Below, piece by piece: positions 1-64,000 of a stretch of DNA of 64,000 nt. The notes beneath the pieces were generated by a model, which searched no databases, was not told the origin of the DNA, and saw only the letters and a list, made by a program, of their open reading frames with translations. The translations under genes were made by a program, and so were the position numbers. The DNA comes from Xestospongia bergquistia (taxonomy: Eukaryota; Porifera; Demospongiae; Haplosclerida; Petrosiidae), in contig OZ014420.1 in assembly GCA_963965975.1 (NCBI GenBank), positions 1,638,001 to 1,702,000 of the forward strand, given 5' to 3'. The first letter of the stretch is position 1. Each line of letters starts with the position of its first letter.

Positions 1-133
1 TGATAGACACAACTGATTGTGCTTCACACCAATAATTATTATAATAATTATGATCTTGTAGCTTTTTCTTATTTTATAAATTGTACTTTGCATTATTTTC
101 CCTTGAATTGACTGAATAATTATAATTTTATAG

Positions 134-3100
134 ATGTTGCATATAGAAAAGCTCTAGCTGAAGGAGAGATGGATGTAGCATATGCCAGACTTATGTTTCT
201 AGGAGCAGCTGGTGTTGGAAAGACAAGTTTCAAACGATCACTCATGAAAGAACCTTATAACCCCAACATTAACAGCACCATTATCTCTGATGTCCATTCT
301 CTGCGACCAATTGGACGAGAGTGGCAATCACTAGGTCGTGAAGATGAGGAGAAATGGAGAGAAGTCACAGAAGAAGATGAGCTAGATGAGATGGCAGAAT
401 TATTGGCTGCTGTACATCAAAAGAAATCTAGTTTACATGAGTTTAGTAGCAAAGTAATTGATGCTACCAAGTTGTTTCCAGATTCTCGTATGTTAAGAAC
501 CTCATCAATATCAAAGGAAAAGGTTGAAGAATTTGAGAAATCTCATGTTCAATCTCTACTCACAGAAGCTACTGCTCGTGCTAGTTCAATATCCAAGAGA
601 TCAGAAGGAAATATCACCCCACAACCATTTCTTCATATTTGGGATTGTGGGGGTCAGCCTATTTTTCTAGAAATTCTCCCAGCCTTTCTTACATCTCGTA
701 CTATGTTCCTTCTCTTATATGATGCTTCTAAAAGTTTTAAGGAAAAGTGGCAGGCTGTACAAACAGTACAAGGAGAGAAAAGGTTTGAAGAAGAAGGTAG
801 CATTACCACAATTGATCTCCTTCTTAATTGGCTGTCCAATATTCATATTCATCTTGCAAAGTACGATGAGAAGGGAGCACTTTTAAATTATCCTCGTGTA
901 CTATGCATTGGTACACATGGTGACAAACTCAAAGCTATGGGGCAAGCTCATGATCAAAAGATACAAGAAATTGAGTCGTATTGCAGAGGAAAACCATTTG
1001 AAATTCTTATTAATGGTTTTCATATTGTTGATAATACCACTGCTGGGAGTGGTGAAGGTGAAGATATCAATTTCTCTAAAGTGCGAAGTGCAATACGTGA
1101 TTTTACATACAACAAGCTCATTGTCAAAACACCAATTAGCTGGATACTCTTTCGTAAAATCATTCAAGCTCTCAAAGAAACTGTTATTAGTCTTGAAAAA
1201 GCTCATGCCATTGGTATAGCATGCAAAATACCCAGTGATGTTGTTCCCAAAGTACTCCTTTTTTACCATGACTTAGGAGTGCTCTTGTTCTACCCTCATA
1301 TTGCTGGTCTAGAAAATGTAGTCATTCTCAGTCCCAAATGGTTTGTGGATGCCCTTGGGAAGGTGTTAACACTAAAAGGAAGAGAAGACCATGAAACACG
1401 ACTTATGTGGGACCTATTACGTAATAAAGGAATACTTGTCCAACCTCTCTATGTAGCTGCCTGGAGAGAAGTTGAAGCTCTTGATCCAGAGTCTTTGATT
1501 AATTTATTGGTTCGCTTTCGCCTTGCTGCTGAGGTGAAGACAGATCAATTTTATGATCCCTGTGTAAAGCAATACTTTTTACCTTTAGTATTGCCTTCAG
1601 TCAAAGAAACATCAGTTCCATCAGGTTACCTTCAAAGAGCTACACCTTTGCATCTCACATTTAGAACTAAGTTTGTACCACCAGGTTTTTTTACTCGTTT
1701 TATTGCAACCATTGCAGAATCACGGTTATGTCAGATCAGCTTTGATAAAGGTGTATTTCGTAACCAAGTAAAAATTAAATTTGGAGACCCTCCAATTGAT
1801 CAAGTAATTTTAAGTGAACTACCTCATGCTATTCAAGTTGATGTTCTTCGATATGCACCTGAAAGTAATAGTCTTAGCAAGTTTACTCATGTCTGCCAAA
1901 AGTTGCATAGCTTCCTTGTAAAGGTCGCTAAAGATGTGGATGCATGTCTATTTGGCAGTCTGGGAATGGAAGATGATGATAATGAGTCTGAGTCTGGCAA
2001 AGTATTTAAAAAAATTCGATTTGTATGTGCTGCACAGGAGTGTCAGTCTACTTCAGGCCCACATTACTTGAATCATGTGAATGGACAAAGATGTGATCTA
2101 AATATTTACTGTGAGAAAAGTGATGTGTATCGTGAGGTTTTGCCTGAAGAAGGCCTATGGTTTTGTGAGAAGATACTTACATCAAAGGTATGTATATTTC
2201 TAAGCAAACTCTGCTAGTCATTCATATAATTACAGCAAACAAATACAGTGCAGCAAAAAGAGATGTTACTTATTTGTCAAAAGATTCCCAGCCCAAAGAA
2301 GCTAAATGAGCTTGCTGCTTACTTGGAAATGAAATCAAATCTCAAAACTATTTTTCAAGACCCTCATAAAAGCCAACTACCTGGCTTTGAGCTATTGTAT
2401 GAGTGGATAGAACATAAAGGTGGAACACGTGATGAACTAGTTGAAACTTTAAGAAACATAGATTTACCTCAACTTGCAGACATGTGAGGCAAAATTATTT
2501 TCCTTCTTGTAAAATAATGAACATTTTTTAGGGTAGAGGAAGCTGAATATGATTCCGAGAACTTAAAAAGCAAACAAAAGTCAAAACAGGTAAGCATTTA
2601 AATTTAAAGTGAACTCAGCTTTTTCTTCCTGGTACACGAACTATGCCAGAAAATCCAAAATAGTTTTAGACAATATTGTATATATTGTATACAAGTATGT
2701 TTATTTTCTACATTATTTGTTGTATTTTCTTAATTATGCTATGTGACTATGATTGTGAAAAACAAAATTATGTTGACTTATTGACTACTAACACACTTAA
2801 TTTTCTATTAACTTTAGCATTCTCTGACTTTTAAGAAAATCTTTTTGCAGTACTACAGCCTTTTTTGCCCTCTACTAGTTAATATTACATAACTAGTTAA
2901 TATTACATAATTTACACAAATTTGATATGTTTTTGATTTATTATCTTGTATACTATTTATATATTTCATAGAGTCAAAAGACTTCATTAACAAATCTAGT
3001 TGACATTTTGCAACCAGCTGAGTCACCGTCTTCACAACATGAGCTTCAAACAGATGAACAGTAAGAAATTTCAGAATAAAATGTTTTAAGTACATTACTG

Positions 3101-4295
3101 GTGTATTTAGGACAAGTATACAAAATAATGGAAGTCTTTCTGAAGGATCAGTAAACGACATAGAAAATGAAGTAAGCTACACCCCCATTTAATATAATTT
3201 TGTTTTTAAGGGAAAAGTTTCAGCGTATACAAATTTTCTGATTTACAAAATTTTCTGATTTTAAAGTACTTACTAACTTCGCTAAAATCAGTACACATAA
3301 TAAATTATAGGCTTAAGGGTCTTAGAAATGATTTTAGGGTGGTTCTTGGTATAATATGACTACGATGACATCAATATGACATAACACATAGTAATGTTAT
3401 CATAGTAAAAGTCATTTGACTACTATGACATCAACATGACATAACACATAGTGATGTTATCATAGTAAAAGTCATTTGACTACGATGACATCAACATGAC
3501 ATAACACATAGTGATGTTATCATAGTAAAAGTAACACCAAGAAGCATCCTACACCCTAAAACCTAAAACCTAACCCCCCTCCCCCACAATAAACCAAAAA
3601 ATAAAACATACATTCACATTACCATTATTAACCCTTATGACACATATCAATGTCATCATCATAGTACAAAGAAGCACCCTATACCCTAAAACCTAAATCC
3701 TAACCCCCCCCCCCCCTCCTTCCCCCCAAAAAAACAAAAATAAACCATACATTCACATTACCGTTATTAACCCTTATGACACATATCAATGCCATCATCA
3801 TAATACAAGTTACACCAAGAAACACCCTATAACTATGATTCTGCTATCCCTCAGCCTCCTGAATCAATAATCACACCTACAACTTCTTTGATATCTGATA
3901 TTGATCTTATACGATGTACTCGTCATATTGATGGAAATGTATCACTTCTAGCTGGTTATCTTGGTATCAAATCTACAACTTTAGAGGAGATTGAACATGA
4001 CTACAGAAAAGTAGAAACACAAGCATATTGGGTATTGAAGAAATGGCAAGAAAGTACCTTAAGCAATGCTCAACAATCTAATCTTCATGACACGCTGCAA
4101 GCATTAGGATTTCACAAAGCTGCCGAAAGGTATCTTTGCTTATTACACTAGATAAATAATATATTATTTTTTTGTATTAGTTTGATGAATCCCGAGCTAC
4201 CATTATCAAGGCAAAATCCACTGGCAAGTGAAAGTTCACAACCAAGTGAAAGTCCACAAATAAGTGCAGGTTCAAGGAAATGCCTTGTTCTGTGA
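134..4295 (+). CDS. Gene A: ROC-COR GTPase with C-terminal Death domains (5' end outside window)
   Basis: ROCO-type signalling GTPase. Exons read by eye: 134-2187, 2236-2483, 2532-2589, 2972-3060, 3111-3171, 3855-4129, 4181-4295, with stop TGA at 4293-4295. Phases agree throughout and give 965 residues in the window. The upstream boundary is an acceptor (TTTTATAG) at 126-133, so earlier exons lie outside. The large exon holds the Ras-like ROC domain: P-loop GAAGVGKTSFKRSL, switch-II-like WDCGGQP, and a THGDKL motif at the guanine-specificity position. A COR-like region (KIPSDVVPKVLLFYHDLGV) and a Cys-rich tail follow. Exon 2 (LNELAAYLEM...LLYEWIEHKGG) and the 3855 exon (LLAGYLGIKS...YWVLKKWQ) look like two Death-fold domains. 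Reading through the 2188 donor gives a short alternative tail ending at 2217. Two linker exons (2972-3171) are absent from gene B. The exact acceptor at 3855 is inferred. Known ROCO proteins are cytosolic; the partner is unknown. Confidence 0.85.
3355..3840. repeat. Tandem repeats in gene A intron
   Basis: Three near-identical copies of about 60 bp (core ATCAACATGACATAACACAT) occupy 3355-3530. They are followed by two copies of a roughly 145-bp unit with ACCCTAAAACCTAA-like stretches and C runs (3540-3840). These expand the intron between exons 3111-3171 and 3855-4129. The CCTAAAACC stretches look telomere-like but are too few and irregular to be interstitial telomere. Confidence 0.8.
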
Positions 4296-4559
4296 TTGGA
4301 ATATTTTACAGTTTAAAGCAATTAAAAATAGTTCTATATCAATTTTTTTGTTATCTATTAAAACTGTATGCACATTGCTACAACTACATTGGACTCCTGT
4401 TATATGAAATAAAGTATATTTTCTGTGGCTAAACCATGGCCAGCCATTGTTTACTTATAATTTGTGATTATAAAAGTTAGTATTTTTTGCAATGGTGTGT
4501 CAAACTTCCCATCATAATATAACTCTTAATGAAAAAAATTAAATAACATTGTACTATCC

Positions 4560-4790
4560 CTACATGGACAATGCTATCACCTACCTTCATGGGAGGAGCT
4601 TTCACTAAAACTTATGGTGATAGAATGGTCAAAACTATTCAACTTTAAGATTCACTGCTATTGTCGCACATCAGAAATAAATAGTATTCCAGTGGTGAGG
4701 TGTAACAGATGCAGCAACTGGTTTCACTTATGTCAAGACCAGTCAGGAAAAACAGCTGTACCATGGTGTTGCAATGACTGTTCTATTTAG
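4560..4790 (+). pseudogene. PHD-finger-like C-terminal remnant
   Basis: An open frame of 76 codons without a clear start ends in TAG at 4788-4790. It encodes a Cys/His pattern of PHD type: CYC, then RCNRCSNWFHLC, then WCCNDC, that is C-x-C...C-x2-C...H-x2-C...W-C-x2-C. Upstream residues (SWEELSLKLMVIEWSKLF) are plausible coding sequence. No splice acceptor or promoter was recognised. PHD fingers at the extreme C-terminus are common in transposon-encoded proteins, so a transposon relic is likely. It could also be the last exon of a small host gene. Confidence 0.5.
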
Positions 4791-6431
4791 TCTTACTTTG
4801 ATACTTAATTTAATATTTGTTTGATCACAATTTGATCAGCAATTGCACAATAAAACAAGGGAGACAATATCCACCAAAGAGGGACAATATTCACTAGTGA
4901 ATTATGTCCCCCCAGGTATTATTCATTAGTGAACCTGTAATATTGGAGGGATATTTTAGATATGGGGGGACGAATTTCAATAGGAGGACGTCACTCGTAT
5001 TTATACCTTTGGTGGCTGCGTGTTATATGAATTCAGTATGTACGCGTGATTTTGTTCTTCATCCGTCTTGCTGACTAGCTCTAGCTGGTAGATACTTATA
5101 ATTACAATTTCTTTTGGTGTTAAATAGGTGGTAAGTTAATACAGTACTGAAGCATGACCCCTAAATTAATTACTAAGAAGTGAACTTTTCTCTTAGGTAG
5201 TGCTTAAAGGTCTGACAGAGAGTCATGCAATACTTTGTATAGTTAATATTTAACGTTTAGGGGGTGGGGGGGGGCAGTTTAATACACAACAAAGTATACA
5301 TTTCATATCAGACAATGCAATTCAAATAGACATTGCCTATACATATAATGAACTATACATTAATACATTATAAAATGAACTATCCAACAAAAATCAATAA
5401 TTATTAAGTCTATAGTCTAATTCCATTGTCATACTATAATGCTAAATAAGGACATTAAAGTTTAAGCTTCGTGATTTGTTAGACTATAGTGATGATATGG
5501 TATTCAGCACTTATAAAATTATTCAATTTTTAATATTTAATTATATACCTTTTTTATCATAATGTACAATGACATGTACAGGCATTTTACTCAGAAAGAA
5601 GTAATAATTTAATGATTTAATTAATAAACAAGCAGTTTTAATAGTGAGCTCATTGAAGTAATAGATTGCCCTTGACCATACTTCACACATCCCTTAATTA
5701 TGTTACTCTATGTCTGTCACCAAGAGAGAGATTGTTATGACTAGAAAGCTAGCCAATTAAAGTATAGCAAAAGTTCACTTTTGTAAGGATGACAGACACA
5801 CTTATATAAAGTTACTTCCTATAATTGCTTGAATGTAGGCTTTCCTTGCATAATTTTACATTTTTAATATAAAGATAATATTAGCAATTTGTAATGATAC
5901 TTAACCTATGTAGCAATATAAAAGGCATATATAGCTTAATGTATTTAAAGATTGTACTTCGTTATCATTTGATGATGGAGTACACTCCCTTATATCATCC
6001 TCCAGTCATAATTTTACTCATGATAGCTATGACAAGAATTCTATTGGGACATTAGCTTTGATTATAGTGGTAGAATAACATGGTTGAAAAGTAGTGATTA
6101 TTATAACAATTATATACAATATCAATTTCTACATAAGTAACAGCAGTTCAAGGATCTCCTGAGTCAAAATGTAAGCTGTAATACACTATACTGCATGCCA
6201 AAATGGGATCCTTTACCCAGCTGCCACTATTTATAATGAAGCATTACATGAAACTGTATTTCTACCTATAGCTCTTACATTTAGAGATGACATAGTTTCT
6301 GTCAAATTTCAGTCTTTGTTTGATATTAAGATAGCTGCAGTAGTTTACTACACCATAACATAACAATATAGGCTGTTTTTTTTATTTTAATTAATATTAA
6401 TCTTGTTGAGGTACACTTTATTTCTTTCTAG
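4791..6431. other. Intergenic region with probable gene B promoter and 5' UTR
   Basis: No convincing protein exon. At 4970-5060 there is a less AT-rich block (GGGGGGACGAATTTC, GGACGTCACTCG) that may be the gene B promoter. At 5118-5136 the sequence TTAAATAG-GTG-GTAAGTT has the same acceptor, three bases, donor form as the array inside the gene. It may be a 5' UTR microexon at 5128-5130, followed by a roughly 1.3-kb intron to the acceptor at 6431. Confidence 0.35.
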
Positions 6432-6446
6432 AACGAGAACATAATA

Positions 6447-9400
6447 ATGGCTAAAAGACAAGAAGATGTGAGTACACAGTAGTTAAAATTATGAGAGCTT
6501 ACCTTGATAGAAATAATTACAAGTCATAATGTAACTATTCGATATTCATAAACCATATCCACCATGTATTAATAAGTCAAAAATTGATCTGTGTGTGATC
6601 CATGCTAACATTTTTAACGTGAGTAGCAAAATACTTGCTGTGCTAGTATTTATACTATTGGCCTGATTTACTTAAAAGACAGTTGGATGCTATAGGACAA
6701 CTATAAAGTTAGTTATATAGTCTCTATGAAAAATTAACAAAACCAGAGACAGCTACCACATAGCCTTTCTATCATAAATGATTTGTAGTAGCTATCACCA
6801 TAAAATATACAATTCCTGACAACTTTCATACTCTTACATACTTGATACTATTTTTTGTAGCTGTATGATTATAGTAAGATATGTTTGAAGATAACTAGAT
6901 ACTAAGTATAAGAGTAATTGGTTATTATTGCAAGATTAAAACAATTCTTTTCACTCAAAAATAACCGTGTTGCTTTAATTGAAATAAACAGTACATAGAA
7001 ATTAAGGAAGACTTAGACATGAATATGGCAACTATTGGTATGAGTCAGCTGAAGCAAAAATGACAGCAAAATAACATACTGTTTTCTGACACTTAAAAAG
7101 GCCAAGATTATTTGATTGAAGACAGCAGAGAGATCAGTCAACAATCGTTAAGTGAAACACAGCTATGGCACTGCAACTTTTATAGTTTTGTAGTCTTTCT
7201 AACGAACGATCTTGGTAATGAATCTGATTGGCAGTCATGTGATTTAACACTTTTGACTCCTGTTATGCATATAAATATATATTAGTGGTCATTTTACAGC
7301 AGAAGTCATACATTGACTCTGTATGGGTAATGCTCAGGGTTTAGGAGATAGGATCAGTTTAATACACATGGAAATATGGACTTTCTGCCAGATCTATATG
7401 TACTACATAGTTGTACATGCATTACATGATTTGGAAGCAATCTGGTTGCCAAAGTTATCTCAGTGTGTGGAATAATGAACAAGCCAAAAGGGAAGTGCAC
7501 TATTTTGAATACCTCAATCACTATGGCACCATAATTCTTATAAAACTATAAAGTGTAAGATTAATATACATTTCCATCACCTTGAGAAAGTTTTGTCTTA
7601 TCTTAATAAAGGCTAACATTGTCTCAAATATGGTATGAATGTATCCTATTGCACAGCCTTTATGCCTCAAATCTTGCAATACATACACAACTGGTATCTA
7701 AATATTCCTTAGTTGCTAGTATACATGGTTGATATGATCTAATGTATATAAGTTAGTTTTAAGTAAAAAATAATTTTTAAAGTAATTAACTTCTTTAAGT
7801 AAAAAGTGACTTTGTTATTTGTATTATCTGTTAAGCTAGGCTGCATCTAATATAGCATTGTTTTAGTAGGAAAAAGTTCATTTAGTCATTGTTTTTGTCC
7901 TTTTGTGGTGGAAGAATAATTCTTGTTTTAGTTCATTGAGATGGTTAAACCTTTTTTAGTTAAAGTTATTGCTGACTAATGTACTACAGTTTTAGTTCCA
8001 GTTCATTTCACAAGTGCAATAGAGTTTTAGTTGTAGTTCATTTTAGTTTGTCTCTCACTTAATTACAATGCTTTTCTATTTCATGGTCTTTATAATCATG
8101 CTAGTTATAAATGCTGTCTTTATTGGATATATGTTAACTCTAAACAACAATACTCCTCCTTTTTTATACCATAAGTTCCTAATGTTAAGTACAAATTTTA
8201 GTTTTAGTTTAATAAATATAATTTACTATAATGAGTTTCAGTTATAATTTTGATCAATTAAAACAACACTAATCTAAATCAAATGTCCATTAGGTATTAA
8301 TAAATTTTTATCATCTATCATCAATCATTTTAATCATTACTTTTTCTTTTTTCTACTATATATGTATATCCTATGATGATAACTTATAGTTTACATTTCA
8401 GTATGTAAGTATCAACACACACTTACAATAGCATTTTGTCAATTCAACCATTGTCTTCATTATCAGAACCCATCAATATGATGTAAACCCAATATTGAGT
8501 TATCACTAAGCCAAAAATGGTCTAACTCAATATGTATAAAGCCAACTAGAAGCCAAAAAAGTACTCTTTGAAGTTTATGTCCAATAACTGAAACTATGAG
8601 GGTGAGATAGATACTATTACAATTTAACTAACTGGGTTAGTTAACTTGAAATACTATCTGTTTATAACTTCATTGAAGTCATGATTCAATTACTATAACA
8701 AAGTTGCTATAGAAAACAATGTGGTTGTAGACACAACTAGTTGGCTTTAAACATATTGAATCACACTAGTTTAGCCTGTAGCAAATTAGAATTGGACTTA
8801 CATCATATTGATGAAACTGTGGTAACGAAGACCTCAGTTAAAATGACAAAATTCTTTTTCAATAACTTAGTATTATGTATTGTTTAATTATGTATATATG
8901 TTATTACCCATTGTCTTCTTTTTTTTTTCTCTACTATGATTACATACCATACTGTGATGACAAAATTTACAATGTATTCTACTTATTCAGGATGTAAGTA
9001 TAAACACGTATCATTATTATCATTGTTTTTGTTTCTTTTCTCTACTATGATCATATAATGATGATATCTTACATTATTTTTAGCGAGTAAGTATGAACAC
9101 ACATTAGTATTATATTGTTCAATTGTGTATTAATTATAAATCATTGTTTTTCTTTCTTTTTCTCTACTATGATCATAAAATGATGATACTTACACTTTAT
9201 TTAGCGAGTAAGTATAAACACAAATACTATTATGGATTATTTAATTATGTATTCATTGTAAATCGTTGTTTTTCTTTCTTTTCTCTACTATGATCATACT
9301 ATGATGTTGACTTGTATGTACTTATTTAGCGAGTAAGTATGAACACGCATTAATTTAATATAATCTTTTAATTATGCATACACAATATTAATCATTGTTT

Positions 9401-10236
9401 TTTTCTTTTCTCTACTATGATTCATACCATAATCATGGTAACTTATAATTTTTTTATTAGTTGATAAGTTGATAAGCATAAGCACACATTACTTTATTGT
9501 GTCTATGTATGTACTAATTGTTTTTCTTTCTTTTAATTCTTTCCTCATGATCATATTATGATGATAACTTTACCACTTATTCAGTCAGTAAGTGTTGTAT
9601 ATATACATTATTACATCATTATATGTGTCTTAATTCTGTATCTATTATTAATCATTGTTTTATCTTTTTCTGTACTATGATCTTGTGATGATAATTCACA
9701 TTGTATTCTTGTTCAGTACATAAGTATGAACATGCATTAGTATTATCTATTATTTAATTGTGTATACAAATTATAAATCATTAATTTTCTTTCTTTTTTC
9801 TACTATGTGTCTACTATATGATGATACTTTGTACTTTATTTTACATATTCAGCGAGTAAGTACAAAGAGACATTAGTAGTATATATTGTTTAATTACTGG
9901 CATAATTACCATTAGTAATCATTCTTTTTTCTCTAACTATGATCACATATATATGATAATAACTGGCCTGGTACTTAACTTATTTAGTTGGTAAGTATAA
10001 ACACAAATCATTGTATATTGTGAATTGTGTTAATGATTGTTTTTGTTTTTTCTCTATACTATGATTACATTATAATGATATTTGGACTGTATTTTACCTT
10101 TTTAGCGAGTAAGTATACATAATAGTGTTATGTATGTTTAATTAATCGTATGTATATACTTGTTAATCATTAATCATTGTTTTAATTGCCTAGAACATGC
10201 TGTGTATATGCCAGGCATCCCTATCATCATTACGGA

Positions 10237-10293
<57 letters not shown>

Positions 10294-13200
10294 GTCCTTT
10301 CACTTTCTTTTATCCCTACAATTAAAATTGAAAGCTATGAATAAAATTAAACTTCATATTACCAATAAATGTGGTAACCAATAAAGTTTGTAATCCCAAA
10401 CTATGAACACTACAACAATGGGGTTCAAATGATTGAGATTCAAAGCTTTGTAGCTTGCTTTCCAGACTATAACTTATGTTACTAGCATTCTATATTCTTG
10501 CGCAGACATTATTGGTAATTGTCCAGTCATTATAGTATTAGTAAGCGTTTTGTAGTGAAGTCCAAATCTCTCTAAACAATTATAAGATGATTCTTTCAAA
10601 TTTAATCTTGTTCCAATATCTATAACCATACTATCTACACTGTATCCCACCTATTTCGGCCTATAAGTATGAATGTACATTGGTTTTATTACTGTTTAAT
10701 TGCACATACATTGTTAATCATTTGTTATTCTTTCCCTTCTCTCTCTTTATGATGATAACCTACACTGTATTCTACCTTTTGTTTAGCGTGTAAGTATTAA
10801 CACAGATTATTATAATATAATTGTTTTGTGTACATATTATAAATCATTGCTTTTCCTTCCTTTTCCTACCTATGATCATATTATGATGATAACTTGTACT
10901 TTACTTATTCAGTTGGTAAGTATGTAATACGCACATTAGTATTATGTTTTGTTCTATGATAAATTATCGTTCATTATATTATATATTTTGTTGGTAGAAA
11001 TATTAGTAATATATAGCATTTATATAATTGAGTGACAATAATTAATCATTGCTTTCTCTCTTTATCTACTATAATGAAAATGTGATGGTCTTTCACATTG
11101 TTTTCTATTTGCTTAACATTCAAGGTTATTGATATTACATGAAAGGAATAAACTATGACACAAACTATCCTGAAGTATATAATACATGTCCCAGATACAT
11201 TCTGATATTTTTAATAAATGACATAAACCATGCTACTACATACATGATGATATTATGTTTATAAATTATATTGTATTTTTAAAATGCTTATTTCTTTTAT
11301 AGGCTAAAAGAATAAATGCTATGGAAGGTAGGGTTCTTTATTGAGTGAATAATTTAGTAGTTATATAGTTTATTACTGCAACAGACATCAAGTTTGTAAG
11401 CACATATGCATACATGTACTTGCTGTCAAAAGTGATGAATGAAATTATTTAACTGTCTACCTATATGCACAGCAATATATGACCATCACATGATAGATAC
11501 AATGATTGTGCTATATAAAATCACCTCTCTTTTTATTTTATTGATTGCATTTCCTCTTTTCTTCCAATTGCTAATTTAAAAATTATATTGCTCTTTCGTA
11601 TTTTATGAAATTTTATTTTGCTTTGTCTAACTTAACTGAATATCAAGTATTTTTAATCTATAGATGTTGCATACAAAAAAGCTTTAGCTGAAGGAGAGAT
11701 GGATATAGCATATGCAAGAATTATGGTACTAGGAGCAGCTGGTGTTGGAAAGACAAGCTTCAAACGATCACTCATGAAAGAACCTTATAACCCCAACATT
11801 AGTAGCACCATTGTCTCTGATGTCCATTCTCTGCGACCAATTGGACGAGAATGGCAAAAGCTAGGTCATGAAGATGAGGAGAAATGGAGAGAAGTCACAG
11901 AAGAAGACGAGCTGAATGAGATGGCAGAATTACTGGCTGCTGTACATCAAAACATATCAGGCTTTAATGAGTTTAGTAGCAAAGTAATTGCTGCTACCAA
12001 GTTATTTCCCGATTCTCATATGCTAAGAACCTCTTCAATATCAAGAGAAAAGATTGAAGAATTCAAGAATTCTCATGTTCAATCTGTTATCACAGAAGCT
12101 ACTGCTCGTGCTAGTTCTATACCCATGAGCTCAGCAATAAATATTACACCACAACCATTTCTTCATATTTGGGATTGTGGGGGTCAGCCTATTTTCCTAG
12201 AAATTCTCCCAGCATTTCTTACCTCTCGTACTATGTTCCTTCTCTTGTATGATGCCTCCAAGAGTTTTAAGGAAAAGTGGCAATCTTTGCAGAGAGTACA
12301 AGGAGAGGGAAGGTTTGAAGAGGAAGTTAACATTACCACAATTGATCTCCTTCTCAATTGGCTGTCCAATATTCATATTCATCTCGCAAAGTATGATGAA
12401 ACAGGAGCACTCTTAAATTATCCTCGTGTACTATGCATTGGTACACATGGTGACAAGCTCAAAGAAAAGGGCCAAACATATGACCAAAAGATACAAGAAA
12501 TTGAGTCATATTGCAAAGGAAAACCATTTGAAGTTCTTATTGATGGTTTTCACATTGTTGATAATACCACTGCTGGGAGTGGTGAAGGTGAAGATGTCAA
12601 TTTCTCTAAAGTGCGAAGTGCAATACGTGATTTCACCTACAACAAGCTCATTGTCAAAACACCAATTAGCTGGGTACTCTTTCGTAAAGTCATTCAAGCT
12701 CTCAAAGCAAATGTTATTAGTCTTGAAGAAGCTCATGCCATTGGTATAGCATGTAAAATACCCAGTGATGTTGTTCCCAAAGTACTCCTTTTTTACCATG
12801 ACTTAGGAGTGCTCTTGTTCTATCCTCATATTGCTGGTCTAGAAAATGTAGTCATTCTCAGTCCCAGATGGCTTGTGGATGCTCTTGGGAAAGTGTTAAC
12901 ACTAAAAGGAAGAGAAGACCATAAAACGCGACTTATGTGGGACTTGTTACGTGAGAAAGGAATACTTGTTCAACCTCTCTATGTAGCTGCCTGGAGAGAA
13001 GTTAAAGGCCTTGATCCAGAGTCATTGATTAATTTATTGGTTTGCTTTCGCCTTGCTGCTGAGGTGAAGACAGATCAATTTTATGATCCTAGTGTAAAGC
13101 AATACTTCTTACCTTTAGTATTGCCTTCAGCCAAAAAAGCATCAGTTTCACCAGGATACATTGAAAGAGCTACTCCTTTGCATCTCACATTTAGAACCGA

Positions 13201-15092
13201 GTTTGTACCACCAGGTTTTTTTACTCGTTTTATTACAACAATTGCAGAATCACCATTATGTGAGATCAACTTTGATAAAGGTGTATATCGCAATCAAATA
13301 AATATTGAATTTGGAGATCCACCAATAGATGAAGTAATTTTAAGTGAGCTACCTCATGCTATTCAAATTGATGTCCGTCGATATGCACCTGAAAGTGATA
13401 GTCTTGATAAGTTTACTCATGTCTGCCAAAAATTGTGTAGTTTAGTTAAGGAAGTAGCTAAAGATGTTGATAAATGTCTATTTACCTGTGATGATATTGT
13501 TGACAATAATGAGTCTGGCAAAGTATTCAAGGAAGTTCGATTTGTATGTGCTGCACCAGAGTGTCAGTCTACTTCAGGTTGTCATTATTTAAAGCACAAG
13601 AAAGGCCAGACCTGTGACCTATATCTACGTTGTAAAAACAGTGATGAGCATCGTGAAGTTTTACCTGAAGAAGGTTTCTGGTTTCCCAACAAGAGTACAG
13701 CATTGAAGGTAATTATTACTTGTATATGCACAAACATTTAATATTTTCGTGATTATAGAAAACTACCACATTGCAGCAAAAAGAGATGTTAGATATTAGC
13801 AAAAAGATTCCAAACCAAGAAAAATTATATGAGCTGGCTGCATGTTTGGAAATGACACAAAATTTAAATGTCATTCTTCAAGATCCTTCTAAGCAGAAAC
13901 GAGCTGGCTTTGAACTATTGTATGAGTGGGTGAATAATAAAGGAGGTATACGTAATGAAATGGAAAAAGTTCTACAAGAAATAGAATTACCACAACTTGC
14001 TGAAATGTAAGATATTTTTGTTATAACAAACAATAATAATTTCTTTTCAATCTAAATAAGGGTGAAGGAAAGTGAGTATGATCTTGAAAAGTTAAGCAAT
14101 AGGAAGAGTCCAAAAAAGGTTAGTAGTAAGACACTTCAGCTTTCTTTACTTACAGTTATTATACACAGGGTCACAGAAAACCATTGGCAAATCCAATTAA
14201 TATACCTCCTACTCATTATGAATCTGTCAGCTATGATTCTGGTATCCCTCAGTCTCCTGAATTAAAAATTACACCTAGAAGTTCTTTCATTTCTGATATT
14301 GATCTTATACGATGTACTCGTTATATTAATGGAAATGTATCACTTCTAGCTGGTTATCTTGGTATCAAATCTTCAACTTTGAAGGAGATTGAACATGACT
14401 ACAGAGAAGTAGAAACACAAGCATATTGGGTATTGAAGAAATGGCAAGAAACTACCTCAAGTGATGGTCATCAAGCTAATCTTCATGACACGCTGCGAGC
14501 ATTAGGATTTCACAAAGCTGTTGAAAGGTAACTTCGCTTATTAGACCAAATGTGTAATATATTACTGCTTTTTATTAGTTTGATGAAACCTGAACAGCCA
14601 CTATCAAGTGAAAGTCTGCCACTAACTGAAAGTCCACTATCAACTGAAAGTCTGCCACCAAGTGATAACCCGTTAGCAAATACAATTAGTATGCCTCCTG
14701 CTTGTTCTGAAACTAGTACCCTTCACTCTACACCCACAATCACACCCACAACTACTTTGATACGTAATGTTGATCTTTTACGATGTACTCGTCATATTCA
14801 TGGAAATATATCCATTCTTGCTGGCTCCCTTGGTATCTCTTCTGCAAATCTACAAGAGATAAAATGTGAGTATGAAGAAGTTGAGACGCAAGCTTATTGG
14901 GTACTGAAGAAATGGCAAAAAAACACGAGCAATGCTCATCAAGATGATCTTTATGATGTGCTGCAAACTTTAGGATTTCACAAAGCAGCTGAAAGGTATC
15001 TTTGCTTATTATATGTGTAATATATAATTGTTTTCATTAGTTTGATGAACCCTGAATTGCCACCATCAAATGAAAGTCCACCACCAAGTTAA
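6447..15092 (+). CDS. Gene B: ROC-COR GTPase with three Death-like domains and a single-codon exon array
   Basis: Complete paralogue of gene A. Start exon 6432-6467 (ATG at 6447, MAKRQED, A at -3, phase 0 end). Eleven candidate 3-nt exons lie between 8402 and 10915 (separate entry). Then exons 11302-11326 (AKRINAME), 11664-13708, 13759-14006, 14061-14118, 14169-14527, 14579-14995 and 15041-15092, with stop TAA at 15090. All phases close. The protein is 1,074 residues without the array and up to 1,085 with intact units only. ROC: P-loop GAAGVGKTSFKRSL, WDCGGQP, THGDKL. COR-like: KIPSDVVPKVLLFYHDLGV. The tail has three Death-like modules (13759, 14169 and 14579 exons), one more than gene A. The last two are near duplicates joined by a Ser/Pro-rich linker (SESLPLTESPLSTESLPP). 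The ROC-COR exon is nearly collinear with gene A, so the duplication is recent or homogenised. Inference: cytosolic death/innate-immune signalling GTPase. Confidence 0.85.
8471..8813. repeat. Fold-back (MITE-like) insertion inside array 1
   Basis: The ends are inverted repeats (ATCAATATGATGTAA...CCAA against TTGG..TTACATCATATTGAT), and further inverted similarity lies inside. It accounts for the long gap between array units 8402 and 8991, so it probably inserted into an existing array. Confidence 0.65.
10239..10290. repeat. (AT)n microsatellite
   Basis: About 50 bp of pure AT dinucleotide inside the 10106-10656 interruption of array 1. It creates a meaningless Ile-Tyr open frame. Confidence 0.95.
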
Positions 15093-17165
15093 AGACCATG
15101 GAATACATTGTTCAGTGATTGAAATATTTTACAAATTAAAATAATTTTTAAAAATCGATTTTTTCTTTTCTTTTATCTGTTATATATATTTTTAGAACTA
15201 TATTGGACTCCTCTTATTTGTGACTAAGTATATTTTCTGTTTCTAAACCAGGCATTGTATAATTTGTGATTATAAAAGTTAGTCAAACTTTTATAATGAT
15301 TTGTTGAACTTCCTATCATAATATAACTCATTAATATAATTCACTGTTATTCGAGGTTTAAAAAATTTGATTAAAACTTCTAAACAACAACACAAATAAT
15401 GTTTTATCTATGGATATTACTTACATAAAATCATAAACTGTAGGGTAGCAGGACAAACATGTGAAACAAGACCATATTCATGCATTCATGACATTATAGA
15501 AATGGTGGTATAACAATCTCTACATATTAACCACACAGTAGAGTCTCACTAAGCATGTATACAAGGCCTTAAGATATGGCTACTATGAAAAGATTTTATA
15601 CTGTCATTCATGGTCTTGCTTGTACTACCATCCCTAGCTATATTTCAAAAACTTTTATATACTTGTTTGTGTTACTTTTTTAGAAATAACTCTTTCTATA
15701 GAGAAATTTTTATAGTCTGAATGCATGTGTATAAATATATATGTCAATAAATAACTTGAATAATTGAACCATTGATTAGAGAGTAAAAACTAAATTAGAC
15801 TCTACAATCTATTTATATTTGATTGAACTAACCATAGACTCTACAATCTATAAATATTTGATTGAACTAACCATAGACTCTACAATCTATAAATATTTGA
15901 TTGAACTAACCAAGCAAATACTCTGAAATACACATCGAGTCACAGATCCTGACTTTTTCCTTGAGATCACTAGAACGTTTAAGATTACGAAAAAGTTATC
16001 CTCTCCTTAACCAGAAAAATGTACCGATGTTGATCAAGAGATTAGGGGCCCTTATGAATAATAATTACGGTCTCGTCCACACCCACTATGAGTGGGCAAA
16101 AATGGCGTCTCTCGGGAATGCTGCTGTGAATCACTACCATCATTGTTAAAATACTTGAAATAAAACCTCATGTAAAAACATAGCTTTATGTGTAAGATTG
16201 ATGTTTAAAAGCCTTCTAGTTTTATAGTTATCATAACTATAACAAAAAGAAAAAAAGAACATAATGTTTTTTCTACATGCTATCCCTGCCTGATATTCAG
16301 GATATAATTAGTATTTTTAATAGTATATGATAGACACCTATGGGGGGCCAAATGAGTCAAAAAGCTATGATATGTAGTTTCTCTATATTAACGGTACACT
16401 TGCCCTTTCTTTACAAGCTCATAGACACAGTGTGAGAGCAGACCTTTCATAAACCAGTATAATTTAGACTGACAACTTAATAACTATTTCAGCAAAAGAA
16501 TGTACTGCATTGACAATAGTGACATTAGTGTGACATTAGTGACTTCTCTCAATCTATTTTTTATACCTCAAGATCATAGTTTTTGAATTGATTCTTTTTT
16601 CTGCAGTGACCAGGCCTTTTTGAAACTCTTTACATAAGACAATCATTATGATGAAGCTAAATCTTATATTATTTTTGACCTATAATTTGTGTGATGATAT
16701 CCAATAGCCTGGCAATAGGTATGCTAAATAGAGGTAAGTTTATGATCTGCTTCAGATTTATAGTTTCGATATGATTAGGTCTGGCAGAAAGAACCATGCC
16801 ATCTCTGTTATTCGGTTGAGCATGTGATTCTACACAAAACAATATGAAGTTATTAAAATGCCAGTACTAATTGAGGGAGGCTCTTCGTGGCAAGACTAAT
16901 GAATTGATTCTAATTTATTATGACTCTAAGCGAATGCTAACAAACAACTACGTGTCAAATTTGTGTAAAACAGCCACAGTCCAGTGAGTACATTACAAAG
17001 TTTAGACAAAAAAATTTGCTAAGTACACAAGATTAACACTCAACAACTATAATTATAGTTTCGCGTAACCAAATCTCCTCACGCGGAGGGAGGGGAGGGT
17101 CTAGCCACGTGAACTCAACACCCAGACCATTATATTCTAATTATCCAATCTTTGGTAATAAAATA
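15093..17165. other. Intergenic region between gene B and gene D
   Basis: No supported gene. A 39-bp tandem repeat (core CATAGACTCTACAATC) runs three times at 15794-15913. Near 16040-16130 is a locally GC-richer block with an ATGGCGTCTCTCGGG start-like context; the frame closes after 15 codons with no clear donor, so it is left unannotated. A GC-rich stretch (CACGCGGAGGGAGGGG) at about 17080-17100 probably marks the gene D promoter. Confidence 0.5.
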
Positions 17166-19836
17166 ATGAAGATCTTTATTAGCTACAATAGTTCAGTTGA
17201 GCAAGTCAATCAGTTTGCTAAAGACCTGAAGACAAAACTTCTTCAAGATGATGGTATTGACCAAGTCTTTATTTTTCAAGATATAGGAGACAATCCTACT
17301 GGTCGTGTATGGTCAGGAAATCTTGCGAGAGCAATAAAAGATTGTGATATCTTTATTGCTATTATCACAGAAAAGTATCTCAATTCTGACATATGCCATA
17401 GAGAGATTTCTTATGCTCGGGATACATTTAGAAAACCAGTCTTCCCAATTATTTTTGAAGATGGGAAGCCTAATTATGACAAGGGTGATAATGCTCTTGC
17501 TATACAAATGATAGTCCAACAAGTAAATTATATAACCTTTGAAACTACAAGTGTGGACAGTCCGAAATATGGTGATCTTTTAACGTCAATTAAACAAAAA
17601 GCTGTTGGTAAGTCTCTAGTAAGAAGTGACATCATAATTATCAGTCATTATTTGTAGGAGCTCAATGTGGTAATGATGAAACTGACAACAGATCTGTGCC
17701 AAGTAAGTGTTTCATGATTATTATTCCATTGAAGTTCAAAGATAAACAATTAATACAAGTAATTATAAATCCAATTGAAGCTGATCCAATACTTGAATTA
17801 TGATCATAACTTTCTAAATTTGGTTGCTTTTTGGCAATGTCATAATTTGTTACTTGTTGACTAGAATTGTGTATGGTAAAGATCCTTAAGGACCAATGAA
17901 AAGTTAAAAACAACATGCGTTTTTAAAAAGGAAGTGTTTCTTTGTGTATTATGACACTGATCCTCGCCCCCTAAACCAAAAATATTATATATCTATAAAT
18001 AGAACTGTTAATAATAGTAAATAATGTATCTAATATCAGAATATATTAAAAATTAAATATATCATTTATATTATCACAACTTCATTTTGTAGACAATCAA
18101 TCCGCCTGTTCCTGCATTAAATGGGCCATTATATTTTTAGTATTAATATTTGCAATAGCTACTGGTATTGTAATGAATCAAGGTAAATTAGGAAAATATG
18201 TATACTGTATTGTTTAGAAGTTATCTTAAGGTTGTTTTGAAGTGAATTAGAGATCTGAAGAGTTGTAGAAACTCAGTACATGGAATTTTTATTTCCTTAT
18301 GCACCATTAGTAACAACAGACCTAGTGGCCATTGTCAGGTTTTAATTTTATTCATTGCCTTTCATAGCTGAGAATGTAAATTGAAATGGGTCACCATTAT
18401 AATGATTATGTGCATACACTCACATCACCTTGTCCAAATAATCATGTAGAGCTAACTAGCACACTAATCATATAGCTAGCAAAAAATAGGACTATTTTGT
18501 TCATCTTAGGACCTCCTCACAATGAATCATCTAGTACTTCATCTATACCATCATGACATAGTACTTCTTTATTTAATTCAACAGTTACTGTCACTTCGCC
18601 TAATGTTCCTCTGTCATCACCGACATCAAAGCCACCTTGCAGTGAGTAGAATAGATTTAAAGTATTGTAATCACACCTTAAAGTAATGACTCTTGTACTG
18701 GTAACAGCCAGCAAACTTTGTTAATATATTGCTTACAATTCAACTAGAAAATACAATACAATTAATACAATGTGTCTTGAACTTTTATAGCAAAGTGATT
18801 ACGTAAGCAATCTTTCTCTTAAGTCACATTATTTCAGTAGCCTGTCAGATAAAAATCCACATCAAAAACAATATTTCTTTTAATACTGTATTATCTAAGA
18901 CTGTTGTCATAGATAATACAATAAAGGAAAGAATTGGATATGCACAGTTTATGCTTGAGTGACAATAGAATTCCTGTAATAAAATTTAATTAAATAGAGC
19001 CAAAATTAAATAGCAAAATAACCTTCAAGATGATACCTATCATATAGTTTCACTCATGATTAAGGTTAATTAAATTCATTGGTTGTTATCTGCCTCAGGA
19101 ATTACAGTTTGTGCAATTCAATTTCATTCATCACTTTCAATTGTCACATATAACAATAGAATAAAGAGAAATGACATACAAGCAGCATAGATACCATGTG
19201 GTCAAAAGCATTTATAGAACTGCCTTATACATAGAGCATGCCAGGTAGTAAAAATAATTAAGGTGCTAAGAGAAGATTGAACTTTTAATGTTAATGTGAT
19301 CACTGGTCCCAAATAGCATTTTTGTCAATGTTGTTTCCAATCCTTTTCATTTGTTCAATGGCCATTGCTATACGAAGTCAAACCCAGAAAACATCCTTTG
19401 TTGTTGTGGGTTGAGAAGCATTGCTAAATGCTACATAAATGGATAGATATATAGTTTCCCCGTACAACCATGACAATAATTAAACTTACAATTAATTGCT
19501 GTTTGACACATAATTAGCCAACATTCAAGTTACTAGTAGTTATATATATTCTTTTGAATTATAGATTCACATCCTAAATCTTCTCGTGAACTTGCCATTG
19601 CTCTAAAGGACCTTGTTCAATGGGAGCTCTTTGGTATTTATATTGGTATTAAACATGAAGAAATTGAGATAATTAATAGAGAGTGCAGGAATGATGGAGT
19701 GAGTAATTGCAAGATTAAATTATATGGCAATTGGTTGAGCTCTGACACTAATGCAACATGGCAGAAGGTGATTGATGCTTTAAAACAACTGAAATTGATT
19801 ACTATGGCAAGAGATATAGAAAAGATATATTGTTGA
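17166..19836 (+). CDS. Gene D: TIR - one transmembrane segment - linker - Death, with an in-frame TGA
   Basis: Exons 17166-17607, 17658-17702, 18093-18182, 18510-18641 and 19565-19836 join in phase 1 throughout. The start is the ATG of MKIFISYNSS, shared with genes E and F; the longer frame from 17109 begins with GTG and is not used. TIR domain about residues 1-145, with E80 in CHREISYA aligned to the catalytic Glu region of NAD-cleaving TIRs. Exon 3 encodes one hydrophobic segment (WAIIFLVLIFAIATGIVM). Exon 4 is a Ser/Thr/Pro linker containing TGA at 18554-18556 although the rest of the exon is open. Exon 5 is a Death-like domain (WELFGIYIGIKHEEIEIINR; KLYGNWLSSDTNATW) ending TGA at 19834. 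The protein is either a 207-residue TIR-TM form or the locus is a recent pseudogene. Known TIR and Death domains act in the cytosol, so one TM between them would be topologically odd. Confidence 0.7.
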
Positions 19837-20716
19837 AATGTAACAAATTTTTATACATAGACAGAAGAAATTTTGATGTATTTTTGTGACATTGATTAAT
19901 GATTTTTGTATGTCATTCTATTGTCATTTATAATAGTTTTATCATTTTTCTAACATTCCTTATCCATGTATGAAGCTATATGTTTTGATAGTCTTCCCTA
20001 ATAGCCTCACATATAGTGACTTGCATCCATTATAGTTTTAATTTACGAGTCATGCTTCAATAACTGTAATTTTATAGTAATGTACAAAAAGAACACCAAA
20101 AGAATGAAGGTGTGCTGTGTGTGGTGTGAGTCATGACTTAATCCAATAATAAAGTCAACTGTTATAATAACAGTTATCATGATTACAAACCACTAAAGTG
20201 TACATGTATATGTTATATGTATTATGTCAGGTACATGCTACAATGATATTATGATGCATCATATATGCTACACTCTATTTCTATTCATATTGACCTCAGT
20301 TAACTATATTGGTTAATGGTCATATCTTAACTTAAGATAAGTTTAATCACAATGATTTCACATACCATTCTCAAGGATGTCAACTAACATAGTCCAATAG
20401 AGTAATATATGACACATGTGGAGTTATTACAAAATTGATTTATAATAAGCACTTACTCTACCATACATGAATATGTAGCTTTTGTCAACCTGGGTCATTT
20501 GTTTGGCAGAAGGATATGGTTTTCATGTGATTAGATGTCTCAGTGTGGGAGCTCAGAGCTCCTGCTCACTATAAATCTATTGTGTCCTCTGTACTTGCAT
20601 ATGAAAGTAATAATTGCAAAAAATGAAATCATTACATATATGACAAAATGTACTTTTAATATTTAAAAACAATATAGCAACTTTCACCTTGTGAGAATGT
20701 ATCTTTCATAAATTAG

Positions 20717-20754
<38 letters not shown>

Positions 20755-21142
20755 AGACCAACAACTTTATAACTTTTACCATAAAAAAGCCTATTGTTTC
20801 TATATAGACATTAATCACTACTGGTTTCTACTTAATTATCAAATTTTTTGATTTATTTTATTTCCAATAACAAGTGAATAGTTTTCTCTTAACAATATAT
20901 ATATAACTGAGAAATTATGTGAAACTATCATTAATTTTTCAATCATGCTAACTATCAATTTGTGTGATTATATAGATATGCTAAAACGTCAGAATAATAA
21001 GTTTATTGTTAGCAGTTTCGTAATATAATTAACCCTTACGTCTTCACATACTACTTTAAATAAGAATAAGGTTAAAATTAACGAAGGGGCTGTTCTGGGA
21101 TCTTCTCTCCAATTATATCAAGCTTATACGTAGTTTTGTTTT
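19837..21142. other. Intergenic region between genes D and E
   Basis: No gene seen. An AT dinucleotide run lies at about 20717-20752. The 60 bases before gene E (CTGTTCTGGGATCTTCTCTCC) are less AT-rich and may hold its promoter. Confidence 0.6.
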
Positions 21143-23595
21143 ATGATGAAGATCTTCATTAGCTACAATAGTTCAGTTGAGCAAGTCAATCAGTTTGCTA
21201 AAGACCTGAAGACAAAACTTCAACGTGATGGTATTGATCAAGCATTTATTTTTCAAGATGTAGGAGACAATCCTACTGGTCGTGTATGGTCTGAAAATCT
21301 TGGGAGAGCAATAAAAGATTGTGATATCTTTATTGCTATTATCACACAAAAGTATCTCAATTCTGACATATGCCATAGAGAGATTTCTTATGCTCGTGAT
21401 ACATGTGGAAAACAAGTCTTCCCAATAGTCTTTAAAGATCACAAGCCTAATTATGACGAGGGTCAATATGCTCATGCTATACATATGATAGTCCAACAAG
21501 TAAATTATATAACCTTTGAAACTACAAGTGTGGACAGTCCGAAATATGGTGTCCTCCTAAAGTCACTCAAGTGTGGTAAGTCATTCATAGAAGGCATAGA
21601 ATGGCAGTATTAAAGCACTGTACTTTAATTAGAATTTAATACTATACCCTAGACCCTAAACTTAAATGTTAGATATCAAACATACTAATTTTACATTGAA
21701 GGATGGTGTTCCATTACTAGCACTCTAGATACTTCCTTTTAAGCAAATGTCTAAGAGTATAGCTCAATGTTTTTAGTGATAATAGATGAAATAATCTGTT
21801 TTTAATTCCACATGCAGGCCAGGAAGTATATATTATTTTGGAATGTCATGTAATATATACAGTGTAAATATACAGTCTGCAAGTTGTGATTAATGAACAC
21901 ACTCATCTTTATTATAATCTCATGAATATTATTTGTAGACAATCCTTCATCCTCTAACAGTGGAATAGCTAAGTTTATATTTGCTATAATTGGAGTAATT
22001 ATTGCTGTTGTCATTTATTTATGGTGGAATAAAGGTAAACAAAACTTAACATAGATCATTGTGTTACACAATTTATGTTTTACAGAGAGTCTGTCATATT
22101 CTCACTTTATTGTATCCACTTTGTTTATCATTTGTGGGATAATTGTTGCTATTTTTATATTTTATTACTCACAACAAAGTAAGGAAATAGACTACTTGAT
22201 ATTATTGTATTGTTATAGTTTAACAAATATAAATAATAATATTTGTTATAGAAACATCTCCATCTCCTACTTTACCTCCTGCACCAGCTGAGTCAACTGG
22301 TAGGTAGGATAATAAAAATCAATATTTGGTTAACTATTGTTTGGAGGTGACATTGGGGCTTAATGGATAAAACATAAATTTATAGACATTTTTGATTAAG
22401 GTTTTATAATTAATGTTAAAATTTGACATTATTCATTAACAAATTGAAATTTGACTGGTTAATTTGACAATTTTGCAAAAATGCCAAATTGTCAATCTTC
22501 CCATTGTATAATCTGATTCTCTTTTTATATTATGACCAATTTAATATCTTTTTCAAATGTTATCATTATTTATATAAATAATGTAGAAATGTCAGAATAT
22601 TAAGTATTTTTAAATATTTCTCTAGGTTCATCTTCTACTACACCCAGCAGGTCGATCGTAAAAGGTTAACAATTGTTATTAAACAAATTTTATTATTGAT
22701 TCCATAGTTTTGCATGATGTTAACAGTTAATGAGAAACATGAAATATCTATCTACTGATAAAGTTTTGATGGTTACAAACAAGAGGTATATATTTCATTG
22801 ATAGATAACTCATGTGTTTCTTATTAACATCAAAGACAATTATTTAGATTTCTTCTGAGTTATTACACTGATTGGTATGACTGAGTTGGTCCTGTGGCTC
22901 AAAACTCTTTATTTATTAAGCATAATATAGGAATGATCAGTCATTACTGAATTTATAATTTGGAGGGTTTTTCTGTACAATACACATGTTTCAATAACAA
23001 CATATTGATGCTGGCCTATCAAACTGTTTCAATATTGCATAGCAATAAACATTTGAAGTATTGACTGCTACCAATATAATGGCATTAAAGCCCTATTTCA
23101 GCTGTAGGTAGTATACATTGAGAATGCTAAATGTATGATATCAACAGTTTTTAACTTTATAGAGAGTACAGCCATTATGGTTATGCTATAATTTATGTTA
23201 TTGTAAAAGGGTCCTATCAATATATGCATACACTTTGATCAAGTTCTGTGACAATTACTACAATCTTTTTTTTATTAGATATCTTAAAGGAGGCTCCTGA
23301 ACCAGATGAATTACTCAATTTATTAGCTGATGTTGATGCTCAATGGTATGAAATTGGTTTGGTTTTAAAAATTCCTAAAAATGATTTGGAAAAAATTATT
23401 CCACAACAACTTCAGTTAGGTGGTGGTGGTAGTACCAAACTGAGGCAGGTGATAGATGAATGGGTAAAACGTGATGATAATAAATCCCCAGTCACTTGGG
23501 AGACAGTGATTTCTGCCTTTGAGGGTCCAGTGTTAAGAAATCGGAAAAAAGCTAATGAGATACGTCAACATCTGGGTCTTCCTAAAGGTCAGTAA
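21143..23595 (+). CDS. Gene E: TIR - two transmembrane segments - linker - Death
   Basis: Exons 21143-21575, 21939-22034, 22086-22178, 22252-22299, 22626-22664 and 23279-23595 are all phase 1; total 341 residues, stop TAA at 23593. The start could be either of two adjacent ATGs (21143 or 21146). TIR about residues 1-144 (MKIFISYN; YLNSDICHREISYA, Glu at 80). Exons 2 and 3 each encode one hydrophobic segment (FIFAIIGVIIAVVIYLWW; FIVSTLFIICGIIVAIFIF), predicting a hairpin with both ends in the cytosol. Two short linker exons (TSPSPTLPPAPAES; GSSSTTPSRSIVK) follow, then a Death domain (LLADVDAQWYEIGLVLKIP; SPVTWETVISAFEGPVL). The C-terminal KGQ is encoded without the intron found in gene F. Exon 1 joining directly to 21939 is inferred, since no small exon like the second exons of D and F fits the phase. 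Confidence 0.8.
22716..22832. repeat. Fold-back element in gene E intron
   Basis: Ends are inverted repeats (GATGTTAA...GAGAAACATGA against TCATGTGTTTCTTATTAACATC; inner ATATCTATC/GATAGATAA). A second copy lies at 36967-37065 in the PARP gene, where similarity continues about 80 bp to the right. Confidence 0.7.
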
Positions 23596-23869
23596 AATCT
23601 CTATTCAATTATGTACATAAGAATATGAACTACTGTTATATAAGTTGGACTTACTTTTATGACTCTACTTATCCTATATAGTGAAGATTTATGATTTCAT
23701 AATTTTATTCACAGATCATAACTTATTATAGGTACAGTTCGTCAATAAGCACAGATTTCACTTTGTCCTTGTAATGTGTCCAAGGAACAAGTTAAATTGC
23801 ACTTTCTTATGATTGCAACTAACAATGTTTGTCAATTAATTAGTAACTTACTTATATCAATTTAATTTT

Positions 23870-24870
23870 AATTTTAAGGCAGTACTTCAATGAATTGTAT
23901 TCCAAAGATGAGGTGGTACTATATACACATAATTTGTACATAGCCTCAACTGGTACGACATATATGGTGTATAGTACATGTTAATATCTTAATTAGGACA
24001 CCTGCATATTCTATGAATTTTGGCTATCCAAACTGAAGGTCGTCCTAGATTGTAATCTAATAACTTGAGGTGGTACTAGAAAAATACCATCAGTCATAGA
24101 GGTAGTCCTATCATTTACTATTTATTGAATATTAGTTTAAACAATAGTCTATTAAGCTCTCACCATTACGATCTTCATCAGCTATAACTGTGCAATTGAA
24201 GAAGTCAATAAGTTTGTGGCAAAACTAAAAGAGAAACTTAAGGAAGAACTTGGAGTCGAGCAAGTCTTTAATTTTCAATGTTCTACAGATAATAACATTT
24301 TCTTAGATGATTAATAAATTAGTACTATTCCATTAATTACATTTTTTGTTTAATTAATTGTGTAATTGATAATCCGGCATTGACAAAAGCTCATTGTTTC
24401 CTACATGGGACATACCCCTGGTAGTCAGTAATTCCTTTAAGTCAAGTTCATTTTAATTTTAAAACAATACTTCAATTAAGTTCCAAAGTTGAGGTATTAC
24501 TATATATATATCATGTGTATATATATGACCTCAACTCTCTATCAGACATCTAAAATCTCCTATGAATTTTGGCTATCAAAACTGAAGGTGGTCCTAGATT
24601 GTAATCTAATAACTTGAGGGGTTACTAGAAAAACACCATCTGTCATAGAGGTATAAAGTTCTACAATTCACCATATATTGAAACTTAGTTTGAGCAATAG
24701 TCCATTCAGCTCTGTGATTTCTTTCTCTCTCTCTCTAACAATGAAGATCTTCATCAGCTATAACAGTGAAGTCAATCAGTTTGTTGCAAAACTAAAAAAG
24801 AGACTCGAGGAACAGATTGTAGTTGAGCAAGTCTTTATATTTCAATGTCCAGAAGAAAATCCTGCTGGAG
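23870..24870 (+). repeat. Tandem duplication covering the start of gene F
   Basis: Two copies about 585 bp apart (starting near 23870 and 24455) share promoter-proximal sequence such as TCCTAGATTGTAATCTAAT and ATGAATTTTGGCTATC. Both continue into the beginning of a TIR coding region. The second copy is gene F; the first is the decayed fragment at 24165. Confidence 0.8.
24165..24314 (+). pseudogene. Truncated TIR fragment upstream of gene F
   Basis: Fifty codons match the N-terminus of gene F (IFISYN..., EEVNKFVAKLKEKL, GVEQVFNFQC). The start codon position reads ATT instead of ATG, the next codon encodes Thr, and the frame ends at TAA (24312-24314) before the TIR core is complete. It is the 5' relic of a tandem duplication. 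Confidence 0.75.
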
Positions 24871-26670
24871 TTGTATGGACTGAAAATCTTGCCAGAAATA
24901 TAAATGATTGTGATGCCTTCATTGCTGTTATAACCCAGAAATATCTTGATTCTAAAATATGCTACAAAGAAATTACTTTTGCAGATAAGAAAGAAAAGGA
25001 TATCATCCCAATCCTCTTTGAAGACCACAAACTGAATTATGAAGAAAGTAGCTATGGTGGATCTATAGAAATGATAGTTACAACACCACTTAATTACATA
25101 CGTTTTGAAACTACAGAAGTGGAAAATTCTGAATATCAGAGACTCATTCAAGGACTTAGGAAAGTGTACGCCAGTAAGTCACTCAAAAATATTATAATTG
25201 TTAATCAGTATATTTTGTTGTTACTCCTAGGAGCTCGACCAAGAGATAGCAGTGGATCAGAATCAGGTATGTAATTGTACATTCCATCACTAAATGTCAT
25301 TTAATTATAACTGATGATAGGACCTGCAGCCAAAATTAGCAAAGTATCAGTAGCAGGTACTTAATTTTTGTCTTTACTATTTTGTTTAACCTAAATACTT
25401 GTAGGAGCTACAATTACAACTAGCAACAAAGGATCAGCATCTCTACCAGGTAAAACACATGTATTAACAAGCTTTTGTTCATTTCTTTGGAAATAGAACA
25501 TTACAATGTTATGTATGACAGGACATTAAAGGGTTTGAAAATTTAAATTGAACCAGTGTAGATAAGGCACAACAAATTTAACATAACTTATATATACAAT
25601 TTTATAATCTTAACATAGATTTATATTATTATCTATCTTTTATCAGATCCCTCTGTTTTAAAGAAAGTTCCATCTCATTTCGATTTAATTTACATATTAG
25701 CTGACATTGACAGCAAGTGGCAAGAGATTGGTCTGGCATTAGGAATTGAAACAAATGTTTTGGAAAAAATATCAAAACGCTCTCAATACAGTGAAGAAGT
25801 CAAACTCTCTCAAGTGATCACAGAATGGAAGACTTCTATGTATTCTCCAGTAACATGGGCAACATTGATCTCTGTTATTGAAGGTCCAATCCTTCATAAT
25901 AAGTACAAAGCTGATAAGATACGTGAATACCTTGCTAAAGGCAAGTACATTTTAAAAATTTGAAATAATAGTGTCCTGGCAGGAAAAACCATACTTTAAT
26001 GTGAAATTAATGCATATAGGTTCCAAGGTTTAGTGTTTAGGGTCTACAGTATATGTAGTATTATTTTCACATTGAAGTATTGCATTTTCTGCAGTACTGC
26101 AAACACAGCCTTTAAAAGATTGGCATAAATCTTAACTGCTATAAAATATCGGCTATATGCATTCTTAGTTTTATTAGAGATACTAATGTTATAGATCATG
26201 TGGTATTTTCAAAATGTCCATTTTCACAGTTTTATTATTGTATGCGACTTTAACCACCTATGGCAATCAATTTGTTAACCCTAACCATAAGGTTAAGATG
26301 ATGGATGTGGCTGATAATGCTCAAAGCTTCTTGCTAGCTTGCTTCTAAATCTTCAGCATTCTATAGCTAAAATTTTCCACTGACACTGTTGCTAATATTA
26401 TGCAATCTTCATAGCTGTAACAGTGTACTTTTTTCACTGTGAAATCAATATCTTACAAAAAGTTACAGGATATATATATTTTCAATTATAATCTTATTAT
26501 ATAAGCATATATAGTTGAAGGATTACGAATGACCTTGAACTAGGGCTGCTAATTAGCAGTGATATGTTAGGCTCATCATTCACTTAATAGATATTTAGCA
26601 ATTTGCAAACATGAGTCATTACTAAATTTCTTCCTCATATTTATATATTTCTCTACATGCAGGTCAGTAA
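24741..26670 (+). CDS. Gene F: soluble TIR-Death protein
   Basis: Exons 24741-25173, 25231-25266, 25321-25356, 25405-25449, 25647-25940 and 26663-26670 are all phase 1; 283 residues, stop TAA at 26668. TIR residues 1-143 (MKIFISYNSEVNQ; SKICYKEITFA with E77 at the NADase-type glutamate position). Three short Gly/Ser/Ala linker exons of 36, 36 and 45 nt replace the membrane exons of genes D and E. The Death domain (YILADIDSKWQEIGLAL; SPVTWATLISVIEGPIL; KADKIREYLAKG) follows. The donor after 25940 is GCAAGT, a GC-AG intron, and the last exon contributes only GT CAG TAA. It is read this way because gene E ends in the same KGQ-stop without an intron. If the intron is retained the protein ends KYILKI at a nearby stop. 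Confidence 0.8.
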
Positions 26671-27338
26671 AGACAGGGATGCCATCCATTCTAGTAGTCC
26701 AAGAACAAATAATCATTAATATTAAGGTGTTTATGTAATTTCTTTTTAGATTTATAAAGGAATAAATTAAAATGCCAATTACAAGTATAAACTAAAATAA
26801 ACAATACAATAATTTCAGATCAATCTATTATTGTTTAATGTTGTTATTTATAAATTTATTTAGAAATTAACATAGAAATAAAATGTTCATTGTAGGAGCT
26901 GCAACTGGCAAAGTATCAGTACAAGGAAACACACTAAAACATATATAGTGTTACAATAATACACACTAGTATCATACTGTATTAAATACGTGGTAATATT
27001 ATGTCAACAATGTAATTGAATTCAATTTTATGGCCCAGGCATTAAATTACTTTCAACATACTTACCTTCCAGTAGGGCATTTAAATTCACTTACACTGTT
27101 CTTATTATAAACTAGCACTCCATCAGTGGCTAATAAGTTTTTCATTATTACATGAGATGACTTAGAAAATGTTCAGATATCATCAAATTCTCAAGTAAAG
27201 ACAGAGGGGTTCTTTATAATAGTATATATCATTTTTAGTTACACAAATGATTGTTGTTATTATAAATTTATTTAGAAATTAACATAGAAATAAAATGTTC
27301 ATTTATAAAATAATAATAAACTAGACAACTAATTGTTA
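26671..27338. other. Convergent intergenic region with direct repeat and exon relic
   Basis: A roughly 50-bp direct repeat (TTATTTAGAAATTAACATAG) occurs at 26840-26894 and 27254-27305. At 26896-26925 an acceptor TGTAG is followed by 30 bases resembling the gene F linker exons (GAGCT..., AAAGTATCAGTA). Its donor reads GAAACA, so it is a dead linker exon. Gene F and the PARP gene end here tail to tail. Confidence 0.6.
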
Positions 27339-30300
27339 TTATTTCCTTTTTAATTGTTGTGCTAAGTTTATAGCATGTGTTATTTCTTGTTTAAAATCTT
27401 TATTTTGTGTATGAATTGTATGTGCTCTACTTTGTCCAATTTCATCATATACAAAGAAGAATCTTGTCACGACATGATCAGCAACAGAACACACCCAAAT
27501 ATCACCATTTTTTCTAAGTTCTTTACTAGTCACCACTAGAAAAAGAGGAGAAGATTGAAATTCAAAATATAAATTAAAAAAACTGAGTATCATACATCTT
27601 AGCATTTGCAGGTCAATAAATTACCAGTCTATATAGTTCTGTCATATTTGTAATTAATTGACCAATCAGATTTCTCTAAATAAGGTTAATAAATAACATA
27701 TCAAGCTTCATGAAGATATTAAACTTCAATTCCAATTAATGCAGTAATGATAATCACATGGCAGTCAACACAAGAACACTTGATTCTAAGCTTTCCAGAT
27801 AGAGCATATTGGAGAAACTAATTACTAGCTAATAAACTATTTAGCAAAAGTTACAATAATATTCAACGTGGTTGAAGCCAATAATAAACCTTAATACAGT
27901 TAATTAAAATGGATTATCAAACCATGTGGATGCATGAAACGTGATTTGATAAATCCAGTAATAAACCACATTGAAGTTATATCCTATGCGTCATACCTTC
28001 ACATAGAGCTATACAAATTAGACACACTTTTCCTGCCAGTGTTTCTCTTTCCTTTGGTTTAGCGCCCTGTAATGACACATTACAGAAATCATATAATACA
28101 TAATATATTATACATGTATCATTGATATCATATAATACAGTACGTGTATTAATGACAAACTTACTTTAGGAGTGCCACAATAATATGACCTGTTACTATA
28201 ACCAAATGATGTTCCAGCATTTGGACTCAGATATATACCATTGCCATATGCAGCACCATGAAGCTATTAACAATTAAATAAAACACATTACTATAGTATT
28301 GAGATAAGACAACTTCACTAAAAGCCAGATGCTCATACCAAAGGTTAGATACCCATACTATCATTTTCAATTTTCCACTCAGTAAAATCTCTTTTATATT
28401 ATGTTTTCTTAGTCCCCCTGAAGATATAATATACAAACCTGAAATTTTGTGCCTGAGGCATTTATTAGACCTTTCCTCATGATAGAATGCCAATTCTCAA
28501 TACTAGATCCACTACAGAACAATATTACATCATAATGACATCACATGATAAGAAAGACAACTTACTGAAAAGCAAATGTACTTCCATGTTTTTTTTTAGC
28601 TGCTTGAAATGCTGCCTCTTTAGCAGGTGGACTACTGATGAGTAGAAATTGATATTTTGTCCCCATTGAAGAAAGTTGCTAGAGAATAATAGTAACTATA
28701 GCAATACTATTGACTCCACTCACTAACCCTGTCTTCAGGAATCATCACTATATATGCTCTATTAGTAGCTACAATCCTATAAAATGTGTAATAAGTATAT
28801 GTTTATCATCATAAATAAAATATTTGTATTAAAATTATAGCACACTGCTACAATAGAAATATATCATAATTATTTTCCAACTTTTTGCTTAATATTACTC
28901 ATTGTATAATGAAATAGATATGAGAGCATTGTAATACACTGCTATACTATACTATGTTATATTATTAGTTTCTTACCATTGCATTAGAGGAAAGGCTAGT
29001 CTATGATGTCCATCTAGTACTGCTTTTAAACTCTGATGAGTACAACGTCCTCTCTAATAACAATATTAATGATAATAAATTAATAGGGACACCCCCAGAG
29101 TATAGTCATAATTACCAATAGTTCTTCTCTTCCAGCAATAATAGCTTTCATAATAGTTACAACTTGTTCATAATTTTTATGCTAAATAATTGAAATAAGT
29201 ATATCTATTTGTCTCCATCAATGTTATCTATTTTAAATCAATTTGTCCATTTTATATCAATCTATCTATTTTATATGTACCTTTCTCCATCAATGTGTCC
29301 ATTTTAAATGAATGTGTCCATTTTAAATCAATGTGTCTATTTTATATCTATCTGTCTACCATCTATTCACATTATATTTTATTAGTATCACATATACATT
29401 CATGTAACTGTTACATAGTGATGATAGTAACTATAACAACTGAATTTATCTTATTAAAGCTGCTGGCTATGTCATGTGGATACTTCGATCATTAAGCCAA
29501 TGGTTAAGCTATCTTTCTTGCACAAAGACTATCCGGGTTCAATTCCCGGGTGATCATTCCCTTATCCACAGACGCAATCCAGCTTTTTTATTTCAAAATT
29601 ACACTTCCCTTAAATTTTCTCTTGTACTAAAAACATGATACTTACAACTTTATATATTATAGAAAATATTTGTATATACCAGATTCTGTCATTACATATT
29701 GAAATCTTTACAACAATTATTATATCACAATAACATTTGTAATGCATCATAAAAATCTACTAATAATCCAACCATCCATTTATCTTACAGCAGGATCCAT
29801 AGCAAGTCTATGAGGATTAGCTGGATCAACAATAGATGGATAAGGATCTAAGATGATAGAGGATCGACTGCTAGTAGCAGCTGCATTACACATTGCTATC
29901 ATTAAATCTACCACCTGTTGATAGTAAGAACTGTGATTATCACATGACTATCGTATGACATCTTACATTAGCATCTGCTGCGACACTCTCAGCAGCATCA
30001 GCCATGACACCAAGTGTTTGGAATGCAAATACACAGAGCTCTCTTGTACAAACACAAGGCTGAGAAAGAGAGAACAATAATATCGTACACATACAATATT
30101 GCCTTACTCGTAGTAATCCTGTCTCCAAGACATGCCTCTCATCACAGATAACACAGAACTCACTCAAAGAAGGGATCCTATTCAATGCATATTTCATCAC
30201 CTTTTAAGAATAATATCATATATGTATATCCAGTATCTAATATGAAATACCTGAGCTAAATATCCATTCTCAAGTGAAGGAGGTTGTTTGACATGCTAAG

Positions 30301-31869
30301 AAAATAAACAACATTCAATTATTACTAAATATATAGAGAGCCATGTACTAACCTCTATACTGTTATCAAGTACCAAACCAGCTCTTGCTCCTTGAGAATC
30401 CTGTCTTCTTAGTTTAACAGGAGGACTCCTACATCATATGACAATCATTAACATGACATATAGATTAGGGCAATCAAGTGATAACTAAATGCATATAAAT
30501 GACAAACAACAGAGTGTGTTTATCACATATACACCATATGAAATCACATGACATCACTAACCCTTGAGGTGAATCCTTTAATTTTGTTTTCTTTGTGAAA
30601 AAATTATGTATTTCTTTAACTTCATTGTCATCCAGCAATTCTCCAGTAGTAAGTAAATGAACTGCTTTCTGTACTTCTTGTCCACACATTTCTAAGGCTT
30701 GTTCAGCAGATAACAAGGGAAATCCCATATCCACAAGCATCTGTAGAGATCGTGGGTGACCTTGAGATGTGGAAGGTGGAGTGTTAGTGGGTGTGGTTGC
30801 AGTTTCATGAGTTACTGCTTCACTAATTCTTTCAGCTGGTTGAAAAAGAGTTAAATTTAGTGTTTGCCATAGAATTAATTCATAGATACTCTAGACATTC
30901 ATTCCTATACATTCATCATTACCATATAATGCTATCTAATATGCTCATTCATATAACTTCTAGGTTGTCACTCATTCCTATATCTCATACATTCATTCCC
31001 ATATATCTATTCCAATATAATCATTCCTATAAATTCATTCCTATATATCTATTCTCATACATTCATGCTAACATTTACTTACAACACTGTTCTAAGTGAT
31101 AATTCGATGTTGACTTCCACTGGTTAGAAACAAAAGTCTCCACGATCCTATTGACAAAGATATAAATAAAGATGACTACACTATAATTACTTACTTTTGT
31201 ATTTGCGCTCCAAGACCAAACTTTCTCTTCTCTTTACTATTTGGTGAGCCTTGATAGACCTCAATTTTTGGCTCAGGACCATCTAAATATTTTCTGGCAC
31301 TATGAAAATGAACTTGTAAAACAACAGGCACTTCGACATTGACTCCCCAAGCTGAGGCAGTGTGAACATCAAGAAATCCCATATCGATGTACATAAGAAT
31401 ATCTATTTCATTAATGCCAGCAAAAATCCTAAATAAATACAGCAACACATGTAATGAATGTACTAGTGTAGTACAATTAATTTGAGATTATTAAACAGAC
31501 AATAAATTTACTCTTTAGATATGGAGCTATAAGTATATATATATATAGGATGACATCACAGCACTGTATCAAAAAACAGTGACAAACACAATAGCCTAAC
31601 CCTTTAATACAGACTTAGTGTTCAATGACATAGCAACCTTTGGATCATAATGCTTGTTAAAGTATGTATCACATTATGTAGTATAGGACAGTGTGTTACC
31701 ACACTTCTTACTTTGTCTACATACCTACTCTCAACACTTGACTTCCCATATAATCTTTCCATTATTTCTATATCTTTTTCCAATAAAGGACTAACAATGT
31801 CTTCCTCTACCACATCCTCATAATCCTGTATTATAATAGAGATAAATGTAAGGGAGAGGAGAGGAGAGA

Positions 31870-31909
<40 letters not shown>

Positions 31910-32285
31910 CCAATGCTTACATCAAAGTAGTCTTCATAATCACTTTCTTCAGTCATTTCAGAGCTTGCTATAGAGCTAGCCTCCGACATCTATAAATATA
32001 TCATTGTAATGTCTAGCTAATATAATACTATAATGAATTGTTACTTGAGAGGTCAGGAGTTGATGGGTATTATCAGCTACACTATGTGGAGGGGTTAATA
32101 TTGTATTAGAATCAGTTAAGGTTGTATCAGTTTGTTCAGAAGTCATTGATATTTCATGTATTTTACACCATTCTAGAAATAAGGAAGAGAGAAAGAAAAA
32201 TATAGTATTACTCATGATTCTTCACTATTATTCCTAATATCATTACACAGAATTCTTTAGAATACAATTTATAAAGACAATTTGG

Positions 32286-32344
<59 letters not shown>

Positions 32345-35300
32345 ATATAATATAATATAATATAATATAGATTATTGCTGTAAACAGTAAAGAGTTTAGT
32401 TTGTAAACAGTTATAATTATCATGTTACAGAAATAACTTTCTCTCTGCACTCTAACAAAAAAGCCAGATTGCATCTGTAAATAAAGTGTGATTCATCTTG
32501 AAAATCAAACTAAGATCTATAGGCTAAACACTTAACATCTACTACTGATGTAATTAATGAACATAGTATCCACATGATATAGCTGGCAACGAGGATTTCG
32601 TCAGACATAGAAAGTTAGCACTTAGGAAGTGATGTGTGTGTATGAATAACATTTTAGTACAGCGACAAATGTACAAGTTACAGACAGTAGTAATTTTGAA
32701 GGTACTGTCAGACCTAGTGATAGTGACGGCTTGACACCACAACAAAATGATCTGACAGAAGTAGTGTAATCAAGTTTGTTTGTTGCTGATGTTGAAAAAA
32801 GTTCCAGTACAAGCAGGGAGAGGTTGGTACACATATCAGTATTAATCTCATTCTTTCAATCTGTTAGGAGTTCAGTAGTCAATTCATACAAAACACCAGT
32901 GAGATCTAAAAAAAGACGAAGGATTGAGGCAGATCCAATCGAAATCGAAATATTAAAACAGCTAAAAGAAAGTAGAGTACCACAATCAGACCACGATACC
33001 AGTGATGATGAAGACTTCTCTTATGGTAGAATGATATCAATGACATTGAAAAGGTTCCACCCACAACAGAAAGCCCAAGCAAAAATAAAAATCCAACAGT
33101 CCTAGCTAACATAGACCATTAATTGTCTATCACTAATGACTTACACTCCTAGCTAACATTGACCATTAATTGTCTTCTTTAGTAAATTATAAATCTAGAC
33201 AACCAGAATGTACATCAATGTCATGCACAAGGAGTTGAAATTTTTCATGGAAGTTTTAACAAATTATTTTAAGAAATACCATAATTATTATCATAACCAA
33301 TAAAAATCACTAGTTAGTAGTAGTATTGATAATACACTACTAGAATAGCCACCTCTCCAATACACATAACACATTGTTTAGTTATAGAATAAATCATTTT
33401 GTCTAAACTACAAATAATGCTAATTTAAATACATATTAAATTCAAGGATATTAATAATTTGTGAGGAATTACTATTATAATGATGTAGAATGTATTAGTT
33501 GTTTCTTTGCTGTCTAGCTAAAAAAAGCCAGATTGCATCTGTGGATGAAGTGGAGTTCATCTGGGAATCGAACCCAGACCCGTAGGTTATAAGCCTAATG
33601 TCTACCATTGACGTAATGAACAAAGTATCCACATGACATAGCTGGCAATGAAAGTACAAAATATTGCACATGGTGTTAGTGCTCCTAACACTAAGTTGCC
33701 TCTAATATTTTACAATTCAAATAACTAAATATAAAGGTATAATTTTTAAATTTTTTTCATGAACTGAACCTTTACAACAGACACATCTGAGAAAGAAGAG
33801 GGGTCATTGAGAGATTGATCCAGGGTGATTAGTGTTTCTTTCTACCTACTGCTCAGAGTGATCAAGTATCTACATTACAGAGCTACATCCTAACATAATA
33901 GTAATAGCATATATAGAATATAAGTGTAGTAGAAAACTTGATAGAAACAAAAATAATATAAATCTAAACATTGTTAGCTATAAAGAGAAATTTGCTTTGA
34001 CAATGGTGTCTTAAATTAGCACATAGCAGTGGCCTTACCTATTGTTTAGCAAATGAAATTGAAATGAGTAGGAGAGAAAAGATTGAATAGAGGCTATTAT
34101 AGAGCTTTACAATACAACAACACAGCGTTTTGAATGCAGCCTTTTATTGTAATACATAAATCTTCTGTCTGTAAAAGCCAAAAAAGGCTGAATTGTACGA
34201 AAACAAAAAGCTGGATTGCATCTGTGGATGAGAGGGTGTTCATCCAGGAATCGAACCTGGAAGGACATGTTCCCAAAACATGATAGCTACCATTGCTAAT
34301 GAACGAAGTATCCACATGACATAGCCAGCAATGATAACTCTCAAATAGTAGTTTTTATAGCCACTCTTTGGTCTAGTGCTTTTTACATTTTGCGTTGTAC
34401 AGAATTACCTCATGATTACAGAGATAATTGGATCATTTCTCCTATGTAAAATATTGACAATTTTCTGAGCAGGTTAGAGATGCATTTTAACCAAAACAGA
34501 GAAATCTAGGTTAAAATCTAGGATAATGACACCTTTACTGCTGGCTATGTCATGTGGATACTTCGATCATTAAGCCAATGGTAAGCTATCTTTCCGAAGA
34601 AAAGAATATCCGGGTTCAATTCCCGGGTGATCACCCCCTCGTCCACAGACGCAATCCAGCTTTTTTGTTTCAAAATACTCAAAAATTTTATAAATTTTTT
34701 TATCATCATTTTTTTAATCAAGATTGTTAAAGTGTAAAATGCTATAAAAAGCAAATAATAGCCTCACATAACTTATTTACAATGAATATTTACTTAACAC
34801 CCATATATGGTCAGTGACAAAATAATGAATATCGTTATATCACAATGGTATGTAAGAATGATGCAATTGTAAGTTATGTTTAGGATATTATAATTAACCC
34901 TTTTATCACTGGGATTACTCTGCACACTAATTCATATCCACACAATTATAAAGTCCTAGTTTAAGAGCATCTACTTGCTGGCTATGTCATGTGGATACTT
35001 CGGTCATTAAGCAAGTGGTAAAGCTATCTTTCTTGAGAAAAGACAACCTGGGTTCGAATCCCAGATGATCACCCTCTCATCCACAGACGCAATCCAGCTT
35101 TTTTGTTGTTATTTGGTATTTGATTTCTTAGCACAATAGCAGATATAACAATTGTCAATAAGTTGAGAAGTATTAAAGAATGTTAACACTATAAAAATAC
35201 ATTGCTAGAATTGTCTTTATATTTTTAGTCTAAATAAACACACTTGATATCTTAGGCTATATAATATATGTTATATAAACTGTGTTAATATTAATAATTA

Positions 35301-38298
35301 CTATTAATTATTATAATACACTTAACTATATCCTAAAATATAAAGTGGAAAACAATAAAGTGCATGCTATCCAACAGAGGATGCCACTATGTTTTAATAA
35401 ATAAGACAGACTAAATTACATTTAAACATGAAATTTTTATACAAAACACTAAATCAAAAAGTAGTTCACAAAAGAAGATAGTAATGATATATTTGATGTA
35501 AATGCTTGTTTTTGAGGAGAGCACTTGCTGGCTATGTCATGTGGATACTTCGGATCATTAAGCTATTCGGTAAGCTATCTTTCTTCCTCAAAGAACAACT
35601 GGGTTCAATCCCCGGATGATCAACCCCTCATCCACAGACGCAATCCAGCATTTTTTATTTCAAAGATTAATGAAGTTTTTACATTCAGTAACACATGACA
35701 AACATAAACGAAGTCTACTCTATTCAATTTAATAATAAAAGAGCATTGTAAGTAATTGTGTAGGAGTGTCACAACTAATTTTATCATATAACAATGCTGG
35801 CTATGTCATGTGGATATTTTCATCATTAAGCTAATGGTATGCTTTCTTTCTGTCACAAACAATATCTGGGTTTGATTCCCAGATGATCAACCTCTTGCCC
35901 ACATACACAATCCAGGTTTCATTTTGTCTATTATAACAAGCAAGACAGTTTCTTTGTTTTAGTAAAAAATGATTAAAATATCATGTTTTCCAAAATGATG
36001 ACAGAGCAATTAATTAAACAATATCAAGTATTTCCTTATTTTTGTCTTATGCTTACCTTTACAGATATCAATAAAAATGTCAACAAGTGGTTTTGTATAA
36101 CATTTCACATCAGCTTGGTCTTGAGTGTTAGTAACAACAGTATTATCTATAACAATAATAATAATTGAAAACATTACCAAAACAGGAACCCATTATATCT
36201 GTTGATAAATAATTTAGTTAAACTATAACATTACTGATAATTGATGTCATTATTCTATGAATTAGCTGATAAAGGTTACATATAAACTATAATTATATTA
36301 ACAAACCTAATAAGTTGTTATTTAAAGGCACTCAATTGATAAACCACTTTAGTACAATAACAACACTTTATTTAGTTAGTGAAATGATCAAGAGGAGGTA
36401 ATATAATTCACAAAGATATTAATATTAGCTAAAATAGATTAACTATTTGTTGGAGTTATTTTGAAAGTCATGTTCAGTCTGTATTCTGTATAACAGAACA
36501 GTCAGTACTGTATTCTGTATAACAGAACAGTCAGTACTGTATTCTGTATAACAGAACAGTTAGTGTTTATTTTACACAGTAGTTAATGGTCTGTGTTTTT
36601 CTTTCACTTATACAATCACCACCACAAAGTTAATTAAGTTATGTAAGAATTATCATCATATGGATCTCTACATGTTGAAAGACTACAACAACATTTAATG
36701 ATTAGTTACAATATAGCAACAATAAGTTTGTTATTATCTTGTGCTGAAATTTTAAAACCTTTATTATCAAATATTACTTAATCTCTGTTCTGATATCCTC
36801 TATATAAAAGACAAGTGCTTATTATAGAGAGTCTATTATGCATAGCAGATGTGTAGGTATTAATGAACTATTTTACTGATGTGCTAATAAAGTCAACTAT
36901 AAGATTTCCTATCACAATGCTGTGTTTATTAATACAATCTAAACAAGCAATGAATACTTTGCTTTTGATGTTAATAAGAAACATGAGGTATCTATCTACC
37001 AATACAGCTCAGACCTTTATGAACACAAGGTATCTAATTCATTGATAGATACTCTTACTAACATCAAAGAAAATTATTTAGGATTCTGGTGAGTCATCAC
37101 ACTTTGGTTGGACTTGTGGTATAACTGGGCTGGCCTTATGGCTCAAAATTGTTAAACAATGAGTTGGAGGTTTATACAAGAACTATAGCATACAGTCTTC
37201 ACTCTAGTACTCTATATCCTGTATATAGAATAACTTACCAGGATAATCTGGAGTATAAAGAATACTGTACTCCACTCTAATCAGAAAAGAGAGAAAGAAC
37301 AAGAAAATAATACTTATAGTACATAGAATATTATATAGAATTAATATGGCTACTTTTAATACATTATTATACATTAAATATAGCACATAGAATATCATAT
37401 AGAATTAATATGGCTACATTTAATATATTATTATACATTAAATGTAGCACATAGAATGTTATATAGAATTTATATGGCTACATTTATTATTATTATACAT
37501 TAAACTCATATATAGTATAAAATACATTTATTGACAATATATTTAATCATTGCAAATATATTTAAGAAAACCACAGCTATGTCTATTCATAAACAATTGT
37601 ACTAATGTGTATTTCCCCTATATATAAAATTAACTTCAATTCTATCTAACGATTTAAAACAAGAGGTTTATCTATGAGCTAAAAATAAATTCTAATATTT
37701 TCCCAAAATAATAACTCAGCAGTCCTGACATCAATGCCATCTGGTAAGCTCTTAAGACTTACATTTAAATCTGTGAAAAGGAATCATTTAGTCAACCAAA
37801 TCATTATAACATTTTTGACAAGAGTATGATGATGATGTTTTGCAAGTTACAACCATATACATCTGTCACTATAGCAACCATTTATAGTAGCACATAAAAA
37901 CAAGGAGAAATTGAAAAAGTTCATTTGACTCCTTTGTTTAACAACTAAACTGATTATATATTATATAACAAGTGTGAAATAGACCTACTTCAGTGACCAA
38001 TATATATGTACACATTAATTGTTTTAAAATACCTTTTCTCTCCACTAACAAACTCCAGTGATAAGGACGTCTCCCCTAAAGTCTTAACTATAGAATAGAA
38101 TCACAGGATTACAATGCAACTTTATCAGAAGCAATTGTTACCTGTTACAAATTTATAGCTACTACAACAAGACAACAATTGTTCCTTATCTTGCTGGAAT
38201 CTCTTCTCTCTGCTACTATCTTCCATCACTCGAGGGGCGTCGTCTGTAAACGTTAGCTGTGAAATATGATCTTCGGAAATATCAGAACTGGTAGCCAT
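27339..38298 (-). CDS. PARP6/PARP8-type mono-ADP-ribosyltransferase
   Basis: Twenty-three exons on the minus strand: 38142-38298 (ATG 38296-38298), 38033-38087, 37239-37276, 36057-36146, 32045-32172, 31921-31989, 31725-31825, 31195-31428, 31083-31147, 30562-30835, 30353-30428, 30251-30295, 30108-30200, 29967-30059, 29789-29914, 29116-29181, 28977-29053, 28728-28776, 28566-28678, 28439-28511, 28165-28263, 27997-28066, 27339-27535. All phases close: 795 residues. The catalytic region resembles vertebrate PARP6/8: FHGSSIENWHSIMRKGL (His 650), LHGAAYGNGIYLSP (Tyr 685), LICIALCE, then NGDIWVCSVADHVVTRFFFV. There is no Glu at the PARP1 Glu988 position, as expected for mono-ADP-ribosyl transfer from NAD+. 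A UBA-like segment (MLVDMGFPLLSAEQALEMC) lies near residues 340-375. The N-terminal half (YLDGPEPKIEVYQ; KFGLGAQIQKIVETF) also matches the family. Other open frames at 30860 and 29295 are shadows. Confidence 0.9.
29463..29589 (+). repeat. tRNA-like fold-back element T1 (anticodon TGC)
   Basis: Outer imperfect inverted repeats (CTGGCTATGTCATGTGGAT against ATCCACAGACGCAATCCAG) enclose a tRNA-like core at 29486-29556. The core has acceptor GATCAT/GTGATC, anticodon stem TCTTT/AAAGA, loop CTTGCAC (anticodon 29519-29521) and T arm CCGGG-TTCAATT-CCCGG with B box GGTTCAATTCC. The A box is poor. It ends in a T run. Confidence 0.75.
31855..31912. repeat. (AG)n microsatellite in PARP intron
   Basis: GGAGAGGAGAGAGAGAGAGA-type run between exons 31921-31989 and 31725-31825. 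It recurs with different lengths in the two partial copies (41500-41561 and 45742-45783). Confidence 0.9.
32289..32369. repeat. (AT)n and TATAA repeats
   Basis: Long AT dinucleotide run followed by repeated TATAA pentamers in PARP intron 4. It is absent from the corresponding place in the partial copies, where the short sequence TATATATAGTATACAC stands instead. Confidence 0.9.
32464..32597 (-). repeat. tRNA-like fold-back element Ta (decayed)
   Basis: Minus-orientation member of the family. Outer repeats are visible (AAAAAAGCCAGATTGCATCT and ATAGCTGGCAACGAGG side) but the T arm and anticodon stem are mutated. Confidence 0.6.
32776..33105 (+). pseudogene. BESS-motif C-terminal fragment inserted in PARP intron 4 (antisense)
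   Basis: The plus-strand frame ends TSDDEDFSYGRMIS, then LKRFHPQQKAQAK and IKIQQS, then TAG. The Asp/Glu-rich start, aromatic residue, LKR-PxQ and A-K-I-Q-Q spacing match a BESS motif, usually found after a MADF domain or in PIF/Harbinger transposon Myb-like proteins. No MADF domain is seen. The block about 32597-33125 is missing from both partial PARP copies, which join the same flanking sequences directly. It is therefore an insertion into copy 1, or was lost in the common ancestor of the other two. Confidence 0.6.
33522..33648 (-). repeat. tRNA-like fold-back element Tb (anticodon TAT)
   Basis: The core at 33555-33621 (minus) has acceptor GTTCAT/ATGAAC, six perfect pairs different from T1. 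The anticodon stem TAGG/CCTA has loop CTTATAA (TAT, Ile-type). The T arm is CTGGG-TTCGATT-CCCAG. The outer inverted repeats are as in T1. Confidence 0.75.
34207..34331 (-). repeat. tRNA-like fold-back element Tc (anticodon TGG)
   Basis: The core at 34238-34304 (minus) has acceptor GTTCAT/ATGAAC, anticodon stem CATGT/ACATG with loop TTTGGGA (TGG, Pro-type), and T arm CCAGG-TTCGATT-CCTGG. The anticodon stem sequence is entirely different from the T1 group yet fully paired. Confidence 0.75.
34541..34666 (+). repeat. tRNA-like fold-back element Td (anticodon GAA)
   Basis: The core at 34564-34633 has stem TCTTT/AAAGA, loop CCGAAGA (GAA, Phe-type, but C at position 33) and T arm CCGGG/CCCGG. The corresponding element in the partial copies (46843-46965 and 43186-43258) has loop CTGTCAC instead. 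Confidence 0.75.
34977..35104 (+). repeat. tRNA-like fold-back element Te (anticodon TGA)
   Basis: The core at 35001-35071 has acceptor GGTCAT/ATGATC, stem TCTTT/AAAGA with loop CTTGAGA (TGA, Ser-type) and T arm CTGGG-TTCGAAT-CCCAG, a canonical B box GGTTCGAATCC. A decayed copy is at 47275-47370. Confidence 0.75.
35526..35655 (+). repeat. tRNA-like fold-back element Tf (anticodon TCC)
   Basis: The core at 35552-35622 has acceptor GATCAT/ATGATC, stem TCTTT/AAAGA with loop CTTCCTC (TCC, Gly-type) and a T arm with one mismatch. The outer inverted repeats are intact. Confidence 0.7.
35796..35915 (+). repeat. tRNA-like fold-back element Tg (anticodon GTC)
   Basis: The core at about 35820-35889 has loop CTGTCAC (GTC, Asp-type), T arm CTGGG-TTTGATT-CCCAG, and one mismatch in the anticodon stem. 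Copy at 47491-47612. Confidence 0.65.
36967..37065. repeat. Fold-back element in PARP intron 3
   Basis: Same family as 22716-22832. Ends GATGTTAATAAGAAACATGA and TAGATACTCTTACTAACATC are inverted repeats. Confidence 0.65.
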
Positions 38299-39911
38299 AT
38301 TCATTTGTATAGTAGACCACGCCTACGCAATTTGGCTATTTTAGTAAGTAATTTTAAGAAAAATATAATCAACAAAAATCCTTTTAATGAACACATTGCA
38401 TTTGTAACATTTAAAAAAGAGAACTGTCCACTTCTCTGAGTAGCTGATTCAAGAAATGTCCTAGCCTCATCATAAAAATTGGTCTTTTGAAGTTGTTTTG
38501 CAACTTTTTCAATAATTAATTCACCAACTCATAAAATTAAAACTAGTTCTTCAAACAAGTCATTGCATTCAACTAGTCTGACAAGAAGATGTATATTGTA
38601 AATACCTTCTAGATCACCTTTGTGTGTTATAGGTGGGTTACTAAAAAATATGAACAGAGGATAAATGGGTGTGGTTTAAAAGTAGGGACACACACACACA
38701 CACACACTACAAATTAATTATTCTAGAGCAGTGTTTGTAACCAGCTGATCTGCTAATTAAAGTATTAACTGTAACTGCTCTGTATATGTAGTATATAAAA
38801 TATATTGGTATACTGTTTTATAGACTCTCTGATTGCTGTAAGTGAGTGTTGTGTTAGTTGTTGATAACAATGCTAATTGTAATGCTGAATGTTTGTCTCT
38901 CTTTAATAATAGTTTAAATAACTCTTCATCAACCTAATGCACACAATGTACATAGCTAAATATAGTAACATATTTTATAATGATGTAATTATATGTAGTA
39001 ACTATTTTGGTTTTGGTTTTATGTAATCGGTGGTAACTTTGCTGTATCATTTGTGAGGGCTGCCATAATAGAATTTACTGTCTTATATACCTACACACTT
39101 TTTAAAAATTCATTTGTTAAAGTACATGAATTGTGTTGTTCAATAGTAACAAGTAATTAAACTAGTATATGTTATTAATTATTCTTGAATGTTGTGGGAT
39201 GCATACAACCTAGTAGACCATTAAAATAACCAATACATTTTAAATAGTGGATGTGAATGTTAGGAAGAATGGCATTGTAACCATGGATGCTGCCAGTTAA
39301 CAAACCACGAGACCTTTACCATGCTTTTTCAAGCATAAGGGTCTTTCTATACAAGACTAACTCAAGACTAATACTCAAAAAATTATAACGCTGGTGTTAG
39401 ACCAACGATTAATCAACTTTATAAAGTTGATTAATTGTTGATCTTGTGTTATAATTATATAAGTATTAATCCCGAGTTAGTCTTGCATAGAAAGATCCTT
39501 CCCTCCTTCTTTCCAAAGGAGGCAACATGACACTAGTATCAAGGCCAGACTTTTACAAAAGGGAAGGAACATCTGTGCAAACTCATGTCCAAAGATGGGG
39601 TTCTACCAGAATTTCTGATAGTCTGGTGTTGCCAACCCTTCACTTAGAGAGGAAGGACCTAGACTGGTAGCATGTATATATGGTATTAGTTAGCATTCGG
39701 TATTTAGGATTTGAAAGCCTGAGTATAAGAACAAGAAAGTCCTTAAACCTTTAATGTGTGGGATTAACCCTAACTATGTTTTGTTTATTCTTTGTGACTA
39801 AAACGGTATTTAAGAGTGCAACTTAGCTTTACTTTATTTTCTTTTTAAGGTGCAATTTCAAACTTTTTCAAAAGTGCTGTAGCACTTTTTACAACAGTCA
39901 CAAGTTTTTTT
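38299..39911. other. Region upstream of the PARP gene
   Basis: No gene seen. It contains the probable PARP promoter just above 38298, a CA repeat at about 38689-38707, and a large fold-back at 39345-39500. The segment 38330-39490 is also present beyond the duplicated PARP copy, split into 48770-49565 and 52375-52830. Confidence 0.6.
39345..39500. repeat. Long fold-back (hairpin) element
   Basis: Ends TCTTTCTATACAAGACTAAC and GTTAGTCTTGCATAGAAAGA are inverted. The centre is the palindrome AATCAACTTTATAAAGTTGA. A 3'-truncated copy lies at about 52695-52820. Confidence 0.75.
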
Positions 39912-41823
39912 GCCAATTCTCAATACTAGATCCACTACAGAACAATATTACATCATAATGACATCACATGATAAGAAAGACAACTTACTGAAAAGCAAAT
40001 GTACTTCCGTGTTTCTTTTTAGCTGCTTGAAATGCTGCCTCTTTAGCAGGTGGACTACTGATGAGTAGAAATTGATATTTTGTCCCCATTGAAGAAAGTT
40101 GCTAGAGAATAATAGTAACTATAGCATAACTATTGACTCCACCCACTAACCCTGTCTTCAGGAATCATCACTATATATGCTCTATTAGTAGCTACAATCC
40201 TATAAAATGTGTAATAAGTATATGTTTATCATCATAAATAAAATATTTATATTAAAATTATAGTACACTGCTACAATAAAATATATCGTAATTATTTTCC
40301 AATTTTTTGCTTAATATTACTCATTGAATAATGAAATAGATATGAGAGCATTGTAATACACTGCTATGCTATACTATGTTATATTATTAGTTTCTTACCA
40401 TTGCATTAGAGGAAAGGCTAGTCTATGATGTCCATCTAGTACTGCTTTTAAACTCTGATGAGTACAACGTCCTCTCTAATAACAATATTAATGATAATAA
40501 AATTAATAGGGACACCCCCAAAGTATAGTCATAATTACCAATAGTTCTTCTCTTCCAGCAATAATAGCTTTCATAATAGTTACAACTTGTTCATAATTTT
40601 TATGCTAAATAATTGAAATAAGGATATCAATGTGTCCATTTTATATCAATGTGTCTATTTTATATCTATCTGTCTCCATCAATGTGTTTATTTATTTGTC
40701 TCCCATCTATTCACATTATATTTTATTAGTATCACACACACACATATACATGCATGTAACTGTTAGATAGTGATGATAATAACTATAACAACTAAATTTA
40801 TCATATGAAAGCTCCTGGCTATGTCAGGTGGATACTTCGATCATTAAGCCAATGGTTAAGCTATCTTTCTTGCACAAAGACTATTCAGGTGATCATTCCC
40901 TTATCCATAGATGCAATCCAGCTTTTTTATTTCAAAATTACACTTCCCTTAAATTTTCTCTTGTACTAAAAACATGATACTTACAACTTTATATATTATA
41001 GTAGGGTTTCATTTAGGGGGGCATTTGCCCCCCCCCCTTGCTAGAGTCTTGCCCCCCAAAAATCCTAAATAAATACAGCAACACATGTAATGAATGTACT
41101 AGTGTAGTACAATTAATATTTGAGATTATTAAACAGAAAATAAATTTACCCTTTAGATATGGAGCTATAAGTATATATATATATAGGATGACATCACAGC
41201 ACTGTATCAAAAAACAGTGACAAACACAATAGCCTAACCCTTTAATAAAGACTTAGTGTTCAATGACATAGCAACCTTTGGATCATTATGCTTGTTAAAG
41301 TGTGTAACACAGTCATCACATTATGTGTATAGGACAGTGTGTTACCACACTTCTTACTTTGTCTACATACCTACTCTCAACACTTGATTTCCCATATAAT
41401 CTTTCCATTATTTCCATATCTTTTTCCAATAAAGGACTAACAATGTCTTCCTCTACCACATCCTCATAATCCTGTATTATAATAATGATAAATGTAAGGG
41501 AAAGGAGAGGAGAGGAGAGAGAGACAGAGAGACAGAGACAGAGACAGAGACAGAGAGAGACCAATGCTTACATCAAAGTAGTCTTCATAATCACTTTCTT
41601 CAGTCATTTCAGAGCTTGCTATAGAGCTAGCCTCCGACATCTATAAATATATCATTGTAATGTCTAGCTAATATAATACTATGATGAATTATTACTTGAG
41701 AGGTCAGGAGTTGATGGGTATTATCAGCTACACTATGTGGAGGGGTTAATATTGTATTAGAATCAGTTAAGGTTGTATCAGTTTGTTCAGAAGTCATTAA
41801 TATTTCATGTATTTTACACCATT
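39912..41823 (-). pseudogene. Partial PARP copy 2 (exons 16-20 part, plus exons 5-7 out of order)
   Basis: Exon equivalents: part of exon 20 (39912-39934), 19 (39989-40101), 18 (40151-40199), 17 (40399-40475), 16 (40539-40604). After a junction near 41003-41060 come the first bases of exon 8, then 7 (41371-41471), 6 (41572-41640) and 5 (41696-41823). Exons 8-15 are deleted and the copy ends inside exon 20, so the NAD-binding Tyr exon and the C-terminus are missing. A C/G-rich patch (GGGGGGCATTTGCCCCCC) marks the deletion junction. Exon sequences remain open. It could serve as 3' exons for the neighbouring copy 3, but the product would be catalytically incomplete. Confidence 0.75.
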
Positions 41824-42049
41824 CTAGAATAAGGAAGAAAGAAGAAAATATTGTATTACTAATGATTCTTCACTATTATTCCTAATATCATTACACAGAA
41901 TTCTTTAGATACAATTTATGAAAACAAATGGGTATAATGTTTATATATAGTATACACATTATCATTTTAAACCTTAAAGGGTTTAGTTTGTAAGCAGTTA
42001 TAATTATCATGTCATAGAAATTATTTTTTTCTTGCACTCTAACAAAAAA

Positions 42050-42165
42050 AGCCAGATTGCATCTGTGGATGAAGTGGGATTCATTTGGGTATCAAAATCC
42101 AAGCTTAACATCTACCACTGATGTAATGAACAAGGTACCCATGTCATATATCTGGCAACGAGGAC
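42050..42165 (-). repeat. tRNA-like fold-back element, copy 2 equivalent of Ta (decayed)
   Basis: AAAAAAGCCAGATTGCATCT at one end and a mutated core without a recognisable T arm. The same decayed form is at 46276-46392. Confidence 0.6.
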
Positions 42166-42654
42166 ACTACAATGTTGCTATTTAAAAAAACAAACAGTGA
42201 GGTATCACTAATGACTTATACTTCTAGCTAACATTGACCATTAATTGTCTTGTTTAGTAAATTATAAATCTAGAGAACCAGAATGTACATCAATGTCATG
42301 CACAAGGAGTTGAAATTTTTCCTGGAAGATTAATACAAATTATTTCAAGAAACACCATAATCATTATCATAACCAATAAAAATCACTACTTAGTACGAAG
42401 TTAGTAGTAGTATTGATAATACACTACTAGAATAGCCACCTCTCCAATACACATAACACATTGTTTAGTTACAGAATAAATCATTTTGTCTAAACTACAA
42501 ACAATGCTAATTTAAATATATGTTAAATTCAGGGATATTATTAATTTGTAAGAAGTTACTATTACAATGATGTAGAATGTATTAGTTGTTTCTTTGCTGT
42601 CTGCAAAAAAACAGATTGCGTCTGTGGATGGTTCATCTGGAAGGACATGTTCAA

Positions 42655-42785
42655 AAACAAAAAGCTGGATTGCATCTGTGGATGTGGGGGGTTCATCCAG
42701 GAATCGAACCTGGAAGAACATGTACCTGAAACAGGTGCCTGAAACATTGTTAATGAACGAAGTATCCACATGACATAGCCAGCAA
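42655..42785 (-). repeat. tRNA-like fold-back element, copy 2 equivalent of Tc
   Basis: Acceptor GTTCAT/ATGAAC and T arm CCAGG-TTCGATT-CCTGG are kept. The anticodon arm is replaced by a longer sequence (ACCTG-TTT-CAGGT), so it no longer has a 7-nt loop. A fragment of another element lies at 42604-42655. Confidence 0.65.
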
Positions 42786-42903
42786 TGACAACTCTCAAAT
42801 TGTAGTATTTATAGCCACTCTTTGGTAACTCTTATTAATTTATTCAAGTTAAGTGTATAGGCTCATGAAAGCTGATACTAGATAACATGATTAACATCAA
42901 CAG

Positions 42904-43037
42904 TTGGCTATATCATATGGATACTTAGGATCAGACCATTAAACTAAATGTTAAAACTGTCTTTTCTATCAAAAGAATATTCAAGTTCAATTCCTGGATG
43001 GTCATCCTTCATTACCATAGACACAATCTAGTGCTTT
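42904..43037 (+). repeat. tRNA-like element with GACCAT/ATGGTC acceptor
   Basis: A third acceptor-stem version, fully paired. Anticodon stem TCTTT/AAAGA with loop TCTATCA (TAT). T arm partly decayed. A 5'-truncated copy is at about 46586-46690. Copy 1 of the PARP intron lacks it at the matching position (about 34370). Confidence 0.65.
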
Positions 43038-43185
43038 TTACATCTTGCATTGCACAGAATTACCTCATGATTGTAGGGATAAAGGGATCATTTGTCTATG
43101 TAAAATGTTGACAATTTTCTGAGCAGGTTAGAGATGCATTTTAACCAAAACTAGGTTAAAATCTAGGATAATGACACATCTATTG

Positions 43186-43258
43186 CTGGCTATGTCATGT
43201 GGATACTTCGATCATTAGGCCAATGGTAAGCTATCTTTCTGTCACAAAGAGTATCCAG
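43186..43258 (+). repeat. Truncated tRNA-like element at the copy 2/copy 3 junction
   Basis: The left end, D arm and anticodon arm (loop CTGTCAC) match 46843-46965, then the sequence breaks off in the T arm at about 43258 and continues as copy 3 intron. It marks the recombination junction between the two partial PARP copies. Confidence 0.7.
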
Positions 43259-43379
43259 GTCATCTGTCTCCCATCTATTCACATTATATTTTATTAGTAT
43301 TACACACACACACACAATGCATGTAACTGTTACATAGTGATGATAGTAACTATAACAACTGAATTTATCATATGAAAGC

Positions 43380-43495
43380 TGCTGCAGGTGGATACTTCGA
43401 TCATTAAGCCAATGGTTAAGCTATCTTTCTTGCACAAAGACATTCAATTCCCAGGTGATCATTCCCTTATCGATAGATGCAATCCAGCTTTTTTA
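43380..43495 (+). repeat. tRNA-like element, T1 equivalent in copy 3 (decayed)
   Basis: It lacks the left outer repeat and part of the T arm. The CTTGCAC anticodon loop is kept. The matching element in copy 2 (40816-40926) has also lost its T arm. Confidence 0.6.
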
Positions 43496-45748
43496 TTTCA
43501 AAATTACACTTCCCTTAAATTTTCTCTTGTACTGAAAACATGATACTTACAACTTTATATATTATAGAAAATATTTGTATATACCAGATTCTGTTATTAC
43601 ATATTGAAATCTTTAAAACAATTATTATATCACAATAACATTTGTAATGCATCATAAAAATCTACTAATAATCTGTTCATCTTACAGCAGGATCCATAGC
43701 AAGTCCATGAGGATTAACTGGATCAACAATAGATGGATAAGGATCTAAGATAGAGGATCGACTGCTAGTAGAAGCTGCATTACACATTGCTATCATTATC
43801 TCTACCACCTGTTGATAGTAAGCACTGTGATTATCACATGATTATCATATGACATCTTACATTAGCATCTGCTGCGACACTCTCAGCAGCATCATCCATG
43901 ACACCAAGTTTTTGGAATGCAAATACACAGAGCTCTCTTGTACAAACACAAGGCTGAGAAAGAGATAACAATAATATCGTACACATACAATATTGCCTCA
44001 CTCGTAGTAATCCTGTCTCCATGACATGCCTCTCATCACAGATAACACAGAACTCACTCAAAGAAGGGATCCTATTCAATGCATATTTCATCACCTTTTA
44101 AGAATAATATCATATATGTATATCCAGTATCTGATATGAAATACCTGAGCTAAATACCCATTCTCAAGTGAAGGAGGTTGTTTGACATGCTAAAAAAATC
44201 AACAACATTCAATTATTACTAAATATATAGAGAGCTATGTACTAACCTCTATACTGTTATCAAGTACCAAACCAGCTCTTGCTTCTTGAGAATCCAGTCT
44301 TCTTAGTTTAGCAGGAGGACTCCTACATCACACGACAATCATTAACATGACATATAGATTAGGGCAATTAAGTGATAACTAAAATGCATATAAATGACAA
44401 ACAACAGAGTGTGTTTATCACATATACACCATATGAAATCACATGACATCACTAACCCTTGAGGTGAATCCTTTAATTTTGTTTTCTTTGTGAAAAAATT
44501 ATGTGTTTCTTTAACTTCATTGTCATCCAATAATTCTCCAGTAGTAAGTAAATGAACTGCTTTCTGTACTTCTTGTCCACATATTTCTAAGGCTTGTTGG
44601 GCAGATAACAAGGGAAATCCCATATCTACAAGTGTCTGTAGAGATCGTGGATGACCTTGAGATGTGGAAGGTGGAGTGTTAGTGGGTGTGGTTGCAGTTT
44701 CATGAGTTACTGCTTCACTAACTCCTTCAGCTGGTTGAAAAAGAGTTAAATTTAGTGTTTGCCATAGAATTAATTCATAGATACTCTAGACATTCATTCC
44801 TATACATTCATCATTACCTAATCTAATATGCTCATTCATATAACTTCTAGGTTGTCACTCATTCCTATATCTCATACATTCATTCCCATATATCTATTCC
44901 AATATAATCATTCCTATAATTTCATTCCTATATATCTATTCTCATACATTCATGCTAACATTTACTTACAACACTGTTCTAAGTGATAATTCGATGTTGA
45001 CTTCCACTGGTTAGAAACAAAAGTCTCCACGATCCTATTGACAAAGATATAAATAAAGATGACTACACTAGAATTACTTACTTTTGTATTTGCGCTCCAA
45101 GACCAAACTTTCTCTTCTCTTTACTATTTGGTGAGCCTTGATAGACCTCAATTTTTGGCTCAGGACCATCTAAATATTTTCTGGCACTATGAAAATGAAC
45201 TTGTAAAACAACAGGCACTTCAACATCGACTCCCCAAGCTGAGGCAGTGTGAACATCAAGAAATCCCATATCAATGTACATAAGAATATCTATTTCATTA
45301 ATGCCAGCAAAAATCCTAAATAAATACAACAACACATGTAATGAATGTACTAGTGTAATACAATTAATATTTGAGATTATTAAACAGACAATAAATTTAC
45401 CCTTTAGATATGGAGCTATAAGTATATATATATATAGGATGACATCACAGCACTGTATCAAAAAACAGTGACAAACACAATAGCCTAACCCTTTAATACA
45501 GACTTAGTGTTCAATGACATAGCAACCTTTGGATCATTATGCTTGTTAACACAGTCATCACATTATGCTGTATAGGACAGTGTGTTACCACACTTCTTAC
45601 TTTGTCTACATACCTACTCTCAACACTTGACTTCCCATATAATCTTTCCATTATTTCTATATCTTTTTCCAATAAAGGACTAACAATGTCTTCCTCTACA
45701 ACATCTTCATAATCCTGTATTATAATAGAGATAAATGTAAGGGAGAGG

Positions 45749-45786
<38 letters not shown>

Positions 45787-46842
45787 AATGCTTACATCAA
45801 AGTAGTCTTCATAATCACTTTCTTCAGTTATTTCAGAGCTTGCTATAGAACTAGCATCCGACATCTATAAATATATCATTGTAATGTCTAGCTAATATAA
45901 TACTATAATGAATTATTACTTGAGAGGTCAGGAGTTGATGGGTATTATCAGCTACACTATGTGGAGGGGTTAATATTGTATTAGAATCAGTTAAGGTTGT
46001 ATCAGTTTGTTCAGAAGTCATTAATATTTCATGTATTTTACACCATTCTAGAAATAAAGAAGAAAGAAGAAAAAGAATTGTATTACTAATGATTCTTCAC
46101 TATTATTCCTAATATCATTACACAGAATTCTTTAGAATACAATTTATGAAAACAAATGGGTATAATGTTTATATATAGTATACACATTATCATTTTAAAC
46201 TGTAAAGGCTTTAGTTTGTAAACAGTTATAACTATCATGTCATAGAAATTATTTTCTTCTTGCACTCTAACAAAAAAGCCAGATTGCATCTGTGGATGAA
46301 GTGGGATTCATTTGGGTATCAAAATCCAAGCTTAACATCTACCACTGATGTAATGAACAAAGTACCCATGCCATTTATCTGGCAACGAGGACACTACAAT
46401 GTTGCTATTTAAAAAACAAACAGTGAGGTATCACTAATGACTTATACTTCTAGCTAAAATTGACCATTAATTGTCTTGTTTAGTAAATTATAAATCTAGA
46501 GAACCAGAATGTACATCAATGTCATGCACAAGGAGTTGAAATTTTTCCTGGAAGATTAATACAAAATATTTTAAGAAACACCATAATTAGACCATTAAAC
46601 TAAATGTTAAAACTGTCTTTTCTATCAAAAGAATATTCAAGTTCAATTCCCAGATGGTCATCCTTCATTACCATAGACACAATCTAGTGTTTTTTACATC
46701 TTGCATTGCACAGAGTTACCTCATGATTATAGGGATAAAGGGATCATTTGTCTATATAAAATGTTGACAATTTTCTGAGCAGGTTAGAGATGCATTTTAA
46801 GCAAATCTAGGTTAAAATCTAGGATAATGACACATCTATTGC

Positions 46843-46965
46843 TGGCTATGTCATGTGGATACTTCGATCATTAGGCCAATGGTAAGCTATCTTTCTGTCA
46901 CAAAGAGTATCCGGGTTCAATTCCCGGGTGATCACCCCCTCGTCCACAGACGCAATCCAGCTTTT
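46843..46965 (+). repeat. tRNA-like fold-back element, Td equivalent in copy 3 (anticodon GTC)
   Basis: All parts intact: outer repeats, acceptor GATCAT/GTGATC, stem TCTTT/AAAGA, T arm CCGGG/CCCGG. The loop is CTGTCAC (anticodon 46897-46899), not CCGAAGA as in copy 1. Confidence 0.75.
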
Positions 46966-47490
46966 TTGTTTCAAAATACTCAAACATTTTTATAATTTTT
47001 TATCATCTCAAAAACAAGATTGTTAAAGTGTAAAATGCTATAGAAAGAAAAATGATAGCCTCATAACTTATTTACCAATGAGTATTTACTTAACATCCAT
47101 ATTTGGTCAGTGACAAAATATTGAATATTATTATATCACAATGGTATGTAAGAATGATGCAATTGTAAGTTATGTTTAGGATATTATAATTAACCCTTTT
47201 ATCACTGGGATTACTCTGCACACTAATTCATATCCACACAATTATAAAGTCCTAGTTTAAGAGCATCTACTTGCTGGCTATGTCATGTAGATACTTCGGT
47301 CATTAAGCAAGTGGTAAAGCTATATTTTTTTTAAAAAGGTAAAAGTGGGTTCGAATATAAGATGATAAAGTTTTTACATTCAGTAACACATGACAAACAT
47401 AAATGAAGTCTATTCTATTGAATTTAATAATAAAAGAGCATTGTAAGTAATTGTGTAGGAGTGTCACAACTAATTTTATCATACAACAAT

Positions 47491-47612
47491 GCTGGCTATG
47501 TCATGTGGATATTTTCATCATTAAGCTAATGGTATGCTTTCTTTTTGTCACAAACAATATCTGGGTTTGATTCCCAGATGATCAACCTCTTGTCCACATA
47601 TACAATCTAGGT
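47491..47612 (+). repeat. tRNA-like element, Tg equivalent in copy 3
   Basis: Nearly identical to 35796-35915. The loop is TTGTCAC and one outer repeat has further mutations. A heavily decayed Te equivalent lies at 47275-47370. Confidence 0.65.
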
Positions 47613-48760
47613 TTCATTTTGTCTATTATAACAAGCAAGACAGTTTCTTTGTTTTAGTAAAAATGATTAAAATATCATGTTTTCCAAAATGATAACAGAC
47701 CAATTAATTAAACAATATCAATTATTTCCTTATTTTTGTCTTATGCTTACCTTTACAGATATCAATAAAAATGTCAACAAGTGGTTTTGTATAACATTTC
47801 ACATCAGCTTGGTCTTGAGTGTTAGTAACAACAGTATTATCTATAACAATAATAATAGTTGAAAACATTACCAAAACAGGAACCCATTATATCTGTTGAT
47901 AAATAATTTAGTTAAACTATAACATTACTGATAATTGATGTCATTATTCTATGAATTAGCTGATAAAGGTTACATATAAACTATAATTATATTAACAAAC
48001 CTAATAAGTCGTTATTTAAAGGCACTCAATTGATAAACCACTTTAGTACAATAACAACTCAGCCCATTATTGTTTATGTAAACAAATATACTAAAAAAAT
48101 TATGTAGAATAACTTACCAGGATAATCTGGAGTATAAAGAATACTGTATTCCACTCTAATCAGAAAAGAGAGAAAGAACAAGAAAATAATACTTATAGTA
48201 CACAGAATATTATATAGAATTAATATGGCTACTTTTAATATACTATTATACATTAATTAACATTTTGACAAGAGTATGATGATGATGTCTTGCAAGTTAC
48301 AACCATTTACATCTGTCACTATAGCAACCATTTATAGTAGCACATAAAAACAAGGAGAAATTGAAAAAGTTCATTTGACTTCTTTGTTTAACAACTAAAC
48401 TGATTATATATTATATAACAAGTGTGAAATAGACCTACTTCAGTGACCAATATATATGTACACATTAATTGTTTTAAAATACCTTTTCTCTCCACTAACA
48501 AACTCCAGTGATAAGGACGTCTCCCTTAAAGTCTTAACTATAGAATAGAACCACAGGATTACAATGCAACTTTATCAGAAGCAATTGTTACCTGTTACAA
48601 ATTTATAGCTACTACAACAAGACAACAATTGTTCCTTATCTTGTTGGAATCTCTTCTCTCTGCTACTATCTTCCATCACTCGAGGGGCAGCGTCTGCAAA
48701 CGTTAGCTGTAAAATATGATCTATCAGAACTGGTAGCCATTGTATAGTAGACCACGCCTA

Positions 48761-48940
48761 CGCAATTTGGCTATTTCAAAAGAAAAGTGTAATTAACAAG
48801 AATCCTTTAAAAGGATTTTTGTTAATTACACTTTTAAATGTTACAAATGCAATGAGTTCATTAAAAGGATTTTTGTTGATTATATTTTTCTTAAAATTAC
48901 TTACTAAAATAGCCAAATTGCGTTTATAGTTAAAAGTTTT
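48761..48940. repeat. Inverted duplication at the upstream edge of PARP copy 3
   Basis: AAGTGTAATTAACAAGAATC and GGATTTTTGTTAATTACACTT face each other around 48809. The larger arms (48761-48806 and about 48811-48925, with GCCAAATTGCG) repeat the promoter-proximal segment in opposite orientation. In copy 1 the same segment (38325-38420) is single. Confidence 0.75.
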
Positions 48941-51058
48941 AACTAACTCATTGCATCTGTAACATTTAAAAAGAGAACTGTTCACTTTTCTGAGCAGCTG
49001 ATTCAAGATATTATATAACAAGTGTGAAATAGACCTACTTCAGTGACCAATATCAAGAAGCCTCATCATAAAAATTGGTCTTTTGAAGTTTTTTTGTAAC
49101 TTTTTCAACTTGCCTACTGATGGAATTAAAACTAGTTCTTCAAACAAGTTGTTGCATTCAACTAGTCTGATAAGAAAATGTACATTCTAAATACCTTCCA
49201 GATCAGCTTTGTGTGCTATAGATGGGTTACTAAAAAATATGAACAGAATAGAGGATAAATGGGTGTGGTTTAAAAGTAGTGCCAAGTAATTATTCTAGAG
49301 CAATGTTTGTAAAAAGATCTGCTAATTAAAGTGTTAACTGTGTTATATGTAGTATATAAAATATCTTACTATACCTGTTTTATAGACTCTATGATTGTTG
49401 TAAGTAGTGTTGTGTTAGTTGTTGATAACAATGCTAATTGTAATGTTGAACGTTTGTCTCTCTTTAATAATAGTTTAAATAACTCTTCATCAACCTAATG
49501 TACACAATGTACATAGCTAAATATAGTAACATATTTTATAATGATGTAATTATATGTAGTAACTATTTCTAATAGCAGATGTATTTTTTACATAAAATAA
49601 TGTTACTAAAAACAGTAACAATGTCAAAGTTACTAAATATAATAATAATATGAATTATAATTATATTATAAATAACACGGTTCTGCTTCCATTCATGCAG
49701 GCGACCCTATATACCAGGCTGTTGGGTATAATTAAGAGGGTAACCTGATGATTGCTAGCAACAGGCTAGGTTACCATAAATTAATAGTTACTAACAGCGA
49801 CTATAGACCACACTTATTATCAATTATAAAATGCTGGTACAATTAAATTGATGAAAGACAACGAAAACCTAAATATTTTACAGAGTGTTTTGTTATATAA
49901 AACTACAAGTCTTATACTGAAAAAGTGCTTATATTCTGTGCATGCTTTAATTGTTAACAATCTGTGGTAGAAAGACTCCAGCAACTGTCCACTAGTCTGG
50001 CGTTGCCGCCCCTTCCTTTCTAAGCGACTAATATTATAATTAATTATTATAATAATATTATTATTATGTTCATGCACAAACAACCACGTGTGCTCAGTTA
50101 TAAATTTTATTATAGGTCCACTCCCCCAAAACCCTTCTACTGTTCTGTTAGTGTCTACAGACGTTCGTGGTGGTGGTTTTATTCTTTAATTTCCAAGAGT
50201 CTTTGATGTTCCATAGTTGGTAGGTTACTATACTAATGAAATAGTAATTACATTTTTACATTCAATTTTCTGTTAACCATCTTGGCCTGACGTTAACTGA
50301 CCTGTCCTATTTGAAAGACCAATTTGAGTTTGACCTCTGAACCAATATTATATCTCAGTATTGCACCTCCACTTAAAAATTATAAAACTAGAGTAATAGG
50401 TTCATAGAAACTAGAAATTCCTTGTAAAGAGAATAGTGTTTTTCACATACTAGCATGATGTGATGATGTGCATATGTAGCTATTTTTCATTTCTTGACTT
50501 CAAAGTTACATGCAATGATAAATTAAAACTATATGTCATAAAAGGATACATAAATACATGTCTAAAACCATTTTATAAGTTTGTTGTGCAGGTGTGCCCA
50601 CCAGTAAATCATAAATTGTTAAAATGGTATGGTGCAAAAATCTTAAAAAATGGCAGTATAAAAATCCCAACATAGTATTCATAACAAAAAGTTTTGTATA
50701 GTGTTTTGATTTGTTATAATAATTAGGCACAATTATACATCAAGACAGGTTTAAAATAGAATATCCCAATAATGTTTTGTGCTAGTGTATTAATTAGGGA
50801 TTTCATTCTTGCTATCATCTCTTTCAAGATGTTTATATACCAGTCAGATACATATACTGTTTAGGAAAATGCATGCATAGTGAATAAAATAACTTCATTG
50901 CAGTTTTATTGTCTGCAAGAAGTGACGTCTCACATCCCACATGTGGTGTTCTTACAACCAAGTAAATCTTGGTCTTGTTACTAGTTCATAAAATGCATTT
51001 TAATCAATGCTATAATTATTGCAACAAGCCTTTATTACTGCTTTTTCTCATTTTCTAG
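48941..51058. other. Region upstream of gene C
   Basis: 48941-49565 repeats 38400-38995. From 49566 the sequence is unique and contains the probable gene C promoter (about 50080-50210, with ACTCCCCCAAAACCC and ACAGACGTTCGTGG). A candidate 5' UTR microexon, TTG at 50217-50219, sits between TTCCATAG and GTAGGT. The open frames at 49820 and 50460 are not supported. Confidence 0.4.
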
Positions 51059-51073
51059 AATGACATTATAATT

Positions 51074-54000
51074 ATGGCTAGCATACGAGACCTCAAATAT
51101 TTTGTGAGTCTAAGTATGAACCTACATTCACAAAACATGCACTATATGTGATCTGACTTTAAGTAATTAAACATTTTACTAGTGTCACTAATATAGGGTA
51201 CCAATGCTCATGTATTATAGTATCTAAACAAGGAAAACCTGAAAGGAATCATATCATCTATAACACATACCAGTATGTGACTTAATTCAGTGTTGTCCAG
51301 ATTCTTCATCAAAATTCCCATGGAATCACATAGTCTCATCTTACAAGATATGTGACTATGTGATTATAATAACATAGGATCTTCCTATAGATATGCTATA
51401 GGTATTTTGATGGCAAATTTGGTCATGATTTAGGAAAAACATACCGATTATTAAGAAAGTTTGGATGAGCAGCTATGTATACATAGTTATTATATGGCTA
51501 TTTTGTGCATGATATTTATACCAGGAAAATAATTATTAGACTACTTGGATACCAAGTTTGATAAACATTCTATATTGGTCAAATAGCAACTATTGTATAT
51601 ACATACAACCATACTAAGTTTGCAATAAGCGTAATTGTGTCACACATACAATATGTTTGATCTATTACAGATATATTCTCATACCTAGCCTTATATTGTA
51701 GACATTCTATATTGGATCTATTATAGACATAGTGTTTGGTAACAACAGAACAATCTGCATGACATTATGACAGGCAATCTGGAATTTAAGATGGTCAATT
51801 GTATCACGTGTATAATACATTTGATCTTTGCAGGTGTACCCTGCCTCTTCATCTGGAATTTAGGACGGTCAATCATAACAATGTTAAAATAACAATTACA
51901 TGCCATGCAACCACAAGTCAGCTTGAATATGATGAGTACAATGAGAAGTGTGATATTTAGATTGCTTTCTCCAAGGTTATCAACATTAGTTATATTACGA
52001 ATAATTTACAGAGTAATTACAGCTAAAACTTTCTCACAAGGCATGGCTTGTAGGTAAATGTGAATTATTTGCTTGGTTTTAATTTGGTATAGAGTTAGTC
52101 TATTATGCAAATATACTTTTTTGAGAGTGACTGTGTGAATGGATCACATGATCTAACTGATGCATTGTAATTTACATTACATGTAATACAGGGTGAGATG
52201 CGGAATAGCATACATCACATTGCTATCATTACTTGTAATACTAGGTGAGATGTTGAAAAGCACATTGATATCATTACTAAATTGACAGTTGTGTAGTTAG
52301 CATTAAAGATTCTGTTTAACATTGACAATATAAATTTCATGGATACTGGGCCAGTGTTTAAGGGTTGTCCCTATGTAATCGGTGGTAACTTTGCTGTGTC
52401 ATCATTTGTGAGGGCTGCCATAATAGAATTTACTGTCTTATATACCTACACGCTTTTTAAAAATTCATTTGTTAAAGTACATGAATTGTGTTGTTCTATA
52501 GTAACAAGTAACTAAAACAGTATATGTTATTAATAATTCTTGAATGTTGTGGGATGTAGTAGACTATTAATTAGTTAAAATAACCAATCTATTTTAAATA
52601 GTGCATGTGAATGTTAAGTAGAATGGCATTGTAACCATGGATACTTGCCAGTTAACAAACCATGAGACCTTTAACATGCTTTTTGAAGCATAAGAGTCTT
52701 TCTATACAAGACTAACTCAAGACTAATACTCAAAATAATTATAACGCTGGCGTTAGACTAACAATTAATCAACTTTATAAAGTTGATTAATTGTTGATCT
52801 AGTGTTATAATTATATACACTATACACTACTTAAAAATTGCTTAGTACTCTCAATTATTTCTGAGAATTGTCTTAAAATAAACTTAACTTACTATAAACA
52901 GATAAATGTCATTATTGGCTTTTCTCCTTTTTTTACTATAATCAAACAACAATAATAAATAACATGAACTATATATATTCTACTGACTCAGGAAGTGAGT
53001 ATAAACAATCACTAGTATTATGTATATCTTGTTTCTTAAGAAGTAACCAGTACAGATTAATTATGAACTATGCTATTTACTAAGAAAAAAGAATACTGTT
53101 ATATTTTATAAACCTAAGGAACCCCTGTGTAATAATGATACTATTATGATAATCTAGACTGCATTGTACTTATTCAACCTGTACACATAAACATTATGTT
53201 TGTCTAATTGTATATTTAATAATATTGAGGTCATTTACATCAATTTTTTTCTCTTTTTCTACTATGACAATAACCTACATTGTATTCTACTTATTCAGGA
53301 AGTAAGTTTCAATATATAAAAGTAGTGTGTTTTGTTTGATTTTGCATTATCTCTTAGAGAAAGATTGTCAAAATTTTGTGATATCATTTTTTAAATCTGT
53401 TGGTTTCATTGTAAGCATTTTTACTTTTAGCTCTTAAAGCTTTGTTTATGAAGCTGCAATTTTTAATGATTTATTAAGCAAACTTTTAACAATCTAACCA
53501 TGTCAAATTTTGTGTTCAAGTTCAACAGATTATAATTCTGTAATGTCCTCACAAAATTTAGCTGATTTTGCACTATCAGTATATTTGTGGTTTAACTTGT
53601 TACTGCATGTAATGTTTTCATTTTGTAAAATATTTACAAAGACAGTTTAAATATGGTAGTTAAAGCTAAAACAATGTCATGCTTATTAGATGTAGCATTC
53701 TTTTGAAACAAACCAGTTTTCCTTGTATGAAGTTTTGTGGGTATATATACCTACTGTTAATGCAAATGACCTTTAAAGTCTCTTTGCAAATTTGTTTTTT
53801 GGATTCTATAAAGCATTCTTAATTTTTAAAGCTTTCTTTCACTTATCATTTTTTATGAATAGTTTAATTAGATTATCATACTCTAAGAGTTAATCAATCT
53901 CATAATTATATTCAATATGATAAATATAACTATAACGTATGCTAGTCTGTATTCTACCTACAAGTATGATTGTGCATTAGTATTATATATAGTTTCAATC

Positions 54001-57000
54001 GTAAACATAACTGATATAAATCATGCTTCGTTATCAACATAATTATATATTATTATATTGATGTTATTTACATTTTCTCTCTTTCTACTATAATTATGAT
54101 AAAATTACAACCTTCTTTACATTCTACTTATTTAGGAAGTAAGTATATACATACATTCATTTTATATATATATTGTTTTATAGTGCCCAAATTATACTAT
54201 GTTATAAACTCTTTTTTCTATAACTTTGTTGTTATACCCTATCAATATCATAGATTAGGAAAGTTCATTAAAAATTGCATAATTCACAATGTGCACAAAT
54301 TAAACACACTAAAATGTTGCATACATTGAAAGATTTATATCAGGAAAATTTATAACAATTATGTAATACACACATATGTGTTACATCATGGTGTTGAAAT
54401 AAACACAAAAACAGCAGAAAATGAGACTCATGAAATTGTAGACATTATACATTTAATTATTAGAACAAACTCTGAAACTATTTAATAGCGTATTCACGAT
54501 ATTGTTTAAATAGTTATTGGATATACATTAACAAGTTAATTATAATGATCACTTCAATATTTTCACCACATCTACCTTTTAATATAATGCATGGATTTTG
54601 AGGCCTTCTTGAGTATGGAATACCTTCTTTTTCTTATCACTTTATACATAATATTGCCTCCTATCTTCTAAGAAGAAGAGCTTGAACAAATGCATATATC
54701 TTCTTTAGCTTGCTAAATATCTAACAATTACTCCAGTTTTCTCTACCACCACTACATATCTATCTTTATTATTCAACAGCTCTCTTTCACAAGCTAGTCT
54801 CTCCCCAATCATTGCATTCCAGATCATTTGGTAAACACGATAGCCTCTAATATAATAATCCCTATCATACATATAATGCTCAATGTGTTCAACATACATA
54901 ATTTTGTGGTTAATTAATTTCATACATGCCTGCCTCCTTGTGAAAAACTTCTTCAGCCTGTTAATATTTAACATGAAACGTTCATGACATGAACATTTCC
55001 CAATCTATGGTATGCATGAATTCACACAATGTACTGTTAAACTCATTTGTTTTTCTCTTATTTCTCTTTATAATGATATTATGATGATGATAATTACTTA
55101 TCCTACTTATTCAGTTGTTAAGTATGAACAGACATTACTATTATATATTTACGGAAGCCGCAGACGGACATTCCAATTCCTTTTTCTTATTTCTTCCGCA
55201 AACCTTGGCGTATTTAAAAATTCCAATTAACGATCCAGTTGATGAGTCCAATTTCTCATTCCTAATTCCAATTTTGGCATGTGCGCCATTTCTAGGCTTT
55301 TCTTGTTACTTAATAAAATGTGGAGTGTGAGTACCACAAGCTGTCTCTTAGAATTGAGCGTCAGCAAGATGTTTCCAGTTAGGTTGGGTCCCTGACTTTG
55401 GTTGCATATTGTAGTTCTATTATTTAGAGAGGCTGAGAACGGACATCAAAACTTTGTATAACCCCGTTATATTGAAATTGGATATAGGAATTGGAATGTC
55501 TGTCTGAGGCTTCCATATATTTTTTTTAATTTGTTATCAATTATTATTCTCCCTTTTTTCTACTTGTATTATGATGACAACCTATAATGTATCCCACTTA
55601 TTCAGGATGTAAGTATGGACACATGTTAGTATTTTGTTTTATTTAATTGTATATTAATTATTAATCATTGTTTTTATCTCTTATCTACTATGATCATATT
55701 ATGATGACAACCTACCACTTATTCAGGATGTAAGTATGAATGCATGTTCGTATTAAATATTGTTTAATTGTGTATTCATTATTAATCATTGTTTTTCTCT
55801 ATTTATGTACTATGATCATGTATTATGATGACGTCCTATATTTTATCTCTCTTATTCAGGATGTAAGTATGAACACACATTAGTCTTATGTATTATTTAA
55901 TTGTGTATTCACTCATTACTAATCATTGTTTTTCTCTCTTTTATCTACTATGATGATATTGATGATATTATAATGACAAACTACGCTGTATTTATATATC
56001 CTACTTATTCAGTTCGTAAGTATGAATACATATTTAATTTAGTATTATGTGTTGTTAAATTGTGTGTCCCTTATTTTGTTTTGTTTTTTTCTCTATGATC
56101 ATTTTATGGTGATAACCTACACTATATTCTTATTCAGCCTGTAAGTATAAATATACATTAGAATTTTATATTGACTATATCTGGTTGTAAATCCCAATGA
56201 TGCATAAATCATTAACATTCTCTTTCTTTTCTATACTATGATCAATAATCCACACTGTATCAGATTGTAAGTATATAAACACACATTAATATAGATATTA
56301 TTTGAGAGAGTATGTTATTTTGGTTTTCTCCTTTCTTTCCATGATAATGGATAACTACATAATGTATTATTTGATTGTGTATCAGTCTATTATTTATATG
56401 TAAACTTGATTTTCCTATTTTTCTATGATTGTATTATGATTAAATGACCTATACACCTATCCTCCTTATTCAGCGGGTAAGTACAAAGATGATTTAGTAT
56501 TATGTATTTCATTAACCATTATTTTCTAGTTTTTTATTTGTTATGAACACACATTTAATTAGTACATGCATATTATTAAATGTGTTGAACATGTTTCAAT
56601 CAAACTTTATGTTATTTCTCTCTTTCTATGATCGTGTTATGATTATATTGAATGACCTCTCCAATGTATCATTTTATTCAGCGGGTAAGTAAACAAATGT
56701 ATTATTTTATATTTCATTAATTACTAATTCGTGCATCTATTTTTTTCTACTATGAATCATACTGTGATGATAACCTACCACTTGTTCAGAGAGTAAGAAT
56801 AAATACACAATAGTATTATCAGGAACCTATAGCCTTGCAAAAAGGAAGGAGTCTGCAACTACATGGAACAATAGCAATCAAAACTCTGTGGATGACTATT
56901 ATTATTATTATACAAAAGAATTATGAATACATTTAACTTAATTGTATTCATAATTCCTCAAGTGTGACTTCACATGAAAGCACTTAAGCATTGTCATAAG

Positions 57001-60000
57001 CAGGGTGCATTTAAAACAACTCCAGCTTCTAGATGGTAGTTGATACTCCTTTCTTTCATGTAAAGCTATATATTGGATGTGTATTAATTGCATGTGTATC
57101 AATCACAAATATATGAATCATTTATGTTTTTTTTTCTTTTTTATCACTATCTACTATATGATCAAACTACAATTGTAATATACAATGTATCCTACTTGTT
57201 TAGAGAGTAAGTATAAGCATGTATTAATATTCTGTACTGATTAACTCTGCATTGTAATAACTTACTATTGATTTTTCCTCCATACATAATCATACTGTGA
57301 TAACAATCTACACTTGATCCAGTCTGTAAGTATAAGTACATATCATATATTATGTATAATGTTTTATAGTGTACAAATCATTATAAATATTTTGTTTTTA
57401 TCTTTCTTCATATGATTATTCGTGATGGCAACCTACACCATGTCCTCATGACTCAATTAGGCTGTAAGTCTTTGTATATATGATTGTATTTTAATTTTCA
57501 TTTTTCTTTATTATGATCATGGTAACCTATACTGTATCCAGTCTGTAAGTATGAACACAAATCATATATATATAATTATTTCATTGATGATATATTAATT
57601 AATAATTTGTACATGTACATGTATAAATGTTTTGGTTTTACTATCTTTTCTTTACTATTACCATACAATGATGAAAAAATATATTGCTATTCAGATAGTA
57701 AGTACTAATGTACACTACTGTTTGATCATGTCAATTATTAAGAATGTATCTGTCACTGTTTCTTTTCTCTTTTTATCTATAAAACTATGACAATAATCTA
57801 CAATGTGTTCTACTTATTAATTAAGGTGGTAAGTGTAAGCAATCATTAGTATTATATATTTTTGATTATAATTCTGACTAATTTGTCGTTTTATTTTTTC
57901 TCTTCTATATAACTGTGTTATGTCATAACTAACCTGCGCTGCATCTAGGAAGTAAGTAGATAAATGTACAGTGGAACTTCCATTTCTATGAAGGACACTA
58001 AGCTCAAAACTGAATGTCTTCTAATTAATTATAAAACCAAGGTACAAGAATTTTCTTTGTCCCAATTGTCGTGTTGCTTCTAATAATGGACAATGGGTTC
58101 TATGTGTATGAGTTTCACAATGGTTGTTCACAATTTTTCTTTCAAAGGAACTTTGTTTAAGGTAGTGCTTATTTTGTCCTTGGAAAGACCATCTATTCAT
58201 TTTAAATAAAAGATGGTTATAAAGCCAACTTAGTAACAAAAATATAAATTTTCCTTCACTCTCTGATCTGAAAAGAGCACCTGGGCATCTATATAATAGA
58301 CATTTATACTTGTCCTAATTGTGTTCTACTATTTTGAGGTTCCACTGTAACATTATTATGTTCAGGATCACTAATTTATTTGATCTTTTTTTTATATTCT
58401 ACTATGGTCATACTGTGATGATATCCTACCTATACTAATTCAGATGGTAAGTCATGTATATACATGTTAGTTTTATGTGTTTTTTTGGATTGTGTATTGA
58501 TCACTTCTCTATTTTGGATTTTATTTTATTTTCTATGTTTACATAATAACCTACTGCTTACTCAGATGGTAAGTATATCAACACATTATTTTATATAATT
58601 CATTAGTATTGTATAAATAACTTATTTATATGTCATTTTTTTCTCTGCTACAATCATATTATTCTGTGATGATAACCTGTGCTCTATCCAGTCTGTAAGT
58701 ATGAAAAGATATCATAATAAAATATTATATATTATTTATTGTTGTGTCAACCATTGATGTTTATTTTTTTTCTCTATGATGGTAACATGTACTGTATCCA
58801 ACTTATTTAGACCGTAAGTATAAAAATGTATTAATATAATGTATTGTTTAATTGTGTCATTTACTTCTTACTGTTGCCACATTGTCTTCTCACTAAGCAA
58901 CAATACTCAGTTAATTTATGATAGCATAAGATTGCATTAAATTTAGGGAAAACTACTCTATTTTGCTACCCATAGTTGTAAATTTTACTCGAATTACTTC
59001 AAGGATCAACACAGTATAATTTATCCCAATGATAGACTATTCATTTATCAATGTCTCTATTTTGAAATATACTGTGAAGAGACAGTATTCCATACAATAA
59101 AAATGTAGTCTGAAAATTTATTACATTTGATCAAGTGTAATCTCACATTTTACATGTATGAATCATACTATAAACTATTTAACTATCTTTAATAATTATA
59201 AGTCTTTATTTTTCTCTACTATGATTAACTATGACAATAACGGGCACTATACAGTCTGTAAGTATTAACACATTTCAAATTTTATTATGTATTGTTAGTT
59301 TATGTGTATCTATTATTAATATATAAATTTTTGTTTATCTCTTTACTATATATATTCATACCACAACAATAAACTATTCTACTTCTTATACTTTTCAGAG
59401 AGTAAGTATAAACACACATTGTTATAGTTTAATTATGTATTAATTAGTTGTATATGAATAATCTATTTAAATCATATTGCTCTTACTATTTTTTATTTTT
59501 TATTTTATTATGATCTTACTACAATGATAACCTACCTACATACGTGTACTTGTTCAGATGGTAATTATGAACACACATGCATTAGTATTAAATTTTTGTT
59601 TCTTGTGTATGAATCATTTTTTTCTTTTTCTCTATGTTGACATAATAACTTAAACTACAATCTACATACTTAGAGAGTAAGTATAAACTTGTTCATTCTG
59701 TATTAATCATTAATTTATATGTTATCTTGGTTTTTCTCTACTACGATCATATTATGATGACCACTTACACTATATCCAGTCTGTAAGTATGCTATGTATC
59801 AGTATTATGTATTGTTTAATAATGTATCTATCACTGATGTTAAAACATTCATTTTTTTCTTTATTATGATCATACTATGACATATGCTGTATCCAACTTC
59901 TAAAGGATGTAAGTATGAATGTAAATCATGCTGTATTGTTTTATTTTATATTAATCTTATAAGTCATTTTATATTTTTCTCTATTTATGTTAATACTCTG

Positions 60001-63000
60001 ACAATAACCTACACTACATCCAGTCTGTAAGTATGAACACAAAATCATAATATTTATTGCTTGATGGTGTATTCATAAAATTGAACTATCTTTTCTTTAC
60101 TATGATCATATTGTGACAATAACCTACACTTTATCCTATTTATTCAGGTAGTAAGTATGGATACATTTGTATTATAATTTTCAATTCTGTCAATTTTAAT
60201 AATTGATCTAATATTTTAGTTTTCTGCCTTGCTTGCTTGCTATGTATGCGAAGCAGTTCTAACACGTTTTGGACCACAGGAGCACATGAAGAAAGGGGAA
60301 TAGCAGCAAACTACTATGTTTCTGCTAGATCCATTTGCCCATATAATAGTCTCAACACCTACTTGAATTATTAGAGCAAACCTTACGACTCTGCAGTATC
60401 TCAAATGCATGAAAGGTTTTTTGATCTCGTGCCTTAAGTATAATCAAACTTAGCTTTAGAATAATGTGCTTAAAGAGTACTTTCATCTTCTCTGCCTCAT
60501 TGTTTGGAGAATTATCTATATACAACATCTGCTTTCTTATTACTATTTGATCATGTCCAATATTTAGAGTCACTCAGCACCTTCCATGTATGGTCAAAGT
60601 AGTGATGAACCTAGCTAAAACATACCGTATGAGCAAATGTTTTTGAGATTAATATGTTCATTAATTCTATCAAATAAAAATTCGAGACTTAATATTTCAT
60701 AACAACATTGATCCTCCCCCCACATATACAATGTTATACTACATAATTAATTTTTGCAAAATAAGAAAATTCACAGAAATCGTGAAATAGTTTTACTGAA
60801 AATTATTCCCACATACAGTAGTACACCTAACTAATGGGATTGGTGCTCCACCCTCCTCTTCATGTGCTCCTGATATTAATTATATTGGTATGTATATTTA
60901 TAAAGTAACAGTTGACACTCATAGCAACCAATGAATATGATTACTATTATTATAAATGTTTAAAATTGTTTGTGACAAATTGAAGCAATATGAGGTCAGA
61001 AACTTAAGAAAATGTCTTAGGCAACCTATAGCTTCTGCTAACTCTTTATTCTTTATACTTTACAATAATCCCAAAACAACAGTGTTAAAAATAATCTTTG
61101 GATAATTTTTACAAATTTAAATTTGTTTCTCTCTTTCTTTTGTTATGAATTGAACTATGCTACAATGTATCCACCTTGTTTAGGATGTAAGTATAAACTT
61201 GTGTTAGTTATATAGTATTTATTATAATGTCTTTTTCATTCTACTATGATCACACTATGATGTTAACCTATATAGCTATTGTTTAAGAAGGTAAATATAT
61301 ATGACCACATGTTTTATATTACATATACTACGACTAGATACCATAGAAGTTCAAAGTGCACACTGTATATATGTGTATTAATCACTAATCTAGAAGTACA
61401 GCTGTGAACCTAAAGTTTTATAAGCCTCACCTAAAGACCTAAATGTGTTAGCTAATTTTGTACTATTTCTGTAGCCAAGTACTATCAGTAATAAAATGAT
61501 GATTCTTCCTATAGAAATTGTAATTATTACCTTATTAAATGAAGACTTTGAGTATAATACTTGCCAGTTTACTAGTTCAGCAATGCTCTTTAAGCAATAA
61601 ATTACATAATTATAAGTCTATCTTGTTTTAATGTCTTTTCTCTTTTATGATGATAACCTAACTTGTATCCACCTCACTTGAGCACAGAAAGTAAGCACAT
61701 ACATGAACAAACTTTCAATGCATTATTTGATTTGCTATTTATTTTTCGTTATTATATGACTGTAATACAGTGTCTTCCTGCATTTGTAGGACCCTGTATG
61801 AAACACTAGAATTTTTGAAAGAATTTTATGAGTACTTTTCATTTAGAGTTTTTGGGAATTATCTGGCATGTAATAGCAGTGCCTATGTAGGGATGGCCCA
61901 GATTGTCCATTGAAATAAATTGTCAGAAAACACATAATCTCTCACCCAAAACACATCAGAGTATCTCAATACTTGTCATTCTTCCTCCCTACGATAATGT
62001 CCATGATGTATTGCAAATATTGCAATATGAAAGTATTATGTCTACATTATATTCCTACTTTGTTTCAAAACCCTTAGAATTATCATTCCTATTATACATT
62101 ATCAATAGTTTAATAATGATTACTATTATATTTGATATATTTTTGTTATAGTAATAGACTAGTGTTTTTTATTCTTTTAGGTACTTAGAATTGGTACTGT
62201 GGCAGGTAGGTTCTTATTGAGTAAAGTGCCATCCAATAACAGAGTTCTTTCAACTAACTCTTCACTATTCATGTAGCATTGTATTTGCGTAACATAACTT
62301 ATTATTCAACATTACACCTAATACACACATATACCAGTCCCAACAATGTAATGACTACATGGCATGTATATTTTGAGGCAGTAAAAGCAGTAATTTAGGA
62401 ATGTTATGTACTGTGTTCTGCGCAAACCCCCAGATTCAAATTAAGTTCATTGCTTAATATCCATATTTGTCTGAAATGATCTACCATACTTTAGAGATTG
62501 ACATGTGAAATTATGCAAATTACATTGCTATTAATGTTGTCTTAGTTTGTTTTTGTTTTTTTTTAATTATAATTAGTTATAATTAGGTTTTGGCCCTTGA
62601 ACAATGTCTTTAGTTAGTTAGAGTTGTTAGTCATTTCCTGCATTATAAAAGTTTTGGTTATTGTTTATGGTTTTAGTTATAATGTAAATAAGTGCTGGAC
62701 AATATCACATGATGAATAGTCTAATGCTAATATATTGTTCACAATGCTTCTAGACTATACACCAAGTTAAACTGTGTACTAAATAAAGTAAACTTTATTG
62801 ACATGTGCTAATGGAAAGAGAAATTAATAGAATGAAATAGAAATGAATGTATTACCAAAAGAAAGTCTTGAACAATAGCTAGTTTTGTACGCCTTTCTAG
62901 ATATTTCAATTTAGCATACTACCCTCTACATAGTTATATTATGACCTTTGACCTTTCTATAAATCAATTAGCTAGCATAGTTTAGTTACTTGTAGTTAGT

Positions 63001-64000
63001 TTTGCTCTCTCAGATAATTTTAGTTAATTTTACATATTTTAGAATAATTTTAGTAAGTTATTATTAGTTAACTAAAACAACAGTAATTGTAACCAATGGA
63101 TATTATTTGAAGCTTTGAGTTAGACATTAGTGATCAAGGCAAGAAGAGCAACTTCTAATAGCTCAGTCTTAAAATTAGCAAAAACCTCTTTACAGCAACA
63201 ACAGTATCATAAAAATCTTTATATGATTTTTACAATTATAATCTTGTTATAGATAGTGTATATCAAAATGCTCTAGCCAAAGGAGAAATGGACGTAGCAT
63301 ATGCCAGAATCATGTTTCTAGGAGCAGCTGGTGTTGGAAAGACATGCTTCAAGCGATCACTCATGAAAGAACCTTGGAACTCTCGTCTTGATAGCACCAT
63401 TGTCTCTGATGTCCTATCTCTACGACCAATTGGACGCGAGTGGCAAACACTAGGTAATGAAAAAGAAGAAAAGTGGAGAGAAGTCACAGAAGAAGATGAG
63501 CTAAATGAGTTAGCAGAATTAATGGTTGCCGTACTTCAGAATCGTTCTAGTATGAATGAGTTTAGTAGCAAAGTAATTGAAGCTACCAAGTTGTTTACAG
63601 TTTCTCGTATGCTTGAAACCTCTTCAATTTCAGAAGAAAAAGTTAAAGAATTTGAGAAATCTCATGTTCAATCTGTTCTTTCAAAAGCTATTGCTCGTGC
63701 TAGTTCTATACAGAGGAACTCAGCAAGAAATATCACACCACAACCATTTCTTCATATTTGGGATTGTGGGGGTCAGCCTATTTTTCTAGAAATTCTCCCA
63801 GCCTTTCTTACATCTCGTACTATGTTCCTTCTCCTTTATGATGCCTCTAAGAATTTTAAGGAAAGGCGTCAATCTGTACAAATAGTACAAGGAGAGAGAA
63901 GGGTTGAAGAAGATCTTTGTATTACCACTATTGACCTCCTTCTCAATTGGCTGTCCAATATTCACATTCATCTCGCTAAGCATGATGAGAAAGGAGCACT
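51074..64000 (+). CDS. Gene C: ROC-COR GTPase, 5' part with a large single-codon exon array (3' end outside window)
   Basis: Start exon 51059-51103 (ATG at 51074, MASIRDLKYF, ends phase 0 at GTGAGT). Thirty-four intact candidate 3-nt exons lie between 52992 and 61690. Exon 62181-62205 (VLRIGTVA) is 25 nt, the same length and phase as its counterpart in gene B. The large ROC exon starts at 63253 and is open to the window end. Visible motifs: GEMDVAYARIMFLGAAGVGK with Cys after the P-loop Lys-Thr (GKTCFK, where genes A and B have GKTSFK), then WREVTEEDELNELAEL, WDCGGQPIFLEILPAF and LLNWLSNIHIHLAKHD. Intron 1 carries a 455-bp segment (52375-52830) copied from upstream of the PARP gene. Inferred role as for genes A and B. 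Confidence 0.8.
52375..52830. repeat. Segment duplicated from 39020-39490, in gene C intron 1
   Basis: Shared stretches include GTAATCGGTGGTAACTTTGC and GAGGGCTGCCATAATAGAAT, and the fold-back with centre AACTTTATAAAGTT. It lies just before the first array unit. Confidence 0.85.
54705..54974 (-). pseudogene. HIRAN-like protein fragment inside array 2
   Basis: Minus-strand frame of 89 residues with IRGYRVYQMIWNAMIGE, LACERELLNNKDRY and VVVVEKTGVIV. This resembles the HIRAN-like module (RGYHVY...W...IGE...C.RE..N..DRYAVAV...IVG) that is common in invertebrate genomes. The expected Gly-His after IVG is changed and a stop follows directly, while downstream sequence still hints at the family (LFFLRR). 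It has no promoter or partner exons and sits in a long gap between array units. A decayed insertion is most likely. Confidence 0.45.
55153..55516. repeat. MITE-like element with about 28-bp terminal inverted repeats
   Basis: GGAAGCCGCAGACGGACATT...CC at the left and GGAATTGGAATGTCTGTCTG...CTTCC at the right are inverted copies with about three mismatches. It lies between array units 55115 and 55606. Confidence 0.75.
57969..58347. repeat. MITE with CAGTGGAACTTCC ends and TA flanks
   Basis: Left end TA-CAGTGGAACTTCC, right end GAGGTTCCACTG-TA, giving a TA target-site duplication. This fits a non-autonomous Tc1/mariner-pogo-type element. It interrupts array 2 between 57949 and 58444. The internal frame at 58021-58239 has no known match. 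Confidence 0.75.
60271..60875. repeat. Element with CAGGAGCACATGAAGA inverted ends
   Basis: CAGGAGCACATGAAGAAAGG near 60274 and CCTCTTCATGTGCTCCTG near 60871 are inverted. The interior includes an unsupported frame at 60352-60573. It lies in the gap between array units 60148 and 61184. Confidence 0.6.

Follow-up and report, generated by a model that had tools for sequence, protein, structure and literature searches.

Arthropod Dscam contains arrays of exons that encode parts of Ig domains and that are mutually exclusive. Brown algal ROCO genes are reported to carry tandem 72-bp phase-2 exons that each encode one LRR, are shuffled, are under diversifying selection, and are alternatively spliced (PMC11378527; Zambounis 2012, cited there). 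The micro-exon genes (MEGs) of schistosomes are described as rich in short symmetric exons whose omission preserves the reading frame, with raised dN/dS and variation in the resulting proteins; most of these exons do not exceed 36 bp, but they are not uniformly 3 nt long, and the proteins have signal peptides (PMC8293314). Isolated 3-nt microexons are reported in human RPS24 (PMC12686416) and Drosophila homothorax (PMC7392893), and 1-nt microexons are reported in plant APC11 and VPS55, the latter with a conserved GTRAGT donor (PMC8831610), which indicates that exons of 1 to 3 nt do get spliced. Among the matches listed for the open-access literature (titles and abstract openings), none reports single-codon exons arrayed in tandem.

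In the sponge locus reported here, an immune-type animal gene family appears to encode a fast-changing stretch of protein codon by codon, with each codon in its own exon. The window, a 64-kb stretch of DNA, contains an array at 52989 to 61698 (+) with 31 intact units of the YAG-NNN-GTRAG type (donor GTRAG, GTANGT, or GTAANT) and about four further units that are degenerate; the 34 intact units of the first-pass annotation were thus a close count. The intact units read GAA GAA GAA GAT GAT GAT TTC CCT ATT CGG CGG AGA AGA TCT GCT TCT (units 1 to 16) and ATA GAA ATG ATG TCT ACC TCT AGA ATG AGA TCT TCT GTA GAT AAA (units 17 to 31), and, as had been claimed, none of them is a stop. A degenerate unit at 55112 to 55123 (+) keeps its CAG acceptor and the 3-nt spacing and has lost its donor (TTG followed by TTAAGT), and those at 57823, 59903, and 61285 are degenerate in having an AAG acceptor. 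Within the window, YAG-NNN-GTRAG occurs 43 times on the plus strand versus 0 times on the minus strand. Two earlier descriptions of the array do not hold: a spacing of 105 to 150 bp applies to only 14 of 30 intervals (full range, 81 to 1470 bp), and GATAAC, said to precede each unit, lies upstream of 6 of the 31 window units and 23 of the 390 units overall, so that its role as a general branch point is unsupported.

The exons proposed earlier to flank this array have counterparts in paralogues. The start exon at 51074 to 51103 (+; MASIRDLKYF, 30 nt, donor GTGAGT), which is one of three candidates, resembles the start exons of paralogues in length, phase, and donor, not in sequence. The 25-nt exon at 62181 to 62205 (+; VLRIGTVA plus 1 nt, phase 0 to 1) equals the AKRVHAVE exons of paralogues in length and place, with barely similar sequence, and has a rival candidate at 61771 to 61795 (CLPAFVGP). 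The ROC-COR exon, 63253 to 64000 (+), continues beyond the window and matches C10:1701249-1703315.

A second gene in the window, overlooked in the first-pass annotation, has the same layout. Its candidate start exon at 6447 to 6467 (+; MAKRQED, ending in phase 0 with donor GTGAGT) was picked, from three candidates in the 3.5 kb before the array, for its resemblance to the start exons of paralogues (MAQQQDL, MAEKQDQDHYHL). The array at 8399 to 10923 (+) has 11 one-codon units (TAT GAT CGA CGA CGA TCA CGA TTG CGA CGT TTG), and a 25-nt exon at 11303 to 11327 (+; AKRINAME plus 1 nt, phase 0 to 1) lies between it and the ROC-COR exon at 11664 to 13738 (+), which begins in phase 1 after TATAG (Pfam Roc, 2.1e-11; COR-A, 1.5e-13). 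Two open reading frames (ORFs) with Death domains follow on its 3' side at 14130 to 15020 (+; Pfam Death, 7.6e-9 and 1.1e-8). A third paralogue has its ROC-COR exon at 134 to 2214 (+), for which any array would be upstream of the window, and a Death-domain ORF on the 3' side at 3804 to 4151 (+; Pfam Death, 6.4e-10). The ends given for the ROC-COR exons at 11664 to 13738 and 134 to 2214 are those of the open frames. These two complete exons score 44.0 and 44.6 bits for Pfam Roc (cutoff, 27) and 51.5 and 51.3 bits for COR-A (cutoff, 35.3), and the ROC-COR translation contains the P-loop GAAGVGKTS; the two thus encode a ROC GTPase domain followed by COR, as Roco (ROC-COR) GTPases do. The LRR family is absent from the hits of the nine ORFs scanned. 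A TIR domain is also among the domains encountered, besides Death and ROC-COR, a set that points to an animal origin.

The array at 52989 to 61698 is one of 15, comprising 390 units on a single strand, in the examined part of a ca. 300-kb cluster of ROC-COR genes (C10), and hence it belongs to the family rather than being an oddity of one gene. In this part of the cluster, YAG-N{k}-GTAAGT was compared for k values from 0 to 24: the array strand has 343 occurrences at k = 3 and no more than 7 at any other k, and the opposite strand has 1 at k = 3 and no more than 8 at any other k. Chance splice-like motifs are ruled out by these strand and length controls. The intron length has a mode of 129 nt, from which 228 of 326 introns differ. 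The 423 matches of a profile search (E values of 1 or less) share one strand, and 418 of them are within arrays. There is no stop among the 390 units versus 11.0 expected from column shuffling, and zero was never reached in 5000 shuffles, a test that overstates the significance because the units descend from one another and are not independent. The codon CCT accounts for 72 of the 390 units, and same-codon runs include six Pro (PPPPPP) and seven Glu (EEEEEEE).

Genome-wide, the consensus unit pattern has 129 forward matches and 1 reverse match. The C10 cluster accounts for 99 of the 100 listed places, and the remaining one is 4.9 kb upstream of a paralogue on C12, all on one strand; 29 forward matches and the single reverse match are outside those 100. 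A wider pattern, TTNYAG-N{k}-GTAAGTNT, matches 314 times with k = 3 and 134 times with k = 4, with places known for the first 100 of each k, and is weak evidence because the controls read backward reach 66 and 239, respectively. At C12:4.21-4.22 Mb, splice-like motifs spaced 4 nt apart pile up, so motif clustering is by itself no proof.

Across the family, a candidate 25-nt exon is present in all 10 arrays examined (8 clearly alike), and 10 of the 12 arrays examined for a start exon have a plausible one (5 clearly alike). No start exon was found for the other two arrays, one of which was searched over ca. 1 kb only. The searches imposed phase (multiples of 3 for start exons and 1 mod 3 for 25-nt exons) and for several genes yielded multiple candidates, the evidence being the recurrence of length and sequence only. 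Read by eye, the start exons are hydrophilic (MAEKQDQDHYHL and similar), and the ROC-COR exon, ca. 2.1 kb by itself, starts in phase 1, which fits the frames of the start and 25-nt exons. A pattern allowing up to three mismatches found no retrocopy with a spliced 25-nt/ROC junction genome-wide.

Some arrays are followed by broken ROC exons (arrays 3, 7, and 8). Units with broken splice sites make up 7 of 24 in arrays 3 and 8, which have degenerate ROC exons, versus 4 of 157 elsewhere (Fisher P = 7e-5), in a post hoc comparison that includes some borderline calls and takes arrays 0, 5, 6, 9, 12, and 13 as its second group, omitting arrays 1, 2, 4, 7, 10, 11, and 14. Array 2 has eight tandem units with AAG acceptors and two more, and its ROC exon is intact.

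Between closely related units, the codons differ more than the introns around them. Among 150 pairs of nearest-neighbor units, whose introns are 5.8% different, mismatches at exon positions 1, 2, and 3 are 44, 45, and 27%, versus 9% (median) at held-out intron triplets in the same comparison. These differences are biased toward replacement: 225 unit pairs contain 159 nonsynonymous versus 4 synonymous differences, and fourfold third positions differ in only 2 of the 36 pairs in which positions 1 and 2 agree. Between equal-length introns with one to three differences, the codons on both sides differ in 46 of 81 pairs; with identical introns, they are kept in 19 of 21 pairs, as expected of plain block duplication. 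Neighboring introns form a mosaic: collinearity with the nearest relatives holds for only 50 of 163 units, and where the two introns of a unit do have collinear nearest relatives, the codon is unchanged in 50 of 50 cases. The contrast between exon and intron shrinks as divergence grows: in the 60 to 90% identity band, the exon positions mismatch in 57, 69, and 42% and intron triplets in up to 43%.

One-codon units also occur at a distant ROC gene on C1 (53% identity), which has ten of them and a 25-nt exon; BLAST finds nothing in the cluster that matches its introns, which are also little alike among themselves. A plain recent tandem repeat is rejected as a full account because the 3-nt units of this gene lie between introns unrelated to those of the cluster. 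Four further C1 ROC genes (47 to 48% identity) have 45 upstream matches to a different 3-nt motif on the gene strand, spaced at multiples of ca. 140 bp, with 0 matches there at k = 2 or k = 4. These matches, known mostly by position and from a motif that covered NNT codons only, suggest arrays at the four genes. A gene on C14 has only one unit within the 1 kb read.

The first-pass reading of each unit as a symmetric one-codon exon is strongly supported by the exact length, the lack of stops, the counterparts of the start and 25-nt exons, the differences at the amino acid level, and the distant paralogue. We consider it probable that each unit is a one-codon microexon and that the units specify an ordered peptide N-terminal to the GTPase, with codons diversified and introns homogenized. 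A unit would consist of a short intron (modal length, 129 nt) and, after it, an exon made up of a single codon, and the ROC-COR-Death genes would run from a start exon of ca. 7 to 14 residues ending in phase 0, through up to 75 one-codon exons, to the 25-nt exon and the ROC-COR exon. The mature mRNA would have the codons joined, most likely mostly in genomic order, and their translation would be a hypervariable, charged, Pro/Ser-rich peptide directly N-terminal to the GTPase. Splicing would probably proceed intron by intron: the upstream exon joins the YAG of a unit, gains one codon, and is left with an intact GTAAGT donor, which next joins the following YAG. The information for the splice sites would be almost wholly intronic, and the three exon bases would therefore be free to vary. 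The near-identical introns may serve as a substrate for recombination, so that arrays would gain, lose, and shuffle codons as intact in-frame cassettes, with selection maintaining codon diversity while the introns are homogenized. The peptide probably acts as the recognition part, or tag, of an intracellular receptor for immunity or allorecognition, one that would signal via its ROC-COR and Death domains.

Several other readings account for part of these data. Whole codons are replaced between units with almost identical introns, as they might be if exon-targeted hypermutation rather than selection varied the three bases, but this is highly improbable given that the fourfold third base so rarely differs and that the codon is kept in every unit with collinear intron relatives. 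A noncoding satellite or intronic minisatellite, amplified together with its splice sites and never translated, is very unlikely: the units are tandem repeats of ca. 130 bp, some arrays are duplicated in blocks, and a similar repeat with splice-like ends 4 nt apart seems present in the C12 pile-up, but against this stand the absence of stops, the excess of replacements, the exact 3-nt length, fourfold sites no noisier than introns, and the ten units of the 53%-identity gene, with introns unlike those of the cluster. Least probable of all are mobile introns, resembling introner elements, inserted at consecutive codon boundaries of an older peptide. Insertion would produce differing codons flanked by near-identical introns, as seen here, but hundreds of phase-0 insertions every 3 nt are hard to credit, and, since the unit's listed matches, all on one strand, do not leave the gene family, the idea is rejected.

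If the units are exons, the question becomes how they are used. A choice of one codon per transcript, as in Dscam, whose arrays of tandem, interchangeable exons are similar in form, is extremely unlikely: arrays hold many units with the same codon, CCT above all, which would be pointless if one were chosen; introns of ca. 129 nt offer no obvious steric block; and swapping one residue hardly accounts for diversification. The data agree better with ordered inclusion of most units than with such a choice. Combinatorial splicing, the view of the first-pass annotation, in which variable subsets of exons would give very many N-terminal variants per gene in one animal, is also rather unlikely. In its favor, all units are 3 nt with donors and acceptors that look interchangeable, and therefore any subset would be in frame; recursive use of donors would permit skipping; and tandem symmetric exons are reportedly combined in this way in brown algal ROCO genes (PMC11378527). 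However, runs such as PPPPPP and EEEEEEE gain little from a choice of subsets, and these runs, together with block duplications that keep unit order, would fit ordered inclusion and germline diversity at least as well. A wider proposal built on the one-codon exon is possible but tentative: homogenized introns would let recombination insert, delete, and swap whole codons of a hypervariable recognition peptide in frame, and recursive splicing would add to this combinatorially, giving each individual, perhaps each cell, distinct tags on a death-signaling ROC-COR receptor for recognition of self/nonself or pathogens.

If RNA data confirm the one-codon exons, they would represent a new means of building and diversifying a protein, with the single codon as the unit of exon shuffling. 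Such a layout would render each insertion, deletion, or swap in frame, and moving the splice signals into the introns would free the coding bases. Hypervariable recognition would also have gained a new genetic route, in GTPases whose brown algal members are already suspected of immune roles. The spliceosome would be put to the test by tens of 3-nt exons in a row, which exon definition should fail to recognize. Exons this small are often missed by ordinary gene prediction and RNA-seq alignment, and similar arrays may therefore hide in other genomes.

Among the known systems, the brown algal ROCO genes share with the sponge genes the ROC-COR family and a recognition segment, putative here, of tandem, same-phase exons that are apparently shuffled and under diversifying selection, as far as they are described in PMC11378527; the sponge exons differ in being 3 nt long between phase-0 exons, with near-identical introns, no LRR found, and Death domains downstream. 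The short symmetric exons (390 units of 3 nt, as sequence) recall the MEGs, whose coding sequence lies mostly in microexons and whose proteins are secreted or membrane-anchored, whereas the sponge exons are all 3 nt and tandemly amplified with near-identical introns, the protein is a GTPase of cytosolic type, and most of the coding sequence is not in microexons, given the ca. 2.1-kb ROC-COR exon. The cited accounts of isolated microexons concern single tiny exons and report neither a tandem array nor a hypervariable codon. Introner elements place near-identical introns in many unrelated genes, unlike the unit described here, whose listed matches lie in the C10 cluster (99) and near the C12 paralogue (1). 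Arthropod Dscam likewise has tandem exon arrays, which are described as yielding recognition diversity; in the sponge genes, by comparison, an array exon is a single codon, and the repeated identical codons oppose exclusive choice.

The array of the window (C10:1638001-1702000, in a genome of 146.5 Mb and 21 contigs) occupies 52989-61685 on the + strand and consists of 31 intact units, each with a YAG acceptor, exactly 3 nt, and a GTAAGT-like donor, as the first-pass annotation had described; of the 34 intact units that it counted, 31 stand, and about four more units are present but degenerate. Its spacing of 105 to 150 bp holds in just 14 of 30 intervals, and the GATAAC said to precede each unit is present at only 6 of 31. 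The window also contains another array (8399-10910, +; 11 units), and YAG-NNN-GTRAG has 43 matches on the + strand of the 64-kb window versus 0 on the - strand. Between the two array-bearing genes are a run of TIR-type ORFs at 17037-25963 (Pfam identifies those at 17037 and 24657; the one at 21134 is similar by eye), a Death-domain ORF beside them at 19558, and a pair of stretches, 30474-33105 and 44342-46505, whose ORFs and motifs are closely similar, apparently a segmental duplication.

Genome-wide, the unit consensus TTYAGNNNGTAAGTATRAACAC (≤1 mismatch) had 129 forward matches and 1 reverse match, with 1 and 0 for the control. Among the 100 matches listed of the 130 (the other 30, including the lone reverse match, fall outside this set), 99 lie at C10:1.399-1.623 Mb, within a tandem ROC-COR gene cluster, and 1 lies on contig C12, at a distance of 4.9 kb upstream from the ROC exon of a paralogue. 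The cluster DNA examined comprised C10:1380001-1580000 plus additional segments reaching as far as the window, with about 41 kb of 1.58-1.638 Mb left out. Here, a unit profile matched 423 stretches at E ≤ 1, all on the + strand and 418 of them inside arrays; strict units numbered 358, and a slightly wider donor rule gave 390 units, spread over 15 arrays with 4 to 75 each. For YAG-N{k}-GTAAGT, with k from 0 to 24, the gene strand had 343 matches at k = 3, against no more than 7 at any other k, and the other strand, serving as the control, had 1 at k = 3 and no more than 8 at the remaining values. By eye, the 3-nt spacing is kept in most degenerate units; 228 of 326 introns depart from the modal 129 nt. 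Eight tandem units at C10:1425244-1426114, with an AAG acceptor and the codon GAT, are a broken-acceptor unit amplified in tandem.

No stop codon occurs among the 390 units of the 15 arrays. Column shuffling predicts 11.0 stops, and zero was never reached in 5,000 shuffles, a test that gives no exact probability because the units share ancestry; local base composition predicts 28. The units would encode 18 amino acids, with Pro, Ser, Arg, Asp, and His enriched, and Glu slightly so, relative to ROC exons. Asn and Trp are absent (AAT, 0 versus 10.9 expected by column composition), T occupies the third position in 270 of 390 units, and CCT accounts for 72 of 73 Pro codons versus 38% in ROC exons.

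These codons are hypervariable between near-identical introns. When 389 units (one was dropped) were paired with their nearest relatives by intron sequence, 150 of the pairs had introns differing by 5.8% on average, and in these pairs exon positions 1, 2, and 3 mismatched in 44, 45, and 27%. For held-out intron triplets treated in the same way, the median mismatch was 9% and the highest, at donor positions +7 to +9, was 27%. The contrast is smaller at greater divergence; at 60 to 90% identity, the exon positions mismatch in 57, 69, and 42% and the top intron triplet in 43%. Across five divergence bins (225 pairs), there are 159 amino acid differences versus 4 synonymous ones, and in fourfold codons with the first two bases matching, the third base differs in 2 of 36 pairs. 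Codons differ in 2 of 33 pairs with identical 95-base flanks. Where complete introns match in length and differ at 1 to 3 bases, both flanking codons are different in 46 of 81 pairs and both are the same in 13; around identical introns, both codons are kept in 19 of 21 pairs, most of which come from one block duplication. In 163 units, each of the two introns has close relatives; the codon is the same in all 50 units that are collinear with those relatives and different in 65 of the 113 that are not. The simplest account, both parts of which we infer, is that frequent recombination or conversion homogenizes introns and moves codons as cassettes and that selection preserves codon diversity, to which mutational bias may also contribute.

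In the DNA examined, an array sits 0.2 to 4.2 kb upstream of a tandem paralogue's ROC-COR exon; several of those exons are degenerate. Pfam identifies Roc, COR-A, and Death domains in the array gene family and TIR domains nearby. For 10 of the 15 arrays, we searched between array and ROC exon for an exon of length 1 mod 3, imposing neither recurrence of 25 nt nor sequence likeness, and all 10 gave a 25-nt candidate. Eight clearly resemble one another (AKRVHAVE, AKRLHAVE, AKKFSAVE, and others), and two are unlike the rest (INEVDNNE and VLRIGTVA); the gene at 52989-61685 also has a second 25-nt candidate. The ROC exon starts in phase 1 (by eye, 11 genes), so the last base of the 25-nt exon would complete its first codon. 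Upstream of 12 arrays, a search for exons that begin with ATG and end in phase 0 next to GTRAG gave a plausible start exon with a GTGAGT donor at 10, alternative candidates at several, none at one, and only an unlike one at another. Five start exons are clearly alike (MAEKQDQDHYHL, twice, MAEKQDQDYNQL, MAQKQVQDHDHL, and MAQKEDQDHNQL); MASKQIDNIDI, MAQQQDL, MAKRQED, MDEDQKKDEDTNRP, and MASIRDLKYF are looser in likeness. Together, the phases of the start, 25-nt, and ROC exons put the array codons in phase 0 between two candidate coding exons, the setting that the first-pass annotation had proposed.

Donor positions +1 to +6 are ≥95% conserved, in part because units were picked by their donor, and 353 of 390 units have GTAAGT; the commonest base at exon positions 1, 2, and 3 reaches 42, 33, and 69%. 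GTAAGTAT should fully match the 5' end of U1, and splicing information would be carried by intron bases. Exon definition should not be able to act on a unit as small as 3 nt, which makes stepwise splicing of the putative one-codon exons, intron-defined or recursive, the most likely mode. Repeated codons and order-keeping block duplications lead us to lean towards inclusion mostly in order. A plant 1-nt exon is reported to have a conserved GTRAGT donor (PMC8831610).

At least 69 ROC matches occur in the genome, based on 64 scored candidates out of 419. A ROC gene on contig C1, 53% identical to the query, has ten 3-nt units in the 1 kb upstream (seven strict and three in which the acceptor or donor is weaker; no stop), followed by a 25-nt exon, CAAGCTAAGCAGAAAGAAAAAAGAA (1 mod 3); a same-strand BLAST comparison at 1e-3 matched none of its introns to the C10 map. 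A C14 gene (51%) has, in the 1 kb examined there, a single unit plus an exon of 19 nt, likewise 1 mod 3. A different motif, TTATAG-NNT-GTAAGTCT (≤1 mismatch), occurs at 45 places upstream of four C1 ROC genes (47 to 48% identical), on the gene strand and spaced at multiples of ~140 bp. Nineteen further places lie at 10.84-10.85 Mb, away from any listed ROC match; what is seen at all these places is mostly the motif positions. No k = 4 (37 matches) or k = 2 (33 matches) version falls in the interval of these matches. The layout is thus seen directly, with unrelated introns, in the 53%-identity gene and is suggested at four others, which makes it look older than any single repeat.

Other motif clusters were also seen. 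Eight TTATAG-NNN-GTAAGTGT motifs at C1:17394434-17402462 (+; TGG, GGG, CGG five times, and CAG), many ~645 bp or multiples apart and with no adjoining listed ROC match, are either another array or a gene-family repeat. TTATAG-TGG-GTAAGTAT occurs three times at C1:16633567-16633866 (+) and twice at C1:16848912-16849071 (+), with 140- to 143-bp spacing, away from listed ROC genes. Ten YAG-NNNN-GTAAGT places at ~286-bp multiples (C12:4209879-4221906, -) form a repeat with splice-like ends yet 4-nt spacing, which calls for caution in reading motif clusters as exons, and some twenty 4-nt-spaced places scattered on one strand over 0.95 Mb (C5:4182006-5128402, +) are perhaps a dispersed gene family.

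Within the examined cluster DNA, the array feature is real, family-wide, and shaped like coding sequence under diversification, and the sequence makes a strong but indirect case that the arrays are spliced and translated. From the domains and the diversification, we hypothesize a recognition role for the array peptide. The listed titles and abstract openings of open-access papers gave no description of a tandem array of one-codon exons. Single 3-nt exons are described in RPS24 (PMC12686416) and Drosophila homothorax (PMC7392893), and many short symmetric exons in schistosome micro-exon genes (PMC8293314). The closest idea is the brown algal ROCO family, in which tandem 72-bp LRR exons are shuffled and alternatively spliced (PMC11378527).
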